Assembly: GCF_032854445.1 (NCBI RefSeq)
Contig: NC_088304.1
Location: 36,131,551-36,195,550, forward strand
Length of the DNA stretch: 64,000 nt
DNA from: Liolophura sinensis
Lineage: Eukaryota; Mollusca; Polyplacophora; Chitonida; Chitonidae
Direction: 5' to 3'
Made by a program: the position numbers and the translations under genes. Under the pieces are notes generated by a model, which saw nothing but the letters and a program-made list of their open reading frames with translations, did not search any database and was not told the DNA's origin. The first letter of the stretch is position 1. Every line of letters begins with the position of its first letter. Shown one piece after another: positions 1 through 64,000 of the stretch.

Positions 1-1211
1 GCTTTCATCTCATCAATGAGGAACTCATAAAACTTACGCCAACCATTGCAAAACTGATTCAAAACTATGTGCTTTGTTTTTTGTGTACAGGAGGGTTTAT
101 GTCTGACAATTCAGCTATGTGCTTTGTTTTTGTGTACAGCAGGGTTCACGTCTGAGAATTCAGTGAATGGGTGTTCATAAAACACTTAGGTGATACACAA
201 GCTTGGCAGCGTAGGAAAACAGAAAGCCACAAGTTTTAGTGTAATTTGGACATCATTTCAACCCGAGGATGGCCCAACCCTGCGGAACCGTAAAAGTGAC
301 ATGCCCAGAAAGAGTGTAAATAGAAAAAAAATAACAACGAAACTTTCATTTATGTCTTTTTCACAAGACTTAATAAAGATTTCGGGACCACGAGATCAGA
401 CCAATAAAAAAACACAGTTATTGTGGTGCGCACGAGATCTTTGTTAGTCGTACGCAGAAATACATTTAATCTGAAGTACTGCTTTGTTTCAGTCACGACG
501 GTATCCTAGTTCGCACTTTGAGAATATTTTACAAAAATGAAATTTACAACAATCATGTTTAGAGACAATTTAAAAAACATACAGACATCTAATTATTATA
601 ATGTGTCAAAACCATATTTATGTATTAATTTGGTTGGGACCTTTCCGGCGCCCAAGACATTTTTCGCGTAAAAATATTGTGCTTGTAGATATGTATCTTT
701 TTTTATTTTTATATTTTTCACTGACTGCCTGAACCGCCCTTTAACGAGTACAATATTGCTATTTAAAATTCTTCAGCAAAGAATCACTAATGAAAAAAAT
801 CAATAAATAAATAATTTTCTAACACATTTATGACTTCATTTATCAACTGATAAAGCCTTGTGGTCATCTGGTCGTACTTGTAGCGATTTCGAACTCTTTG
901 TGCGACATAACTAGACATCGAACCCGGGCTCCTAGTCTTGGCAATACAGTATAGGGTTGAGCTTTATATCTCGTTAGATGGCGGCCACTCAGAAAATTTA
1001 CTAATTACTTGCACAATTATATCCAACTGTCCCATAGCACATGAAAATAAAAAAGAAAGATTAGGTATTATCTCTCGTAGATGATGCAAATTAGTTACCT
1101 GTTCCCAGTTTCGCGTGACCTGCCCTACGTAATGTTCACGTGACCTGTCCTGCGTAATGTCCACGTGCCCGTGGTTGTAATGACAAGCACGCGATGGGAT
1201 CACAGCCTTAT
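1..1211. other. AT-rich stretch, no gene recognised
   Basis: No ORF here has recognisable protein character or convincing splice sites. A short direct repeat of the 'ATGTGCTTTGTTTT' type lies near 67-130. I see nothing else that I can support. Confidence 0.5.
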
Positions 1212-2402
1212 AAATAGCCTACCTTGGCGAGTATGCTATACCTAAAACACTCATCAGTAAATAGCCATATTTCTGTCATACAGGTTAAGATCTAAACGTC
1301 TACACTGACATGTGTTGGAGACAGTATTTGTATATGTATATATTTTAAATAGCCTACCTTGGCGAGTACGCTATACCTAAAACACTCATCAGTAAATAGC
1401 CATATTTCTGTCATACAGGTTAAGATCTAAACGTCTACACTGACATGTGTCGGAGACAGTATTTGTATATGTATATATTTTAAATAGCCTACCTTGGCGA
1501 GTACGCTATACCTAAAACACTCATCAGTAAATAGCCATATTTCTGTCATACAGGTTAAGATCTAAACGTCTACACTGACATGTGTCGGAGACAGTATTTG
1601 TATATGTATATATTTTAAATAGCCTACCTTGGCGAGTATGCTATACCTAAAACACTCATCAGTAAATAGCCATATTTCTGTCATACAGGTTAAGATCTAA
1701 ACGTCTACATTGACATGTGTCGGAGACAGTATTTGTATATGTATATATTTTAAATAGCCTACCTTGGCGAGTACGCTATACCTAAAACACTCATCAGTAA
1801 ACAGCCATATTTCTGTCATACAGGTTAAGATCTAAACGTCTACATTGACATGTCTCGGAGACAGCATTCGTATATGTATATATTTTAAATAGCCTACCTT
1901 GGCGAGTACGCTATATCTAAAACACTCATCAGTAGATAGCCATATTTCTGTCATACAGGTTAAGATCTAAACGTCTACATTGACATGTGTCGGAGACAGC
2001 ATTCGTATATGTATATATTTTAAATAGCCTACCTTGGCGAGTACGCTATACCTAAAACACTCATCAGTAAATAGCCATATTTCTGTCATACAGGTTAAGA
2101 TCTAAACGTCTACACTGACATGTGTCGGAGACAGTAATTGTATATGTATATATTTTAAATAGCCTACCTTGGCGAGTACGCTTTATCTAAAACACTCATC
2201 AGTAAATAAGATGTAAACGTCTACATTGACACGTGTCGGAGACAGTATTTGTATATGTATATATTTTAAATAGCCTACCTTGGCGAGTATGCTATACCTA
2301 AAACACTCATCAGTAAATAGCCATATTTCTGTCATACAGGTTAAGATCTAAACGTCTACATTGACATGTGTTGGAGACAGTATTTGTATATGTATATATT
2401 TT
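1212..2402. repeat. 135-bp tandem repeat, nine copies
   Basis: The word AGCCTACCTTGGCGAGTA recurs at 1216, 1351, 1486, 1621, 1756, 1891, 2026, 2161 and 2272, a period of exactly 135 bp except for the eighth unit, which is 111 bp because 24 bp in its middle are missing. Units differ by only a few substitutions, so the array is young or homogenised. The first unit starts within TATAAATAGCC and the last runs into a T-rich tract. No long reading frame is kept through the array, so a coding role is unlikely. Confidence 0.95.
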
Positions 2403-5400
2403 TTTATATTGATTTTGACTATACTGAGAGTCAACAAGCGATGGCTCTGGTTCTATGTGGGTGTTCCCCGTTCGGTCCGTCTCACTTGTCACGTTATATA
2501 CACAAGCCTTGTTAAACATGGGCAAGTGTGTTTTGATAGATGTAGGAATACTGTAATCATACATGTATCCTTACAATCAGAGTTTTGGTGACGCATTGTC
2601 ATATATTAACCTTGATTATTGGAGTTAGATATACATTGGTTTCGACTTGTAAAGTAGGAAGACTGCTTATCCATGACGTATATGACATACATGAGTTTTA
2701 GACTACACTATGAGTTGTGAAACGGCTATTTGGGTACCGCCTATCCCAGTGATACAAAAGCGGCGTAGAGTTGGTAGCTAGCATTGCAGCTCTGTAATTT
2801 GTACTGTATTGGTGTTCGGTGTTGTTGGAGTATAGGCCTATCCGTGTATTTATGGTTGTGGTGTCCATGGATTGGTTTTTGGCGGATGCAGTGCTTGATG
2901 AGTTGACGGGTACATGTATAGCTGTAATCGGAGTTGGCTTCAGGTACGACGTGTTAGGAATTGTACTAAAACATAATGCGATTGTTATAATTATTTCTTG
3001 ATATTTGCCGATTACGGCAGACAGTATCTTCATACTTACAATTACCATTCCGCTATTTATGTTATAAAATGTTTGTCTTCGTTTTGTTACGGGTGTAAAC
3101 GTACTGGAATTTCAAAATTCTATTAAATTTATTATTTTAGTCTAACATTCTCATCAGCTACCATCCATTTATCTTCGATGTTGCATCTGATTGTATTGTG
3201 TTTGTTTCAGGGGTTTTTATTATACCTTAATGGCATAAAACTGCAATATTCGTAACCCTGGCGTTCTCTCCTTCAATGGAGGCTCACGCGTCAGCGACAT
3301 CCGACACATGCAACTGTATACTGTATGGGGTTTTCTTTCCACGACGATTACATGATAACATGCTACATGCTCGATTCGAAACACCACCCACTGACTACTG
3401 TATTTTCACAGATTACATAAATATATTTATAATTTATACGAAACCCGGATTCGCCACATAAATCTGCTTGATCGGAACAAGATTACATGCAAAGGGAAGT
3501 TTTCTTACATACACGGTGTTATCTTTTATGACACTCCACCCAATTGGCGAAGGACCCTGAGAGCGCATGTACACAGGCTAGATCAGTCGGTAGGCCATCG
3601 GAGGCCGAGCTAGTATAGCCTGTATGTACCTGTGAATATATATCTGTGTTAAGGCTCACACACAAAGCTATCAAATAATAGGGTAGTATGCCACGCTAAG
3701 GATTAAATGTACACATTGCCATGCAGTCAATAGCTAGGACTTGTCAAACTGACCCTACAACTCGGGCCAATACATGCAAGTCTCTATGCAACTGAATTTA
3801 GATATTCAATGAATTTTTATTCCAAACGTGTAAGTTACACTGGCCTTTAATTGTCACCAGTATAAAAGTGTACCCCTATACGGTGCAGAGTATTTTAGAG
3901 GGTAATAAACACGTATGTTTGCTCTGAACACAGCACTTCGTGGTCACGTCAGTGGCATTGCATCTAAAGTAAACTTCAAGCTTACTGATATAATAATTAA
4001 TGAATTGGTTACTGTGTCTTTTTATTGCGACGCATCGATAGTAAATAAACCCAGGAAACTGTATCTTGAAAAAAGCTGATAACGTTATCTAGTTTGGAAA
4101 CAACAATGCTACAATCCGAACTATTCGCTCGGCTGGTATATAAATGTTAAGCATGTGAACTTCTTCCATGTATAGTCACGCAGTTATGTGAGCCATGTAG
4201 TGAAATGCAGTACTACATTTTGGCCATACAAACCACAGGCAAGGAATTTAAACGTAACTTATTCAGTATTCAATTAGGTAGGCCTACATATTTCTGTTAA
4301 CAGGCAGAAGTGCCCAGTTACTAGTGATACACACGAGACTTTCTTACCTGCTGGGCAGAGAGACAGGAACAGATGCATCCCATTTTTCACATGACTGTCA
4401 CATGGCTCTATGCCAGCTTTCGGTCCCACTTCGGCAAATCTCGGTCATGTCCGCTGCGAGCAGAGATAACAAGCGTCACTTACATGTTTAGTATATGTTA
4501 ACATGAACTCACGCAGGGCGATGTTCACCTTTAGTGCGTGTTATCGTTCTGTCGAGGTCAAACTGTTCCTGCTCTAACCACATGTGTAGCCTTTCACCAC
4601 TGGAGAACAGTATTCAAATCCATCTCCAACAGGTTAGCCTCTCCACACAGTTATTGTCTACAAATGTTAGGTCTACGTGCAATAGCTGCCTGGTCTCAAA
4701 TTAGAACTGAAGAAATATCCGGTCCAATCGAATTCTTACTTCGGTGATCTGGGAAGTCAAGTCTTCTCTTTCACTCCGTTGTATGCTGAAACGACAGTTC
4801 TGATTGGCTGTATGGTTTGACAATTTTCAGAGTCACTGTACGTACTTGTAAGAGCTAGCGGGCAACAGGTAGCCTACTACAGACAGCAGCTACACCATCC
4901 GCGGCAACCATACAATAGTTATTGTGCAATCGAACTGCTTGTATTCATCTACGTCTACACGTGTTAAACCTTTAATATGCAAAACGTCACACGGTGTCAC
5001 AATTCGGTGATAGTATTCATAAATTTCTATATCTATCCATGCTTCATGGGGAAATGTAAGTCTGTGTTCAGTGGCAACCTGATGTGGCGTCACTAGCTGG
5101 TGTCTGTTTCATGAAGGTCACTCAATAGCTATGTTTGCCCTTAACCACCATGGCGACGTATATTGTTGAGGCATGAAGTGCACTTAGCTAAAGGCTACTT
5201 AACATTACGTATGATTCATGAAAAAGACCCTACGTCACAATTAGAGCATGGTCAGAAAAGACCGTAAAATCCTATAATTCAGATGCTTTTTATCCCGCTG
5301 AAATGAATGTAAAAAAATAATATAAACGACTTTCATGGACAGTGCTAATGGTCTGTCCCCAGACATATTGTTCGTTAGTGTTTTCTTGGCCGTTAAGTTT

Positions 5401-6737
5401 ACCTTTCAACTGGAGAGTTGTTTCAGTTCCAGACTCGAACAGGGGATACTATAACCGCCACGTGCTGTCATGAGGGTTTCGCTGGTACAAATGATTAAAG
5501 TGTCGCTAACCCTATCGCTACCACGCTGAGGTTTATCAGCTACCCAAGAAAAGGTTGGTTTATTTCGAGCATTCATTTTGCTTCACCCCTAATTTCTTGG
5601 TACGGCGTCAGACACCACTCATTCCATCATGTAGTCAGTGTTTTCAGGACGTTAGTGGCAATAAACTGTCGACAGCAGTGGTATAATCCATTTAACGTGG
5701 TTTGACTTGAAGTCTGCTGGAGATCATTCGTGTTCACTGATTTTATGGCAACAAAATCTGCACGTCACCTCTGATATAATCGACCGCCATAAAAGGAAAA
5801 ACTCTACAGAATAGCTTTAAACAGCTTAAATATCAATTTGAATAAATCACATAAAATTAATGCTATTTATTTCAAAATCTTCAGCTCCGAATTACATAGT
5901 TGTAACATAATACGACCCCTGAAACCATCCAGAGGATCAGACAGAACCGTATTGCACATGTTCATCTGCACAAGTTTTTGCATATACACCATAAAAACTA
6001 GACAACATGCCATCACTCACATATAAAAAAATTGCTTATTATTCTGTGGTGAAAAAAGGTCTTCCTGATCGCTTTCATCGTAGAAACATCTTGCATAGGT
6101 ATCTGGAGGCAATCAACATGCAACATGTTACAATCAACATGCAACATGCTACACAGATTTCCTCTCATGGAATACAACAATAAACTTCACATATATTATA
6201 AAACTAACTAAACAACGACTGTCTCGTTGAGAATCTACATACCTAGTGATAACTATAATGTCAGGATGTAGCATGTATATGTTAACTTACCAAGGTATAT
6301 GACATATGACACAGTCGGATTCAAGCTTTTAACAGTTTAGGTCCATACACACTGTGCAACATTAGTCTTGCATGTCTTAGGAGAAAAACTCTGTAAAAAT
6401 AGGCTACATGCATGTCTTCACATTCATAATACAAGACAAAGTCTCGATTAAGGACTACCTCTAGATAAAGGTTACCAAAAAGGTACTGTAAACAGCAAAG
6501 CGACAATAACCGAATACAAAGATTTGATATGAAGAAAGGAATACAACAAATTAAAGATATATCGCTGTTTGCTTTCATGCTTGTTGACTTTGGCATATCT
6601 GCTTAACATAAATTAACACTACAAAAGCAATAACGTCAATACCAGAGCTTTGTTTCTACGCATACAAAACATCGAACATAAATGACATCTGGTAAGGCGG
6701 ACGTTCATGTATATATGGGGCCAACATTCATTTATTT
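2403..6737. other. No gene recognised
   Basis: Only short ORFs without family resemblance are present. The minus-strand ORF 4890-5093 has protein-like composition but no secure splice sites (see rejected list). A small imperfect inverted repeat (ACAGGCTA ... TAGCCTGT) lies around 3573-3625. A 20-bp direct duplication around CAATCAACATGCAACATG lies near 6112-6152. Confidence 0.4.
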
Positions 6738-6850
6738 ACTATTTATTTAATTAGCGCTTTACGCCGTACGCAAGAATATTTCACTTATACCATGGCGGCC
6801 AGCGCAATAGTAGGAAGAATCCTGGCAGACCCTAAGGGCGACACATAACC
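6738..6850 (-). mobile_element. SINE fragment (tRNA-derived family A, 3' part)
   Basis: The stretch from ACGCCGTACGCAAGAATATT through CACTTATACCATGGCGGCCAGC matches, in reverse orientation, the 3' body of the full SINE at 53740-53995. The tRNA-like head is missing, so this is a truncated, diverged copy. Confidence 0.75.
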
Positions 6851-9248
6851 ATCAGCTGGTTTACCCATATTAAGGTTACCCATTCCCATGCCACAAGCAC
6901 ACTTGTATACGGTTACTTGTAGCTTAGCTCTAGTCTTCCAAGACCTTTAAGTACATTATTACCTCTTAAACTTCTGGGCTCTGCTTCACAAAAGTTCTTT
7001 TGCCTAAGCAATGTAATACCATACTCACGACATGTCTGACCAAAGTTTTGCCGAGAAGAAGACACCATTTTGGATTTAGGCAAAAAACTGTTGACTTCAG
7101 CAATTTATTGGACTTGGAAGTTTTGTAAAGCAAGACTGCCCGACCCTTGGGAATATCCCAGACAAAGACCACACTGTTCAACATTTTCTGCAGGATTTCT
7201 TTTGTCCTATAACATTCCTCTTCTTCAATGTTACATGTATGGTTAGCATTTGGAGGATTTTACATTTAACAATACAGAGTATAGGTTTTACCATTTTCTA
7301 CTACTTTATTATTTCACATGCACAATACTTAAGATGCCAACACAACATGAAAGTCATTATGCTGAAATGTAGAAACAAAAACAACTCCTATGATCACATG
7401 ATCAGTTTAAATGCAGTTGGTATGTGAGCTCTAACTCTTCAACCTTTTCGTATGTTTGCTTTTCTATTCAAGCATACTCCAACAAAACCACCGTAATTTT
7501 GTCTCCAAAATCAAATTAAAAATATGCATAAATTGGGATGAAAATTGTCCTTTCATTTGTGAAAAGGCTGAGGAATTTGGAGACAGTGTGCATGTACATT
7601 TCTATCCTTTTAGAAAAAAACAAAACAGGTACATATAAAAGCATACCCTGTAACCCAGGCCATGTGGGTATTGCAAGGGTAAACTGTAAATTCATGGACA
7701 ATAATATAATAGTAATAATTAAAAATAATTTTAAAAAGTTCTGAAAAACCTTGTCTTTAACAGTGTTGATTTGAGAGTAATTTATAAGAAATACAGGCAT
7801 AAAATGGTCAGAAACAGAAGTGCTTTGAAATGACAATACTGTAGAAGAGACAAAAATGACATGAAATTTTTCAAATGATGATTTGGATGTGTTACACACC
7901 GACAATGTAGAAAAATGTTGACTGATGTCCACAATACTTGTGTAAAAATAATGTAAAGCATGAAATCTAAAAATAAATACATGTACAAACTCAATTTGAA
8001 AATAGTGGTAATGATAGTGGAGATTATGATGGTGGAGATGATGGCGAGGTCTAGAACACAGTCATTCAACGAAACAATGAAATCGTCAAAAACACACCAG
8101 ATATTCCCTGGGAACCTCAGGCAAATTGACAGAATACAAACAGTGTAGCCAACATGTTACCTGCACTTTCTAAATCATGTTAAACAAAACAAAAGCAGTT
8201 TGTGCATAAAATTAAAAAGACGATTTTTTAATTGAGCAATAAATAGGAATTAACCTGTACACTCAGGCTAGTAAAAAAATTATTTTGAAATAAGGGCACT
8301 TTACGAACAATGATTCTAGATTTATTTGGGGCCCTCGTCCTTAACACTTACTGCCCTCCCTAAGAATTGTCAACCTTTGGAACCAATCGGTCCCTGACAT
8401 ATTTCAAACTCCTTTGTATATTAAAAGGAGATGGTTGTTAGAAAATCGATAGTAAAAATGTTTTCTTTATTGAAGATTTATGTGCACAAATATTTGAACC
8501 TCTGCATCTGGCATAGGACAGGTATTTATTCTGAAGCCAGTATCTTACCTTTGAAATAACTGATGATCATTACATGAAAGTACCAATCATGCAAGAAATA
8601 CAATACACTTTCAATAATACCATGCAGTTGATATATATAAAAATTTGATTTTCTTGTTTTCTGATTTACTGGAGCTCACATATTTCAGAAATTTTTTTTT
8701 AAAAAAAGTTGCACAGAAGAAATTCTTTGGGACAACACAAGTTTGGAAAATAAATGAGACAAACAGTTAAGTCACTTCTTTCTAAAACAAAACAAAAAGA
8801 CCACAAAAACAGCTCAATGTGAAAATTTCAGACTTTTTGAGCGACTTTCAAATGACATTTGATTTAACAAGTTTTTCTGCACAGACTTGGGTAAGAGCGA
8901 ATGTCTCCAGACTACTGAACTACATATTCTATTCAGTAAACAGTTTTGACATATTTGAGACATATCAAAGATGTAAAGCCTCAATGTGATGTTCCGAAGA
9001 CACCAATTACAGTAACAACAACAACAACTGACCATCAACAATTTGTTGGCATACAAGTCCATTAATGTAAAATTTAGCCCTAGGTATTTTTTTTTTCAGA
9101 GAAGATGTACATATGAGACACTACCTACAGGTAATACGTATGTACAGATACATCCTTGTCAAATCTTTTCTCCTATAAGAAAAAGTTCTAATACACCTGA
9201 GTCCAAGCCACATGTATTGTCTGTGCGTGTAATGACTAGAAAAATCAC
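6851..9248. other. AT-rich stretch, no gene recognised
   Basis: The ORFs here (for example minus 7516-7932) are rich in Phe/Ile/Leu from AT-rich DNA and show no conserved motif or good splice context. The stretch could be a 3' UTR or intergenic; I cannot tell. Confidence 0.4.
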
Positions 9249-9470
9249 TCATGATTGTCTGTTGGACACTGAGTCAGTTTGTCTGTCTGCATTCCTGAAA
9301 GATGCTGATTACCATGTCTGTTGGATAGGGAGTCTGTTTGTCTGTCTGCATTCCTTGGAGACACTGACCATCATGTCTGTCAGACAGTGGGTCTGCTTTT
9401 CTTTTAGACCTGCATTCCTTGGAAACATTGATTATCCTGTCTGTCAGACAGTGAGTCGGTTCCTTTAGTA
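9249..9470. repeat. Degenerate ~60-bp tandem repeat, about four copies
   Basis: Units share GTCTGT, a short GGACACTGAGTC-like word, CTGCATTCCTTGGA and a TGATTAC-like end. They recur about every 60 bp with many substitutions. The open plus-strand frame over it is a by-product of the repeat. Confidence 0.7.
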
Positions 9471-10049
9471 TTCCTTTAGTTCATACGCACCAAAGACATC
9501 AGACAAGACATAGTATTTTTCTATCCAGTTCATCCAATTACTAATGACACGGCTCTGAATAATTATTTTTCTATCTGAAGATTTCATCATGCTGCCTTTC
9601 ACAGAACAAACTCACACCTTCTATGAGCAATAAAGCTGAACATTTCATTTTTCTTTTTTTTTTGGTCAGCTAGTGATTCACAGATGTGAAGGAATCACAT
9701 ACATATAACTTCTGGCACCCAAAATCAAGGCATCAGAAATCCCAATTAAACTGAAACTGCAGACTAATACTTGTACAGCTACATTTACCCGCTTTCTCAA
9801 TTGTTTTCCTTATTTACTCATTCTTCATCCAAAATGAGATAAGTCTTAGAAGTGATTCTTGGTTTGGACTAAAGTTTTCACAGGAGAACTTATGGGGAGG
9901 TACATGTATTCCTGAAAAGATTCAAATACATGCATGCATTGGAAGTTGTAAAAGTAGCTGCAAGCAACTACTCAGGGCCACGGCCACTCACCCTCAGGTA
10001 CATGAAAGTGTTTGCTGTACCACACACAGACCCTGTGACTTGTGCCTTA
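9471..10049. other. No gene recognised
   Basis: Non-repetitive AT-rich sequence lying downstream of the kinase gene (which is on the minus strand). It may belong to its 3' flank; no coding signal was seen. Confidence 0.4.
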
Positions 10050-11165
10050 GTATCCTCAATCTTAGCATAGCAACATAGCCAAACCATCCTCAGTCCAACA
10101 CATAGTATCCTCAGTCCAACACAGGTATAGTATCCTCAGTCCAACACATAATATCCATATATTACACATATATATCCATAATGTCCAACACAGGTATAGT
10201 ATCCTCAGTCTAACACATGGCATCCTCAGTCCAACACATAGTGTCCTCAGTTCAATACAGGTATAGTATCCTCAGTCTAACACATAGTATCCTCAGTCCA
10301 ACTCAGGTATAGTATCCTCAGTCCTACAAAAGTACATGTATAGTATCCTCAGTCTAGCACAGTCCTACATGTACACGGGTATAGTATCCTGAGTCCTCAG
10401 TGCAATACAGGCATAGTATCCTCAGTCCAACTTGGGTATAGTATCCTCAATCCTACAAAGGTGATCCTAAGTCCAAAAAACACTTTCCTCAGTCCAACAC
10501 AGGTATAGTATCCTTAGTCCAAAACAGGTATAGCATCCTGTGTCCAACACATAGTATCCTCAGTCTAACACCGGCATACCATCCTCAGTCCAGCACACAG
10601 TATGCTCAGTCCAACACATAGCATCCTCAGTTCAGCACACAGTATGTTCAGTCCAACACATAGTATCCGCAGTCCAGCACATAGCATCCTCAGTCCAGCA
10701 CACAGTATGCTCAGTCCAAAACAGGTATAGCATCCTGTGTCCAACACATAGCATCCTCAGTCCAACACCGGCATACCATCCTCAGTCCAGCACACAGTAT
10801 GCTCAGTCCAAAACAGGTATAGCATCCTGTGTCCAACACATAGCATCCTCAGTCCAGCACACAGTATGCTCAGTCCAACACATAGTATCCTCAGTCCAGC
10901 AAATAGCATCCTCAGTCCATCACATAGCATCCTCAGTTCAGCACACAGTATGTTCAGTCCAACACATAGTATCCTCAGTCCAGCAAATAGCATCCTCAGT
11001 CCATCACATAGTATCCTCAGTCCAAAACAGGTATAGCATCCTGTGTCCAACACATAGTATCCTCAGTCCAACACTGGCATAGCATCCTCAGTTCAGCACA
11101 CAGTATGCTCAGTCCAACACATAGTATCCTCAGTCTAACAATGGCAGTCTAACTTAGTATCATCA
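10050..11165. repeat. Minisatellite based on TATCCTCAGTCCAACACA
   Basis: Some forty irregularly spaced (about 19-38 bp) variants of the word TCCTCAGTCCAACACAGGTA fill this stretch, with related sequence trailing to about 11480. Larger blocks (for example 10720-10800 compared with 10800-10870) are repeated too, showing higher-order duplication. It lies 1.4 kb or more beyond the stop codon of the minus-strand kinase gene. The antisense Leu/Cys-rich ORFs over it (10565-10747, 10757-11053) come from the repeat. Confidence 0.9.
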
Positions 11166-11858
11166 GCCAACCACTGGCACGGATTCCCAGGCCCAGTGCA
11201 TCCTCAGACACAACACAGCACTCAGAAAATGTAACAACCTTGTTTTTCTCAGCCAAACTGGAGGAACTGTATCCTGTGGCACACATAGGTTTGGTGCATA
11301 CATCTGTATTTTTAAGACAAATTTAGTCCATGAATCCTCAGTCTAAAACCAGGCACTATTCCCTCAGACAAATAAATGCACTGTATCCTTCAACACACAA
11401 TGTACCAGCATATCCTCAGTCTTACACATTGACTTTGTACTCAGTCAGATTACATCCCTTCATTTTCAGACAAATACAGGCTCTACATCCTCAGGTAAAT
11501 TCCATTCAAAGCCTTCAAACTGAAATACACAGACATGAGACAGAACATTACAAGATTTATTTCACAGTTATTATCTTTTAAACTGCAGGATTTAACAATT
11601 TCTTTTCTTCTGACATTTTGTACGTGAATGTACATAAACATGTATAAAACAATCATCAGATACACAAATTATTCAGACGAACCTTCACTGGCTCCTTTGG
11701 CTGGAATACAGCTCTGGGCAGTTTGAAGTAAGAAAGTTGATAGGTAAATGAGGAAGGCCACGGATTTACTCTGGACTCTCCAGTTCTCTCCACACAGAAG
11801 CCTCAAGGCTGTTATCAGGTTGTGTAATTATAAATGAAAAATTCTGGGAACTCTACTA

Positions 11859-11938
11859 CAGGTAGGTTGTAATCTTGTTTGTAATCTACAGGTAGGTTGT
11901 AAACTTGTTTGCAATCTACAGGTAGGTTGTAATCTTAA
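11859..11938. repeat. 30-bp direct repeat, three copies
   Basis: CAGGTAGGTTGTAA occurs at 11859, 11889 and 11919, a period of exactly 30 bp, with TCTTGTTTG-type sequence between copies. Confidence 0.9.
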
Positions 11939-12014
11939 GTTGTGGTCGCTTGTTATCACATATTTTTTTGTTTCTATTATATTACCAAATCAAATAAATG
12001 AAGCAAATTATTCT

Positions 12015-12243
12015 GTTATTTACTTATTTGATTGGTGTTTTACTCCATACTCAAGAATATTTCACTCATACAACGACGGCCAGCATTATGGCTGGAGGAA
12101 ACCATGCTAACCCACGACCATCCGTAGGTTGCTGGTGGACCTCACGGACAGCCAGCGAGGAAACCAGCTAGACTTGAGCTCACAGCAATTGCATTGGTGA
12201 GAGGCACCACTCAGGCTTGCTAACCCCCTCGACCACGAAGGCC
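12015..12243 (-). mobile_element. SINE (tRNA-derived family A), near full length
   Basis: In reverse orientation this matches the full copy at 53740-53995: TTGATTGGTGTTTTACTCC, CAAGAATATTTCACTCATAC, GGCCAGCATTATGG, CCACGACCATCCG, AGGTTGCTGG and a tRNA-like head ending in GGCCC. It is well diverged and lies about 300 bp beyond the stop codon of the kinase gene, so it could be in that gene's 3' UTR. Confidence 0.85.
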
Positions 12244-12532
12244 CAAATTATTCTGTCAAAATAATTGACTGATACTGCAGGTTGAAATTTTATAGTACAA
12301 TCCACTACAGGATCCTCACTGGAACCATGTAGCTTTGCTGGCTGAAACTACAAGCAATAATTTAAGTAAAAACAATGCACATAATGTATACTTCTACTGT
12401 CTGTAGAACTATAACTAAATAATTTGTTAACATCATCACTGTTAGCAAGCCCAAAAAAAAAAACTACAAAAAAAAAAAAAACACTCATGTAAATTGCTAA
12501 CTACATGTATTCAATGTGAGGTGTACATGAAT

Positions 12533-15500
12533 CTATAACTGGGAACATACATCATCTGTGTCTGCGGTACCGGAACAGCTGCCATTTTCCAGAGCTTGTG
12601 TCATGGCTAATGAGAAGAAATCTTCAGGGACTACGTCTTTAGGACACACCTGGAAACAAATTAAAACAGAATTGCTGGCATAAGACAGGCCTCGTGGAAT
12701 GCATTCATGTAAACATACAGCTGCTCTACAAAAATACATGTAGCCTGATCCGACTGCACTAGCTGTTTGATTACAGACAAACAGATGGCCGAACAAACAG
12801 ATGGCCGAACAAACAGACGGCCAAACAAACAGATGGCCAGACAAATGGATGGCCAAACAGACGGATGGACAGACAAACAGATGGCCAGACAAACAGATGG
12901 CCAGACAAACAGATGGCCAGACAAACAGATGGACAGACAAACAGATGGCCAGACAAATGGATGGCCAAACAGACGGCCAGACAAACGGATGGACAGACAA
13001 ACAGATGGACAGACAAACAGCCTCTCGCATTTTTTGCCCAAGGGACAAAGAGAATGTACTTTGCTACTATGCAACATCTGACACACTTTAAAATACTTTT
13101 ATTTAATACTTAATATTTTGTTCAGCACTATTAAATCATGCAGTTAGATAGAGTATAATATTACTAATTACATGCAGTGCAATTATTTATTTACTGATTA
13201 CTACGGTATAATGTCATTATCACATAATCAAATATTTGTTTTAAAATAACAGTGGTCAAGTTTGTTCGGAGAAAAATGGGAGTTCCCAGAGGAAACTGCA
13301 GTGCTCTGAATAAACCAGAGTTCCCAGGGGAAACTGCAGTGCTCTGAATAAACTAGAGTGCCCAGAGGAAACTGCAGTGCTCTGAATAAACTAGTGTGCC
13401 CATAGGAAACTGCAGTGCTCTGAATAAACTAGAGTGCCCAGAGGAAACTGCAGTGCCCTGAATAAACTAGGATGCCCGTAGGAAACTGCAGTGCTCTGAA
13501 TAAACTAGAGTGCCAGGAGGAAACTGCAGTGCTCTGAATAAACTAGAATGCCCAGAGGAAACTGCAGTGCTCTGAATAAACTAGAGTTCTTGGATGAAAC
13601 TACAGTGCTCTGAATAAACTAGAGTGCCCAGAGGAAACTGCAGTGCTCTGAATAAACTAGCGTGCCCTGAGGATACTGAAGTGCACAAAAAGAAATGGAG
13701 AGTCACTCTAGAGGCCACTTTAGTACCCAAAGAAAACTGGATGGCACAGAGAAAACATCTGGCCTTCTCACTTAAAGCTGAAACTGAAGGATTAAGAGCT
13801 AGAATTGAGCAACTCTATCTGACCCGCTTAATAAGAGCACTAGACCAGTTCGATTGTTTCCAGCTGAAAGACAATACACCTCTGACAGCATAACTTACCT
13901 TCCTCTCTATGAGGTCTGTAAAGTTGAGCTCCTTGAAAAAGGAAAGATGCTGTAATTCATAGACATCCGTCAACCTCTGGAGGGGACTTTTTGTTAGCAA
14001 CTATCAACAAAGAAATACAAATTGATCTTTTCGATTTATTTCTTTGATTGCTGTTTTGTAGATGTGCTCAGCTCAAGAATTTTTCGTTTATTTTTTAAAA
14101 GAAAATAATTATTTATCAATGAGATAACATATACCGTGAATCTGACGCAAAAGTATCTCAAATCACGTTAACAGGACCACCTGCATTCAGATGCACTACA
14201 GTTAACATGCACTCATACAAACTCTGCTCTCTACTTGTAGCAAAACAACACAAAACAAACTTTTCTCATCTTTCACCGAGTCATTGAGGCATGAAATTGC
14301 CACAGACTTTCAGGGGAGATAATTTTCTGGAGCACAAACCTCTGATAGTCTATAATATGGTGAATCCACTTTTTTCTTTCAAGATGAATAAGAATCTAGT
14401 TATTAAGAAAATATGGGGACAGATTCATATATCTATAAATGATTGAATCTCTGTATGTGTGTGCTTGGTAATTAGTTTATTTACCACTTTACTATGAGAT
14501 GTCAAAATAAGGGTTAAATCAAAGGAAAAGTCGACAAACAGATGTCCCGTGCTATTATGTCAGTCCATCCTTGTGAGTTTCTCCACAACTTCTTGGTATT
14601 GTTATGTCGAGCAGTACAAAACTTTTCAAAAAAGAAAAAGTAGCAGCTGGAGAAGTGGTCTGATGAGATTTGCCTTACCCTTGAGATTTGCCTTACCCTT
14701 GAGATGGCTTCCTGGGCCTGGTAGTTGAGGTGGTATGGCACTTTGAATTCCCACTCAAACACTTTAGAGGCCATCAGTTTGTGATTCTCAGCTCCATCCA
14801 CAGGATACTGGCAGGAAAATCAAGGCTTTTATATCACCTCATGTGTATATTTCATTTTGGTGTACCTGTGATAATACTGGTAGATCACTGTAGGTACATG
14901 CAGTACACATGCACTGTAACATTACAGCAAAAAACAATCTGCACCTTGTTTTTGTACACTAGCCTGTCACTATCTCCACTACAGCAAAGGACTTGTGGCC
15001 TTTCTACCTTTAGGAATATGCCCATCATTTAGATGATTTAGAGTTCACCACAGAATGACAAACCAAAGGTGACAATCGCCCATGTCTTAACTCACCTTAC
15101 CAGCTAGCATGACAAACATGAGAATACCCAGAGACCACCAATCTGCTGCATGTCCATATGGGTAAACTGCCAGCACCTCCGGGGCTGAAACACACGTCAA
15201 TATCAATCAGCACACAGTTACAACACCGTGACCACTACACCTGAACAAGGCACAAGACTATGCATTTATAATGCAGCTTCAAATTCCATGCTTGATCTCA
15301 AGATGGAGCTAAGTAAGGATGACTTTCAAACTATTAGGTTCAGACAACTTCTCACACCCATCTGTGTACTGTAACATAACGAACAGTTCTCACACCAATC
15401 CATGTACTGTAATGTTCCACACACAGTTCTCAAAAATGAACTGTAATGTTCCACACACGGTTCTCAAAAATGCTGTAATGTTCCACACATAGTTCGCACA

Positions 15501-18500
15501 ATTACCCATGTACTGTAATGTTCCACGCACAGTTCTAATACCCATACCCATCCATGTACTCTAATGTTCCACACACGGTTATCATACTCACTCATGCACT
15601 GTAATGTTCCACACACCGTTATCATACTCACCCATGCACTGTAATGTTCCACACACGGTTATCATACTCATCCATGTACTGTAATGTTCCACACACAGTT
15701 ATCACACTCATCCAAGTACTGTAATGTTCCACACATGGTTATCATACTCACCCATGTACTGTAATGTTCCACACACTGTTATCATACTCATCCATGTACT
15801 GTAATGTTCCACACACAGCTCTCGCACTCACCCAAGTACTGTAATGCTCCACACACTGTTATCATACTCATCCATGTACTGTAATGTTCCACACACAGTT
15901 CTCACACTCACACAAATACTGTAATGTTCCACACACAGTTCTCACACTCACTGCTGTACTGTAATGTTCCACACACGGTTATCATACTCACCCATGTACT
16001 GTAGTGTTCCACACACAGTTCTCACACTCACCCAAGTACTGTAACGTTCCACACACGGTTACCACACTTACCCATGTACTGTAATATTCCACATACGGTT
16101 ATCATACTCATCCATGTACTGTAATGTTCCACACACAGTTCTCACACTTACTCATGCACTGTAATGTTCCACACACAACTCTCGCACTCACCCAAGTACT
16201 ATACACACGGCTATCACACTCACCTACGTACTGTAATGTTCCACACATGGTGCTCACACTCACCCACGTACTGTAATGTTCCACACAGTTCTTACACTCA
16301 CCCATGTACTGTAATGTTCCACACACGGTTACCACACTTACCCATGTACTGCAATGTTCCACACACAGTTATCACACTCACCCATGTACTGTAACGTTCC
16401 ACACACAGTTCTCACACTCACCCCTGTACTGTAATGTTTCACACACAGTTCTTACACTCACACATGTACTGTGATGTTCCACACACGGTTACCACACTCA
16501 CCCATGTACTGCAATGTTCCACACACAGTTCTGGTCTTTTCTCCAACCATCAACCACTTTGCCAAGCCAAAGTCTGTCACCTGCACATGACCTATGAACA
16601 TAGATGGAGAAGAAAAGCTTGTACATGTTACAAACAGTGTGATGCAGAGCACCCATGCTAGATTATATTTTTCAAGTTTCCTATACATGCATGAATAATT
16701 TCACAGTTTACCAGCAATTCTGTATTGCATCAATACAGTGCATACATCTAAACTTTTGATCAGAGTTGAAAGTTAGGTTGTGCACTTGATTTATGGTCAC
16801 AGAGATGGACATACACCTAAAAATTCTAACACTAAATTATACTGATTTCATAAAAACGTATTTGCATTTTAATATCATCACCAAGATCGCATCAAAAATA
16901 ATACTTTACGAAAATCTTAGCCCGTAAAAATGCACTAAAAAAATGACCTTAAAATGATGTATCTGATGGCAATACATGTTTTTCTGCAATATGTGTCACT
17001 TTATCCTACACCTGAGGGGAACCACAGTAATTAGACGCCATTGAAACTTACCATCTTCGTTGAACAGGATGTTTTCCATCTGAAAGCAGAGATAACATGC
17101 TATATATTTAAGGGTGTATTTAGCGTCTGTCTATGGGGTTACATGTACAGGGACTAGGTCGAGGGAACAACAATCAATGAGCTGTAGAAATTAAACAACA
17201 CTGTTTACATTCATTCTGACAAATCAATGTTGAATTAATAACACTCTCAACTGTATACATTATGAGCACCAACAGCTGAGGTTTTGGTTTTGTTGAATTG
17301 TGGTTTGCACAAATCTGGGTTTACAGTTAATTATCATGTCTCTCAGGTGGTCTGATTTAATGTACATGTACAGATGGTTTACAACATTTGCTCTCAAGTC
17401 TTGAGGTGCAAACCTATACTGTTAACTTAAGAGTACAGTACATTGTACCTTGATATCCCTGTAGATGACACCTGCTTTGTGAAGGTAATCTGAAAGGAAA
17501 CCACAAAAAATACATCAGGATTTTTCACATCCATTTTCCACATTGCACCTGGTGTTTGTCTTTCAGAAGCACACAAAGGTCGTAAAATATTTTCAAATGA
17601 CACTTTTGGTGCCATCACTGATGTTTTGTGATAAGAAATTGACCCCAACTCAAAAAAAAAAATAACTGTTTATTACAAGGCAGAAGAATCCATCAGAATA
17701 AAGTGAAATGTATCACTAGTAAAAAAAACTTTAGGAGAAATACATGAAATTCATGAAAATGGATCAAAAATGGATCACAAGAGGGCTGCACGAACCCCGA
17801 TAGATCTGACATGATCTGCGCACGGCCATGGCTGTTATTCCTTACCTAGGACCATTGCCATTTCTGCCACCAAGTACTTGACAAATACAGGAGGGAATCT
17901 CTCATGGTACCTCCACAGTGTAAACACATCCCCATACGGTTTGTAGTCCAACACTGCCCAATATATAACACACATCAGCAATAAGCAATAAGTCCACAGT
18001 GTAAACACATCCCCGTATGGCTTGTAGTCCAACACTGCCCAATATATAACAGAAATCAGCAATAAGCAATAAGTCCACAGTGTAAACACATCCCCGTACG
18101 GCTTGAAGTCCAACACTGCCCAATACATAACACACATCAGCAATAAGCAATAAGTCCACAGTGTAAACACATCCCCGTACGGCTTGTAGTCCAACACTGC
18201 CCAATATATAACACACATCAGCAATAAGCAATAAGTCCACAGTGTAAACACATCCCCTTACGGCTTGTAGTCCAACACTGCCCAATACATAACACACATC
18301 AGCAATAAGCAATAAGTCCACAGTGTAAACACATCCCCGTACGGCTTGTAGTCCAACACTGCCCAATATATAACACACCTCAGCAATGAGCAATAAGTCC
18401 ACAGTGTAAACACATCCCCGTACGGCTTGTAGTCCAACACTGCCCAATATATAACACACATCAGCAATAAGCAATAAGTCCACAGTGTAAACACATCCCC

Positions 18501-21500
18501 GTACGGCTTGTAGTCCAACACTGCCCAATACATAACACACATCAGCAATAAGCAACTCAAATATCAGTGCTATCCAATCATTTGACTGTGTGCCACTTCT
18601 TTATTACTTCATTACTAGTTGTACTTTTCAAGGTAACAACATCTCAAGTTTTGTGAGGATAAGTACATGTACTTATGGATGAACGATTATGACTTAGTTG
18701 TGGGTAATATTTCAGCAAATGGTGGCCAAAATCAGTTAATATGGTGGCACACATGAAGTGTATACGCATATATACATGATGATGTGAGTTAACGACTGTG
18801 CTCACCTACCTGTGTTCAGGACTGTGCTAACATGATCTTGCTCATGAAAAAGTATGTATAGGTTCATGGAAACTCACTAAAATGTACATGTATGGTCATG
18901 TGCCTGCTCACCAAAATGTGTGTACATCCGAGTTGACATGGATGCTCACCAAAATGTATGTAAAGGTGTGTTGGCATGGTTGCTCACCAAAGTGTGTCTT
19001 CATGTGTGCTGATATTTTGCTCACCAAAATATATGTACAGGGGTGGTGACTTGGTAGTTCACAAAAACGTATGAACAACAGTGTTAACATACCTGCTCAC
19101 CAAAATGTGTCGATGTGGCTGCTCACCAAAATGTACTTACAGCTGTGTTGACATGGCTGCTCACCAAAATGTACATACAGCTGTGCAGATATGGCTGCCC
19201 ACCAAATCTATGTTCATGCACAGCTGTGTTGACATGGATGCTCACCAAAATGTATGTTCATGCACAGTTGTGTTGACATGGATGCTCACCAAAATGTATG
19301 TTCATGCACAGCTGTGTTGACATGTATTCTCACCAAAATGTATGTTCATGCACAGCTGCGTTGACATGGATGGTAACCAAAATGTATGTTCATGCACAGC
19401 TGTGTTGACATGGATTCTCACCAAAATGTATGTTCATGCACAGCTGCGTTGACATGGATTCTCACCAAAATGTATGTTCATGCACAGCTGCGTTGACATG
19501 GATTCTCACCAAAATGTATGTTCATGCACAGCTCTGTTGACATGGAGGCTCACCAAAATGTATGTTCATGCACAGCTATGTTGACATGGAGGCTCACCAA
19601 AATGTATGTTCATGCACAGCTGTGTTGACATGGATTCTCACCAAAATGTATGTTCATGTACAGCTGTGTTGACATGGATTCTCACCAAAATGTATGTTCA
19701 TGTACAGCTGTGTTGACATGGATGCTCACCAAAATGTATGTTCATGTACAGCTGCGTTGACATGGATTCTCACCAAAATGTATGTTCATGTACAGCTGCG
19801 TTGACATGGAGGCTCACCAAAATGTATGTTCATGCACAGCTCTGTTGACATGGATTCTCACCAAAATGTATGTTCATGTACAGCTATGTTGACATGGATT
19901 CTCACCAAAATGTATGTTCATGCACAGCTGTGTTGACATGGATGCTCACCAAAATGTATGTTCATGCACAGTTGTGTTGACATGGATGCTCACCAAAATG
20001 TATGATCATGCACAGCTCTGTTGACATGGATGCTCACCAAATTGTATGTTCATGCACAGCTGTGTTGACATGGATGCTCACCAAAATGTATGTTCATGCA
20101 CAGCTCTGTTGACATGGATGCTCACCAAATTGTATGTTCATGCACAGCTGTGTTGACATGGATTCTCACCAAAATGTATGTTCATGCACAGCTGTGTTGA
20201 CATGGATTCTCACCAAAATGTATGTTCATGCACAGCTCTGTTGACATGGATGCTAACCAAAATGTATGTTCATGCACAGCTCTGTTGACATGGCTTCTCA
20301 CCAAAATGTATGTTCATGTACAGCTATGTTGACATGGATTCTCACCAAAATGTATGTTCATGCACAGCTATGTTGACATGGATTCTCACCAAAATGTATG
20401 TTCATGTACAGCTATGTTGACATGGATGCTAACCAAAATGTATGTTCATGTACAGCTGTGTTGACATGGATGCTCACCAAAATGTATGTTCATGCACAGC
20501 TGTGTTGACATGGATGCTCACCAAATTGTATGTTCATGCACAGCTGTGTTGACATGGATGCTCACCAAAATGTATGTTCATGCACAGCTATGTTGACATG
20601 GATGCTCACCAAAATGTATGTTCATGTACAGCTGTGTTGACATGGATTCTCACCAAAATGTATGTTCATGCACAGCTATGTTGACATGGATTCTCACCAA
20701 AATGTATGTTCATGTACAGCTACGTTGACATGGATGCTAACCAAAATGTATGTTCATGTACAGCTGTGTTGACATGGATTCTCACCAAAATGTATGTTCA
20801 TGCACAGCTGTGTTGACATGGATGCTCACCAAATTGTATGTTCATGCACAGCTGTGTTGACATTGAGGGGCACCAAAATGTATGTTCAAGCACAGCTGTG
20901 TTGACATGGATTCTCACCAAAATGTATGTTCATGTACAGCTATGTTGACATGGATCTTCAAAAAATGTATATTCATCTACAGCTGTGTTGACACTGCTGC
21001 TCACCAAATTGAATGTTCATGTACAGCTGTGTTAAGAGGGCGGCTCACCAAAATGTATGTTCATGTCCTGCAGTGTTATGTGCGCTGCAGTTTAGCAGGA
21101 TAGCAGGGGTAACAATACTTACCTATGTAGAGTTGTTTTTTAGACTGCCAGTATTCCTGTGTTTTCACCAAAAACGGGTGATCACCTAGCATAGACTGAA
21201 AAGAGGAAAGTACAGAATCAGGTATCAGAAATGTTGTTGACTGACATTTTACTCTGTCAAAAATCTTACTCTCGGACAAGGTAGACACAAGCCATAGATC
21301 CATGAACAAATGCATTTATTTACTTATTTATTTATTTGATTGGCATTTTATGCCATACTCTAGAATACTTCACTTATACGATGGGATTGGAGGAAACCAG
21401 GCAGAGCCCAGGGGAAGCCCACGATCATCCGCAGGCTGCTGACAGACCTTCCCACATTTGGCTGGAGAGGAAACCAGCAACAGCTGGACTTGAACTCACA

Positions 21501-24500
21501 GCGACTGCATTGGTGAGAGACTCCTGGGTCATTACACTGCGCTAGCGCGATAACTAACTGAACTGAACAGGTACATAAAAATTGAATCTTACCTATTTAC
21601 ATGTATGACACTTTCCCTGTTGCCGCTAATACATCTATTCCGTTATTTCAGACTAATGGATCTACCGGGGACGGTTCTTTAAAAGTATACTAAAAGTTAG
21701 ATCAGGCTTACACCTTAATACCACGCCTGACATAACACAAAACTAATGGCACTTATGTCCAGACTAAAGTTGATACCAGGCCTAAATGCAAATACACTTT
21801 TGAACTGGGGCGTGTTTAGTTGGCTTCACAGACAGTAGATGTCAGTTTGTAAATAGCAAAATTTCATTAAGTTGACCACTTACAGCGTAATAAAATACAG
21901 ATATGACTGCAATCTACAACAGAGGTAATAACTCTTGTTAGGATACCAACCTGTATAGCAGCTTCATCTTTACACTGCTGAACAGCTCCCTCTATGATGA
22001 TTGAGGTCTTGTTCATGATCTACAAATACCACACCCAACACATGAAGCAGCAACTACACTGTGACCTTAATGTCGCATTAATAAACATTCAACATTGTCT
22101 GCCATGTCCGCTTATAGCATTACAAGTGAGCCCAACACCACCTTCATCTCTTCCATGGCCGTCTCCCATGGAACAGCAGGCTAAAACGTATAAATTCAAC
22201 GGGGTAGAGAGTACCCGTGATGGGTTTATACCAGCAGGGTTTTACCTGGCTGTAATTTTTGTGGGGTCCAATGGACCCCATTCAAAAAAAAAAGTGGGGT
22301 CCCACATACCATAATGGGGGTCCAATGAATTTTAAATATATAAATGACCTATAAAAACACATATATATATTAATGACCTTTGTGCTCTGTTTATTTTTTT
22401 CAATGTTACAAAGACTTTTTTTTCTCTATCATTAAAGTCAAACTCTCAATTTATGTTATGATTATCACTTATATAGTCACTGAGTGGCCTTGAGTGACAG
22501 TCTGACTAGCTGTACACTGAGAGAACTTATTAATGAGGAAGTCTTTTTTTCATGTCAGTGAAAATTTTGGCTGCTCTGGCAAAGTCAAAGTGCTCCACAC
22601 TGCCACCGTTCAGTTTGATAAACATCAGCCTGTTTAGACGTTCTGGGGTTATCCGGTTCCTGGATTTGTTCTTGATTGCATTTTGGATGGAAAATCCCCT
22701 CTCACATGGGGCAGAGGAAACTGGAAACACCAATGCAATTTTGCCAAGTAACACAAAGTCAGGAAACTCTTCATTAAACCCTCTGATCAACACTTTCACA
22801 AAAGCTTCAAATGAAAGCACTTGGTATGACTTAGCTAAGTGTTTGAACTGTAGAAAGCTAGCTTCCATTCTCTCTTTGCTAACAAGCTCTTGGTAAAACT
22901 CTACTAACACACCAAACTGTTGCACGCCATAATCTAAGAGGTTAAGGTCACTAGGGTATCGCCCTGGGTTGAACAGGACATCAAAACATTCAAGCTTGTC
23001 TAACATGTCACTGGGAAACCTGTCATCAAGGTTACTGCTGAGCTTATCCAGGTAGGTATTTCTGATATCATTAAACCTTTGCCAGAGAATGTTATTATCT
23101 GTAACATTCACATCATGGTACTTGGCTGCCTCTCCTGTTGTTGGCATCTCGCCCAAAGCATTGAGGACTTCCGTAACCTTGCTGGACCCTTTTCTCACGT
23201 CAGTCGATGTGTTCTTGGCAGAAGTAACACTGTGTTTGATATGAGAAAGGTTGACGGCATCTTTCTGGAACGTAAGACTTAGAATTCCAATGGCTGTTAA
23301 AATGTCAATGAGGAGGGCTGTGAACAACAGGAACAATGAATTGCCAATAAATTTTGATAGTCCTACTGCTTTCGGTGATTTATCCGCATCAAGGGAGAGC
23401 ATAATGGCACAATAACTGTCTAGAATCATTTTCACAGCAGACTCAATAGAAAGCCAACGAACAGATGTGGGTTCCACAATTTGTTTTGCCTTGCCGTTAA
23501 GAACAGTTTGTAGTTGTCTTAGCTTATCGTATCTGACAGAAGAATCCCTGTAAAACTGATAGAGTGAGTGGATCATGGCATGATAGTTCTTGCAATACTC
23601 AATCGACTTTCCTGCCTGGGATACAGCTAAATTCAAACGGTGAGCCACGCAGTGGATATGGACAATATTCTTATTTCGATGGCCCAGTTTTGCGCCGAGT
23701 CCATTGTGACGACCAGTCATTACAGCCGCTCCGTCAGTTCCCAGACCAAGGACTTTCTGCATGTCATCCTGGCAAATGTTTTTCCTTTCCAAAACTGAGA
23801 CAATGGCAGTTTCAATACCAGCAGCGGTACCGTCTGTTATACGTTCATTGCCTATAAACGACACATGCACTTCTCCATTGTCAATGTATCTAACATAAAT
23901 GGCAATTTTTTTTTCCACTGATACGTCACAAGTCTCATCCAACATTATGCCAATGAAGTCACTTGCCTGTAATTTGTCAAGAATGCTTTCCTCCGCGACT
24001 TGTTCTATACACTCCTCCATTTCGGAGACAATTTGCGGCCGTTTGTAGTACTGCTTCACTTTTACACCATTCAAAACTTGCAAGTCCATTAGGTCTCGAA
24101 AATTATCAGCGGCAATGTTATTTTTGGCCATCACAAAAACAGTTCTTAGCTGAATCATTTCGCTGTTCATTTTTTCGTCGTACGTATTTTGGCTGACTTC
24201 GCGAACTTTTTTCATGGCCGCATCTGTGTGAGAGCGCGTATGTAAAATCTTTACAGCCTCGATGTGTTGTTTAGAATCTTGATGGCGGGACAATGCGCTG
24301 AGTTGAAAGTTACAACAGCCCTGGTTTGTTGTGAAGGAACTGTCAAAATTTGCATTTTTACAAGTGTTACATATCATACCCGAGGCCTGGGATTCGGAGT
24401 TGGCCCTACTCAACCATGGAAATTTCATTTGCCATTCGGTTTGAAACGATCGAGTGCGAGCCTGTTTAGGTGCCGATACCGCGTCTGTGTCAGTGTGTGA

Positions 24501-27407
24501 AGTTTTTTCAGCTTCAGCCGGCTCAGGTGATTCAGAATCACGCATGACAACAGTGTGGCTAGACTCGGATCCACGTCAGAGACGCGTGTTTTTTGCGTCC
24601 GGTAAATCCCTGTACCAGTATGACATACTGTGGAGTTACTGCCAAGGACAAAATTAATCTCTTCCACTGACATTTATCTATTGTCTAACTGTATCATCAA
24701 ATTAAAGACACCAGAAATGACACCACAGCTTATTCTGATGTGAGATCATATATACTCACTTCATCTAGGTCTAAAAGCAGATATGTTTAAGATCACCACT
24801 TGGAGAAAGTGATTGTCCATGGCAGTCCACATCAATGTTACATAACACTGGATAATAAAGGTGCTCTCCAAAATGGTCACGCCCATATTTTCAGGCTTTG
24901 TATGTCAATCATCATTCCTACTTGAGTAACCGAAATCCTTGACAATGCCTTCAGTTTTGCCTCACCAAATGACAGATTATCTAACACTTCAAAACTTGAC
25001 TCTTCCTAACTTCCAGCAAATGTACAGAATATTAATGTCAACATGTATGTTGTCTTTGAGAGACAGAGGAAGGCACAAGTAAACTCATCTTCTATACTGG
25101 TAACCCATGGTTTCACATTCACATTTTCCTGATGTGCCTTTGTTCTCACATGACTAATATCAGTATTTAATTGTTGGAATTACAGGCTGCTTACATAGTA
25201 AAGGCTTTACCTTCATTGCATATATAGCCTTTTCATCCTCACGTCGTACTTTGAGAACATTCCCAAAAGCACCTTTGGCAATAACACCTACCACCTGAAG
25301 GGTACAAAAACACACAGGCAAATTAGACGGGGATACTTGTTCTTGCTGATTATATTTACAAAATAAAGCAAAGTATGTATTGTTGCAAAACTGACACCTT
25401 CAATGGAAGTCCATTTCGAGTCAGGAATTGAGCTTGATAATCACGGTACAATATTATAACTTCTGTACTTGAGATTCACAACAATGCCATGTCAGAACAT
25501 GTGAATTTTATAATCTCATTAACTTAATAATTTGGACTCTTTTTGCCCTAAACTTGGGTGCCAACAAGAGGTACAAAAAATTGTCCTCACAGTACCTCAT
25601 AGCCCAGTTCATCCAAGTCTCCCTGCAAAGGAAATTCCGGCAGGAAGAGCGCCTCCACCAGAGGGATGCGCCTCTGAGTCGTGGATACTTTTGGTGCCTC
25701 TCTGAATTTTGCCTTGCGGATATCATGACTTGATCCCAATTTAAACAGCCGCTGGCTACTGCGAGATTTAGATCTCATAAAGTCACCATCAGCTGACAGA
25801 AACTGGAAATGAAAGAACACAGAAGTATTAATGGGATACTAAAACAGTGGTTAATTTCAATAATATCAAAAAAAAAAAAAAAAATGGCATCTCTGGTGAA
25901 AATAAACTTGCCTCAAGTGGGTAATAGAGGGGTCAAAATGATATCTTGAGTTCTTCAGATTGAGAACCTGGTTCAAACCCAGCACGTTCCTTTACATCTT
26001 TTTCAGGTTTTTTCTTCTTTTTTCGTTCATATTTTTACTCTTCAGCATATAATTTATGCAGAGCGCACAGTGCCAACCACAGGAATTGCTGTCCACAACA
26101 GCTACATGTACATGTATATATACAGCCTAACACTGCTATCTGGGAGCAATATTTATTTTCTTTTTACTGGTCTTTACACAAGCCCCAATGGACATTATAC
26201 ACAGATGCCTGCAGTTCAAATCCAGGTAATTCTTGCCAATCTCTTTTTCCCATTATCATGAAATTTATAGACATCAGGCTACCAGAAGTCGTTCTTTCAC
26301 TTTTCTATACCTTTCCATGTTATCTTTCACCCCATTGTCTGCTTGCGGCTGCCTCATGGGAGTGATGTGCCCGCATGTGTGTGCTCTCAAATAATTTCCG
26401 ATTATTATCAGACCTAGTTCTCAAATAATCTTCTCTTGTTTATTTTCCTATACCTTCCCTTTTCATCTTTTACCTCCTCATCTCCTTGCCACTGCCCTAG
26501 GCCAGAGAACTGTTTGTATCGTTTACAGTTACATGTAGCCTACAAGATTACACACATTGTGCAATCAACACTTTCTGATAATTATGCTGGCATGACTGAT
26601 AGCACAAAACCCTTCCTGTATTTCAGTCACACAAAATTCACTAAAAATGCCATGAAGTCAAATTTCTTAACCTTTTCAAAATAACCACAGTCACTGCTGA
26701 TTAGGTTTGCCAGCAGCCAGCAGATGGTCGTGGATTTTCCCCCACGCTCTGCCCGCTTTCCTCCCACCATAATCGAGGCCTTCCACCGTAAAGAACCAAT
26801 GTTTTGTGGGTTTGTTGTTGATGACTTCGGAAGGACCCGCAAGCAACCAAATGATTTTCTTGCTAGGTACCGCAGGTTTTCGAGCACTTCCGAAAGCAAC
26901 GTGGCAGTTGTGTCATGTGCCTAGCACCGATGACCATGTAGTTTTCAGCTCTGCTGGATTTACTAGCGATTGGAAGAGGGAACATCTGGCCGAGATGAGC
27001 ATTTCGGTCAACTACGAATACGGACAGACAATTTTTATCCGCCCCAACATTGATGATGGACAGCATGTAAAGCAGGTACAGTTATATGACAGGTAGCATT
27101 GTTTGCATCAGGGCCGTTATCCTATAGTATGAAGAGACGGTCGGTCAGAGCTAGTTAGAAGTCTAATTTCTGATTTAATGAAATCGTCCTATTATCGTTA
27201 CAGCCACTCATCACATGATGTGGAAGTTTTGTGGAGCTGTCAGACTGTTGTCAGAGTGTCACTACGCATTCGTGCAGAACTTATCAAGTATTAATATAAA
27301 TATAGTCAGAACTGTTAGGCCTTATCATGTTGTAGTTGTTGTATTACCTGGGTGTCCGGCAGAGACAATGACTTTCTCAGCGGCAGCTTGTTGTTACTGT
27401 TCCCCAT
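12533..27407 (-). CDS. RSKR: RSKR/SgK494-type serine/threonine protein kinase (13 exons, complete)
   Basis: Exons in transcript order: 27348-27407, 25596-25802, 25211-25294, 21951-22019, 21123-21195, 17846-17953, 17449-17489, 17052-17079, 16502-16591, 15096-15184, 14697-14807, 13899-14000, 12533-12649. All joins are GT-AG and phases agree, giving about 392 aa. Exon 1 codes [12 protein letters not shown], a likely N-myristoylation start. FLPEFP (residues 73-78) precedes the kinase domain, as in vertebrate RSKR (known family feature). Visible motifs: Gly loop AKGAFGNV (95-102), Lys117, helix-C Glu136, catalytic YRDIK with Asp212, Asn217, DFG (230-232), CGTLQYMAPE (247-256), DWWSLG (268-). All catalytic residues are present, so an active kinase is inferred; substrate unknown. 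AGC/S6-kinase related. The length is close to vertebrate RSKR. Introns hold minisatellites, SINEs and a hAT transposon; three splice boundaries are tandemly duplicated (see repeats). Exon 1 assignment rests on phase and the donor CAG/GTAATA. Confidence 0.92.
12774..13022. repeat. 16-bp minisatellite (ACAAACAGATGGCCAG)
   Basis: About fifteen copies of ACAAACAGATGGCCAG and variants with GGACAG or AATGG changes lie in the last kinase intron. All six frames stay open over it, which produces several false ORFs (Cys/Leu/Val-rich on the minus strand, Gln/Thr/Asp-rich on the plus strand). Confidence 0.95.
13277..13690. repeat. 38-bp minisatellite, about eleven copies
   Basis: GGAAACTGCAGTGCTCTGAA recurs every 38 bp (13291, 13329, 13367 and onward to about 13672), separated by TAAACTAGAGTGCCCAGA-type sequence. 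It sits in the last kinase intron, about 200 bp from the donor of exon 12. Confidence 0.95.
14679..14714 (-). repeat. 18-bp duplication of the exon 11 splice donor
   Basis: On the minus strand the end of kinase exon 11 and its donor (CTCAAGG/GTAAGGCAAAT) occur twice in direct succession. Donor 1 ends the exon at 14697 and donor 2 at 14679. The step is 18 nt, so use of the second donor keeps frame and adds six residues (VRQISR) after AISR. Both copies have the same GTAAGG donor. Confidence 0.9.
15351..16527 (-). repeat. 40-bp minisatellite carrying the exon 9 splice donor, about 29 copies
   Basis: On the plus strand GTACTGTAATGTTCCACAC recurs every 40 bp (for example GTAATGTTCC at 15601 and 15641). 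Read on the minus strand, each unit contains a copy of the last ~20-25 nt of kinase exon 9 (TGTGGAACATTGCAGTACAT) joined to its donor GG/GTGAGTGTG. The unit at 16488-16527 is the true exon end; the others fill the following intron almost to exon 10. Most copies keep GTGAGTG or a close variant. Confidence 0.95.
17909..18556 (-). repeat. 81-bp minisatellite carrying the exon 6 splice acceptor, eight copies
   Basis: Period is exactly 81 bp (GTAGTCCAACACTGCCCA core at 17943 and every 81 bp to 18510). On the minus strand each unit holds the end of the intron (ATGTATTGGGCAG), the acceptor, and about 41-44 nt of exon 6 (codes [14 protein letters not shown]). Predicted first exonic bases are 17953, 18034, 18115, 18196, 18277, 18358, 18439 and 18520; only the unit at 17953 continues directly into the rest of exon 6. 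Because 81 is divisible by three, earlier acceptors keep the kinase frame. The unit at 18277 has TAC changed to TAA, a stop (18258-18260). Confidence 0.95.
18905..21075. repeat. 44-bp minisatellite, about 45 copies
   Basis: The unit GTTGACATGGATGCTCACC plus AAAATGTATGTTCATGCACA repeats every 44 bp (GACATGGATG at 19231, 19275, 19319 and on). Copies before about 19200 and after 20860 are more degenerate. The array fills kinase intron 5 up to 48 bp from the end of exon 5. On the minus strand each unit carries a donor-like TTTTG/GTGAGC and an acceptor-like CAACACAG, but it does not match the neighbouring exon. Confidence 0.95.
21309..21553 (-). mobile_element. SINE (tRNA-derived family A) in kinase intron 4
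   Basis: Reverse orientation: TTATTTGATTGGCATTTTAT, ATACTTCACTTATACGATGG, GGAGGAAACCAGGCAGAGCC, CACGATCATCCGCAGGCTGC, then the tRNA-like head with TTGAACTCACAGCGACTGCA (B-box region) and GCGCTAGCGCGATAACTAAC. It is the second best preserved copy in the window. Its internal open frame is not a gene. Confidence 0.9.
22235..24612 (-). mobile_element. hAT DNA transposon, complete, nested in kinase intron 3
   Basis: The left end CAGGGTTTTACCTGG (22235) and the reverse complement of the right end, CAGGGATTTACCGG (from 24612), form a short terminal inverted repeat of the hAT type (starts CAG). The bases TACCAG lie directly outside both ends, consistent with part of an 8-bp hAT target-site duplication. 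The element is about 2.38 kb and carries one transposase gene. It lies between kinase exons 3 and 4 in the same orientation as the gene. Confidence 0.8.
22530..24545 (-). CDS. hAT-family transposase, single intact ORF of 671 aa
   Basis: Catalyses cut-and-paste transposition (family knowledge). Visible: acidic N-terminus; a zinc-finger-like segment with CNTC (59-62) and later His pair SRHQDSKQH (87-94), of TTF/BED type; hAT catalytic-core motifs LDETCDVS (Asp203) and [11 protein letters not shown] (Asp271); [10 protein letters not shown] (298-307); TSVRWLS; and the C-terminal hAT dimerisation segment [16 protein letters not shown] followed by [12 protein letters not shown]. No frameshift or stop interrupts it, so it may be recently active. 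Resembles the transposases related to ZNF862/C17orf113-like vertebrate genes. The flanking terminal repeats argue for a transposon rather than a domesticated gene. It lies in a kinase intron and is read with it. Confidence 0.92.
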   Translation of the reverse strand: MRDSESPEPAEAEKTSHTDTDAVSAPKQARTRSFQTEWQMKFPWLSRANSESQASGMICNTCKNANFDSSFTTNQGCCNFQLSALSRHQDSKQHIEAVKILHTRSHTDAAMKKVREVSQNTYDEKMNSEMIQLRTVFVMAKNNIAADNFRDLMDLQVLNGVKVKQYYKRPQIVSEMEECIEQVAEESILDKLQASDFIGIMLDETCDVSVEKKIAIYVRYIDNGEVHVSFIGNERITDGTAAGIETAIVSVLERKNICQDDMQKVLGLGTDGAAVMTGRHNGLGAKLGHRNKNIVHIHCVAHRLNLAVSQAGKSIEYCKNYHAMIHSLYQFYRDSSVRYDKLRQLQTVLNGKAKQIVEPTSVRWLSIESAVKMILDSYCAIMLSLDADKSPKAVGLSKFIGNSLFLLFTALLIDILTAIGILSLTFQKDAVNLSHIKHSVTSAKNTSTDVRKGSSKVTEVLNALGEMPTTGEAAKYHDVNVTDNNILWQRFNDIRNTYLDKLSSNLDDRFPSDMLDKLECFDVLFNPGRYPSDLNLLDYGVQQFGVLVEFYQELVSKERMEASFLQFKHLAKSYQVLSFEAFVKVLIRGFNEEFPDFVLLGKIALVFPVSSAPCERGFSIQNAIKNKSRNRITPERLNRLMFIKLNGGSVEHFDFARAAKIFTDMKKRLPH
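26695..26800 (+). mobile_element. SINE fragment (family A, middle part) in kinase intron 1
   Basis: CAGATGGTCGTGGATTTTCC, ACGCTCTGCCCGCTTTCCTC and CCACCATAAT match the central body of the SINE at 53740-53995 in forward orientation. Both ends are missing or unrecognisable. Confidence 0.7.
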
Positions 27408-29019
27408 TCTACATCGTCTCGATGACGAAACGCCCAACCATCACTAAATCCCACAGATGCCCTATCAAATCATCACGAACTTCGACTCGTCTTCCTTCAA
27501 AACTTATTTTACCGCTTTCATTTCTCTTTGTAACACCCAGCTCACTTCCGGGCGACCTCATTCGCAGAGCAATACAATGGCGAAAAGCTCTGTCCTTTGA
27601 AAAAATTGCGGAAGCATGTTTGCGCCGTGGGCCTAAAGAACAAGCGCACAGAAAAGAACTTGTATTTTGTAGTCTTCTTTTTCGTGAATAATTAATATTA
27701 ATTAAAGATTATTTTAGGTGCCAAAAAGCCATTTTTCTATGTTGATTTATCGACTATATTTTCCCTAGCGGTATGTATAAAAAAGAGCCATCCCTGCTTT
27801 TGAATACGACCTATTGTGGTCACCAGGGGGCGCTCGTGTCGGTAGTAAATATGTCTATAAATAAACTTTCAAAATAATTCAAACGCATTCATTTATTGTA
27901 TTTCATGTCAGGCTTTCTATATTTTTTTAAATACAAACCGTTATTTTTTTATTCTTTAGAAACAAAATAACCGTGGCCATAAAGCAGAACCCATATTTGT
28001 TGTGTGTTGCGATCTAGATAGAGGTTACGTACAATGTATATAGAGAGTACTGTACAAAACGTTCATCACATGCTGCAAATCCCGTACACTTGTTGTTTAT
28101 CTGTTGACACAGCTGTTGCACAGATGTTTTTCGAAACATTGTCATCGTTTGTCAAATCGCTCTGTTGAATTGCTAGTTCGATTATTTATTTTTTCTCTAT
28201 ATGCCTGTTCGGTCAAAGGGAACATATCTGTATATACGTTTCATATATATGAACTGATCGATATGCAGCCAATTGCATATATAATTATATCGGAGTATGG
28301 AATATGAAATGATCGAATTAACCTCTCCCCCCCCCCCCCACCCCTCCACCATTCAGTACAACCTTTTACCTTATTAAAATCTGAGTACGAAGATTTGAAA
28401 TTTGACACAACTACAGAAATAATTCAACTTACCGGTACTTTGCCAGAACTTTTTAAACTGTGCCAGTGAGGGTAGTACATATCCATATTTTCTCAATACA
28501 ACTAGGCCCATGAGCTGTTTACGTACTCATGTGTGCTAAGCAGAACCTACGATTTATCATCAGATTGCTGTGACTATGACCAATATCAAGAAAAAAATTC
28601 TGCACCGACACGCAAGTTATTTTAGGCTATACATGTAGTTGCATGCCACATATAGATAACTGCAGCCAAGATCTGGCACTATGTACCTGATAATTCATCT
28701 ACACATAGCATGCACGTCTGAACGCCTCTGTGTCCAATCATTATAATTGTATCCACAGTTCAGTGAATATACCACAACTACAGTAGTTTGACACAGGTTA
28801 GCCATGCAAGGCGTGACGTTACATATCTTTTATTCAGATAAAAACAAATACAGATCTATCTATACACATGCTCGAGTAAATTTGTTTAATACTTATATAG
28901 ATGCATTGAAGACAGTATCATGGTATAGCCGCACATGTGCGTGTGCGCGATATGTCAGTTACACAGCGCTAGCTAGGCTACATATCTACGTGTTTATTCT
29001 CATTACTTATTTTCACAAC

Positions 29020-29160
29020 ATATTTATTTATTTATTTATTTGGTATACGCTGTACGCAAGAATAGTTCACTTATACTATGGCGGCCAGTATTATGGTGGC
29101 AGTAAACCAGGCGGAGCCAAGGGGAAACTGGCGATTATCCGCAGGTTGCTGGCATTTCAC
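29020..29160 (-). mobile_element. SINE fragment (family A, 3' half)
   Basis: ATTTATTTATTTATTTGG tail, CGCTGTACGCAAGAATAGTT, CACTTATACTATGGCGGCCA, GTATTATGGTGGCAGTAAAC and ATCCGCAGGTTGCTGGCA match the SINE body in reverse. The tRNA-like head is absent. Confidence 0.8.
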
Positions 29161-29549
29161 AATATAGCCAATGGCCATAAAAACCATAGAGTAAATAAGT
29201 GCACGGGCCCTATATCACCTGGAATCCTGATGCCCGAAACACCCATCTTCCATCTCCCAAAATTTCAAAAGCAAAAATAAATAATCAGACTGTCATCATT
29301 ATTAAGCATGTGCATGTTTAGATGATATAAAAGATACAAGCAACGTTTCAGGGAAATTGGTGCAACACTTTAGCAAGAGTTACATAGTCAATGTCTGTGT
29401 GAATGAAAGTCCATTATTGCACTATAGTACCTGAACGGGAGTACTTACGAAACTAATCACCCGATTGTAATTTAACTTAAGCATGCACAAGTTTATATAA
29501 GATATATAAAGTAAGATAAATACCGTGGTAGATAGTAAGCTATATACAG

Positions 29550-29557
29550 TAGTAGTA

Positions 29558-29609
<52 letters not shown>
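29550..29609. repeat. (AAT)n microsatellite
   Basis: AGT triplets pass into about eighteen AAT triplets. The array continues in degenerate form at about 29864-29889, after the SINE, as though the SINE inserted into the triplet array. Confidence 0.95.
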
Positions 29610-29611
<2 letters not shown>

Positions 29612-29613
29612 GA

Positions 29614-29864
29614 GGGCCCCCGTGGCCCATTTGGTTAGCGCGCTAGCGCAGTGTAATATCTGAAGAGCCTCTCACGAATACAGTCACTGTGAGTTCAAGT
29701 CCAGCTCATGCCGTGAGTGGGAAGACCTGTCAGAAACCTGCGGATGGTCGTGGATTTCCTCCAGGCTCTGCCCGGTTTCCTCCCACCATAATGCTGACCG
29801 CAGTCGCATGAGTGAAATATTTTTGAGTACGGCGTAAAATACCAATGAAATGAATAAATAAAAT
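29614..29864 (+). mobile_element. SINE (tRNA-derived family A), full length
   Basis: Begins GGGCCCCCGTGGCCCATTTG (tRNA-like head with GGTTAGCGCGCTAGCGCAGT), then GTGAGTTCAAGTCCAGCTC (B box), GCGGATGGTCGTGGATTTCC, CTCTGCCCGGTTTCCTCCCA, TGAGTACGGCGTAAAATACC and an AATAAATAAA-like tail. AAT triplets flank both ends. Confidence 0.9.
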
Positions 29865-30497
29865 AATAATAATAACAATAATAATAATCAAACTGTCATT
29901 ATTATTAAGCATGTGGATGTTGATTTAAAAAATAAAGGCAACCTTTCAGGATGAGTGGTGGCAGAAGCTAGTTGCGTAGACAAAATCTGTGTACATAAAA
30001 ATCCTTGATTGCTCTAAGCACCTCGACGGGAGTAGGCCTACATATAATTACGAAAACAATTGTCCGATTGCCATAAAACCTATAATAAGCAATAATTTCA
30101 TGTAGGCATGTACAATCAGCACATTAAACTATGTAGGCTAATAACCGTGCGCTCGGAAAATTGCCTGTCCGCGTTCATGAAATATTTAAATCTAGGCTAT
30201 GTACAATGTTCATGTAATCTTGCATAATTATTCATGGCAATAGTTTACGACGGGTATAGCCTAACAATCATATTACTTCTGTATACATTTTATTTCGTCA
30301 TGATTGATGCTAAATCTGTTTAGAAACAAATTGCTGTAGTGGGTATATAAATAAGATTGCCAAGAATAGTTATAGGCTCGTATCTTATACGTCTAAGTGG
30401 GACGAGCCAGCCATTAGCAAGCGCCACCTATTGGAAGTCATGGTACAATTTATTGAGTTGAAGGTCAGCCCTGCCAGTCCGTCATTTATCGAACATC

Positions 30498-33400
30498 ATG
30501 GCGTCTCGATTGGGAAACCTGCGACTGATGCGCTCTTTCGCATCGGCACACGGGGGCCATGGTGGGCAACACGCAGGTTTGAAAATGTTCCATTACGTTA
30601 GAGTTTGTTTCCTGAAGACACAAACGAGTTAAATGCAGCACGGATTGCAACGAAGAACTTTGTCACTCTAATATGTTGTAGTTGTAACCGCATTTCCGCT
30701 AACGTTGGTCACGTAGTGGTCTCATTCACTGTTCCGGTCACATCTGTGTTGTCACACGCAACAGCAAGCAGATTGGCAACTAAATATGCTTGTTTTCTGC
30801 GTACGTCTCATGCTTGTGGTCTGGTCTCCTTCCGTGAGGTGATTGCAACCCGGTTCACTTTTGCCGCCAGTTGACCTTGAAAACGAATATTGGACCTCTA
30901 ATGGTTTCGGGCCATTTCATACCCAACTCACCGCGTTCCATAGTCACCTCGCTCATTAATCATCTCGTACCATAGCAGTGTATGGTCAACTTTTTGTACA
31001 AACTAAGTGGCTGATTATGATATTCTTGTACTAAAATGTGTCATCAGTGTTATCACATTTAACTGTTGCTATGGATATTTTAAACTTGAAGGGATTAACA
31101 GTGAAGCAATGTGGCGGATTTTACAGAATTTCTTTACATATAGTTATGTAATGAAAGCCTCCAGGCTGTTGCCTTCTTTTTACTACAATGTAAGAAATTT
31201 TAGATAGTCTGTAGTTATTAGTTCAAGGTTTAATGAGTTGATAGAATATTGGTCTAATGACCATGTTTTATCAGTACTGAATTCCCTTTCCATTGTGTTT
31301 GCATCTCTGTCCATCCACTTGTATATATGTATCTATGTGAAACCCTCCCTCTTACACCTGTTTTTATAAAGAAGACAAACCCAGATAATGATCTGACAAC
31401 AGAGCGTTTGAAGTTTGAGATTAAAACTGCTTTTGCTAGTAAAAAGGAAGCACTTTCTACTTGGCATTTTCAGTTGCTCTGTTCTTTTTACCATAAGTTA
31501 CTGTGAATGGGGATACGATCCCCAATGCAGAATTTCATTGAAACAGATAATTAATGTAGTAATCATGGTGCTGCTTGGATAAACCACAGGTTGTCAAGTG
31601 AATATTAACCCACTGCTCCTGTGTACTGCAGGACACTATTGAGTACAGACTGATTAAATTATACTTATTGGGAAGCCCTGAAATGGCCAATCCAGCCTAT
31701 ATAGTTTTGTCTCCAAATCAAATTATAAACGTGCGTAAATTGCATTGAAAGCTGCTCTCTCATATGTAGGAAGGTTGAGAAATTAGGGTAGGTGACTTGG
31801 TAATAAGTGACCTGATGTAGCCTTAAATAATGTAGCAGATATCGAAGGACCAGACAGACTAGATAGTCCAATGTTTCTGAACTTCAGAGGATGCTATCTT
31901 TAGGATAATAAAGAACCCCCCAAAAAAAATTGGACCCAAAACTGACTGTGGATGTGGTGAGGACTGTCAGCTGTTTAATTTTGAGGATAAGCTGAGTAAT
32001 TTAGCACCAGCAATATTGTTTGGAAACTGGGGGCATTCTAAATGGAGCAACTTCAAACTAGCAATATTGTTTGGAAACTGGGGTCATTCTAAATGGAGCA
32101 ACTTCAAACTAGCAATATTGTTTGGAAACTGGGGTCATTCTAAATGGAGCAACTTCAAACTAGAACTGTAGCATGCTGTTAGGCTTATCACAATATCTGC
32201 TGTCACATCTAGTCAGAAAATTTGGGCCAGGTAGAAAGGTGTTGTTAACTATATGTCACTCTCCTTTTATGGTAGTGGTAACCTCTTAAATGTAGGTAGA
32301 GGTAACCAACATGTAGCTAGCTTTTCCTAAACCACACCACCGCATTCAGCATGTTAGGGGTATAGATGGGTTGTTTTGTTGATTGCTTTTGTGGATAGTC
32401 ATCTAATCTGATTTTATAAGGAGCCTTTTGAGACTCCATTCCAATGTATTAGTGGTACCATCCCCACTCCATGCCTAACACCATTCTTTGTGCTGTCTCC
32501 CTTCACCTGTACTTTTAACCCCTCCCTCTAACTGATCTGCTCCACTGATTTTTTTGTCGTGTGATTTTTCCGAGCGCTCATTTCATTATGCTGCATTCTT
32601 CTCCAGTCGCTATGTAGATAGCACTGTGTAAGTATATAGCGTAAATGTTTAGTCTTATGCTAACATTACGCCGCTAATCTGCTACTTTGCAGTCAAAATT
32701 TCTGTTGCTCTTGTTTTTGTTCCATTCCTTGCCTTGCACCAGAGTTTCCTTTATATCTTTCCATATTTAGCAGGGCCAGTGCATTATTCTTTAATGTTCT
32801 CATTTCATTTCTTATTTGCATGTGCATTGTGTACTTTCTCCTATTTGTTCACTGCATGTGCATGTGTGGTTTTGAACACGTCCTCATGCATGGGCCTAGT
32901 TTTGTTCAGTAATAGATGTTCATTTTAACCTGTGTATGATATTATTTTATGTATTTATGCGTTTTGTGTCTTACCAAAAATGTAACACTTTTTTTAGCTT
33001 GAACTTGATATTTTTAGTGGAAAAATTATGACTACAAATTAGACAACATCCTCATAAATGCAGCCATGTATATAAACTACAAACCTCACCTGCTTCCTTA
33101 ACCCATAAGAGAAATAAATACTGAAGCCCTTGTCACTGAGTATCCAGAAAATAAAAGAAATCAGTTTAACGATTGTGTCTAAAGTTTAGCATGCAGTGGG
33201 CATTAAAGGTATTATTGTCTCTGTTGAAACATAGAAAGGCTATCTAATCTTTTGACTGGGTTCTTGTCTATCAGGTGGCTCTGCAAATCTGTGGAAGATG
33301 CTCACCTTCGGTGTAGCCCTCCCTGGAGTGGCACTCTGCTATTACAATGCCTACTACAGGCTTGGACATGAGCACCCCCCACGGGATTTTGTTGCCTATG

Positions 33401-34484
33401 AGCATCTTCGCCTCCGGTCCAAGGTATGTGCCGTACAGGCTGCTGCAGGGTATAATCAACAGAATGTGATTAATGCAGTTATCTCCCTTGAGTGGAAGTC
33501 AGTTGCAAATTCTATATACAGGGGTTGCATGACCTGCTGATGGAAGCCACATCGGAGTACTATGGCTGTAGAAGCCCATGTTAACAGGACTCCAGTATGG
33601 TTACCTGGCTATTGTTTTGCCAAGATGATGACGTCAAGTGCAACCTCTCTTTACACCACATATAACATGGGTGACCAAATGTGTATTTACATGTAAGCAA
33701 TATGTACCCAACCCAGTTACTGTGTCTCCCAGACAAGACTGTTGCAAAAGAAGGAATGAACTCCACCATTGCCATGCCTATGGCTGCATTTAGTTAACTA
33801 AAATTCAAGAATTGGTAGTAAATTTTCCAATTGGCACATAAATCATGAATAGGAAACTTGCTGTATTTTAATTGAAAGGCTATAATTAAAATATAGGTTA
33901 AGTTCTGATTGTTTTTTTTTTAAGGGTCATTGTTTATTTACCAAAGATGCAGACTTTCTTGTATTTCATTCACCTCCTGATTAATACAAAACTATTAATG
34001 TATAATTGAGGTTATGAAAGTCTTTGAGTTTGCAAATCCACGAGGTCATGAGGCTTCGTATTGTAACTGTGCGAGTCTCTCTATACTTCATGATCATTTT
34101 TCCAAACCAGCTGTTTCTATAGACACAATTAAGTCATAAAATGTCACTTTTGATGCTGAAGTTTTCAGTTTGTCCAGTAGGAATTCATGCTACTTTTCAA
34201 ACAAACCTCAGAACATGTATAAGGCCAATAGAAATGTCAGAATCTGGCTAAAAGAATAACCTAGTCATGGGTGAAATTTGTGCCAAATATTTAACAGAGT
34301 AGTCAGTATATATGTATCAATCAGTGTCAAACCTCCACAGGAAAACCTTTGAATGTGCCTATGATCTATATTATTTATGAACCTTCTTTGGTTACAGGCA
34401 TTCCCATGGGGAGACGGTAACCACACGCTGTTCCACAACCCACATACCAACCCTTTGCCTGATGGATTTGAGGATGAACATTGA
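30498..34484 (+). CDS. COX6A: Cytochrome c oxidase subunit 6A, copy 1 (3 exons)
   Basis: Nuclear-coded subunit of mitochondrial complex IV, a single-pass inner-membrane protein that tunes the oxidase (family knowledge). Exons 30498-30576, 33275-33423 and 34398-34484 join in phase to 104 aa. Exon 1 codes a presequence starting [20 protein letters not shown], Arg/Ser-rich with no acidic residue. Exon 2 codes [18 protein letters not shown], the membrane helix, then [18 protein letters not shown]. Exon 3 codes the family signature [20 protein letters not shown] and ends FEDEH. The start is the first ATG in a good context (ATCATGG). A polyadenylation signal AATAAA lies at 34673-34678. A paralogue follows 2.4-2.7 kb downstream on the same strand. 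Intron 1 (2.7 kb) contains a 51-bp triplicate. Confidence 0.96.
32009..32161. repeat. 51-bp direct repeat, three copies, in COX6A intron 1
   Basis: AGCAATATTGTTTGGAAACT starts at 32009, 32060 and 32111. The copies are nearly identical (one G/T change), showing a recent triplication. Confidence 0.95.
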
Positions 34485-34672
34485 GCTTGGCTTAGTTAAG
34501 ACAATTAGTGTGTGCTTTATTTCGGACAGATATCAGAATTGTCACAAACCCTGTTCATCGAACACGGACCAGTAAAGGGTGTGGACACTGTAGACTGTGT
34601 GAAGATCCTCAATTTCCAAAATGTAAAAACCAAAAAAAAAAGAAAAGAAAAAATTGTCATTGCATCTTATTT

Positions 34673-34678
34673 AATAAA
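34673..34678 (+). terminator. Polyadenylation signal of COX6A copy 1
   Basis: AATAAA 189 bp after the stop codon, followed by T/GT-rich sequence (GTCACTGTGTTT). Typical spacing for a short 3' UTR. Confidence 0.6.
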
Positions 34679-34944
34679 CTTTTAAAATGTCACTGTGTTT
34701 AAAGTGTTATATGTGAAGATGAACTAAAAGTGATAAAAAGCTACGTGTGAGAATTTATTGGATGGGGCATATGATGAGCCAGAAAAACAGCAGTAACCGT
34801 CTTAAATTCACAATTACTTGAAATATTTAAAAAGTTTGGCTGATATTTGAGACACGTCATTTAAAAGATATGAACTTTTTTTTTTGCAGGGAAATTTCCC
34901 TATCACTAATTAAATAGTTTTGAAACAGCTGTATTTTTCAATTT

Positions 34945-35155
34945 AATTTATTTATTTCATTATGGTTTTACTCTGTGCTCAACAATATTTCACTTATACG
35001 GCGGTGAGCTGTATTATAGGGGGAAGAAACCCAGAACTATCCGAAAGTTGCTGGTAGATTGGAGAGGACACCTGCATGAGTGGAACACTTAATGACCACA
35101 CTGATGAGCGGCTCCTAAGTCCTTATTCTGTGCTAACCGCTCGACCAGGGTGGCA
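34945..35155 (-). mobile_element. Diverged SINE (family A)
   Basis: Reverse-oriented matches: ATTTATTTATTTCATT tail, CTCAACAATATTTCACTTAT, ACGGCGGTGAGCTGTATTAT, GTTGCTGGTAGATTGGAGAG and a degenerate tRNA-like head ending near GCTAACCGCTCGACCAGGGT. Strongly mutated, hence old. Confidence 0.7.
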
Positions 35156-36280
35156 TCTTTGCACTTTGACGGTGGTCAGAGACACGAAGAGCGCAGCCCA
35201 GACCATACAATCGCTTCATGTCAATCTGTTCAATCTGGAATTTAGAAGTAAAAAAAGTTTCGGGAAATATGTCTTTTGGTTCTGAAAGCTCCATTCTCAG
35301 TAGGTTATATATTTACTACCTTCCAAGCAAAACTCGAAACCAGCACAACTCTCATAATCTGGCGAAGTAAGTTAAATAGTTACCGGCGAAATTTGAAGTC
35401 AAATGCACTAATAAATCAGATTTGAAAATGAATGTTTGCTTCTGGTACATGTAGATAGACACATGTTATGAAGTGTATCTGTCATGACAAAGTGGTAAAG
35501 CACAACCCCGGGCGTGAAAAGGCAAATGTTAGAGTCTGTTCTTGTGTTTTAAGGCTTTAGGGCAGTCCATTCATTCCTCAAAGATCACTTGTCCTTCACC
35601 AATGTCACGTGCAATTTTGTAGGCGAAGGTTTGTCAGTAATTGATTATCTTGGGGCACTCTGGGTTCCTCATTCCATTAAACTGGTCTCTCTTGTACAAG
35701 TGTGGCGTTGAACAAATTAATTAAAATAGATAAACGTATTTCTGATACTCTGTGTCGCCAGAGTTCTCAAGTGGAAGGTAGGGGCTTTGTGGAAGCTATG
35801 GACTTTGTGGAATCGGCAATTTTATTCCGAAATCCGTCATGTCTACGTAGTGCTGAGACTTAGATCCACATTAATCAAATTGAGAGGTTGCCATGGGAAT
35901 CGCTTTGCTAGTACTCCTTTAGTAACTTCAGAACAGGTGTACATGTACTGGATATATGTGTTTGGGCTGTATAACTCGTCGACGTAGAGCTGCAGGAAAA
36001 AATGGATACACATATTGGTTGGACAGCGTTTCGCTACGTGTATATACAAAACCAAGATTGCCATAAAACCTTTTGCTTTATTTTTTTCCCTTCTGAATTC
36101 TTAAATGACGCATATGCGCGTGTTTATGCGGCTTTGAGTCTACAGATGTAGTACGAACTTAGATAGCCAGCTTATTGCTGATACAAAAATCCGGTGTCAC
36201 GATCTGTAAATATCACCTAAATAATGTTAGCATGGTGGTTCACCTTTCAGAACTTCAGTGTAAGTACAATGACACAGACA

Positions 36281-36338
36281 CGTCACTAATTCGTGTGCTT
36301 TCACGTTAAACATGTGATAAGCACACGAATTAATGACG
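36281..36338. repeat. 20-bp inverted repeat with 18-nt loop
   Basis: CGTCACTAATTCGTGTGCTT (36281-36300) is complementary, with one mismatch, to AAGCACACGAATTAATGACG (36319-36338). It is a strong hairpin if transcribed. No transposon ends or target duplication were seen. Confidence 0.85.
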
Positions 36339-36878
36339 GCATGCCGTAAGCCACTGGAAAAGAGAGACTCACCGTCATATACATGTAGGCCAATTTCACA
36401 CAGGTTAACGTATTCCTTACATCACTGCCACCACTAGCAAATAATGTGCAGAAATCTTTAATAACGCCGAGGTCACTGGGGTCATGTTGATGAGGCGTGA
36501 AGTGATGTCGGATAACACAAAAACTCTGTCTTAACCTTTGACCCCTTTACACACATGTATTCTGGTTATCTAAATTATGGACGACATGATTCTAACCAAC
36601 ACCTGAATCAATGTGGTGAATGCTGATTAAATAGCTCGGCGCAGTTAAGGACACCAGTGGTTAGACTAAGCTCAAACATACCTGCGTGCTTTGCACAGGC
36701 TCCAAAGATCAAGCTTGTCTGGTTGTGGCAGTGACATAAAGCGTGCGTAGCAAGTGGCACTTGCGTTCCTGGGAGTATGACAGGTTAAACGCCGCTTTAC
36801 TGCTACTACTTACATATCTTGAACACAGTGTTGGACAAAACAATATTGTTTCAGTCTTTGTGTCTGTTAATTCTTGAA

Positions 36879-37596
36879 ATGTATCTGTTCTCAGTTCTGA
36901 AGCGTGCACAATATCCGTTCACCTATCCTAAGGTGTATTTTTTGGTTTATGTTGATTACAGGCTAAGCGCATCCAAAGCCGGCGTGTGTTCCACAGCGTT
37001 CAAAGGTGAAACGTGTCTGGTGTTATAGAACAGTTAGGTAGCACGAACAGCTGCGCGTACGCTGTGTGGAGTAGGGTGACTTTCAGTAAAAAAGTCGCCA
37101 CAAGTTTAATGTCGTTCTGTCTGTCTTTTTTTGTTTTTGTACCTGTAGGCAGCGCCCGTCTGTGGCAGATCTTGACCCTCACCGTGGCGCTACCCGGCGT
37201 GGGCATCTGCTGGCTGAGCGCTTATGTCATCAGCCCTGAGCATCATGTCCAGCCCGAGTTCAAACCGTGCTCCTGGTTACGTCTCCGAAATAAGGTAAAT
37301 GACTACATTCTTAGAAAACCTGCTTGAAGTATATCTTTGTTAACGGTCGTTTCCACCGCTTTCGCTAATTAAATGGAGAAAATTTTAGATTCATATCTGT
37401 GTATTTATAGTGGTAAAATGAAACTGAGTTTTGAAGAACTTATAAGGATGATATAACATGATAAATTTTAAGAACCAAGAGCGTGTTCACATCCCCTTAT
37501 CTTGTCATATTTCAGGCATTCCCTTGGGGTGATGGAAACCACACCTTGTTCCACAACCCACACCTTAATCCCCTGCCGGACGGTTACGAGGAGTAG
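36879..37596 (+). CDS. COX6A: Cytochrome c oxidase subunit 6A, copy 2 (exons 2-3 certain, exon 1 tentative)
   Basis: Exon 2 (37149-37294) codes [20 protein letters not shown] and RLRNK. Exon 3 (37516-37596) codes [20 protein letters not shown] and ends DGYEE. Intron positions and phases equal those of copy 1, so this is a tandem paralogue, comparable in principle with the vertebrate heart and liver isoforms. Exon 1 must end in phase 1. The best candidate is 36879-37005 (donor AAAG/GTGAAA), which codes a basic, Tyr/Leu-rich leader starting [12 protein letters not shown] and ending VCSTAFK, giving about 117 aa. This leader is unlike that of copy 1, and another upstream exon could be the real one. 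AATAAA lies at 37758-37763. Certainty is high for the gene, low for its start. Confidence 0.85.
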
Positions 37597-37757
37597 CATT
37601 GACAGTGAGCTTTCACTGTTTCACGGATGTCTTGTTTGCTATACACTCCTCATTAGCTGGGACATTTTCTTCTCAGCTTTATCAGAACATCCGTAAAGAA
37701 AGTTTGAGATGCCTAGTCTTAACTGAGTGCATTGAGTTGGAATTCTGTATTTCTATC

Positions 37758-37763
37758 AATAAA
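37758..37763 (+). terminator. Polyadenylation signal of COX6A copy 2
   Basis: AATAAA 162 bp after the stop codon, followed by T-rich sequence (TTTCATCATTTTTATTTC). Confidence 0.6.
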
Positions 37764-39344
37764 CCAGGTTTCATCATTTTTATTTCATGATCACCACCTT
37801 CGATACCATGAGTTCTCCATTCTGCTTTCATCAGATTACAATTTGATCTTTAACAACATTTTTCATTGTCTACAGCCTTTCTTTTTTAAATATGGATTAT
37901 TAAAGGCTGGTTTGAATTTGAACAGAAATCGTGTCTGTTTAATGATGAAACGTCAATTTATTTAGGAAAGATCGATCTTCGAACTTCCGTTTGACACCCT
38001 GGTAACATCTAATCACGCTACTCGCTGCCTCCGAAGGTTTAAGGGCATTGGCCAAAAAAGGTCACGTTTTCGAATCCAACTCTCGATGCTTACTGGGCTG
38101 TAGGATCGAGGTTGGGGGAGTTGGGGTGGGTGGGGATGTTGGCGTAGATTGCCCATATAGCTGGGGTCTGTCGGTGGATTACTCCGGGCGCTCTGGTCTT
38201 CTGCCCATAATCCTTGTCGCTGTCATACAAGTAAAAGATTCGGTAGTGTAATGATAAAGACAACAACATGGAGAGTGAAACCAGAACAGTGACAAAAGCG
38301 TGATAATGGTCAAATGGTCACATGTATTGCCAGCAAAATACACATCTTGTTAATTTACTTCAGTTAGGGTTTTATTTCTACTGCCCATTCATATGTTTAA
38401 AAAGTAAAGCGACGCCTGCACGCCCTAACACCGTGGTGTAAGCAGAATTACTTTAAGAAAAGCAGTGATGTTGATGACTGAAAATGCTGTGCTGTTATTA
38501 CATTTGATGTACAGACGCATTAAAACAATGCAAATGGACAAGGCCTGGGAACAATTTTCTAACCAGCAGAATCCTTGTTCCTGCAGAAATACGTTAAAGG
38601 CAACATATGCCGTTAATCAGTAATAAAATAAATACATTATTTTTTTTTCTCATGAACTCAACAATATCTGACCGAGTCTTACGCCTGTACAGGTGCTTTT
38701 TTTTACTCCAGGCATTCTCAATGCGGAATTTCGTTACAAAGAACAATTGCAATGAATGTTCGTATGATTAGCATTTACGACTACACAAGTTCTATGTTCC
38801 GCTGGACATTATCAGCAAGCACAAGGAAGCAAACACACTACTTTTAAAACGGTTCATGTTCACCTATGGTACTGCAAACTACAGGCAGTTTTAGATTTAG
38901 TTGGAATCTTGTTGGTTTAATGAAGAAAAATCTCGTAAGTGAAGACTAAACATGAAACATGAAGAAAAACCTTTTGAAACGGAACGATAATATTTTCTAC
39001 TTTATGGATTATCACGTTTTTTGAGAGTACATACATATAACTTACAGCGAGATGAGTACGAGATAAATGTGAGATGATGTGGAAAATCACTGCGTGTTCG
39101 TGAATAATTCTCAATAATAGCAGAAACATGCTTATATCATAATGAAATTTCTTCACATTCTTCTCACGGCTGTTACCCATAAATCTTATGTACATATATA
39201 CTTGTACTACGAAACACATGGCACTTTGAGTTACGATATGATTTCAGAGGCTGATATTGCTTCAGTCTGAAACCTTTACGCATTAAATAACACTGTTATT
39301 GGGTACCCAGTTGTTATTACATTTATAACGGTATATACTTAGTA
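37764..39344. other. Intergenic, no gene recognised apart from a SINE-like element
   Basis: Two genes converge here (COX6A copy 2 on plus, the acidic protein gene on minus). Apart from the tRNA-derived element at 37995-38235, no coding or RNA gene is visible. The 3' UTR of the minus-strand gene should lie in the right part. Confidence 0.4.
37995..38235 (+). mobile_element. Diverged tRNA-derived element, family B
   Basis: TTTTCGAATCCAACTCTCG (B-box-like GTTCGAATCC), then TCTGTCGGTGGATTACTCCG, GGCGCTCTGGTCTTCTGCCC. Shares AATCCAACTCTCG with 52760-52935 and CGGTGGTTTTACTCCGGGCA-like sequence with 55365-55530, indicating a second SINE family. Confidence 0.55.
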
Positions 39345-42300
39345 TTACCCGTAATATGGCATATGTTCCATAGGTCTTTGAATGATGGTGTTGTTTACGG
39401 GTTGTTGCCCATCCATCATTGCATCGTGTGGTTGAATATTGTTTGTGTCAGATGAAGGATTTGTTAACGCAATAGGTCGATCTACGATCTTAACTGGACT
39501 GTCATAAATATGACCCATGGAACTGGCGACGTGTGGCTTTGTCTGCCTCCGGCTCATCACACCTTTATTGTCAAAGTGCGACCCAATATTTATAACCGTG
39601 TTAATACTGACTACACCTGCTCTTTCCCTGAAACCCGACACTTGACTTCCAGAATTCATTTCACTGCCTGAGAAGGTTTCTGACCTGTCAACAACTTTTT
39701 CTGACAAGCCGTTGGGGTTCATAATACCAGGGTTGTTCAAATGCATTTTTTTCGCCAAACTACTGCTATCAAAATTTAGGAAGATGTTGATTTGATTTTT
39801 GGAGTTTGTTAATGTTCCATCTACGGGACTTAATATACTGCTGTCATGGGTATACGGGGTTTCATTGCTTGGACAGTCCGGCTTATGAACACCTTCGTCC
39901 ACATCTTTATGGTTTCCCTCATTTTCACCAAAATTCTCATTGTGTTCTTCTCCACTTGAGTTTGTGTCCCTAGATTGTGAGTTATCATCTTGCTTACTTT
40001 CAGAAGAAGTTTCACCGTGTGAGTCATTAGGTTTTGAGTTACGTTCTTTACTTTCAGCTGAGTCCTTGACCCCACTTTCAGCAGAATCCTTCTTGCCACC
40101 ACTTTCATTTTCTGACGAAGTCTCTCCGCTTGAGTCATTAGGTTTTGTGTCACGTTCCTTACTTTCAGCTGAGCCTTCCTTGACACCACTTTCAGCAGAA
40201 TCCTCCTTGCCACCACTCTCGTTTTCTGAAGAAGTCTCTCCGCTTGAGTCATTAAGTTTTGAGTCACGTTCCTTACTTTCAGCTGAGCCTTCCTTGACAC
40301 CACTTTCAGCAGAATCCTTCTTGCCACCACTCTCATTTTCTGAAGAAGTCTCTCCACTTAAGTCATTAGGTTTTGAGTCACGTTCCTTACTTTCAGCTGA
40401 GCCTTCCTTCACACCACTTTCAGCAGAATCCTCCTTGCCACCACTCTCGTTTTCTGAAGAAGTCTTTCCGCTTGAGTCATTAAGTTTTGAGTCACGTTCC
40501 TTACTTTCAGCTAAGCCTTCCTTGACACCACTTTCAGCAGAATCCTTCTTGCCACCACTCTCGTTTTCTGAAGAAGTCTCTCCGCTTGAGTCATTAAGTT
40601 TTGAGTCACGTTCCCTTACTTTCAGCTGAGCCTTCCTTGACACCACTTTCAGCAGAATCCTTCTTGCCACCACTCTCGTTTTCTGAAGAAGTCTCTCCGC
40701 TTGAGTCATTAAGTTTTGAGTCACGTTCCTTACTTTCAGCTGAGCCTTCCTTGACACCACTTTCAGCAGAATCCTCCTTGCCACCACTCTCATTTTCTGA
40801 AGAAGTCTCTCCGCTTGAGTCATTAAGTTTTGAATCACGTTCCTGACTTTCAGCTGAGCCTTCCTTGACACCACTTTCAGCAGAATCTTTCTTGCCACCA
40901 CTTGCATTTTCCGAAGAAGTCTCTCCGCTTGTGTCATTAAGTTTTGAGTTGTGATCCTTACTTTCAGCAGAATCCTTCTCTACACCAATTCCATTTTCTA
41001 ATGAAGTTTCTCTGCTTATACCAGAATGTTTTGAGTTTCTCTCCTCCTTCCTTTCAGCAGAGTCCTTGATTCCTCCACTTCCATTTTCTGAGGAAGTTTC
41101 TCCTTGTGTGTCTGTAGGTTTTGAGTTATGTTCTTCATTTTCAGCAGAACCCTTGGCACCACTTTCACTAGAATCTTTATTGCCACCATCTGGATTTGCT
41201 AAAGAAGTTTCTCCGCTTGTGTCTGTAGGTTTTGAGTCACGTTCATTGCCTTCAACTGACTCTTTCTTGACATCACTTTCAGCAGAATCCTTCTTGCCAC
41301 CACTCTCATTTTCTGAAGAAGTCTCTCCGCTTGAGTCATTAGGTTTTGAGTCACGTTCCTTACTTTCAGCTGAGCCTGCCTTGACACCACTTTCAGCAGA
41401 ACCCTTTTTGCCATCACTTTCATTTTCTGAAGAAGTCTCCCCGCTTGTGTCAGTGTGTTTTGAGTTGTTTTCCTTACTTTCAGCAGAATCCTTCTCGACA
41501 CCACTTCCATTTTCTAAAGAAGTCTCGCCGCTTGTGCCAGTGGGTATTGAGTTTATCTGTTTCTTACTCTCTGCAGAATCTTTTTTGCCACCCCTTCCAT
41601 TTTCTAATGATGTTTCAGCGTGTGTGTCAGTAGGTTTTGAGTTGTGTTCGTTACCTTCAGTCTCCTTCTCGACACCACTTCCATTTCCTGAAGAAGTTTC
41701 TTCGCTGGAGTTTCTCTCTTCTTTCCTTTCAACAGAATCCTTCTTGCCATGAGTTACATTTTCTCCATTCATGTCGGCAGGCTTTGGGTTATCTTCTTCC
41801 GTATTTACACGAGATCCCTCATTGCTGTCCTTTTCATTTCCGTCTTCGTCATTTTCTGCAGAATCATTATTGATGTTGTCTCCTTTTACCGAGGAAGATG
41901 GTTCATTTGTGCTTTCATCTTTGTTTTTCGTGTTGTTGTTTTCCATATTTTCGCCCGATTCCTTATCTTCGTTCTCTCGGTTGTGTCCAACTTGATTGTC
42001 ATTGGGATCACTAGCCGGAATGTGATCTCCTGTACTAGTGACGTTGTCTTCTTCTGAACTGCCATCTGCGTTGTTTTGGCTGTGTTCACTTTGATAATCA
42101 GTAGGATGACCAACTGGAGTGTGATCTCCTATACCAATGACGCTGTCTTCTCCTGAACTGTTCTCTCCGTTGTGTTGGTTGTGTTCACCTTTACTGTTCT
42201 TAGGATGACTAACTGGAATGTTATCTCCTGTACCAGTGACGCTGTTTTCTTTTGAACTCTCCTCTCCGTTGTGTTGGCTGTGTTCACCTTGATTGTCATT

Positions 42301-45300
42301 AGGGTCACCAGCTGGCGTGTGATCTCCTCTACCAGTGACGTTGTCTTCTGAACTGTTCTCTCCGTTGTGTGGGTTGTGTTCACCTTTACTGTTCTTAGGA
42401 TGACTAACTGGAATGTGATCTCCTGTACCAGTGACGCTGTTTTCTTTTGAACTCTCCTCTCCGTTGTGTTGGCTGTGTTCACCTTGATTGTCATTAGGGT
42501 CACCAGCTGGCGTGTGATCTCCTCTACCAGTGACGTTGTCTTCTGAACTGTCCTTTCCGTTGTGTCGGTTGTGTTCGCCTTGATTGTCATTAGGATCACC
42601 AACTGGAGTGTGATTTTCTGAACCTGTGACACCGTCTTCTTCTGAACTCCCCTCTCCGTTTTGTCGGTTGTGTTCGCCTTCATTGGCAATAGGATCACCA
42701 GCTGGAGTGTAATCTCTTGTACCTTTGACACCGTCTTCTGTACCGTCATCCCCGCTCTGTTGGTTGTGTTCATCTTGATTGTCACTAGAATGACCAGCTG
42801 GAGTGTGATCACCTGTACCTCTGACACCTTCTGAACTGTCCTCTCCATTCTGTTGGTTGTGTTCACCTGGATTGTCATTACGATGACCAACAGGAGTGTG
42901 GTCTCCTGTACCTGTGACACTGTTTTCTCCTGAATTGCTATCTGCATTCTCTTGATTATGTTTACTTTGATTGTCATTAGGATGACTAATTAGAGTGTGG
43001 TCTCCTGTATCTGCGATACTGTCTTCTTCTGAGCGGCCGTCTCCATCCGGTTGTTTGTGTTCACCTTGATTATCATTAGGATGACCAACCGGAGTGTGAT
43101 CTCTACCAGTGACACCTTCTTCTGAACTGTCATCTCCGTTCTGATGGTTGTGTTCATCTTGATTGTCACTAGAATGACCAGCTGGAGTGTGATCACCTGT
43201 ACCTCTCACACCTTCTTCTGAACTGTCCTCTCCATTCTGTTGGTTGTGTTCACCTGGATTGTCATTACGATGACCAACAGGAGTGTGGTCTCCTGTACCT
43301 GTGACACTGTTTTCTTCTGAATTGCTATCTGCATTCTCTTGAATATGTTTACTTTGATTGTCATTAGGATGACTAATTAGAGTGTGGTCTCCTGTATCTG
43401 CGATACTGTCTTCTTCTGAGCGGCCATCTCCATCCTGTTGGTTGTGTTCACCTTGATTATCATTAGGATGACCAACAGGAGTGTGGTCTCCTGTACCTGT
43501 GACACTGTTTTCTTCTGAATTGCCATCTGCATTCTCTTGGTCGTGTTTACTTTGATTGTCATTAGGATGACCAATTAGAGTGTGGTCTCCTGTATCTGCG
43601 ATACTGTCTTCTGAGCGGCCATCTCCATTCTGTTGGTTGTGTTCACCTTGATTATCATTAGGATGACCAACAGGAGTGTGGTCTCCTGTACCAGTGACAC
43701 TGTTTTCTTCTGAATTGCCATCTGCATTCTCTTGGTTGTGTTCACCTTGATTATCATTAGGATGACCAGCCGGAGTGTGATCTCTACCAGTGACGCCTTC
43801 TTCTGAACTGTCCTCTCCATTCTGTTGGTTGTGTTCACCTGGATCGTCATTACGATGACCAACAGGAGTGTGGTCTCCTGTACCTATGACACTGTTTTCT
43901 CCTGAATTGCTATCTGCATTCTCTTGAATATGTTTACTTTGATTGTCATTAGGATGACCAATTAGAGTGTGGTCTCCTGTATCTGCGATACTGTCTTCTG
44001 AGCGGCCATCTCCATTCTGTTGGTTGTGTTCACCTTGATTGTCATTACGATGACCAACAGGAGTGTGGTCTCCTGTACCTGTGACACTGTTTTCTTCTGA
44101 ATCGCCATCTGCATTCTCTTGGTCGTGTTTACTTTGATTGTCATTAGGATGACCAATTAGAGTGTGGTCTCCTGTATCTGCGATACTGTCTTCGTTTGAG
44201 CTGCCATCTCCATTCTGTTGGTTGTGTTCACCTGGATTGTCATTACGATGACCAACAGGAGTGTGGTCTCCTGTACCTGTGACACTGTTTTCTTCTGAAT
44301 TGCTTTCTGCATTCTCTTGATTATGTTTACTTTGATTGTCATTAGGATGACTAATTAGAGTGTGGTCTCCTGTATCTGCGATACTGTCTTCTTCTGAGCG
44401 GCCATCTCCATCCTGTTGGTTGTGTTCACCTTGAAAATCATTAGGATGACCAACAGGAGTGTGGTCTCCTGTATCTGTGATACTGTTTTCTTCTGAGCGG
44501 CCATCTCCATCCTGTTGGTTGTGTTCACCTTGATTATCATTAGGATGACCAACAGGAGTGTGGTCTCCTGTACCTGTGACACTGTTTTCTTCTGAATTGC
44601 CATCTGCATTCTCTTGGTCGTGTTTACTTTGATTGTCATTAGGATGACCAATTAGAGTGTGGTCTCCTGTATCTGCGATACTGTCTTCGTCTGAGCGGCC
44701 ATCTCCATTCTGTTGGTTGTGTTCACCTTGATTATCATTAGGATGACCAACAGGAGTGTGATCTCTACCAGTGACGCCTTCTTCTGAACTGTCATCTCCG
44801 TTCTGATGGTTGTGTTCACCTTGATTGTCACTAGAATGACCAGCTGGAGTGTGATCCCCTTTAGCAGTGACACCGTCTTCTTCTGAACTGTCATCTCCGT
44901 TCTGTTGGTTGTGTTCACCTTGATTGTCACTAGAATGACTTACTGGAATGTGATGCATTGTACCAATTACGCCATCTCCTTCTGAACTGCCATCTCTGTT
45001 CTGTTGGTTGTGTTCACCTTGATTGTCACCAGAATGACCGGTTGGAGTGTGATTTCCTGTACTCCTGACATGGTCTTCGTCTGAACTGTCCTCTCCGTTC
45101 TGTTGGATGTCCTCACTTTCATTGTAATTAGGAAGACCAACTGGAGTGTGCTCTCCTGTACTTTTGACATCTTCTTCTTCTGAACTGCCATCTCCGTTGT
45201 GTTGAATGTGTTCATCTTGATTGTCACCAGAATGACCGGCTAGAGTGTGGTCTCCTGTACCAGTGACATCGTCTTCTTCTAAACTGCCATCTCCGTTGTG

Positions 45301-48300
45301 TTGATTGTGTTCACCTTGATTGTCATTAGGATGGCTTACTGTAGTGTGGTCTCCTGTACCTGTGACACCTTCTTCTTTTGAAATTCCATCTTCGTTGGGT
45401 TGTTTGCCTTCCCCTTGATTGTCAATAAGATGACCTGGTGGAGTGTGATTCTCTGTACCCGATTCTGTGATACCGTGTTCTTCTGAATTGCTGTCTTTGT
45501 TGTGTCGGTTGTGTTCACCTTGATTGGCATCAGGATGACCAGCTAGAATGTGATCTCCTGTACCAGTGATGCCATCTCCTTCTGGACCGCCATCTCCTTC
45601 TGGACCGCCATCTCGGTTGTGTTGAATGTGTTCACCTTGATTGTCACCAGAATGACCGGCTGGAGTGTAGTCTCCTGAACCAGAGACGCCGTCTCCTTCT
45701 GGACCGCCATCCCCATTGTGTTGGATGTCTTCACTTTGATTGTCAGCAGGATGGCTTTCTGGAGTGTAGTCTCCTGTAACTGTGACACCTTCTTTTTCTG
45801 AACTGTCATCTACCTTGTGTTGATTGTGTTGGCTTACTGAAGAATGGTCTCCTGTACCTGTTACAAGCAGTTTTTCTAAACTGCTATCTCTGTTCTGTTG
45901 GTTGTGTTCACCTTGATTGTCCTCAGGATGACCAGCTGAAATGTGATTTCCCGTACCAGTGACGCCTTCTCTGTCTGGACCGCCATCTCTGTTGTGTTGA
46001 TTGACTTCACCTTGATTGTCATCAGGATGGCTTACTGAAGTGTGGTCTCCTGTACCTGCGACGTCTTCTTCTGAACTGCTATCTCCGTTGTGTCGGTTGT
46101 GTTCACCTTGACTGTCATCAGGATGACCAGCTAGAATGTGATCTCCAGGACCAGTGACGCCATCTCCTTCTGGACCGCCATTTCCGTTGTGTTCATTGTG
46201 TTCAGCTTGATTGCCATTGCGTTGGCTTTCTGAAGTGTGGTCTCTTGTACTTGTGACACCTTCTTCTTCTGAACTGCCATCTCCCTTGTGTTGATTGTGT
46301 TCAGCTTGTTTGTCTTTACGTTGGCTTACTGAAGAATGGTTTTCTGTACCTGTGACAAGGTCTTTTTCTAAACTGCTATCTCCGTTCTGTTGGTTGTGCT
46401 TACCTTGACTGTCATCAGGGCGACCTGCTAAAATGTGATCTCCCGTACCTGTGACGCCTTCTCTTTCTGGGCCGCCATCTCTGTTGTGTTGATTGACTTC
46501 ACCTTGATTGTCACCAGAATGACCGGCTGGAGTGTGGTCTCCTGTACCAGTTACGCCATCTCCTTCTGAACTGCCATGTCCGATGTGTTGATTGTGTTCA
46601 CCTTGATTGTCATTACGTTGGCTTACTGGAGTGTGGTCTCCTGTACCTGTGACACGTTCTTCTTTTGAAACGGTATCTCCGTTGTGTCGCTTTTGTTCAC
46701 CTTGATTGTCATTAGGATGACCAGGTGGAGTGTGATTTTCTGTACCTTTGACACCGTCTTCTTCTGAACTCCCATCTCCGTTGTGCTGGTTGTGTTCACT
46801 CTGATTGTGATTACGCTGGCCAGCTGGAGTATGATCGCCCGTGCGAATGGGGTGGTTTTCTTTTGGACTGCCATCTCCGTTGGGTTGGTTGTGTTCACCT
46901 TGATTGTGACCAGAATGACCAACTGCAGTGCGATTTCCTGTACTTGTGATACTGTCTTCTTCTGAACTGTTGCCTCCGTTCTGCCGTTTGTCTTTAGCTT
47001 GACTCTTGACCGGATGACCAACTGAAGCGTGATCTCTTGTACCAGAGACGCTTTCTTCTTCTGAACTGCCATCTTTGTCTTGGTACTCGTGTTCATTGTA
47101 ACGAGGAAAACCAACAGGAATAAGAATGGCTTCTTCTGAACTATGCGCTTCGTTTGCTTGATTCTGTTGATTTTGTGTTTTTCCAGTGTGGGAATTAATT
47201 ACATTGCTTTTTGTGGCCTGAACTGGAGGATATGGATAATACCCGCTTCCCACAGGAGTAGGAAACTGCTTATTTGTGATGGCGCCGGAGTTTTCTGACG
47301 TACCGTCTTCAGAGTCGTCATCTGCAAAGCGGCTGTTTGTTAGAAAAGTTATTTCTCGTTCATTTGTGCTCTTGTCTCCTTCTGTATATTTACTTTGTAC
47401 TTTGGTTCCGTCTGGCTGTTGTGTATTCTTTTGTTTCTGGGGAACAGCTTGTTCTTCAGTATAGCCATTTTCACTCTCCTGAGTATTGCTTTGTCCTTCA
47501 TTCCTACTTTGCTGCCGAGTAGCGCCTTTTCTCTGACTGCTGCCGTGTACTTGAACATAAGAGCTAGTACCAGTTACCGGTGCATCACTATTTACGGCAT
47601 GTTCCTTCTTATCTGTTGTGGCTGGACCGTCTGAGTTTTGTTTTACTACTTCATTTGGCTTGTTGGTGATTAGGATGGCCCGTATCGCTCGCCGCGCTCT
47701 TGCATTTTCTGCCAGTTTCTCGCTCACTTTGGGAAGACGGCGACTCCTCGTGGAAGTGAAGGCTCCATGACGCAGGCGGACATCCACCGCTTTGCCGAGA
47801 GATCGTCCATGTACTGTGGTCGTTTCATGGTGGATCGCCTTAGCCGATAGTATGGCGTCTAATGTTGACGGAACGTGGTGCTCTTGATCATCTGCAAATA
47901 CAACACAACTTTACAACTCTTGAGTGAAGACATGGTCAATTGTGTATGCAATGTTAGTGGGAGAAAGAAATCTACATTTTGTTGAAAGTATGCAGTTTTC
48001 ACTCTGTTATTGAAAAAAGTGTTATTGTGGACAACCACCATCAAAGATTTACAGTTGCATCAAGGCAGCGTTAACCTGTCCGAGTCAGAGAGGGACACCG
48101 TGGACGCAATGAAACCTAGCTTGTGGTAAAATTTCTAAACTTAGATTTGATCATAAATGCTATAAATTTCTTTTTGATCCTGTAAGATTAAGTCAACGCT
48201 AAGTATGAATAGAAAAAGCGCAGTAAATTGTTTTGACGTTAAGGCTATTAAATCTGATTTTAAGACGTCTTCCTGATTCAGACTAACTATGATCTGCTCT

Positions 48301-48869
48301 TGATTACATGTAGCATTAGTTTACGCCTCGCTGTTTTTTTTTTTTTTTTTGAATCGGTGAATAGTACAAATGACAAGGATCGTTGAAGCCATGTCTGTAT
48401 TAATTCAGATTATTTGATTGGTCTTTAAGCAACAAGGAGATTAAATTGGATTGGAGTTTGACGGTATTCGTTTGTTGGCGGTTAGGTTTATATGATTTGA
48501 GGAAAAAAGCATCACCTTTTCCAGGTACCTGAAAAGCGGCCTGATTGAAAGCCGCAGGCAAATAAGGAAGAGCGGAGTATAACTCCCGGCCTCCACATAT
48601 TCGTGGCTAACGCCCTACATGTTTAAACAAATAATGAAAAATAATAATAATGTATAAATTCAACAAACATGACCAAAACCTAACCCTAGGGTCATGACCC
48701 CTGTCTCTGCCAACTACCCCACCCCCACCCCACCTCTTGCAGTACTCGTACTTTGTGACATACCGTTTCTAACATATTGTGCAGGATGGGTCTGCCTGGT
48801 TTGTCGTAATGGTCCAGGTGTTACACAGTGGATGGCCAGTAAAACAACAGCGATTTTGATGTAACTCAT
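39345..48869 (-). CDS. Giant secreted acidic repeat protein (frame broken by one base as written)
   Basis: Two coding exons: 48764-48869 and 39345-47891, joined in phase 1 (donor AACG/GTATGT, acceptor TTTGCAG/AT). Exon 1 starts MSYIKIAVVLLAIHC, a signal peptide cleaved near residue 19. A basic region follows, with a furin-type site RSRR at 84-87. Then come about 50 repeats of ~33 aa around TGDHTPVGHPNDNQGEHNQQ plus NGDGSSEED (99-102 bp period, about 41975-47050) and about 14 repeats of 38 aa around SKLNDSSGETSSENES plus GGKKDSAES (114 bp, about 40000-41640). The tail is non-repetitive and ends MEHMPYYG. Full length would be about 2,880 aa. Hydrophilic, with very many Ser-x-Glu sites (Fam20C-type phosphorylation motif, family knowledge). 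One extra C in the run at 40613-40615 shifts frame, so as written translation stops at 40606 after about 2,460 aa. No homologue recognised; composition recalls shell-matrix or dentin-sialophosphoprotein-like proteins (inference). Confidence 0.88.
40000..41640 (-). repeat. Coding 114-bp tandem repeat (38 aa), about 14 copies
   Basis: ACTTTCAGCTGAGCCTTCCT and the CCACTCTCATTTTCTGAAGA block recur at 114-bp steps on the plus strand (for example 40157 and 40271). Units nearest 40100-40900 are almost identical; those beyond 40950 are diverged and of varying length. Read on the minus strand they code Ser/Glu/Lys/Asp-rich repeats. The plus-strand open frames over it are artefacts. Confidence 0.95.
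41975..47050 (-). repeat. Coding ~99-bp tandem repeat (~33 aa), about 50 copies
   Basis: The plus-strand word GGAGTGTGGTCTCCTGTACC and close variants recur about every 99-102 bp. Between about 42890 and 44700 the units alternate in two types (LIGHPNDNQSKHDQENADG and PVGHPNDNQGEHNQQ-NGDG), a higher-order period of about 198 bp. Older, more varied units lie towards 45000-47050, the amino-terminal end. Confidence 0.95.
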
Positions 48870-48897
48870 CGTAGTCCGCAGGACATAACACGAGGAG
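48870..48897 (-). other. 5' UTR part of the signal-peptide exon
   Basis: A good acceptor (TCTCCCAATTTCAG/CTCCTCG) ends at 48898 on the minus strand, 28 bp before the start codon at 48869. The start codon is therefore in a second exon and a non-coding first exon is expected upstream. Confidence 0.65.
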
Positions 48898-49721
48898 CTG
48901 AAATTGGGAGACATCATGAACAATATAAGTATTTACCCCTTGGGCCGGTTCACCAAGAGATTGCAGCTACGATCGACTATAGACTTTAATACGCTGAACC
49001 TTTAGCACAAAGAAATCGTAAAAGGCGATTGCAAAATTTTGAAGTTACAATAGCGATGGGAGGCCAAATTTGACTCGTACATAAAGGTGGCCTGTGTAAA
49101 TGAACAATGTACCGATCATTAACTTTTCTTACCTTCATCTTCAAAAGAGTTTTACGTACATCATACTGTTGCTTAAAATCTCTGCATAAAAGAGTGTGTC
49201 GATTTTAGTGATTTAAATCGACTTTTACGATCCCTTTGTGCGAGCGCCCCTTATCAATATCGGAAAGGCCAGTCTGTACCTCATTTCACACAGTAGTGCA
49301 GATATGATTAAGAACCATAAACTACAAGTTTTCCATATTCTAAAATTTATCCTTTTTATCTGAAAGCCCACTTTTATTTACTTGTATATAAACCACAAGA
49401 CACCCACAGTATTGGAACTGGTTAAAATGAAATGAAACTAGTGAGGCTGCAAACTGTTATCCAGCTCTAGATGAGGTCGTTACGGCTTTTAAGTCAGGTA
49501 ACTGGGGAATGACGTTGGTTTACTCGTGGACTCCGCTTTAATCCACCCTTAAAGCTACATGTAACACATTTTGTATACGGAAATTCTTGACTATCGCTTT
49601 ATACATTGAAAAAGAATTAACATGGGTCTACATGTACTTCTGCACAGAATTAAAACCGCTCTTATTCAAAAATGGATAATAGCAAAGTATTGATTCCGTT
49701 GTTATTATTATAGAATAATTT

Positions 49722-49800
49722 GTTTACTTCCGAGTTTTATGCCGTACTCTAGAATATTCCAATTATACGACGTCGGCCAGAATTATGGTGGGAGGCCAGA
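49722..49800 (-). mobile_element. SINE fragment (family A, 3' part)
   Basis: TTTTATGCCGTACTCTAGAA, TATTCCAATTATACGACGTC and GGCCAGAATTATGGTGGGAG match the 3' body of family A in reverse. Confidence 0.75.
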
Positions 49801-49845
49801 AATGGAACTCATAATGACAGATTCTGTTAAATATGTGGCTGGTGT

Positions 49846-50030
49846 TTATTCTGTGCTCAAGAATATCTGAGTTCTATGACAATTTTATGCTTGTAAGGAA
49901 TTGCTGTGGCCAGACTAAACCAAACAGCAATATCGGGCAAAGCCCCTTAATTAAAGCCAAGGCCTAATTAGCGAGAGCCGGATGCGAACCCACGACCTCA
50001 GTGATGGAAGCACCGATTGACTTTGACAAA
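49846..50030 (-). mobile_element. tRNA-derived SINE, other family
   Basis: In reverse orientation the head reads like a tRNA: a GGTGCTTCCATCACTGAGG stem region followed by the B box GTGGGTTCGCATCC. The tail part has TTCTGTGCTCAAGAATATCT, related to family A. Diverged. Confidence 0.55.
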
Positions 50031-50675
50031 ATCATCGCTTTATTCGACTGACGAATTGAGGGCTCAGGTAATGGCATAAGTGAAGTAAAAAATATTTGTA
50101 AAATTGTATTTGATAGCGAGGCGTGTCACTTTGTTTGTCAGGGAATTCCCTGTATGCCAGGGCCTACTTGCACAAAACGATTGTAGCTGCAATCCATTGT
50201 GTACCATACGGTTGAATTTACAGTTGATTGTAAAAATAATTTACACCGCTCAAACAAGTGAAAAGTGGCCTGGGTAAATGGTCAATGTATCTGTCAATAA
50301 CTTTTCTTCCCTTCATTTTCAAAAGAGTTCTTCATCATAATGATTCGGCAGCTAGCAACAACATGTGAAAAAATGTTCGTAACATCTTTGTAAGATTTGT
50401 ACTTTTAGTAAAATTAATTACATTGCATATTTTCGCAAACCGAGTCGAAAAGTACTAACAGTCTATCTAAGCCAAGTATTTGTGCTCAACATTAATTTTG
50501 GGGCTAATTCTTTATAACTTACAATTATTGTAGCTTACAATCCCTACGTACAAAAGGGTGTCAGTTGTAAACTATGGACACGATCTAGATCTTAGAGATT
50601 TACAATTATCTTAGGCTTACGATTTCTTTGTGCAAACGACCCCAGCTGTATATGTAAGGAAATAAATACACTTAC

Positions 50676-50745
50676 CTCTATCTCTCGTAGGAAGCAGAGG
50701 CCATTCACAGACGCTCAGCCCTGGCGGTTTTCACATTCAATACTG
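50676..50745 (-). promoter_or_regulatory. Candidate non-coding first exon and core promoter of the acidic protein gene
   Basis: On the minus strand a strong donor (GATAGAG/GTAAGTG) ends a candidate exon at 50676. A TATA-like TTTAAAATAA lies at 50751-50760, about 30 bp before the probable transcription start. It fits the acceptor at 48898. Inference only; no transcript seen. Confidence 0.4.
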
Positions 50746-50760
50746 TCCTATTATTTTAAA

Positions 50761-53727
50761 TGTGATCAGTTTTATCAGAGGCCTGTACTGGACACAAAAA
50801 ATGCTCAAGAAATGTGTTTTAGTAAGGTATCGATAATAGACGTTAGTTAATTAAATCAGAAAGCTGATCAGATTGATTATCGGTTGATAAAATGGCGGTG
50901 TCCTTAAATGCCCATCCCTCGGACGAGTCCGATCAAATGGCATAGCGAATTTACCACGATTTTTTTAGGAGTTTTTACATTTTTAAATGGCTTTTGAGAT
51001 TTATCACAAACGTCCTGTTTACAAATGTGGGACCAATATGTGCCTTTGCATCTGCTTGTTTTCATTACAGAGTATACGACCTACAAACGATGCTAATCTA
51101 TTGTAATGAGCTTTATCAAATTTCTCCTGATCTTGAGGTTAACGGCAACAGTGCCGAACATTCGATTGTATGTCTGATTATATCTATGTATATGGATATA
51201 GGATATAGCATTAAATATATTTTTGACGTCATTTAACAGTAAGCAGCGGGAAAAATGTTAGTCATCTTACTATGGGTATTAAGTTGACAACCAAGTGAAA
51301 AATTCTTTTAACAATAACCAAATAAATAAATAAACAAATAAAAATAATTAAAGAAATAAATTTATATACTGAATCTATGTGTCGAAACAGATATGCGTAT
51401 ACCAGCCGTCAACCAATAAGGACACCCCAAGTCTATAATCGCCAGGCCAACACAAACCACCGAAGAACTAAAGAAAGCATATAAAGTATGAAAATAGGAC
51501 GGAATAATGCAAAGAGAATCAGTCTGTTTAGACCATATTAGACCTATAACCCAAACTGAAACAACCACAATAATCGTCTTTGTATGTGCCCTATTCGTTA
51601 TGGCATAATTTCTAGCCGTTGGAATTTATAAGAAGCACTTTCAGATGCTTTTGGTTCCTCTTCATTCTTTTCATTGTAGTAAAAGTAAAATACCGGGTGG
51701 TATAGTTCATGATTCTCGTACAGCCATAATATATTGTTCTGAATTCTTTAAATTAATCGTCTCCGCCTCAGTGGATATGGAAAGATCGACGTATTTTATT
51801 ATGACAAACCTTGTTTTCTATCTGCTTCTATCTTACTCATTCTGGAAAAGTTTGAATTAAACTTCTTCGATGATTGGAGATATTAAATGCACTGAAATTT
51901 GAGCATAGCAAAAACTGATTATGTCAAATGAAAATCATTCTCGCAACTGACCGTCAGCAAACACAAAAACGAAAAAAAAAATTGTCAAATAAGAATGTTT
52001 AATTACATTCATGTGAATAAACCGTTCTGGAACAGATAATCTTACATTTCCTATGTGCAGTGCATGGGCATTTAGCTCGCGTTCATATAGACCTCCTTCG
52101 TGTTTATTTCAGTTTTATTCCACCCGACATTCTGCAGCGTCATGACTTCAGTAACCACGTGTTAGTTTCCGAACTGCCAATTAACTGGTTTCAAATATTT
52201 AATCTTTCTGTGACGTCTTTACTGCGTTCCCCGGGAATAGAATGAGAAGTAACGTTGTCACGAGAAGGGGTGGTGACACATCGGATGTGTTGGATCCATT
52301 CACTCATCTGTGATGGTGCGAAGCACTGTTTGAGAGGTCACCTGTTAACGCCATGAATTCAAGCCGCATTCATGCGTATTATTTACATACATTAATGACG
52401 TCGTATGTCGGGTCGGCACAGAATCGGAATGAAGGCTTATTTATATCCGCCTGATGTGCAGAGGTGGGGTCATAAATCACATGTCAAATAACCAAACGCC
52501 AATAAAATAAAAAAGATAAACAAAAAAATTTCCGTTTGACGTGATTTAAAAGTTTACGGGACACTGATCCGCCCACCTGTCAGAGTGTACGGGAATAAGA
52601 AAAAAGCATCCATGTTTAGCTAACTATTCAAATATCTTCTTAGATTCAATTGTCGGAGAAGAAACCAATTTTTTCATAATATTAATCTAAACTAAAACAA
52701 TTATGTAAATTTAGAACACAGTATACAGACAGCAGAATATAACGATGGAAGGTATGAGTTGGCTCAGCCGCCTTGCATAGTTGTTTTCATCGCAGTGAAT
52801 CCCCACTTGACCTGTCGAGATAGGCTCGAATCCAACTCTCGCTGGTTTGGTTGAGGCTTTCAGCTTGGGTGTTTGTCAGACACTTGGTAAGGGGCGCTGG
52901 GTCACACTCCGGGCACCCCGTTTTCCTAAACCCATACTCCCATGAGATATCATGTTAATGTACATATTTCTTACAAACAAATAGCGTGGAGTTGGCGTAT
53001 CAATGAAACGAATCAGGTAAATACAACAGCGATCATTTAGAGTCTAACTCGTAAAACAAACCCAGAATCAAGTGGGTAATGGCTAAAGTGAGAAGACCAA
53101 GCAGATCAGATCATCTGTGTGTTGTGGAACAAATCGCACACAAAATATTAATCTGTTAATTTTAACAGAAAGTGTGTTATTTGAGTCATGCTGGATTGCC
53201 CTCTTTTATTATAACACACTATTCTGTCATATTCAACATAATATCCTGTCAGCCTAATAGAATATTTGAAGTAATAGAAACTGTGAGCTATATTTAACAG
53301 AAGAATCTTCTAGCAGAATACATTCTAACGCCACTCAAACAACTACGTTTGAGTGCAGCATTCTTTAAGTGCGGGATGAAGCGTGTTTAATTTATATGTT
53401 TAGTATATTCCGTTGCACATGACCCAACAAGTTGAAGTTGAATCGCAGGACCTTTGTGCTAGGCGTATCCAATTTTTGCCAGGCCCAATAAAGTCCGTAA
53501 TATAGCGATAAACTCAGGTTTCTAATTTTAACGACAGGAAGTCGAAACTAGATTTGTGGAATTGGTCATTGGCATTTGCGTCAACCGTGGACTATGGTTT
53601 TAAAAATACTCATGACAGCCTTTCAATTAAGAGAGAAAGACTTGAGAATTTGAATGAATTTGGATTATACTCAGTCATTTATAGAGAGAAATCCGCTATT
53701 GTGCGAGAAATGGTTATGGGAACGAGA
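50761..53727. other. No gene recognised
   Basis: AT-rich sequence upstream of the acidic protein gene. The short ORFs (50994-51236, 51645-51860, 52060-52245) lack recognisable motifs. One diverged tRNA-derived element lies at 52760-52935. Confidence 0.4.
52760..52935 (+). mobile_element. Diverged tRNA-derived element, family B
   Basis: GAGTTGGCTCAGCCGCCTTG (A-box-like GGCTCAG), GGCTCGAATCCAACTCTCGC (B-box-like), then TCACACTCCGGGCACCCCGT and TTTTCCTAAACCCATACTCC. Shares these words with the elements at 37995 and 55365. Confidence 0.6.
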
Positions 53728-53739
53728 CATAACCCACTT

Positions 53740-53995
53740 GGGGCCTCCGTGGCTCAGTCGGTTAGCGCGCTAGCGCAGCGTAGTGACCCAGAAGCCTCTC
53801 ACCAATGCGGTCGCTTTGAGTTCAAGACCAGCTCATGCTGGCTTCCTCTACGGCCGTACGTGGGAAGGTCTGGCAGCAACCTGCGGATGGTCGTGGGTTT
53901 CCGCCGGGCTCTGCCCGGTTTCCACCCACCATAATGCTGGCCGCCGTCGTATAAGTGAAATATTCTTGAGTACGGCGTAAAACACCAATCCAATC
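53740..53995 (+). mobile_element. Full-length tRNA-derived SINE (family A) with perfect target duplication
   Basis: The head GGGGCCTCCGTGGCTCAGTC carries an A box (TGGCTCAGTCGG, 53750-53761) and a B box (GAGTTCAAGACC, 53818-53829). The body runs through GCGGATGGTCGTGGGTTTCC and CTCTGCCCGGTTTCCACCCA to TGAGTACGGCGTAAAACACC. It is flanked by the identical 12-mer CATAACCCACTT at 53728-53739 and 53996-54007, the target-site duplication of a recent insertion. It has no poly-A tail. This is the reference copy for the family in this window. Confidence 0.95.
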
Positions 53996-54410
53996 CATAA
54001 CCCACTTCACTGTATCGGGGACAGACAAAGCGCATACATATACGATAGATATCAAAAGAAGTAGATAAAGATGTTTTTGATTATCTACTGATAATCGATC
54101 ACAAGATATAGAGAGATATCGATCAGGGACTGTTAAAAAGAAAAGTAAGAATGTGTGTCAGTGAGTTTACAGTGTAATGTGAAATTATCTGAGTCGGCCA
54201 TTATTTGACAGTTTTTTCTCTTGTTATGCTTAACCTTCTTGCAAATACACAAATAAGTTGGATATATAGTGTACATGTAACTGCATTAAACACTAAAGGG
54301 GTAAAAATGGCGTGCTTTGAATTTTACCTCAGGGAAATACTCTTTTAATAAATGATAAGATTCTATGCATAAACAGGGAAATGAAAAGGTATAAAATACA
54401 CTCAGTGACT

Positions 54411-54557
54411 CACTGCACATGTGTCCATTTGGATTAGCGTTCTCAGTATAGTATAGACTCACTGCACATGTGTCCATCTGGATTAGCGTTCTCAGTATAG
54501 TATAGACTCACTGCACATGTGTCCATTTGGATTAGCGTTCTCAGTATAGCATAGATT
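54411..54557. repeat. 49-bp direct repeat, three copies
   Basis: CACTGCACATGTGTCCAT starts at 54411, 54460 and 54509. Units end in TTAGCGTTCTCAGTATAGTA and are nearly identical. Confidence 0.95.
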
Positions 54558-55364
54558 TACATATTAAACATACTATAGCAAAACCTTTTAAACATCCTTG
54601 GTTTATGCTGACACCCTTGCTACATCAGCGCAGATCAAACTAGATGGTATCTAGGAATCTATTTTAACCGCAAGCTGTGTTATCTACCGAAGTACTGCCT
54701 GGAGCTATAGTTCAAATCGTTTTGACGACTCAATCCAGGATAAACTGTTAATTCCATTTATAACTTTTTGGCTTCCCTTCGCTTTTTCAGTTTTAAAAAT
54801 ACCTTGCAGAATTCAGCGTTTCTAACATAAAGTACATGTCATTAGTTAAGCATTTAAGAGTTAGAATAAAACCCTGACTCAGGTAAACTGATTAGAGGCC
54901 GTACTTCACCTGTTACGTGTGACCGTTTGCCAACTATGACGCTGTTAGGTGTGACCATTTGCCACCGATCACAGTCGTCACTGCTCTGATTTTACGCCCT
55001 ATGCTGATGTATTGCATCACCTATACAAAGCAGGTCTTCGCGGTGTCAGTGAAAAATCATTGAGCCAGGCTACCAAAGCGCCCGACTGTAGGAGTTGCAT
55101 GAAGGCAAAACCTTAGCTCAGTTGATGAAGTACAAAAAAGTTACCTTAATATGGATTCTAATATAAAAAAGACACGTGAGCGTCACGAATTGTACAATTA
55201 ACGGTAATTAATAGTGGAGAGTGTCCCTCGTGGTATTGTGCTCTGCACATATGCAAAACCGACTGACTGTGGCTCACGAAACTATGCAACACAGGCTTAA
55301 GGCTACGTGTATACTTTCCAATAGTAATCGATCAGAAATTAATTATATATTTGCTGAGAAGGTT

Positions 55365-55530
55365 AAGGCGCTAGCTCAATACGGCCGCAATGAGGTGGCG
55401 TGTTCACACCAAGTCATTGGGTCAGTCGAGAGGTTTGTCAACTGTATGTCGAAGGCCGGTGGTTTTACTCCGGGCACCACTTTTTCCCACACTCATAAAC
55501 TTGACCACCGTAGTGTAACTGAAAAATGAA
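55365..55530 (+). mobile_element. Diverged tRNA-derived element, family B
   Basis: GGCGCTAGCTCAATACGGCC (A-box-like), GGTGGCGTGTTCACACCAAG (B-box region, mutated), GGCCGGTGGTTTTACTCCGG, CACCACTTTTTCCCACACTC. Its internal open frame is not a gene. Confidence 0.6.
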
Positions 55531-56564
55531 TCTTCATTATGTAAATAACTGATTAAATAACTAATAGTATTTACAACAACCTTTGGTGGCCGACAGTTTC
55601 TAGGTGTTGTTTGTGAAAAACTATTAGGTCTATGTCTACATGAAATTATATTTATAATAATAGTAAACATCATATTAATTGTGTAATTTGATTTGTACGG
55701 TAACCCGACCAATCCGTCAATCCGTCTCACGATTCACCCAGTAGACCTGAGTCCATAACCCATATGATCCATCATTCCGTTGTTGCTGTTGTTGTTGTTG
55801 TTTTGTTGATACCAGATCGTCACAGTTGAGTGGAGCCTAATAACAGGAGGATCATGTACGAGTCGACATTAGCAGCCGATCAAGCATGTCGGGGAATGTG
55901 ATATCTTTATCGACTCAGATATTCCATGATTTATTACCCACATGAATGTGCTTCAAGGGCCAGAGTTGAAACAGGAATGATAGTTGTGTCCAGCCACATG
56001 AATACATATCTGACGTTTCCACAGGACACGCATAGTGGTAATGGTTATTGCACAAACTTGTTCATGGACAAAATCATCTTTTCACTGAATATTTAAAAAT
56101 GCTGGACATAGGTCTCTATAACAGGCAGAGGTTTATACACGCTTGTTGTGATTTTAGCTCAGTGTGTGAGAACAAGTTAGAGAATAAACATATGTAGTGC
56201 TCTATATTCACTCTGTTTCATCCTCCAAGCTTGATAAAATTAGATTTCAATTTGCGCACAAGATATATATCAACATGCCAATTAAGTCCAACGTGTAGAT
56301 CCACGTGTCAGTCTTTCGCTAATATTTGCTTCGAAATAAAATTATTCTGTACCCAAAATATTTCTTGAATACACCAATCAATTATACCTAAGGAAAGACC
56401 ACACCTTGATATACATATAGGTAAATGTCCATATATAGCTGTGTGAAGTTTGGGTCACAACTTTAATGCACGTGTTTGGCTGCTTACAGTAGCCCTCTGC
56501 TCAGATGTTTTAGACTGTCTACAAACGCCCCTGCCGTTGACCGGGAAACGTCCGCCTTCTAACA

Positions 56565-57010
56565 ATGGCGGCTAGAAAAGCTAGACAAGTACATAGATCT
56601 GTAAGGGTACAAAACAGAGACGGCCTTCACAAGGCGCTCGTGCAAAGTACACAAAACCGCCTTCTGTGCGCGTTTATAGATGTGTGTAGGGCCAACGAGT
56701 TTCTCAGTGCAACGGTTTTCGGGCTTAAGGTAATTATGAGCATAACTTTGACAGATTTCTTGATAACCTGTGGAGGGTTTGCTCGGAGTCATTTTACACT
56801 GTATTGGAAATACGACTACATGTACATCCGGGCACTTCTTCTTGCCAGGACCGTACACTTCTCAATTAACGGCATAGTTTATGTGCTTATATATGCAGTT
56901 CCAGTTTATATTTTAGCTCTCGGTTTGAAGGTGTATCGCTTTGTGGCTAGTCACAAATTAGTATTTTGTTTTTATTCCAGAGTTTACATGGATACATGAT
57001 TTATGCATGA
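56565..57010 (+). CDS. Candidate 64-codon ORF on 5' exons upstream of the Death-domain gene
   Basis: Exon 56565-56729 begins with an ATG in good context (AACAATGGCGG) and codes MAARKARQVHRSVRVQNR and onward, basic and soluble, ending VFGLK at donor AAG/GTAATT. A second exon (56981-57062, acceptor TTTTTATTCCAG, donor CAA/GTAAGTG) continues the frame for nine residues (SLHGYMIYA) and stops at 57008-57010. Exon 2 could then join the acceptor at 59148, just before the Death-domain gene start. The ORF would then be a small protein or an upstream ORF on the same messenger. Alternatively it is an independent gene with other exons. No family recognised. Confidence 0.4.
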
Positions 57011-57062
57011 AACCGGCCTCAGAGAGGATTTACAGAGGGTGTTGTGTAGAAGCAAAACACAA

Positions 57063-59147
57063 GTAAGTGTTCATTAGCTGTACCGATCAAAGTCATTCAG
57101 AATTTGTTAATGTTACATCCCGTGCACAGCTTTGCCACGGTCGAAAAAACATTCCGGTAAGTTGTCAAGTTATGAAATGTACACTACAGATCCATTAAGT
57201 TGTCATTTAACAAAGTGTGTTTCTTTTGAAATTGACATCTTAATGCACGCGTTAGTTGTACATTGTCCTCGTTAGACACGAGATGTTTGTTCTGGCTAAG
57301 TACTTTTAAATCAGAACGTCATTATTAATCGTCTGTCGTATTTAGTGAGTGGAAATGTTTTGCCAGTAACAGAACCGCCGGCTTTTAACATGCCTGTGAC
57401 TCATCATCGATATGTTTTGTTTACTTGGAGGTCAATACCTCTGCAGGCAGGGTTATGTATTTACCGGTATTTATTTGTCTCAATGTGTGTGTCTCTCAGC
57501 ATATTCACGGGAAAAGTCATTTATTGATATGGATGAAACCTGGAATTAGGGTCGTATATCGTAAGTCCTGGAATTGTATATTTGTTGGAAATCGTCACCG
57601 GCTGGAGGGCAGCATTCCTATGTTGGGAACATCCATTGTGTACATCTAAAATGCCTAGTTCGGTTAATTTTACCTGAACAGTAGCGTGCCAGTTGAGCTG
57701 TGTTTTCAAATGTATTGCATCCTTCAATATGCAATGTGTAGTTCGCTACACAAAGGTCAGTGCCAATACACAACGTCGACATGGACAGAGAGTCACTATA
57801 TTCCGTGCACATTACAAGCCTGGTAGACGTCAGTACAGGGACTGTCAGTACATTCCATGTACACTACAAGCCTCATACACCACTGTGTAGAGATTGTCAG
57901 TGCATTCCATGTACATTACAAGCTTGGTACACGTCTGTATAGGGACTGTCAGTACATTCCATGTACACTACAAGCCTCATACACGACTTTGTAGAGACGG
58001 TCAGTGTATTCCAAGTACACTACAAGCTTGGTACGCGTCTGTATAGGGACTGTCAGTACATTCCATGTACACTACAAGCCTCATACACGACTGTGTAGAG
58101 ATTGTCAGTGTATTCCAAGTACACTACAAGCTTGGTACGCGTCTGTATAGGGACTGTCAGTACATTCCATGTACACTACAAGCCTCATACACCACTGTGT
58201 AGAGACGGTCAGTGTATTCCATGTACACTACAAACCTCATACACGTCTGTATAGGGATCGTCAGTGTATTCCATGTACACTACAAGCCCCATACAAGAGT
58301 GTGTAGAGACGGTCAGTGTTTTCTTTGCACACTACAAGCCTCATACAGGACTGTGTAGAGACTGTCAGTACATTCCACATACACCACAAGCCTCATACAC
58401 GATCGTGTAGAGATTGTCAGTGTATTCCATGTACACTACAAGTCTCATACAAGACTTTGTAGAGACTGTCAGTATAATCCATGTACACTACAAGTCTCAT
58501 ACACCACTGTGTATAGGGCTGTCAGTGTATTCCATGTACACTACAAGCCCCATACAAGAGTGTGTAGAGACGGTCACTGTATTTCACATACACCACAAGC
58601 CTCATACACGACTGTGTAGAGACGGTCAGTGTATTCCATGTACATTACAAGCCTCATACACCACTGTGTGGAGACTGTCAGTACATTCCATGCACACTAC
58701 AAGCCTTATACAAGGTTGTGTAGAGACTGTCAGTGTATTTCATGTACACCACAAGCCTCATACACCACTGTGTAGAGACTGTCAGTGTATTCCATGAATA
58801 TATATGCCAGATACCAGCCTGATAGACTTGTTTGTCTGAAAGTAAATGGACTTTCAGTATATTCAAACTGTGCACTTTTTCATGACGATAATTTTACGAA
58901 TTATTTTAATTTTAATAAATGAAAATTTTACGAGCAAAAACTCTCCGTTTGGTTAAAAATCGATCACGGTGAGCACGTCTGCGTGCATAGATCTTCAGTG
59001 TAGTCCGTACCTAGTAGACCTATACGTTAAATGACTGGTACACTTGTTATTGACTGATGCATTCATTATTCTAGGTAACGCAAACCATACATGATCATAC
59101 ATAATTCATTTCGCCAAAGTGTAAGTTCAGTATGTTTTCCATTGCAG
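57063..59147. other. Probable intron before the Death-domain coding exon
   Basis: Lies between a candidate donor (57063) and the acceptor TTTTCCATTGCAG (59141-59147). Almost half is the 52-bp minisatellite; no coding sequence was recognised in the rest. Confidence 0.4.
57826..58795. repeat. 52-bp minisatellite, about 19 copies
   Basis: CATTCCATGTACACTACAAG starts at 57851, 57903 and 57955 and continues at 52-bp steps. Units end in CTCATACACGACTGTGTAGA plus GACTGTCAGTG. Sequence drift is moderate. Open frames across it are repeat artefacts. Confidence 0.95.
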
Positions 59148-59216
59148 GCAAACAATCCCGACCATTAGATCATGTGCCTGTGAACAAGTGCTGCGTATGT
59201 ATAAGGACTGTTGACC

Positions 59217-62200
59217 ATGGTGGACTCAGCGGAAAGGCGCGTTCGTCGACACGCGCCGGTGTCGTTGGAAGCAGAGAGGCGGCGTGTTATGATCACAGTG
59301 CATCGCGTGGAGAAAGATCTCCACCGATTCTGGGAGAGTTGGCTGAAAACGGCGAAAGCTGATTTCGTAGAAATCTGGCTTGATTTTATCCTGAGAGTTG
59401 ATCAAAAACTCGGAAACAAAAGGCCACCCAAAGACGCCAGCGAGTTTGACAGTCATTTACGACGATTCGAATACGATCCAGAGTTTTCACAGAGACCGGA
59501 AGTCAACCAGTTAAAACAGATCTGCGCAAGATCTCTAACATTTGACGAGATCGTTTTGAAATCAAGGGCTAGACTCCAACAGGCGGTGGAAGATCACTTA
59601 GCCAAGTATTGTTTGAGTTTTGTGGCAGAAGTGGACGACATGGATATTCCGAGCGTGTTAGAGTACGAGAATAATATCAGCGAATGGCGAGGGACAATTT
59701 ATAAAAGTTTTGACGAGGTCGATAAAGTTTATAGTGAGCTAAGAAAATACAGTGATAATTTCTGCGCGTACGTTGAAAATTACGCAAAGGTTCTTTCCAT
59801 AATGGAAAGGACATGCGATGCTTTTAGGCCAATATTTGAGCCGGTCAAGAACTGGGTGATGACTGACGAAAATTACCCACGACGTCTGCAAGACGACATC
59901 AACAAATTAAACAAACGTAAACTGGATATTCAGCAAGTCGGTAGACGCATCCACAGAAACGTCGGCGCTGACAAGAGCCGAATCAACCGGCGAAGATATC
60001 AGTCTCTTCAGATTGAAAAGCAAATGCAGGACCTACTCGAAGAAAGGCGGTTTTATCGGAAGAAGGAAATAACGGCACGCGAAAACTTTGCGAAAATCGA
60101 CGCCGACCTGGAGAGAAAGAAAGGCGATTTAAGAGATATCGCTGAACAGTACAAAAGCAGACGACACATCGTCTCTGATCGAACTCTACAAATGTGGACG
60201 GACATGGCAGAACGGATACAAGAAGATATCGGCGTTTTGAAGCTTAAGTTGGAGAAGACGAGGTCTCAGGTGGCCCATCTCCAAAAAGAGCGTTACTTTG
60301 TACAGAAGAGAATCCATAAAGTTCAAGGTGATCTTGAGGACAGCGTCAAGCGTAAAGAAGCTGTGACGAATAATGTGGCCTCAGAAGAGGACGATATTCG
60401 ATACACTCAGGAGGAACTGAAAACGATCGCGACGAAATTGGAAGTTCTGGCGAAAATACGAGAGATTAAACTGCACTCGGACACGGTGAAGAAGATTTAC
60501 TTCTACGGTTACAGCCCCGGAGGAAAACTCATAATCAAAGGTAAATTTGAGTCATTCACTTTAACTTGAAATGAAAACATTTCCAGCGTTACTGGACTGC
60601 ATGTTTAAAATTCTGTAAATGTATATGTACATGTTGGAGGCAGATGCAATGGCTCTCCTGACGTGTGCCCGATCTCCACCTAGTATCAGAACCAGATATC
60701 ACGAAACGTTGTTAAACCAATAAATTGGTAAGTGGGCAGTTTGTGGCTCTACTCCAAAATGTGTTCCGCGAAAAGTCGTAAAACTACATACATGTTCTTC
60801 AGCCAAATTTATCCAAAAAATATTCTTTGGAAAAGTAGGATTATTACTAGAATATTTGACTTATATGACGGCGACCAGCATTATGGTGGTATGAAACCTG
60901 GCAGTGCATGGAGGGAACCCAGTAGGCCTACCACGTACGACCGGAGAGGAAACCATCATGAGGTCACATCGATCGCTTCTGGATCTCTTCTGGGAGGCTT
61001 CTGGGTCATTGTGCTGCGTTAGTATGCCAACAACCAGGCCACAGAGGCCCCCAATTCATTATTGGTGTGTAAGGAAAGCAACAAGCACAGTGACATTTTA
61101 GTCGATATACATGTCTATACATATCTTCTCAAGGTTCGACCAGCGTACCCTTTAGGCATAATACTTACATCATTCAATTTAATAACATTTCAGCATTCCA
61201 CCACCCTTTTTCCTTTGATCAAAGTTGTTTTGCTTCCTCATTGTAATAGTATGTCCTATTTGGAAAATGATTATGTACCTTTTTGGGTGATCGCAAAGTG
61301 ATTGCTACGGTAACGAGTCATTCGACGTTCGATATTAAGCGACAACTTTTGTCTGCAATAACAGTGTATTAGCAATGTACCAGCTTACAATGCTCACGTT
61401 GACTAAAATGTTTAATAACTTGCAACCTCTATAAATGATCTGACAGGAATTGAAGTCATGATTTCAATTTCTCTTCAATCAAATAAGCGTTTAAGAGTAA
61501 TAACAAAATTGCTTCTGTTTGACAGATCCCTTGGAAGAAGCCTTCAAACTGACAGCTTCGGAGATCGGCAAAGAATGGAGTCTGTTGTACCAGCGGTTGC
61601 CATTTAAACCTGACAGAGACATCGTGTCTCGTGCACATGATATTGAAAGTAAACATGTATATTGTTCTGACTCAAATGATTAGTATTAATAAGTATAGTA
61701 TTAAACAAATTACCTATAATATAAATAAATGTATACATAAGTGAATAGTAACAAAGTATTGATAATTGTTACAGTGAATTGATAAAACTTGTCATCAATC
61801 ACTGTTCGCATTTATTTTGTCCTATAATATATTATGTCTGAAGATGGCAGTGTAGTTTAATCCCTATTGTAAGACTGCAAAGATTCAGAAAAACCCGAGG
61901 GATTAAAGCTACTCGTATTCATAACTTGCCAACCAGACTATTGCTCTTGGGATAGAACATTGGTCTGGGGAAATTGCCTCACTACTGTGAAAGTTATTTG
62001 AAAGGTAATATACATATTTTGTTGGAGCATTCATGATATACTTTCCTGTAAATGCACCAAAACCGAAAAGAGTGTGATGAATACCTATGGTCATAGAATG
62101 CAGGAAGCAGCCTCTATACTACTGTGGGGAGGCAATGATATTCCATCGATTGTGGGCTTATCAGGAAAACGATGTTCACACTTGTGTACCCATGGCTATT

Positions 62201-62608
62201 TAGCTGTTTATGCTACTTACTGCTACGTAACACTACTGTGTGACAAGGACACATCACCAAACGATGTTGATGTTAGTTCATTTTGTTTCCAGCCATTGCC
62301 GAAATACTTGAACTATGTATAGGCAGTTTGGAGACAATGGTGTGTGCAAGGTTTAGAAATGTTTAATATTCATATTGTCAGTGAGGTAATACATGTTTTG
62401 TAAGATAATTGGTTTTGTTTTTATTTTGGTAGCAATCGACATCACCTCGCGCCGCCTGGACGCCGATTTTGCCACCCTATCGCTGAAGAGTTTGGACAAA
62501 TGGCGGCGTCTCAGTGAGTACGTCACCGTCAACGCTTTAGTTGGCACTCTGAGGAGAATTAACAAGGGGCACGTGGCACAAAAGATAGAACGTATCCTAC
62601 TGGCGTAG
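59217..62608 (+). CDS. Coiled-coil protein with C-terminal Death domain (3 coding exons)
   Basis: Exons 59217-60540, 61526-61648 and 62433-62608, both introns in phase 1, give about 540 aa. The start ATG (GACCATGG, good context) codes MVDSAERRVRRHAPVSLE; the in-frame TTG before it is not needed. Residues about 15-440 are highly charged and helical, with clear coiled-coil stretches (for example LNKRKLDIQQVGRRIH, EKQMQDLLEERRFYRKKE). After YGYSPGGKLIIK, exons 2-3 code a six-helix Death domain (about 443-540): EAFKLTASEIGKEWSLLYQR, LPFKPDRDI, SLKSLDKWRRLSE, VNALVGTLRRINKGHVAQKI. Death domains mediate homotypic assembly in apoptosis and innate immune signalling (family knowledge), so an adaptor role in the cytosol is inferred. 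No enzyme domain and no membrane segment. I do not recognise the specific gene. Confidence 0.88.
60848..61052 (-). mobile_element. SINE (family A) in an intron of the Death-domain gene
   Basis: Reverse orientation: AGAATATTTGACTTATATGA, CGGCGACCAGCATTATGGTG, TACGACCGGAGAGGAAACCA, AGGCTTCTGGGTCATTGTGC and the head ending GGCCACAGAGGCCCCC. It is partly deleted in the middle. Confidence 0.85.
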
Positions 62609-63686
62609 GGATAGATACATGTCCTATTCATCTGTGATTCCTCATAACCACATGGCTTGAACAATTGGATCATGTTTTACCTATGACGACATTGCGCAAA
62701 TCTTTGGACGATGTTGGTGGAAAGCTAAATGAAGATTATTTTTACAAAATAAGAAGATAATACAGAGACGTGGCCATAAAGCAGATTTTGTTTTTACATC
62801 GTAATGTCATAACTAAGCTTATAATTTATCACATCAGAGATGTATTTTTTTATATTTAAAGCAAACCAACTATATACAATCACCAGGGGAAACTGCTGAT
62901 TCGTGATGTTCCGCAAATATGGATATAAGGCGTAACTGTCAGTGTGTCTAACATAATAGACTCAACAATACCTGTTTGGTGTATGTAATTCAGTGGGGTG
63001 GATGGTGGTAAAATCATTGGTAAATTGTTTTGAATTCCATTTTAACGGCCTTTGTTGTTGTTTTTTTTTTTCAACAATTTGCTAAAATTCTCTAAAAATT
63101 TGCTAAAAAGCTTAACTTTTCTCGGTTTCATTATGCCTCTTTTGTGACTCTAATTTGTCACATCACTGTATATCAAGAAGACAGTACGGTGATGACCGAA
63201 TCCGGGCGAGGTCAGTATATCGTATGTGTATATAGCATTGTGTCAGATGTCTTCGACATAACGTTACCGCCAGGCACCTCAAAGCACCGTGACATTGCAA
63301 ACGGCTTGCTACACAGTAACAACGTCATTCAATAACAACAGAAGTACATAAATAGATAGAACAGTATGCTCCCTTAAATCGCTCCCCATCTAGGAACTCC
63401 AGTAATGCACCCGCGATGAGTCGGATAGCAGACTTGTTATGATACTTGTTGCTGCCTTGGTTGGTGTTCAGCACTGAGAGGCCAGAGCTGGTTGGCCCAT
63501 TATCGGTATAATGTGATTGGTTGAGATGTCATGTCTGGTGTCTGCGGCAGCACTTTGGTATCATGGACTCGCTCTGTCACAGAAAGACACTGCATATATA
63601 CACAGGCCTAATGACTTCTCCTCGTCATATGACGGAAAAATTTGGAAGTACAACGTAACACTCCAAGTGTGCATACATACATACAC
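62609..63686. other. 3' flank of the Death-domain gene, no further gene recognised
   Basis: AT-rich sequence with a T-run near 63060-63071. The plus-strand ORF at 63144-63335 has no recognisable motif. No canonical AATAAA was found close after the stop codon; AAATAAG at about 62747 is the nearest variant. Confidence 0.4.
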
Positions 63687-63870
63687 CCGCGATGGTTTCT
63701 GGGAGGGTTAGCAAACTAGCTCCACTGCCAACCATACTCCAGTGGGTCCGAGCGTCAGATTCTACAACAACCCGAACAATTCTTTCCCACAATGCCTTAG
63801 TATCACATTTTAGTAGCATCGCTCCACTAGCCAGTAAGAGCGGACGGAGAACAGATTTGTGAACCGCCAT
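63687..63870 (-). CDS. Candidate first coding exon of an unknown gene
   Basis: On the minus strand an ATG at 63870 opens a frame coding MAVHKSVLRPLLLASGAMLL, then charged sequence (ALWERIVRVVVESDARTHW), up to a donor-like ATCGCGG/GTGTAT at 63687. The leader is basic and hydrophobic, as in a mitochondrial presequence or an N-terminal anchor. No following exon was identified in the 3 kb that remain before the Death-domain gene. Unspliced, the frame would end after 81 residues. No family recognised. Confidence 0.35.
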
Positions 63871-64000
63871 ACAACTTGTTTATACCTCTTTTTATGCATT
63901 TCATATAAAAGACATAATGCTGAAATTAAGGTAAACTGATCATAATTAATGATATAACTTTCTTGAGAGTTGAGCATTTCCCCTGACATATAGTGTCAGG

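Follow-up and report, generated by a model that had tools for sequence, protein, structure and literature searches.

A minisatellite carrying a splice acceptor in eight copies at an exon boundary of a kinase gene in the mollusc Liolophura sinensis

The kinase gene and its splice-site arrays

We analyzed a window of 64,000 nucleotides from the mollusc Liolophura sinensis (the whole stretch NC_088304.1, positions 36,131,551 to 36,195,550), which contains a kinase gene whose exons we joined by hand. The gene and its relevant features are listed below in window coordinates, with a slash marking each exon boundary.

11466 to 27407, minus strand: host gene, a 14-exon AGC-type kinase of 404 aa, S6K-related
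21123 to 21195, minus strand: exon 5, upstream partner of exon 6, ending in CTACATAG/GTAAGT; exon 6 is entered in phase 1
19139 to 21065, minus strand: array of 44 units of 44 bp in intron 5, not counted as a splice-site array
17912 to 18555, minus strand: acceptor array of eight 81-bp units, each holding 38 nt of intron end and 43 nt of exon 6 start
18277 to 18520, minus strand: upstream acceptors with first exonic bases at 18277, 18358, 18439 and 18520; their use would meet a TAA in the unit of 18277
18034 to 18196, minus strand: upstream open acceptors with first exonic bases at 18034, 18115 and 18196; their use would add 27, 54 or 81 residues
17846 to 17953, minus strand: exon 6, with the putatively functional exon-proximal acceptor at 17953 and the donor CCTAG/GTAAGG; continuous 404-aa frame, no gap against RSK
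16502 to 16591, minus strand: exon 9, with the exon-proximal donor copy at 16501; ATGG joined to CCCCGGAG reads MAPEV
15402 to 16530, minus strand: exon 9 donor array (TRF range), units of about 40 bp with the last bases of exon 9 and the donor ATGG/GTGAGT
14664 to 14705, minus strand: exon 11 donor duplication of 18 bp, TCTCAAGG/GTAAGGCAAA twice

Exon-proximal splicing yields a single 404-aa frame with GT-AG ends at 13 of 13 introns. The product matches Pkinase (7.5e-58), its best solved relatives are RSK kinases (2.6e-54), and its AGC kinase domain is closest to S6K/RSK. It is presumably a kinase of the SgK494/RSKR-S6KL type, judging by its sequence. The relation between S6KL and SGK494 has been described (PMC4351882). 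Among the scored candidates (103 of 222), no close paralogue lacking the array was found, only the gene's own exons and more distant kinases, with longer matches elsewhere being about 20–35% identical.

The earlier note on this DNA had described a minisatellite that multiplied a splice acceptor and exon start inside a kinase gene, as eight 81-bp units each copying the end of intron 5 and the start of exon 6. TRF and a script search bear out this description across 17912–18555 (period 81, 8.0 copies, 96% matches, no indels, score 1204), and its coordinates and translation were right. The boundary GGGCAG/TGTTGGAC occurs eight times on the minus strand, and the first exonic bases of the eight acceptors (18520, 18439, 18358, 18277, 18196, 18115, 18034 and 17953) are spaced by exactly 81 nt in every case. 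The units are 91.4–100% identical in pairs and are distinguished by private substitutions; the last base of the 43-nt exonic part differs from the real exon 6. Their pyrimidine tract is weak (TGTGTGTTATATATTGGGCAG). Seven of the eight units hold a branch-point-like CTGAT motif whose A lies 22 nt ahead of the exon (CTGAG in the unit of 18358). All seven upstream units keep CAG and six keep CTGAT.

Given its exact periodicity over eight units, and the lack of such copies in shuffled introns of other junctions in this genome, the array is not a product of chance. Its DNA was found once in the whole assembly by a DNA search in which very common words were skipped. The repeat number or the entire array could be an assembly error, as one assembly is the basis here and one of the comparable repeats in amphioxus was apparently misassembled in the draft genome (PMC3087553). 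We regard this as highly improbable: the private substitutions tell the units apart, both edges of the array pass into other intron and exon sequence, and similar arrays of other sequences are present at other junctions.

The earlier note lacked the donor arrays of exons 9 and 11 and the splice-site arrays elsewhere in the genome. The exon 9 donor is present in 28 copies in all, 19 of the 27 further ones retaining GT and the last lying slightly past the TRF range. At exon 11, use of the second donor copy would add six residues (VRQISR, read from the frame). We also considered the 44-bp array in intron 5 as copies of the exon 5 donor and rejected it, as the scan found no copy of the donor region.

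Splice-site arrays at other junctions

We surveyed 139 other exons of this genome, drawn from matches to kinases (40 of 138 listed, the shorter ones), kinesins (50 of 132) and myosins (49 of 81). Going down the rankings, we chose by hand exons that were short and contained few stops, so that the sample is non-random; some qualifying rows were passed over, partly for overlap with neighbors, and several exons share genes. A further 30 long kinase exons (L002–L031) served repeat coverage only. Boundaries were called with a rough, hand-entered weight matrix, and calls were dropped when the acceptor scored below 1.5 or the donor below 1.0, leaving 125 acceptors and 117 donors. Copies of each splice site were then scanned for in the adjacent intron, using a 30-base window with at most 7 mismatches. 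Arrays near an exon but without the junction (L066, L069, L096, L117, L127, L140 and L153) were inspected and not counted, and other arrays flagged near exon ends were judged by the 30-base scan only.

We found tandem copies of the junction's own splice site at 9 of 242 called junctions, comprising 3 of 125 acceptors and 6 of 117 donors; about 4% of the sampled junctions thus carry such arrays, and both boundary types are affected. With a 36-base window, 2 acceptors and 6 donors had tandem copies, and dinucleotide-shuffled introns gave no splice-site copy in 20 rounds. Together with one donor array spotted by eye (exon L118), these are 10 exons at ten separate places with different sequences. 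With those of the kinase gene counted in, such ladders flank conserved kinase, kinesin and myosin exons, and the longest hold 28 donors and no fewer than 12 acceptors.

Exon L118 was the one among the ten sampled cases for which we joined the neighboring exon. Its exon-proximal donor and the next exon match KIF15 gap-free (4bn2, 6.7e-41). The scan preferred a donor 30 nt further in; with that decoy, the Kinesin match scores 86.6 bits, down from 101.5. That our simple exon caller picked the decoy is a warning for gene annotation.

The earlier note had called the 81-bp minisatellite "coding-frame". The main spacings of 13 arrays include four multiples of three (81, 18, 66 and 30) and nine others that would break the frame (40, 37, 64, 32, 67, 65, 73, 34 and 124). 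The share of 4 in 13 is about that of chance, and we reject the idea that multiples of three point to a coding role. As the same architecture recurs at other junctions with mostly frame-breaking periods, the 27-codon period looks like a coincidence.

We then compared decoy splice signals with their surroundings. Across 11 arrays (those of exon 11 and L118 left out), 77 of 89 decoys keep GT or AG, including 7 of 7 at exon 6. The decoy dinucleotides change about as often as neighboring bases (ranking 14 of 29 from the lowest for donors and 5 of 29 for acceptors), which matches the expectation for neutral copies; these 11 arrays give no clear sign of selection for or against decoy splice signals.

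Junctions as hot spots of minisatellite birth are not supported. With the same 30-base window and up to 7 mismatches, copies were found for 9 of 242 junctions, compared with 13 of 242 positions lying 45 nt into the intron, 24 of 242 lying 90 nt into it, and 3 of 242 lying 30 nt within the exon. Intron positions near a junction have copies more frequently than the junction itself, and nothing therefore indicates that junctions attract repeats. Selection may have acted to some degree against arrays at junctions.

Choice among the eight acceptors

Reading the frame from each acceptor to 17846 shows that 18034, 18115 and 18196 are open and in frame (+27, +54 and +81 residues). From 18277 and the three acceptors before it, the reading runs into a TAA located in the 18277 unit; four of the seven upstream acceptors therefore lead to a stop. 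Both observations agree with the earlier note, which had left two options: isoforms with insertions in the kinase, or consistent selection of the final acceptor. Our data favor the second of these; alternative use may still occur, even at an appreciable level. The product that uses 17953 aligns gap-free to RSK through exon 6, and the +27 isoform lowers the Pkinase match from 196.4 to 187.0 bits and splits it in two. Among the eight acceptors, only the exon-proximal one is predicted to yield an uninterrupted kinase domain. We take it as the used acceptor because protein homology, in both the RSK alignment and the Pkinase scores, favors 17953.

A reading in which the upstream in-frame acceptors are meaningfully used would make the array an isoform generator, with 27-, 54- or 81-residue kinase inserts and a repertoire set by array length. 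It draws on the 27-codon period with its three open acceptors, on the CAG and CTGAT kept in seven and six of the seven upstream copies, and on human IFI6 and a potato RdRp gene, where duplicated sites can be used (PMC4526556, PMC4974935). We nevertheless consider it unlikely. The insert would duplicate the hinge and place a hydrophobic stretch inside a conserved fold, with the Pkinase match split and lowered; a stop follows four of the seven upstream acceptors; the near-chance share of periods divisible by three gives no sign of frame selection; and amphioxus repeats of this kind seem not to disturb splicing, as RT-PCR suggests (PMC3087553, PMC3902484).

The stop-containing units could instead control expression, if splicing into them led to degraded transcripts and array length tuned the amount of kinase. 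The polymerase reaches the acceptors from 18520 to 18277 first, and all four of them lead into the TAA; use of decoys in most other arrays (9 of 13 periods) would shift the frame. The TAA is, however, one private substitution confined to a single unit of the eight, and decoy signals are neither clearly lost nor clearly preserved relative to their surroundings. Such a role appears very improbable.

Alternatively, the array may be a step in intron gain, whereby an internal unit would become a small exon and its flanking units introns. Its architecture is as in the potato case (PMC4974935) and in the amphioxus model, which proposes intron gain through internal units for globins (PMC3087553). The potato case had a cryptic GTAAG, whereas the 81-bp unit has no good donor: the best of its GTs, within the intronic part, scores 1.0, and the eight others are all negative. 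We give this explanation hardly any weight.

The exon-proximal acceptor is not distinguished by strength. According to the rough weight matrix, the functional acceptor of exon 6 scores 1.3 and its decoys 1.0–2.1; at L056, all five decoys outscore the exon-proximal site, and at L076 the three decoys that keep AG do so. Therefore, something beyond local sequence must decide.

We consider it very probable, on the strength of the gene's sequence and its homology, that the array is a nearly neutral minisatellite of the class called mirages, in which the exon-proximal acceptor is spliced and the upstream copies are decoys left in the intron. A segment straddling the boundary of intron 5 and exon 6 is tandemly repeated, and the end of the intron therefore consists of eight acceptor modules that are nearly identical. 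The amplification would be ordinary minisatellite growth by unequal exchange or slippage, a process that is probably commonest near chromosome ends, and the array may persist because an intact copy stays beside the exon whenever a duplication runs across a junction. The spliceosome would take that copy, most simply by exon definition, with the nearest acceptor pairing across the 108-nt exon 6 with the donor at its opposite end. The upstream copies would be retained in the intron as nearly neutral decoys. Use of 18034–18196 would produce kinases with a disrupted hinge and helix D region, and use of the other upstream acceptors would produce transcripts with premature stops.

Relation to known systems and meaning

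Mirages are repeats across exon-intron boundaries in amphioxus, with examples in Adh3, the globins BflGb6 and BflGb9, troponin C and PGBD5; they are described at 5′ or 3′ boundaries, with many units carrying AG or GT and with the boundary unit excluded from homogenization of the interior (PMC3087553, PMC3902484). The exon 6 array is likewise tandem and minisatellite-like (8 × 81 bp, 96% matches, no indels), and its unit spans the boundary (38 intronic and 43 exonic nt), as does that of the exon 9 donor array. Many units, though not all, keep AG or GT (7 of 7 at exon 6, 19 of 27 at exon 9 and 77 of 89 over 11 arrays), and both boundary types are hit in the genome (3 acceptors and 6 donors by scan, and the L118 donor). 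The exon 6 array thus most likely fits this known class and is not a one-exon curiosity.

The two systems differ in host and in coverage. Eight tandem haemocyanin beta-sandwich matches on C8 indicate an eight-unit haemocyanin gene, which we take to be of molluscan-type architecture. The GFP family, tried as a marker of amphioxus, had no match in a search whose negatives are not proof of absence, and the haemocyanin match served in its place. The host here is a mollusc, whereas the hosts described in these two papers are cephalochordates. Splicing and length variation were examined in amphioxus; the present data give a rate over sampled junctions from the DNA of one assembly.

The minisatellite unit of human IFI6 (6-16) is 12 bp long. 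Its units serve as further donors that give rise to other isoforms (PMC4526556). The likeness is that the donor of an exon sits within the minisatellite units; in our arrays acceptors are copied too, the copies are putative decoys whereas the extra IFI6 donors are used, and the IFI6 unit is short. In the potato RdRp gene, a tandem duplication across an intron-exon boundary brought both acceptors into use and created a new intron, with RNA-seq support (PMC4974935). The branch site, pyrimidine tract, AG and exon start are all copied in both cases; potato has two copies and a cryptic GTAAG, compared to eight copies here, in units that lack a good donor. Internal tandem repeats (minisatellites) at exon-intron boundaries also alter gene structure in human duplicated genes; that survey concerns segmental duplications with variable repeats and new introns, and not ladders of one splice site (PMC2812944). 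The C. elegans minisatellites near alternative exons are a different thing, being regulatory motifs rather than copied splice sites (PMC4039745).

Unless duplications are engineered, it is difficult to learn how the spliceosome selects one of several sites that share their sequence. This genome supplies natural duplications, and protein homology at conserved exons suggests the copy on which splicing must rely. Donor arrays have their exon-proximal copy at one side and acceptor arrays at the other, and the junctions consequently form a natural experiment on site choice. If the exon-proximal copy wins at both exon ends, this would strongly support exon definition in an invertebrate; if it does not, the arrays would be a source of possibly polymorphic isoforms. 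Mirages can perhaps arise wherever minisatellites are dense. Overall, we put at about an even chance the broader proposition that mirages are no cephalochordate oddity, that in this mollusc minisatellites have multiplied splice sites at several percent of junctions (in a non-random sample; probably thousands genome-wide), and that this natural experiment would show site choice to follow closeness to the other exon end, as in exon definition, and not transcription order or site strength.

Multiplied junctions in the kinase gene

The kinase is a 404-aa protein from 14 hand-joined exons with GT-AG at all 13 introns, a Pfam Pkinase match at 7.5e-58 and, as its closest solved relatives, RSK kinase domains, to which exon 6 aligns without gaps. 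We take it to resemble SgK494/RSKR. S6KL is the fly relative of SgK494/RSKR (PMC4351882). Of 222 candidates, 103 were scored, and these included no close paralogue. Three of the gene's 26 junctions are multiplied:

17912-18555, minus strand: tandem array of eight 81-bp units at the end of the intron before exon 6
15402-16530, minus strand: exon 9 donor array of ~40-bp units, with the donor ATGG/GTGAGT (16501) at the array edge
14696, minus strand: in-frame 18-bp duplication at the exon 11 donor

The exon 6 array is real and is built as the earlier note had described it, from units that each join the end of the intron (38 nt) to the start of the exon (43 nt). The first exonic bases of its eight acceptors (18520, 18439, 18358, 18277, 18196, 18115, 18034 and 17953) are spaced by exactly 81 nt. 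GGGCAG is retained in all eight units, and seven contain CTGAT, with its A located 22 nt before the exon (CTGAG in the remaining unit), which we take to fit the branch-point consensus. Since these elements are kept in all or most units, each unit looks like a complete acceptor module, notwithstanding its poor pyrimidine tract. Two inner units are identical, and two synonymous changes (AAA for AAG, TAT for TAC) are private to the real exon 6 copy, differences that would fit an interior that was homogenised while the edge unit was spared.

At exon 9, the donor has 27 further copies, with GT present in 19. Two of the three multiplied junctions were detected by an automatic scan for 30-base copies; the exon 11 duplication was missed because its 18-bp unit is shorter than the scan window. 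Three multiplied junctions out of 26 are no surprise by area: a near copy lies no more than 3 kb away for 422 of 1500 random gene positions, compared to 54 of 1215 exonic positions.

Other repeats and reading frames were observed in the window. Intron 5 contains a 44-bp x 44 array (19139-21065) with donor-like TTTTGGTGAG in many units; the automatic copy scan did not detect the exon 5 donor region among its repeats. A degenerate 21-bp repeat array (10086-11140) lies downstream of the stop codon, presumably in the 3′ UTR. In intron 3, an open 681-aa hAT-like transposase ORF (22530-24575, minus strand) has hAT dimerisation, DUF4371 and C17orf113-type zinc finger domains, and looks like a hAT-like transposon insertion. 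Two very long ORFs of 2434 and 544 aa (39345-47910, minus strand), made of acidic, hydrophilic repeats with 99-bp and 114-bp periods, possibly encode secreted matrix-type protein.

Junction arrays across the genome sample

We sampled 40 short kinase exons, flanked by 900 nt at either end, together with 50 from kinesins and 49 from myosins, flanked by 380 nt at either end, called their junctions by a rough weight matrix and searched up to 380 nt on the intron side for copies of the 30 bases around each junction. In this hand-picked, non-random sample, copies were found at 3 of 125 called acceptors and 6 of 117 called donors; 20 rounds of dinucleotide-shuffled introns yielded zero. A tenth array, L118, was found by eye, the scan having taken a decoy for the donor. 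The loci are:

Acceptor arrays: L035 (kinase), L076 (kinesin), L148 (myosin)
Donor arrays: L047, L056 (kinases); L086, L100, L118 (kinesins); L135, L157 (myosins)

Within the sequence read, L148 has 12 acceptor copies and L157 (C3:25740507-25741461) has four identical donors, its array extending up to the edge; the tandem unit of L157, which recurs every 124 nt, takes in the last ~115 nt of a myosin exon and ~9 nt of intron. By weight matrix, all five decoy donors of L056 and all three AG-keeping decoys of L076 outscore the exon-proximal site. L118 (C9:5671748-5672699, minus strand of the record) is a KIF15-like kinesin exon with three in-frame donors 30 nt apart. Separately, an eight-unit haemocyanin gene lies at C8:37880506-37891931, where the haemocyanin beta-sandwich domain is matched eight times in tandem in a span of 11.5 kb. 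This architecture is of the molluscan type, and on this basis the genome appears to be that of a mollusc.

Choice among the copies

Reading from 18034, 18115 and 18196 into exon 6 is open, and reading from 18277 or the three acceptors further upstream runs into a TAA that lies in the 18277 unit, both as previously proposed. The accompanying idea of in-kinase isoforms fares less well. Splicing at the exon-proximal acceptor gives an intact fold, while the form translated from 18034, with 27 residues added between the N-lobe and helix D, has a split Pkinase match that is 9 bits lower; in-frame isoforms from upstream acceptors are possible, but not favoured. At L118, the only one of the ten sampled cases where the neighbouring exon was joined, the exon-proximal donor and next exon give a gapless match to KIF15 (4bn2, 6.7e-41). 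The weight matrix favours a donor 30 nt downstream, yet its Kinesin score is 15 bits lower. From these domain matches, we infer that the exon-proximal copy is used in both kinase exon 6 and L118. If the other L118 donors were used, the motor domain would gain 10 or 20 residues.

Origin and relatives of the arrays

On its 36.6-Mb contig, the window is only 0.44-0.50 Mb away from one end, and its tandem repeat share is 24%. Across 169 sampled loci, this share (period of at least 10) falls with distance from the contig end, from 21.6% inside the first 1 Mb through 18.9% at 1-2 Mb to 2-6% beyond that (Spearman -0.47, p ~1e-10, with same-gene neighbour loci non-independent); the 40 short kinase exons taken by themselves show no significant trend (p = 0.19). 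The ten junction arrays have a median distance of 3.6 Mb, compared to 10.8 Mb for 129 other short-exon loci (p = 0.016), though five lie more than 5 Mb from a contig end, including two at over 10 Mb.

Junctions show no sign of being preferred sites of repeats, as copies occur less often at junctions (9 of 242) than 90 nt into the intron (24 of 242). The "coding-frame" period of the exon 6 minisatellite looks like chance, with periods divisible by three in 4 of 13 arrays. Decoy GT and AG mutate about as frequently as adjoining bases.

The exon 6 array fits a known kind. In amphioxus, the name mirages was given to tandem repeats across exon-intron boundaries, which occur in Adh3, globins, troponin C and, imperfectly, PGBD5; globin BflGb6 has 6 units in one haplotype and 3 in another, and RT-PCR pointed to undisturbed regular splicing (PMC3087553, PMC3902484). 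Homogenisation of the interior but not the edge is likewise reported there (PMC3087553), and the exon 6 array agrees. Related cases come from IFI6, where a minisatellite carries multiple donors (PMC4526556), from human duplicated genes, where repeats lie at boundaries (PMC2812944), and from potato, where a two-copy duplication gave a new intron (PMC4974935). None of the listed open-licence PubMed Central matches reported mirages from a mollusc, which is weak evidence, "mirage" having been queried only with amphioxus. The host phylum, the first rough rate of such arrays over sampled junctions and the three multiplied junctions within one gene all seem to be new.

On the simplest reading, minisatellites would form anywhere in the genome, junction or not, and those crossing junctions would be largely tolerated because one copy always remains beside the exon.
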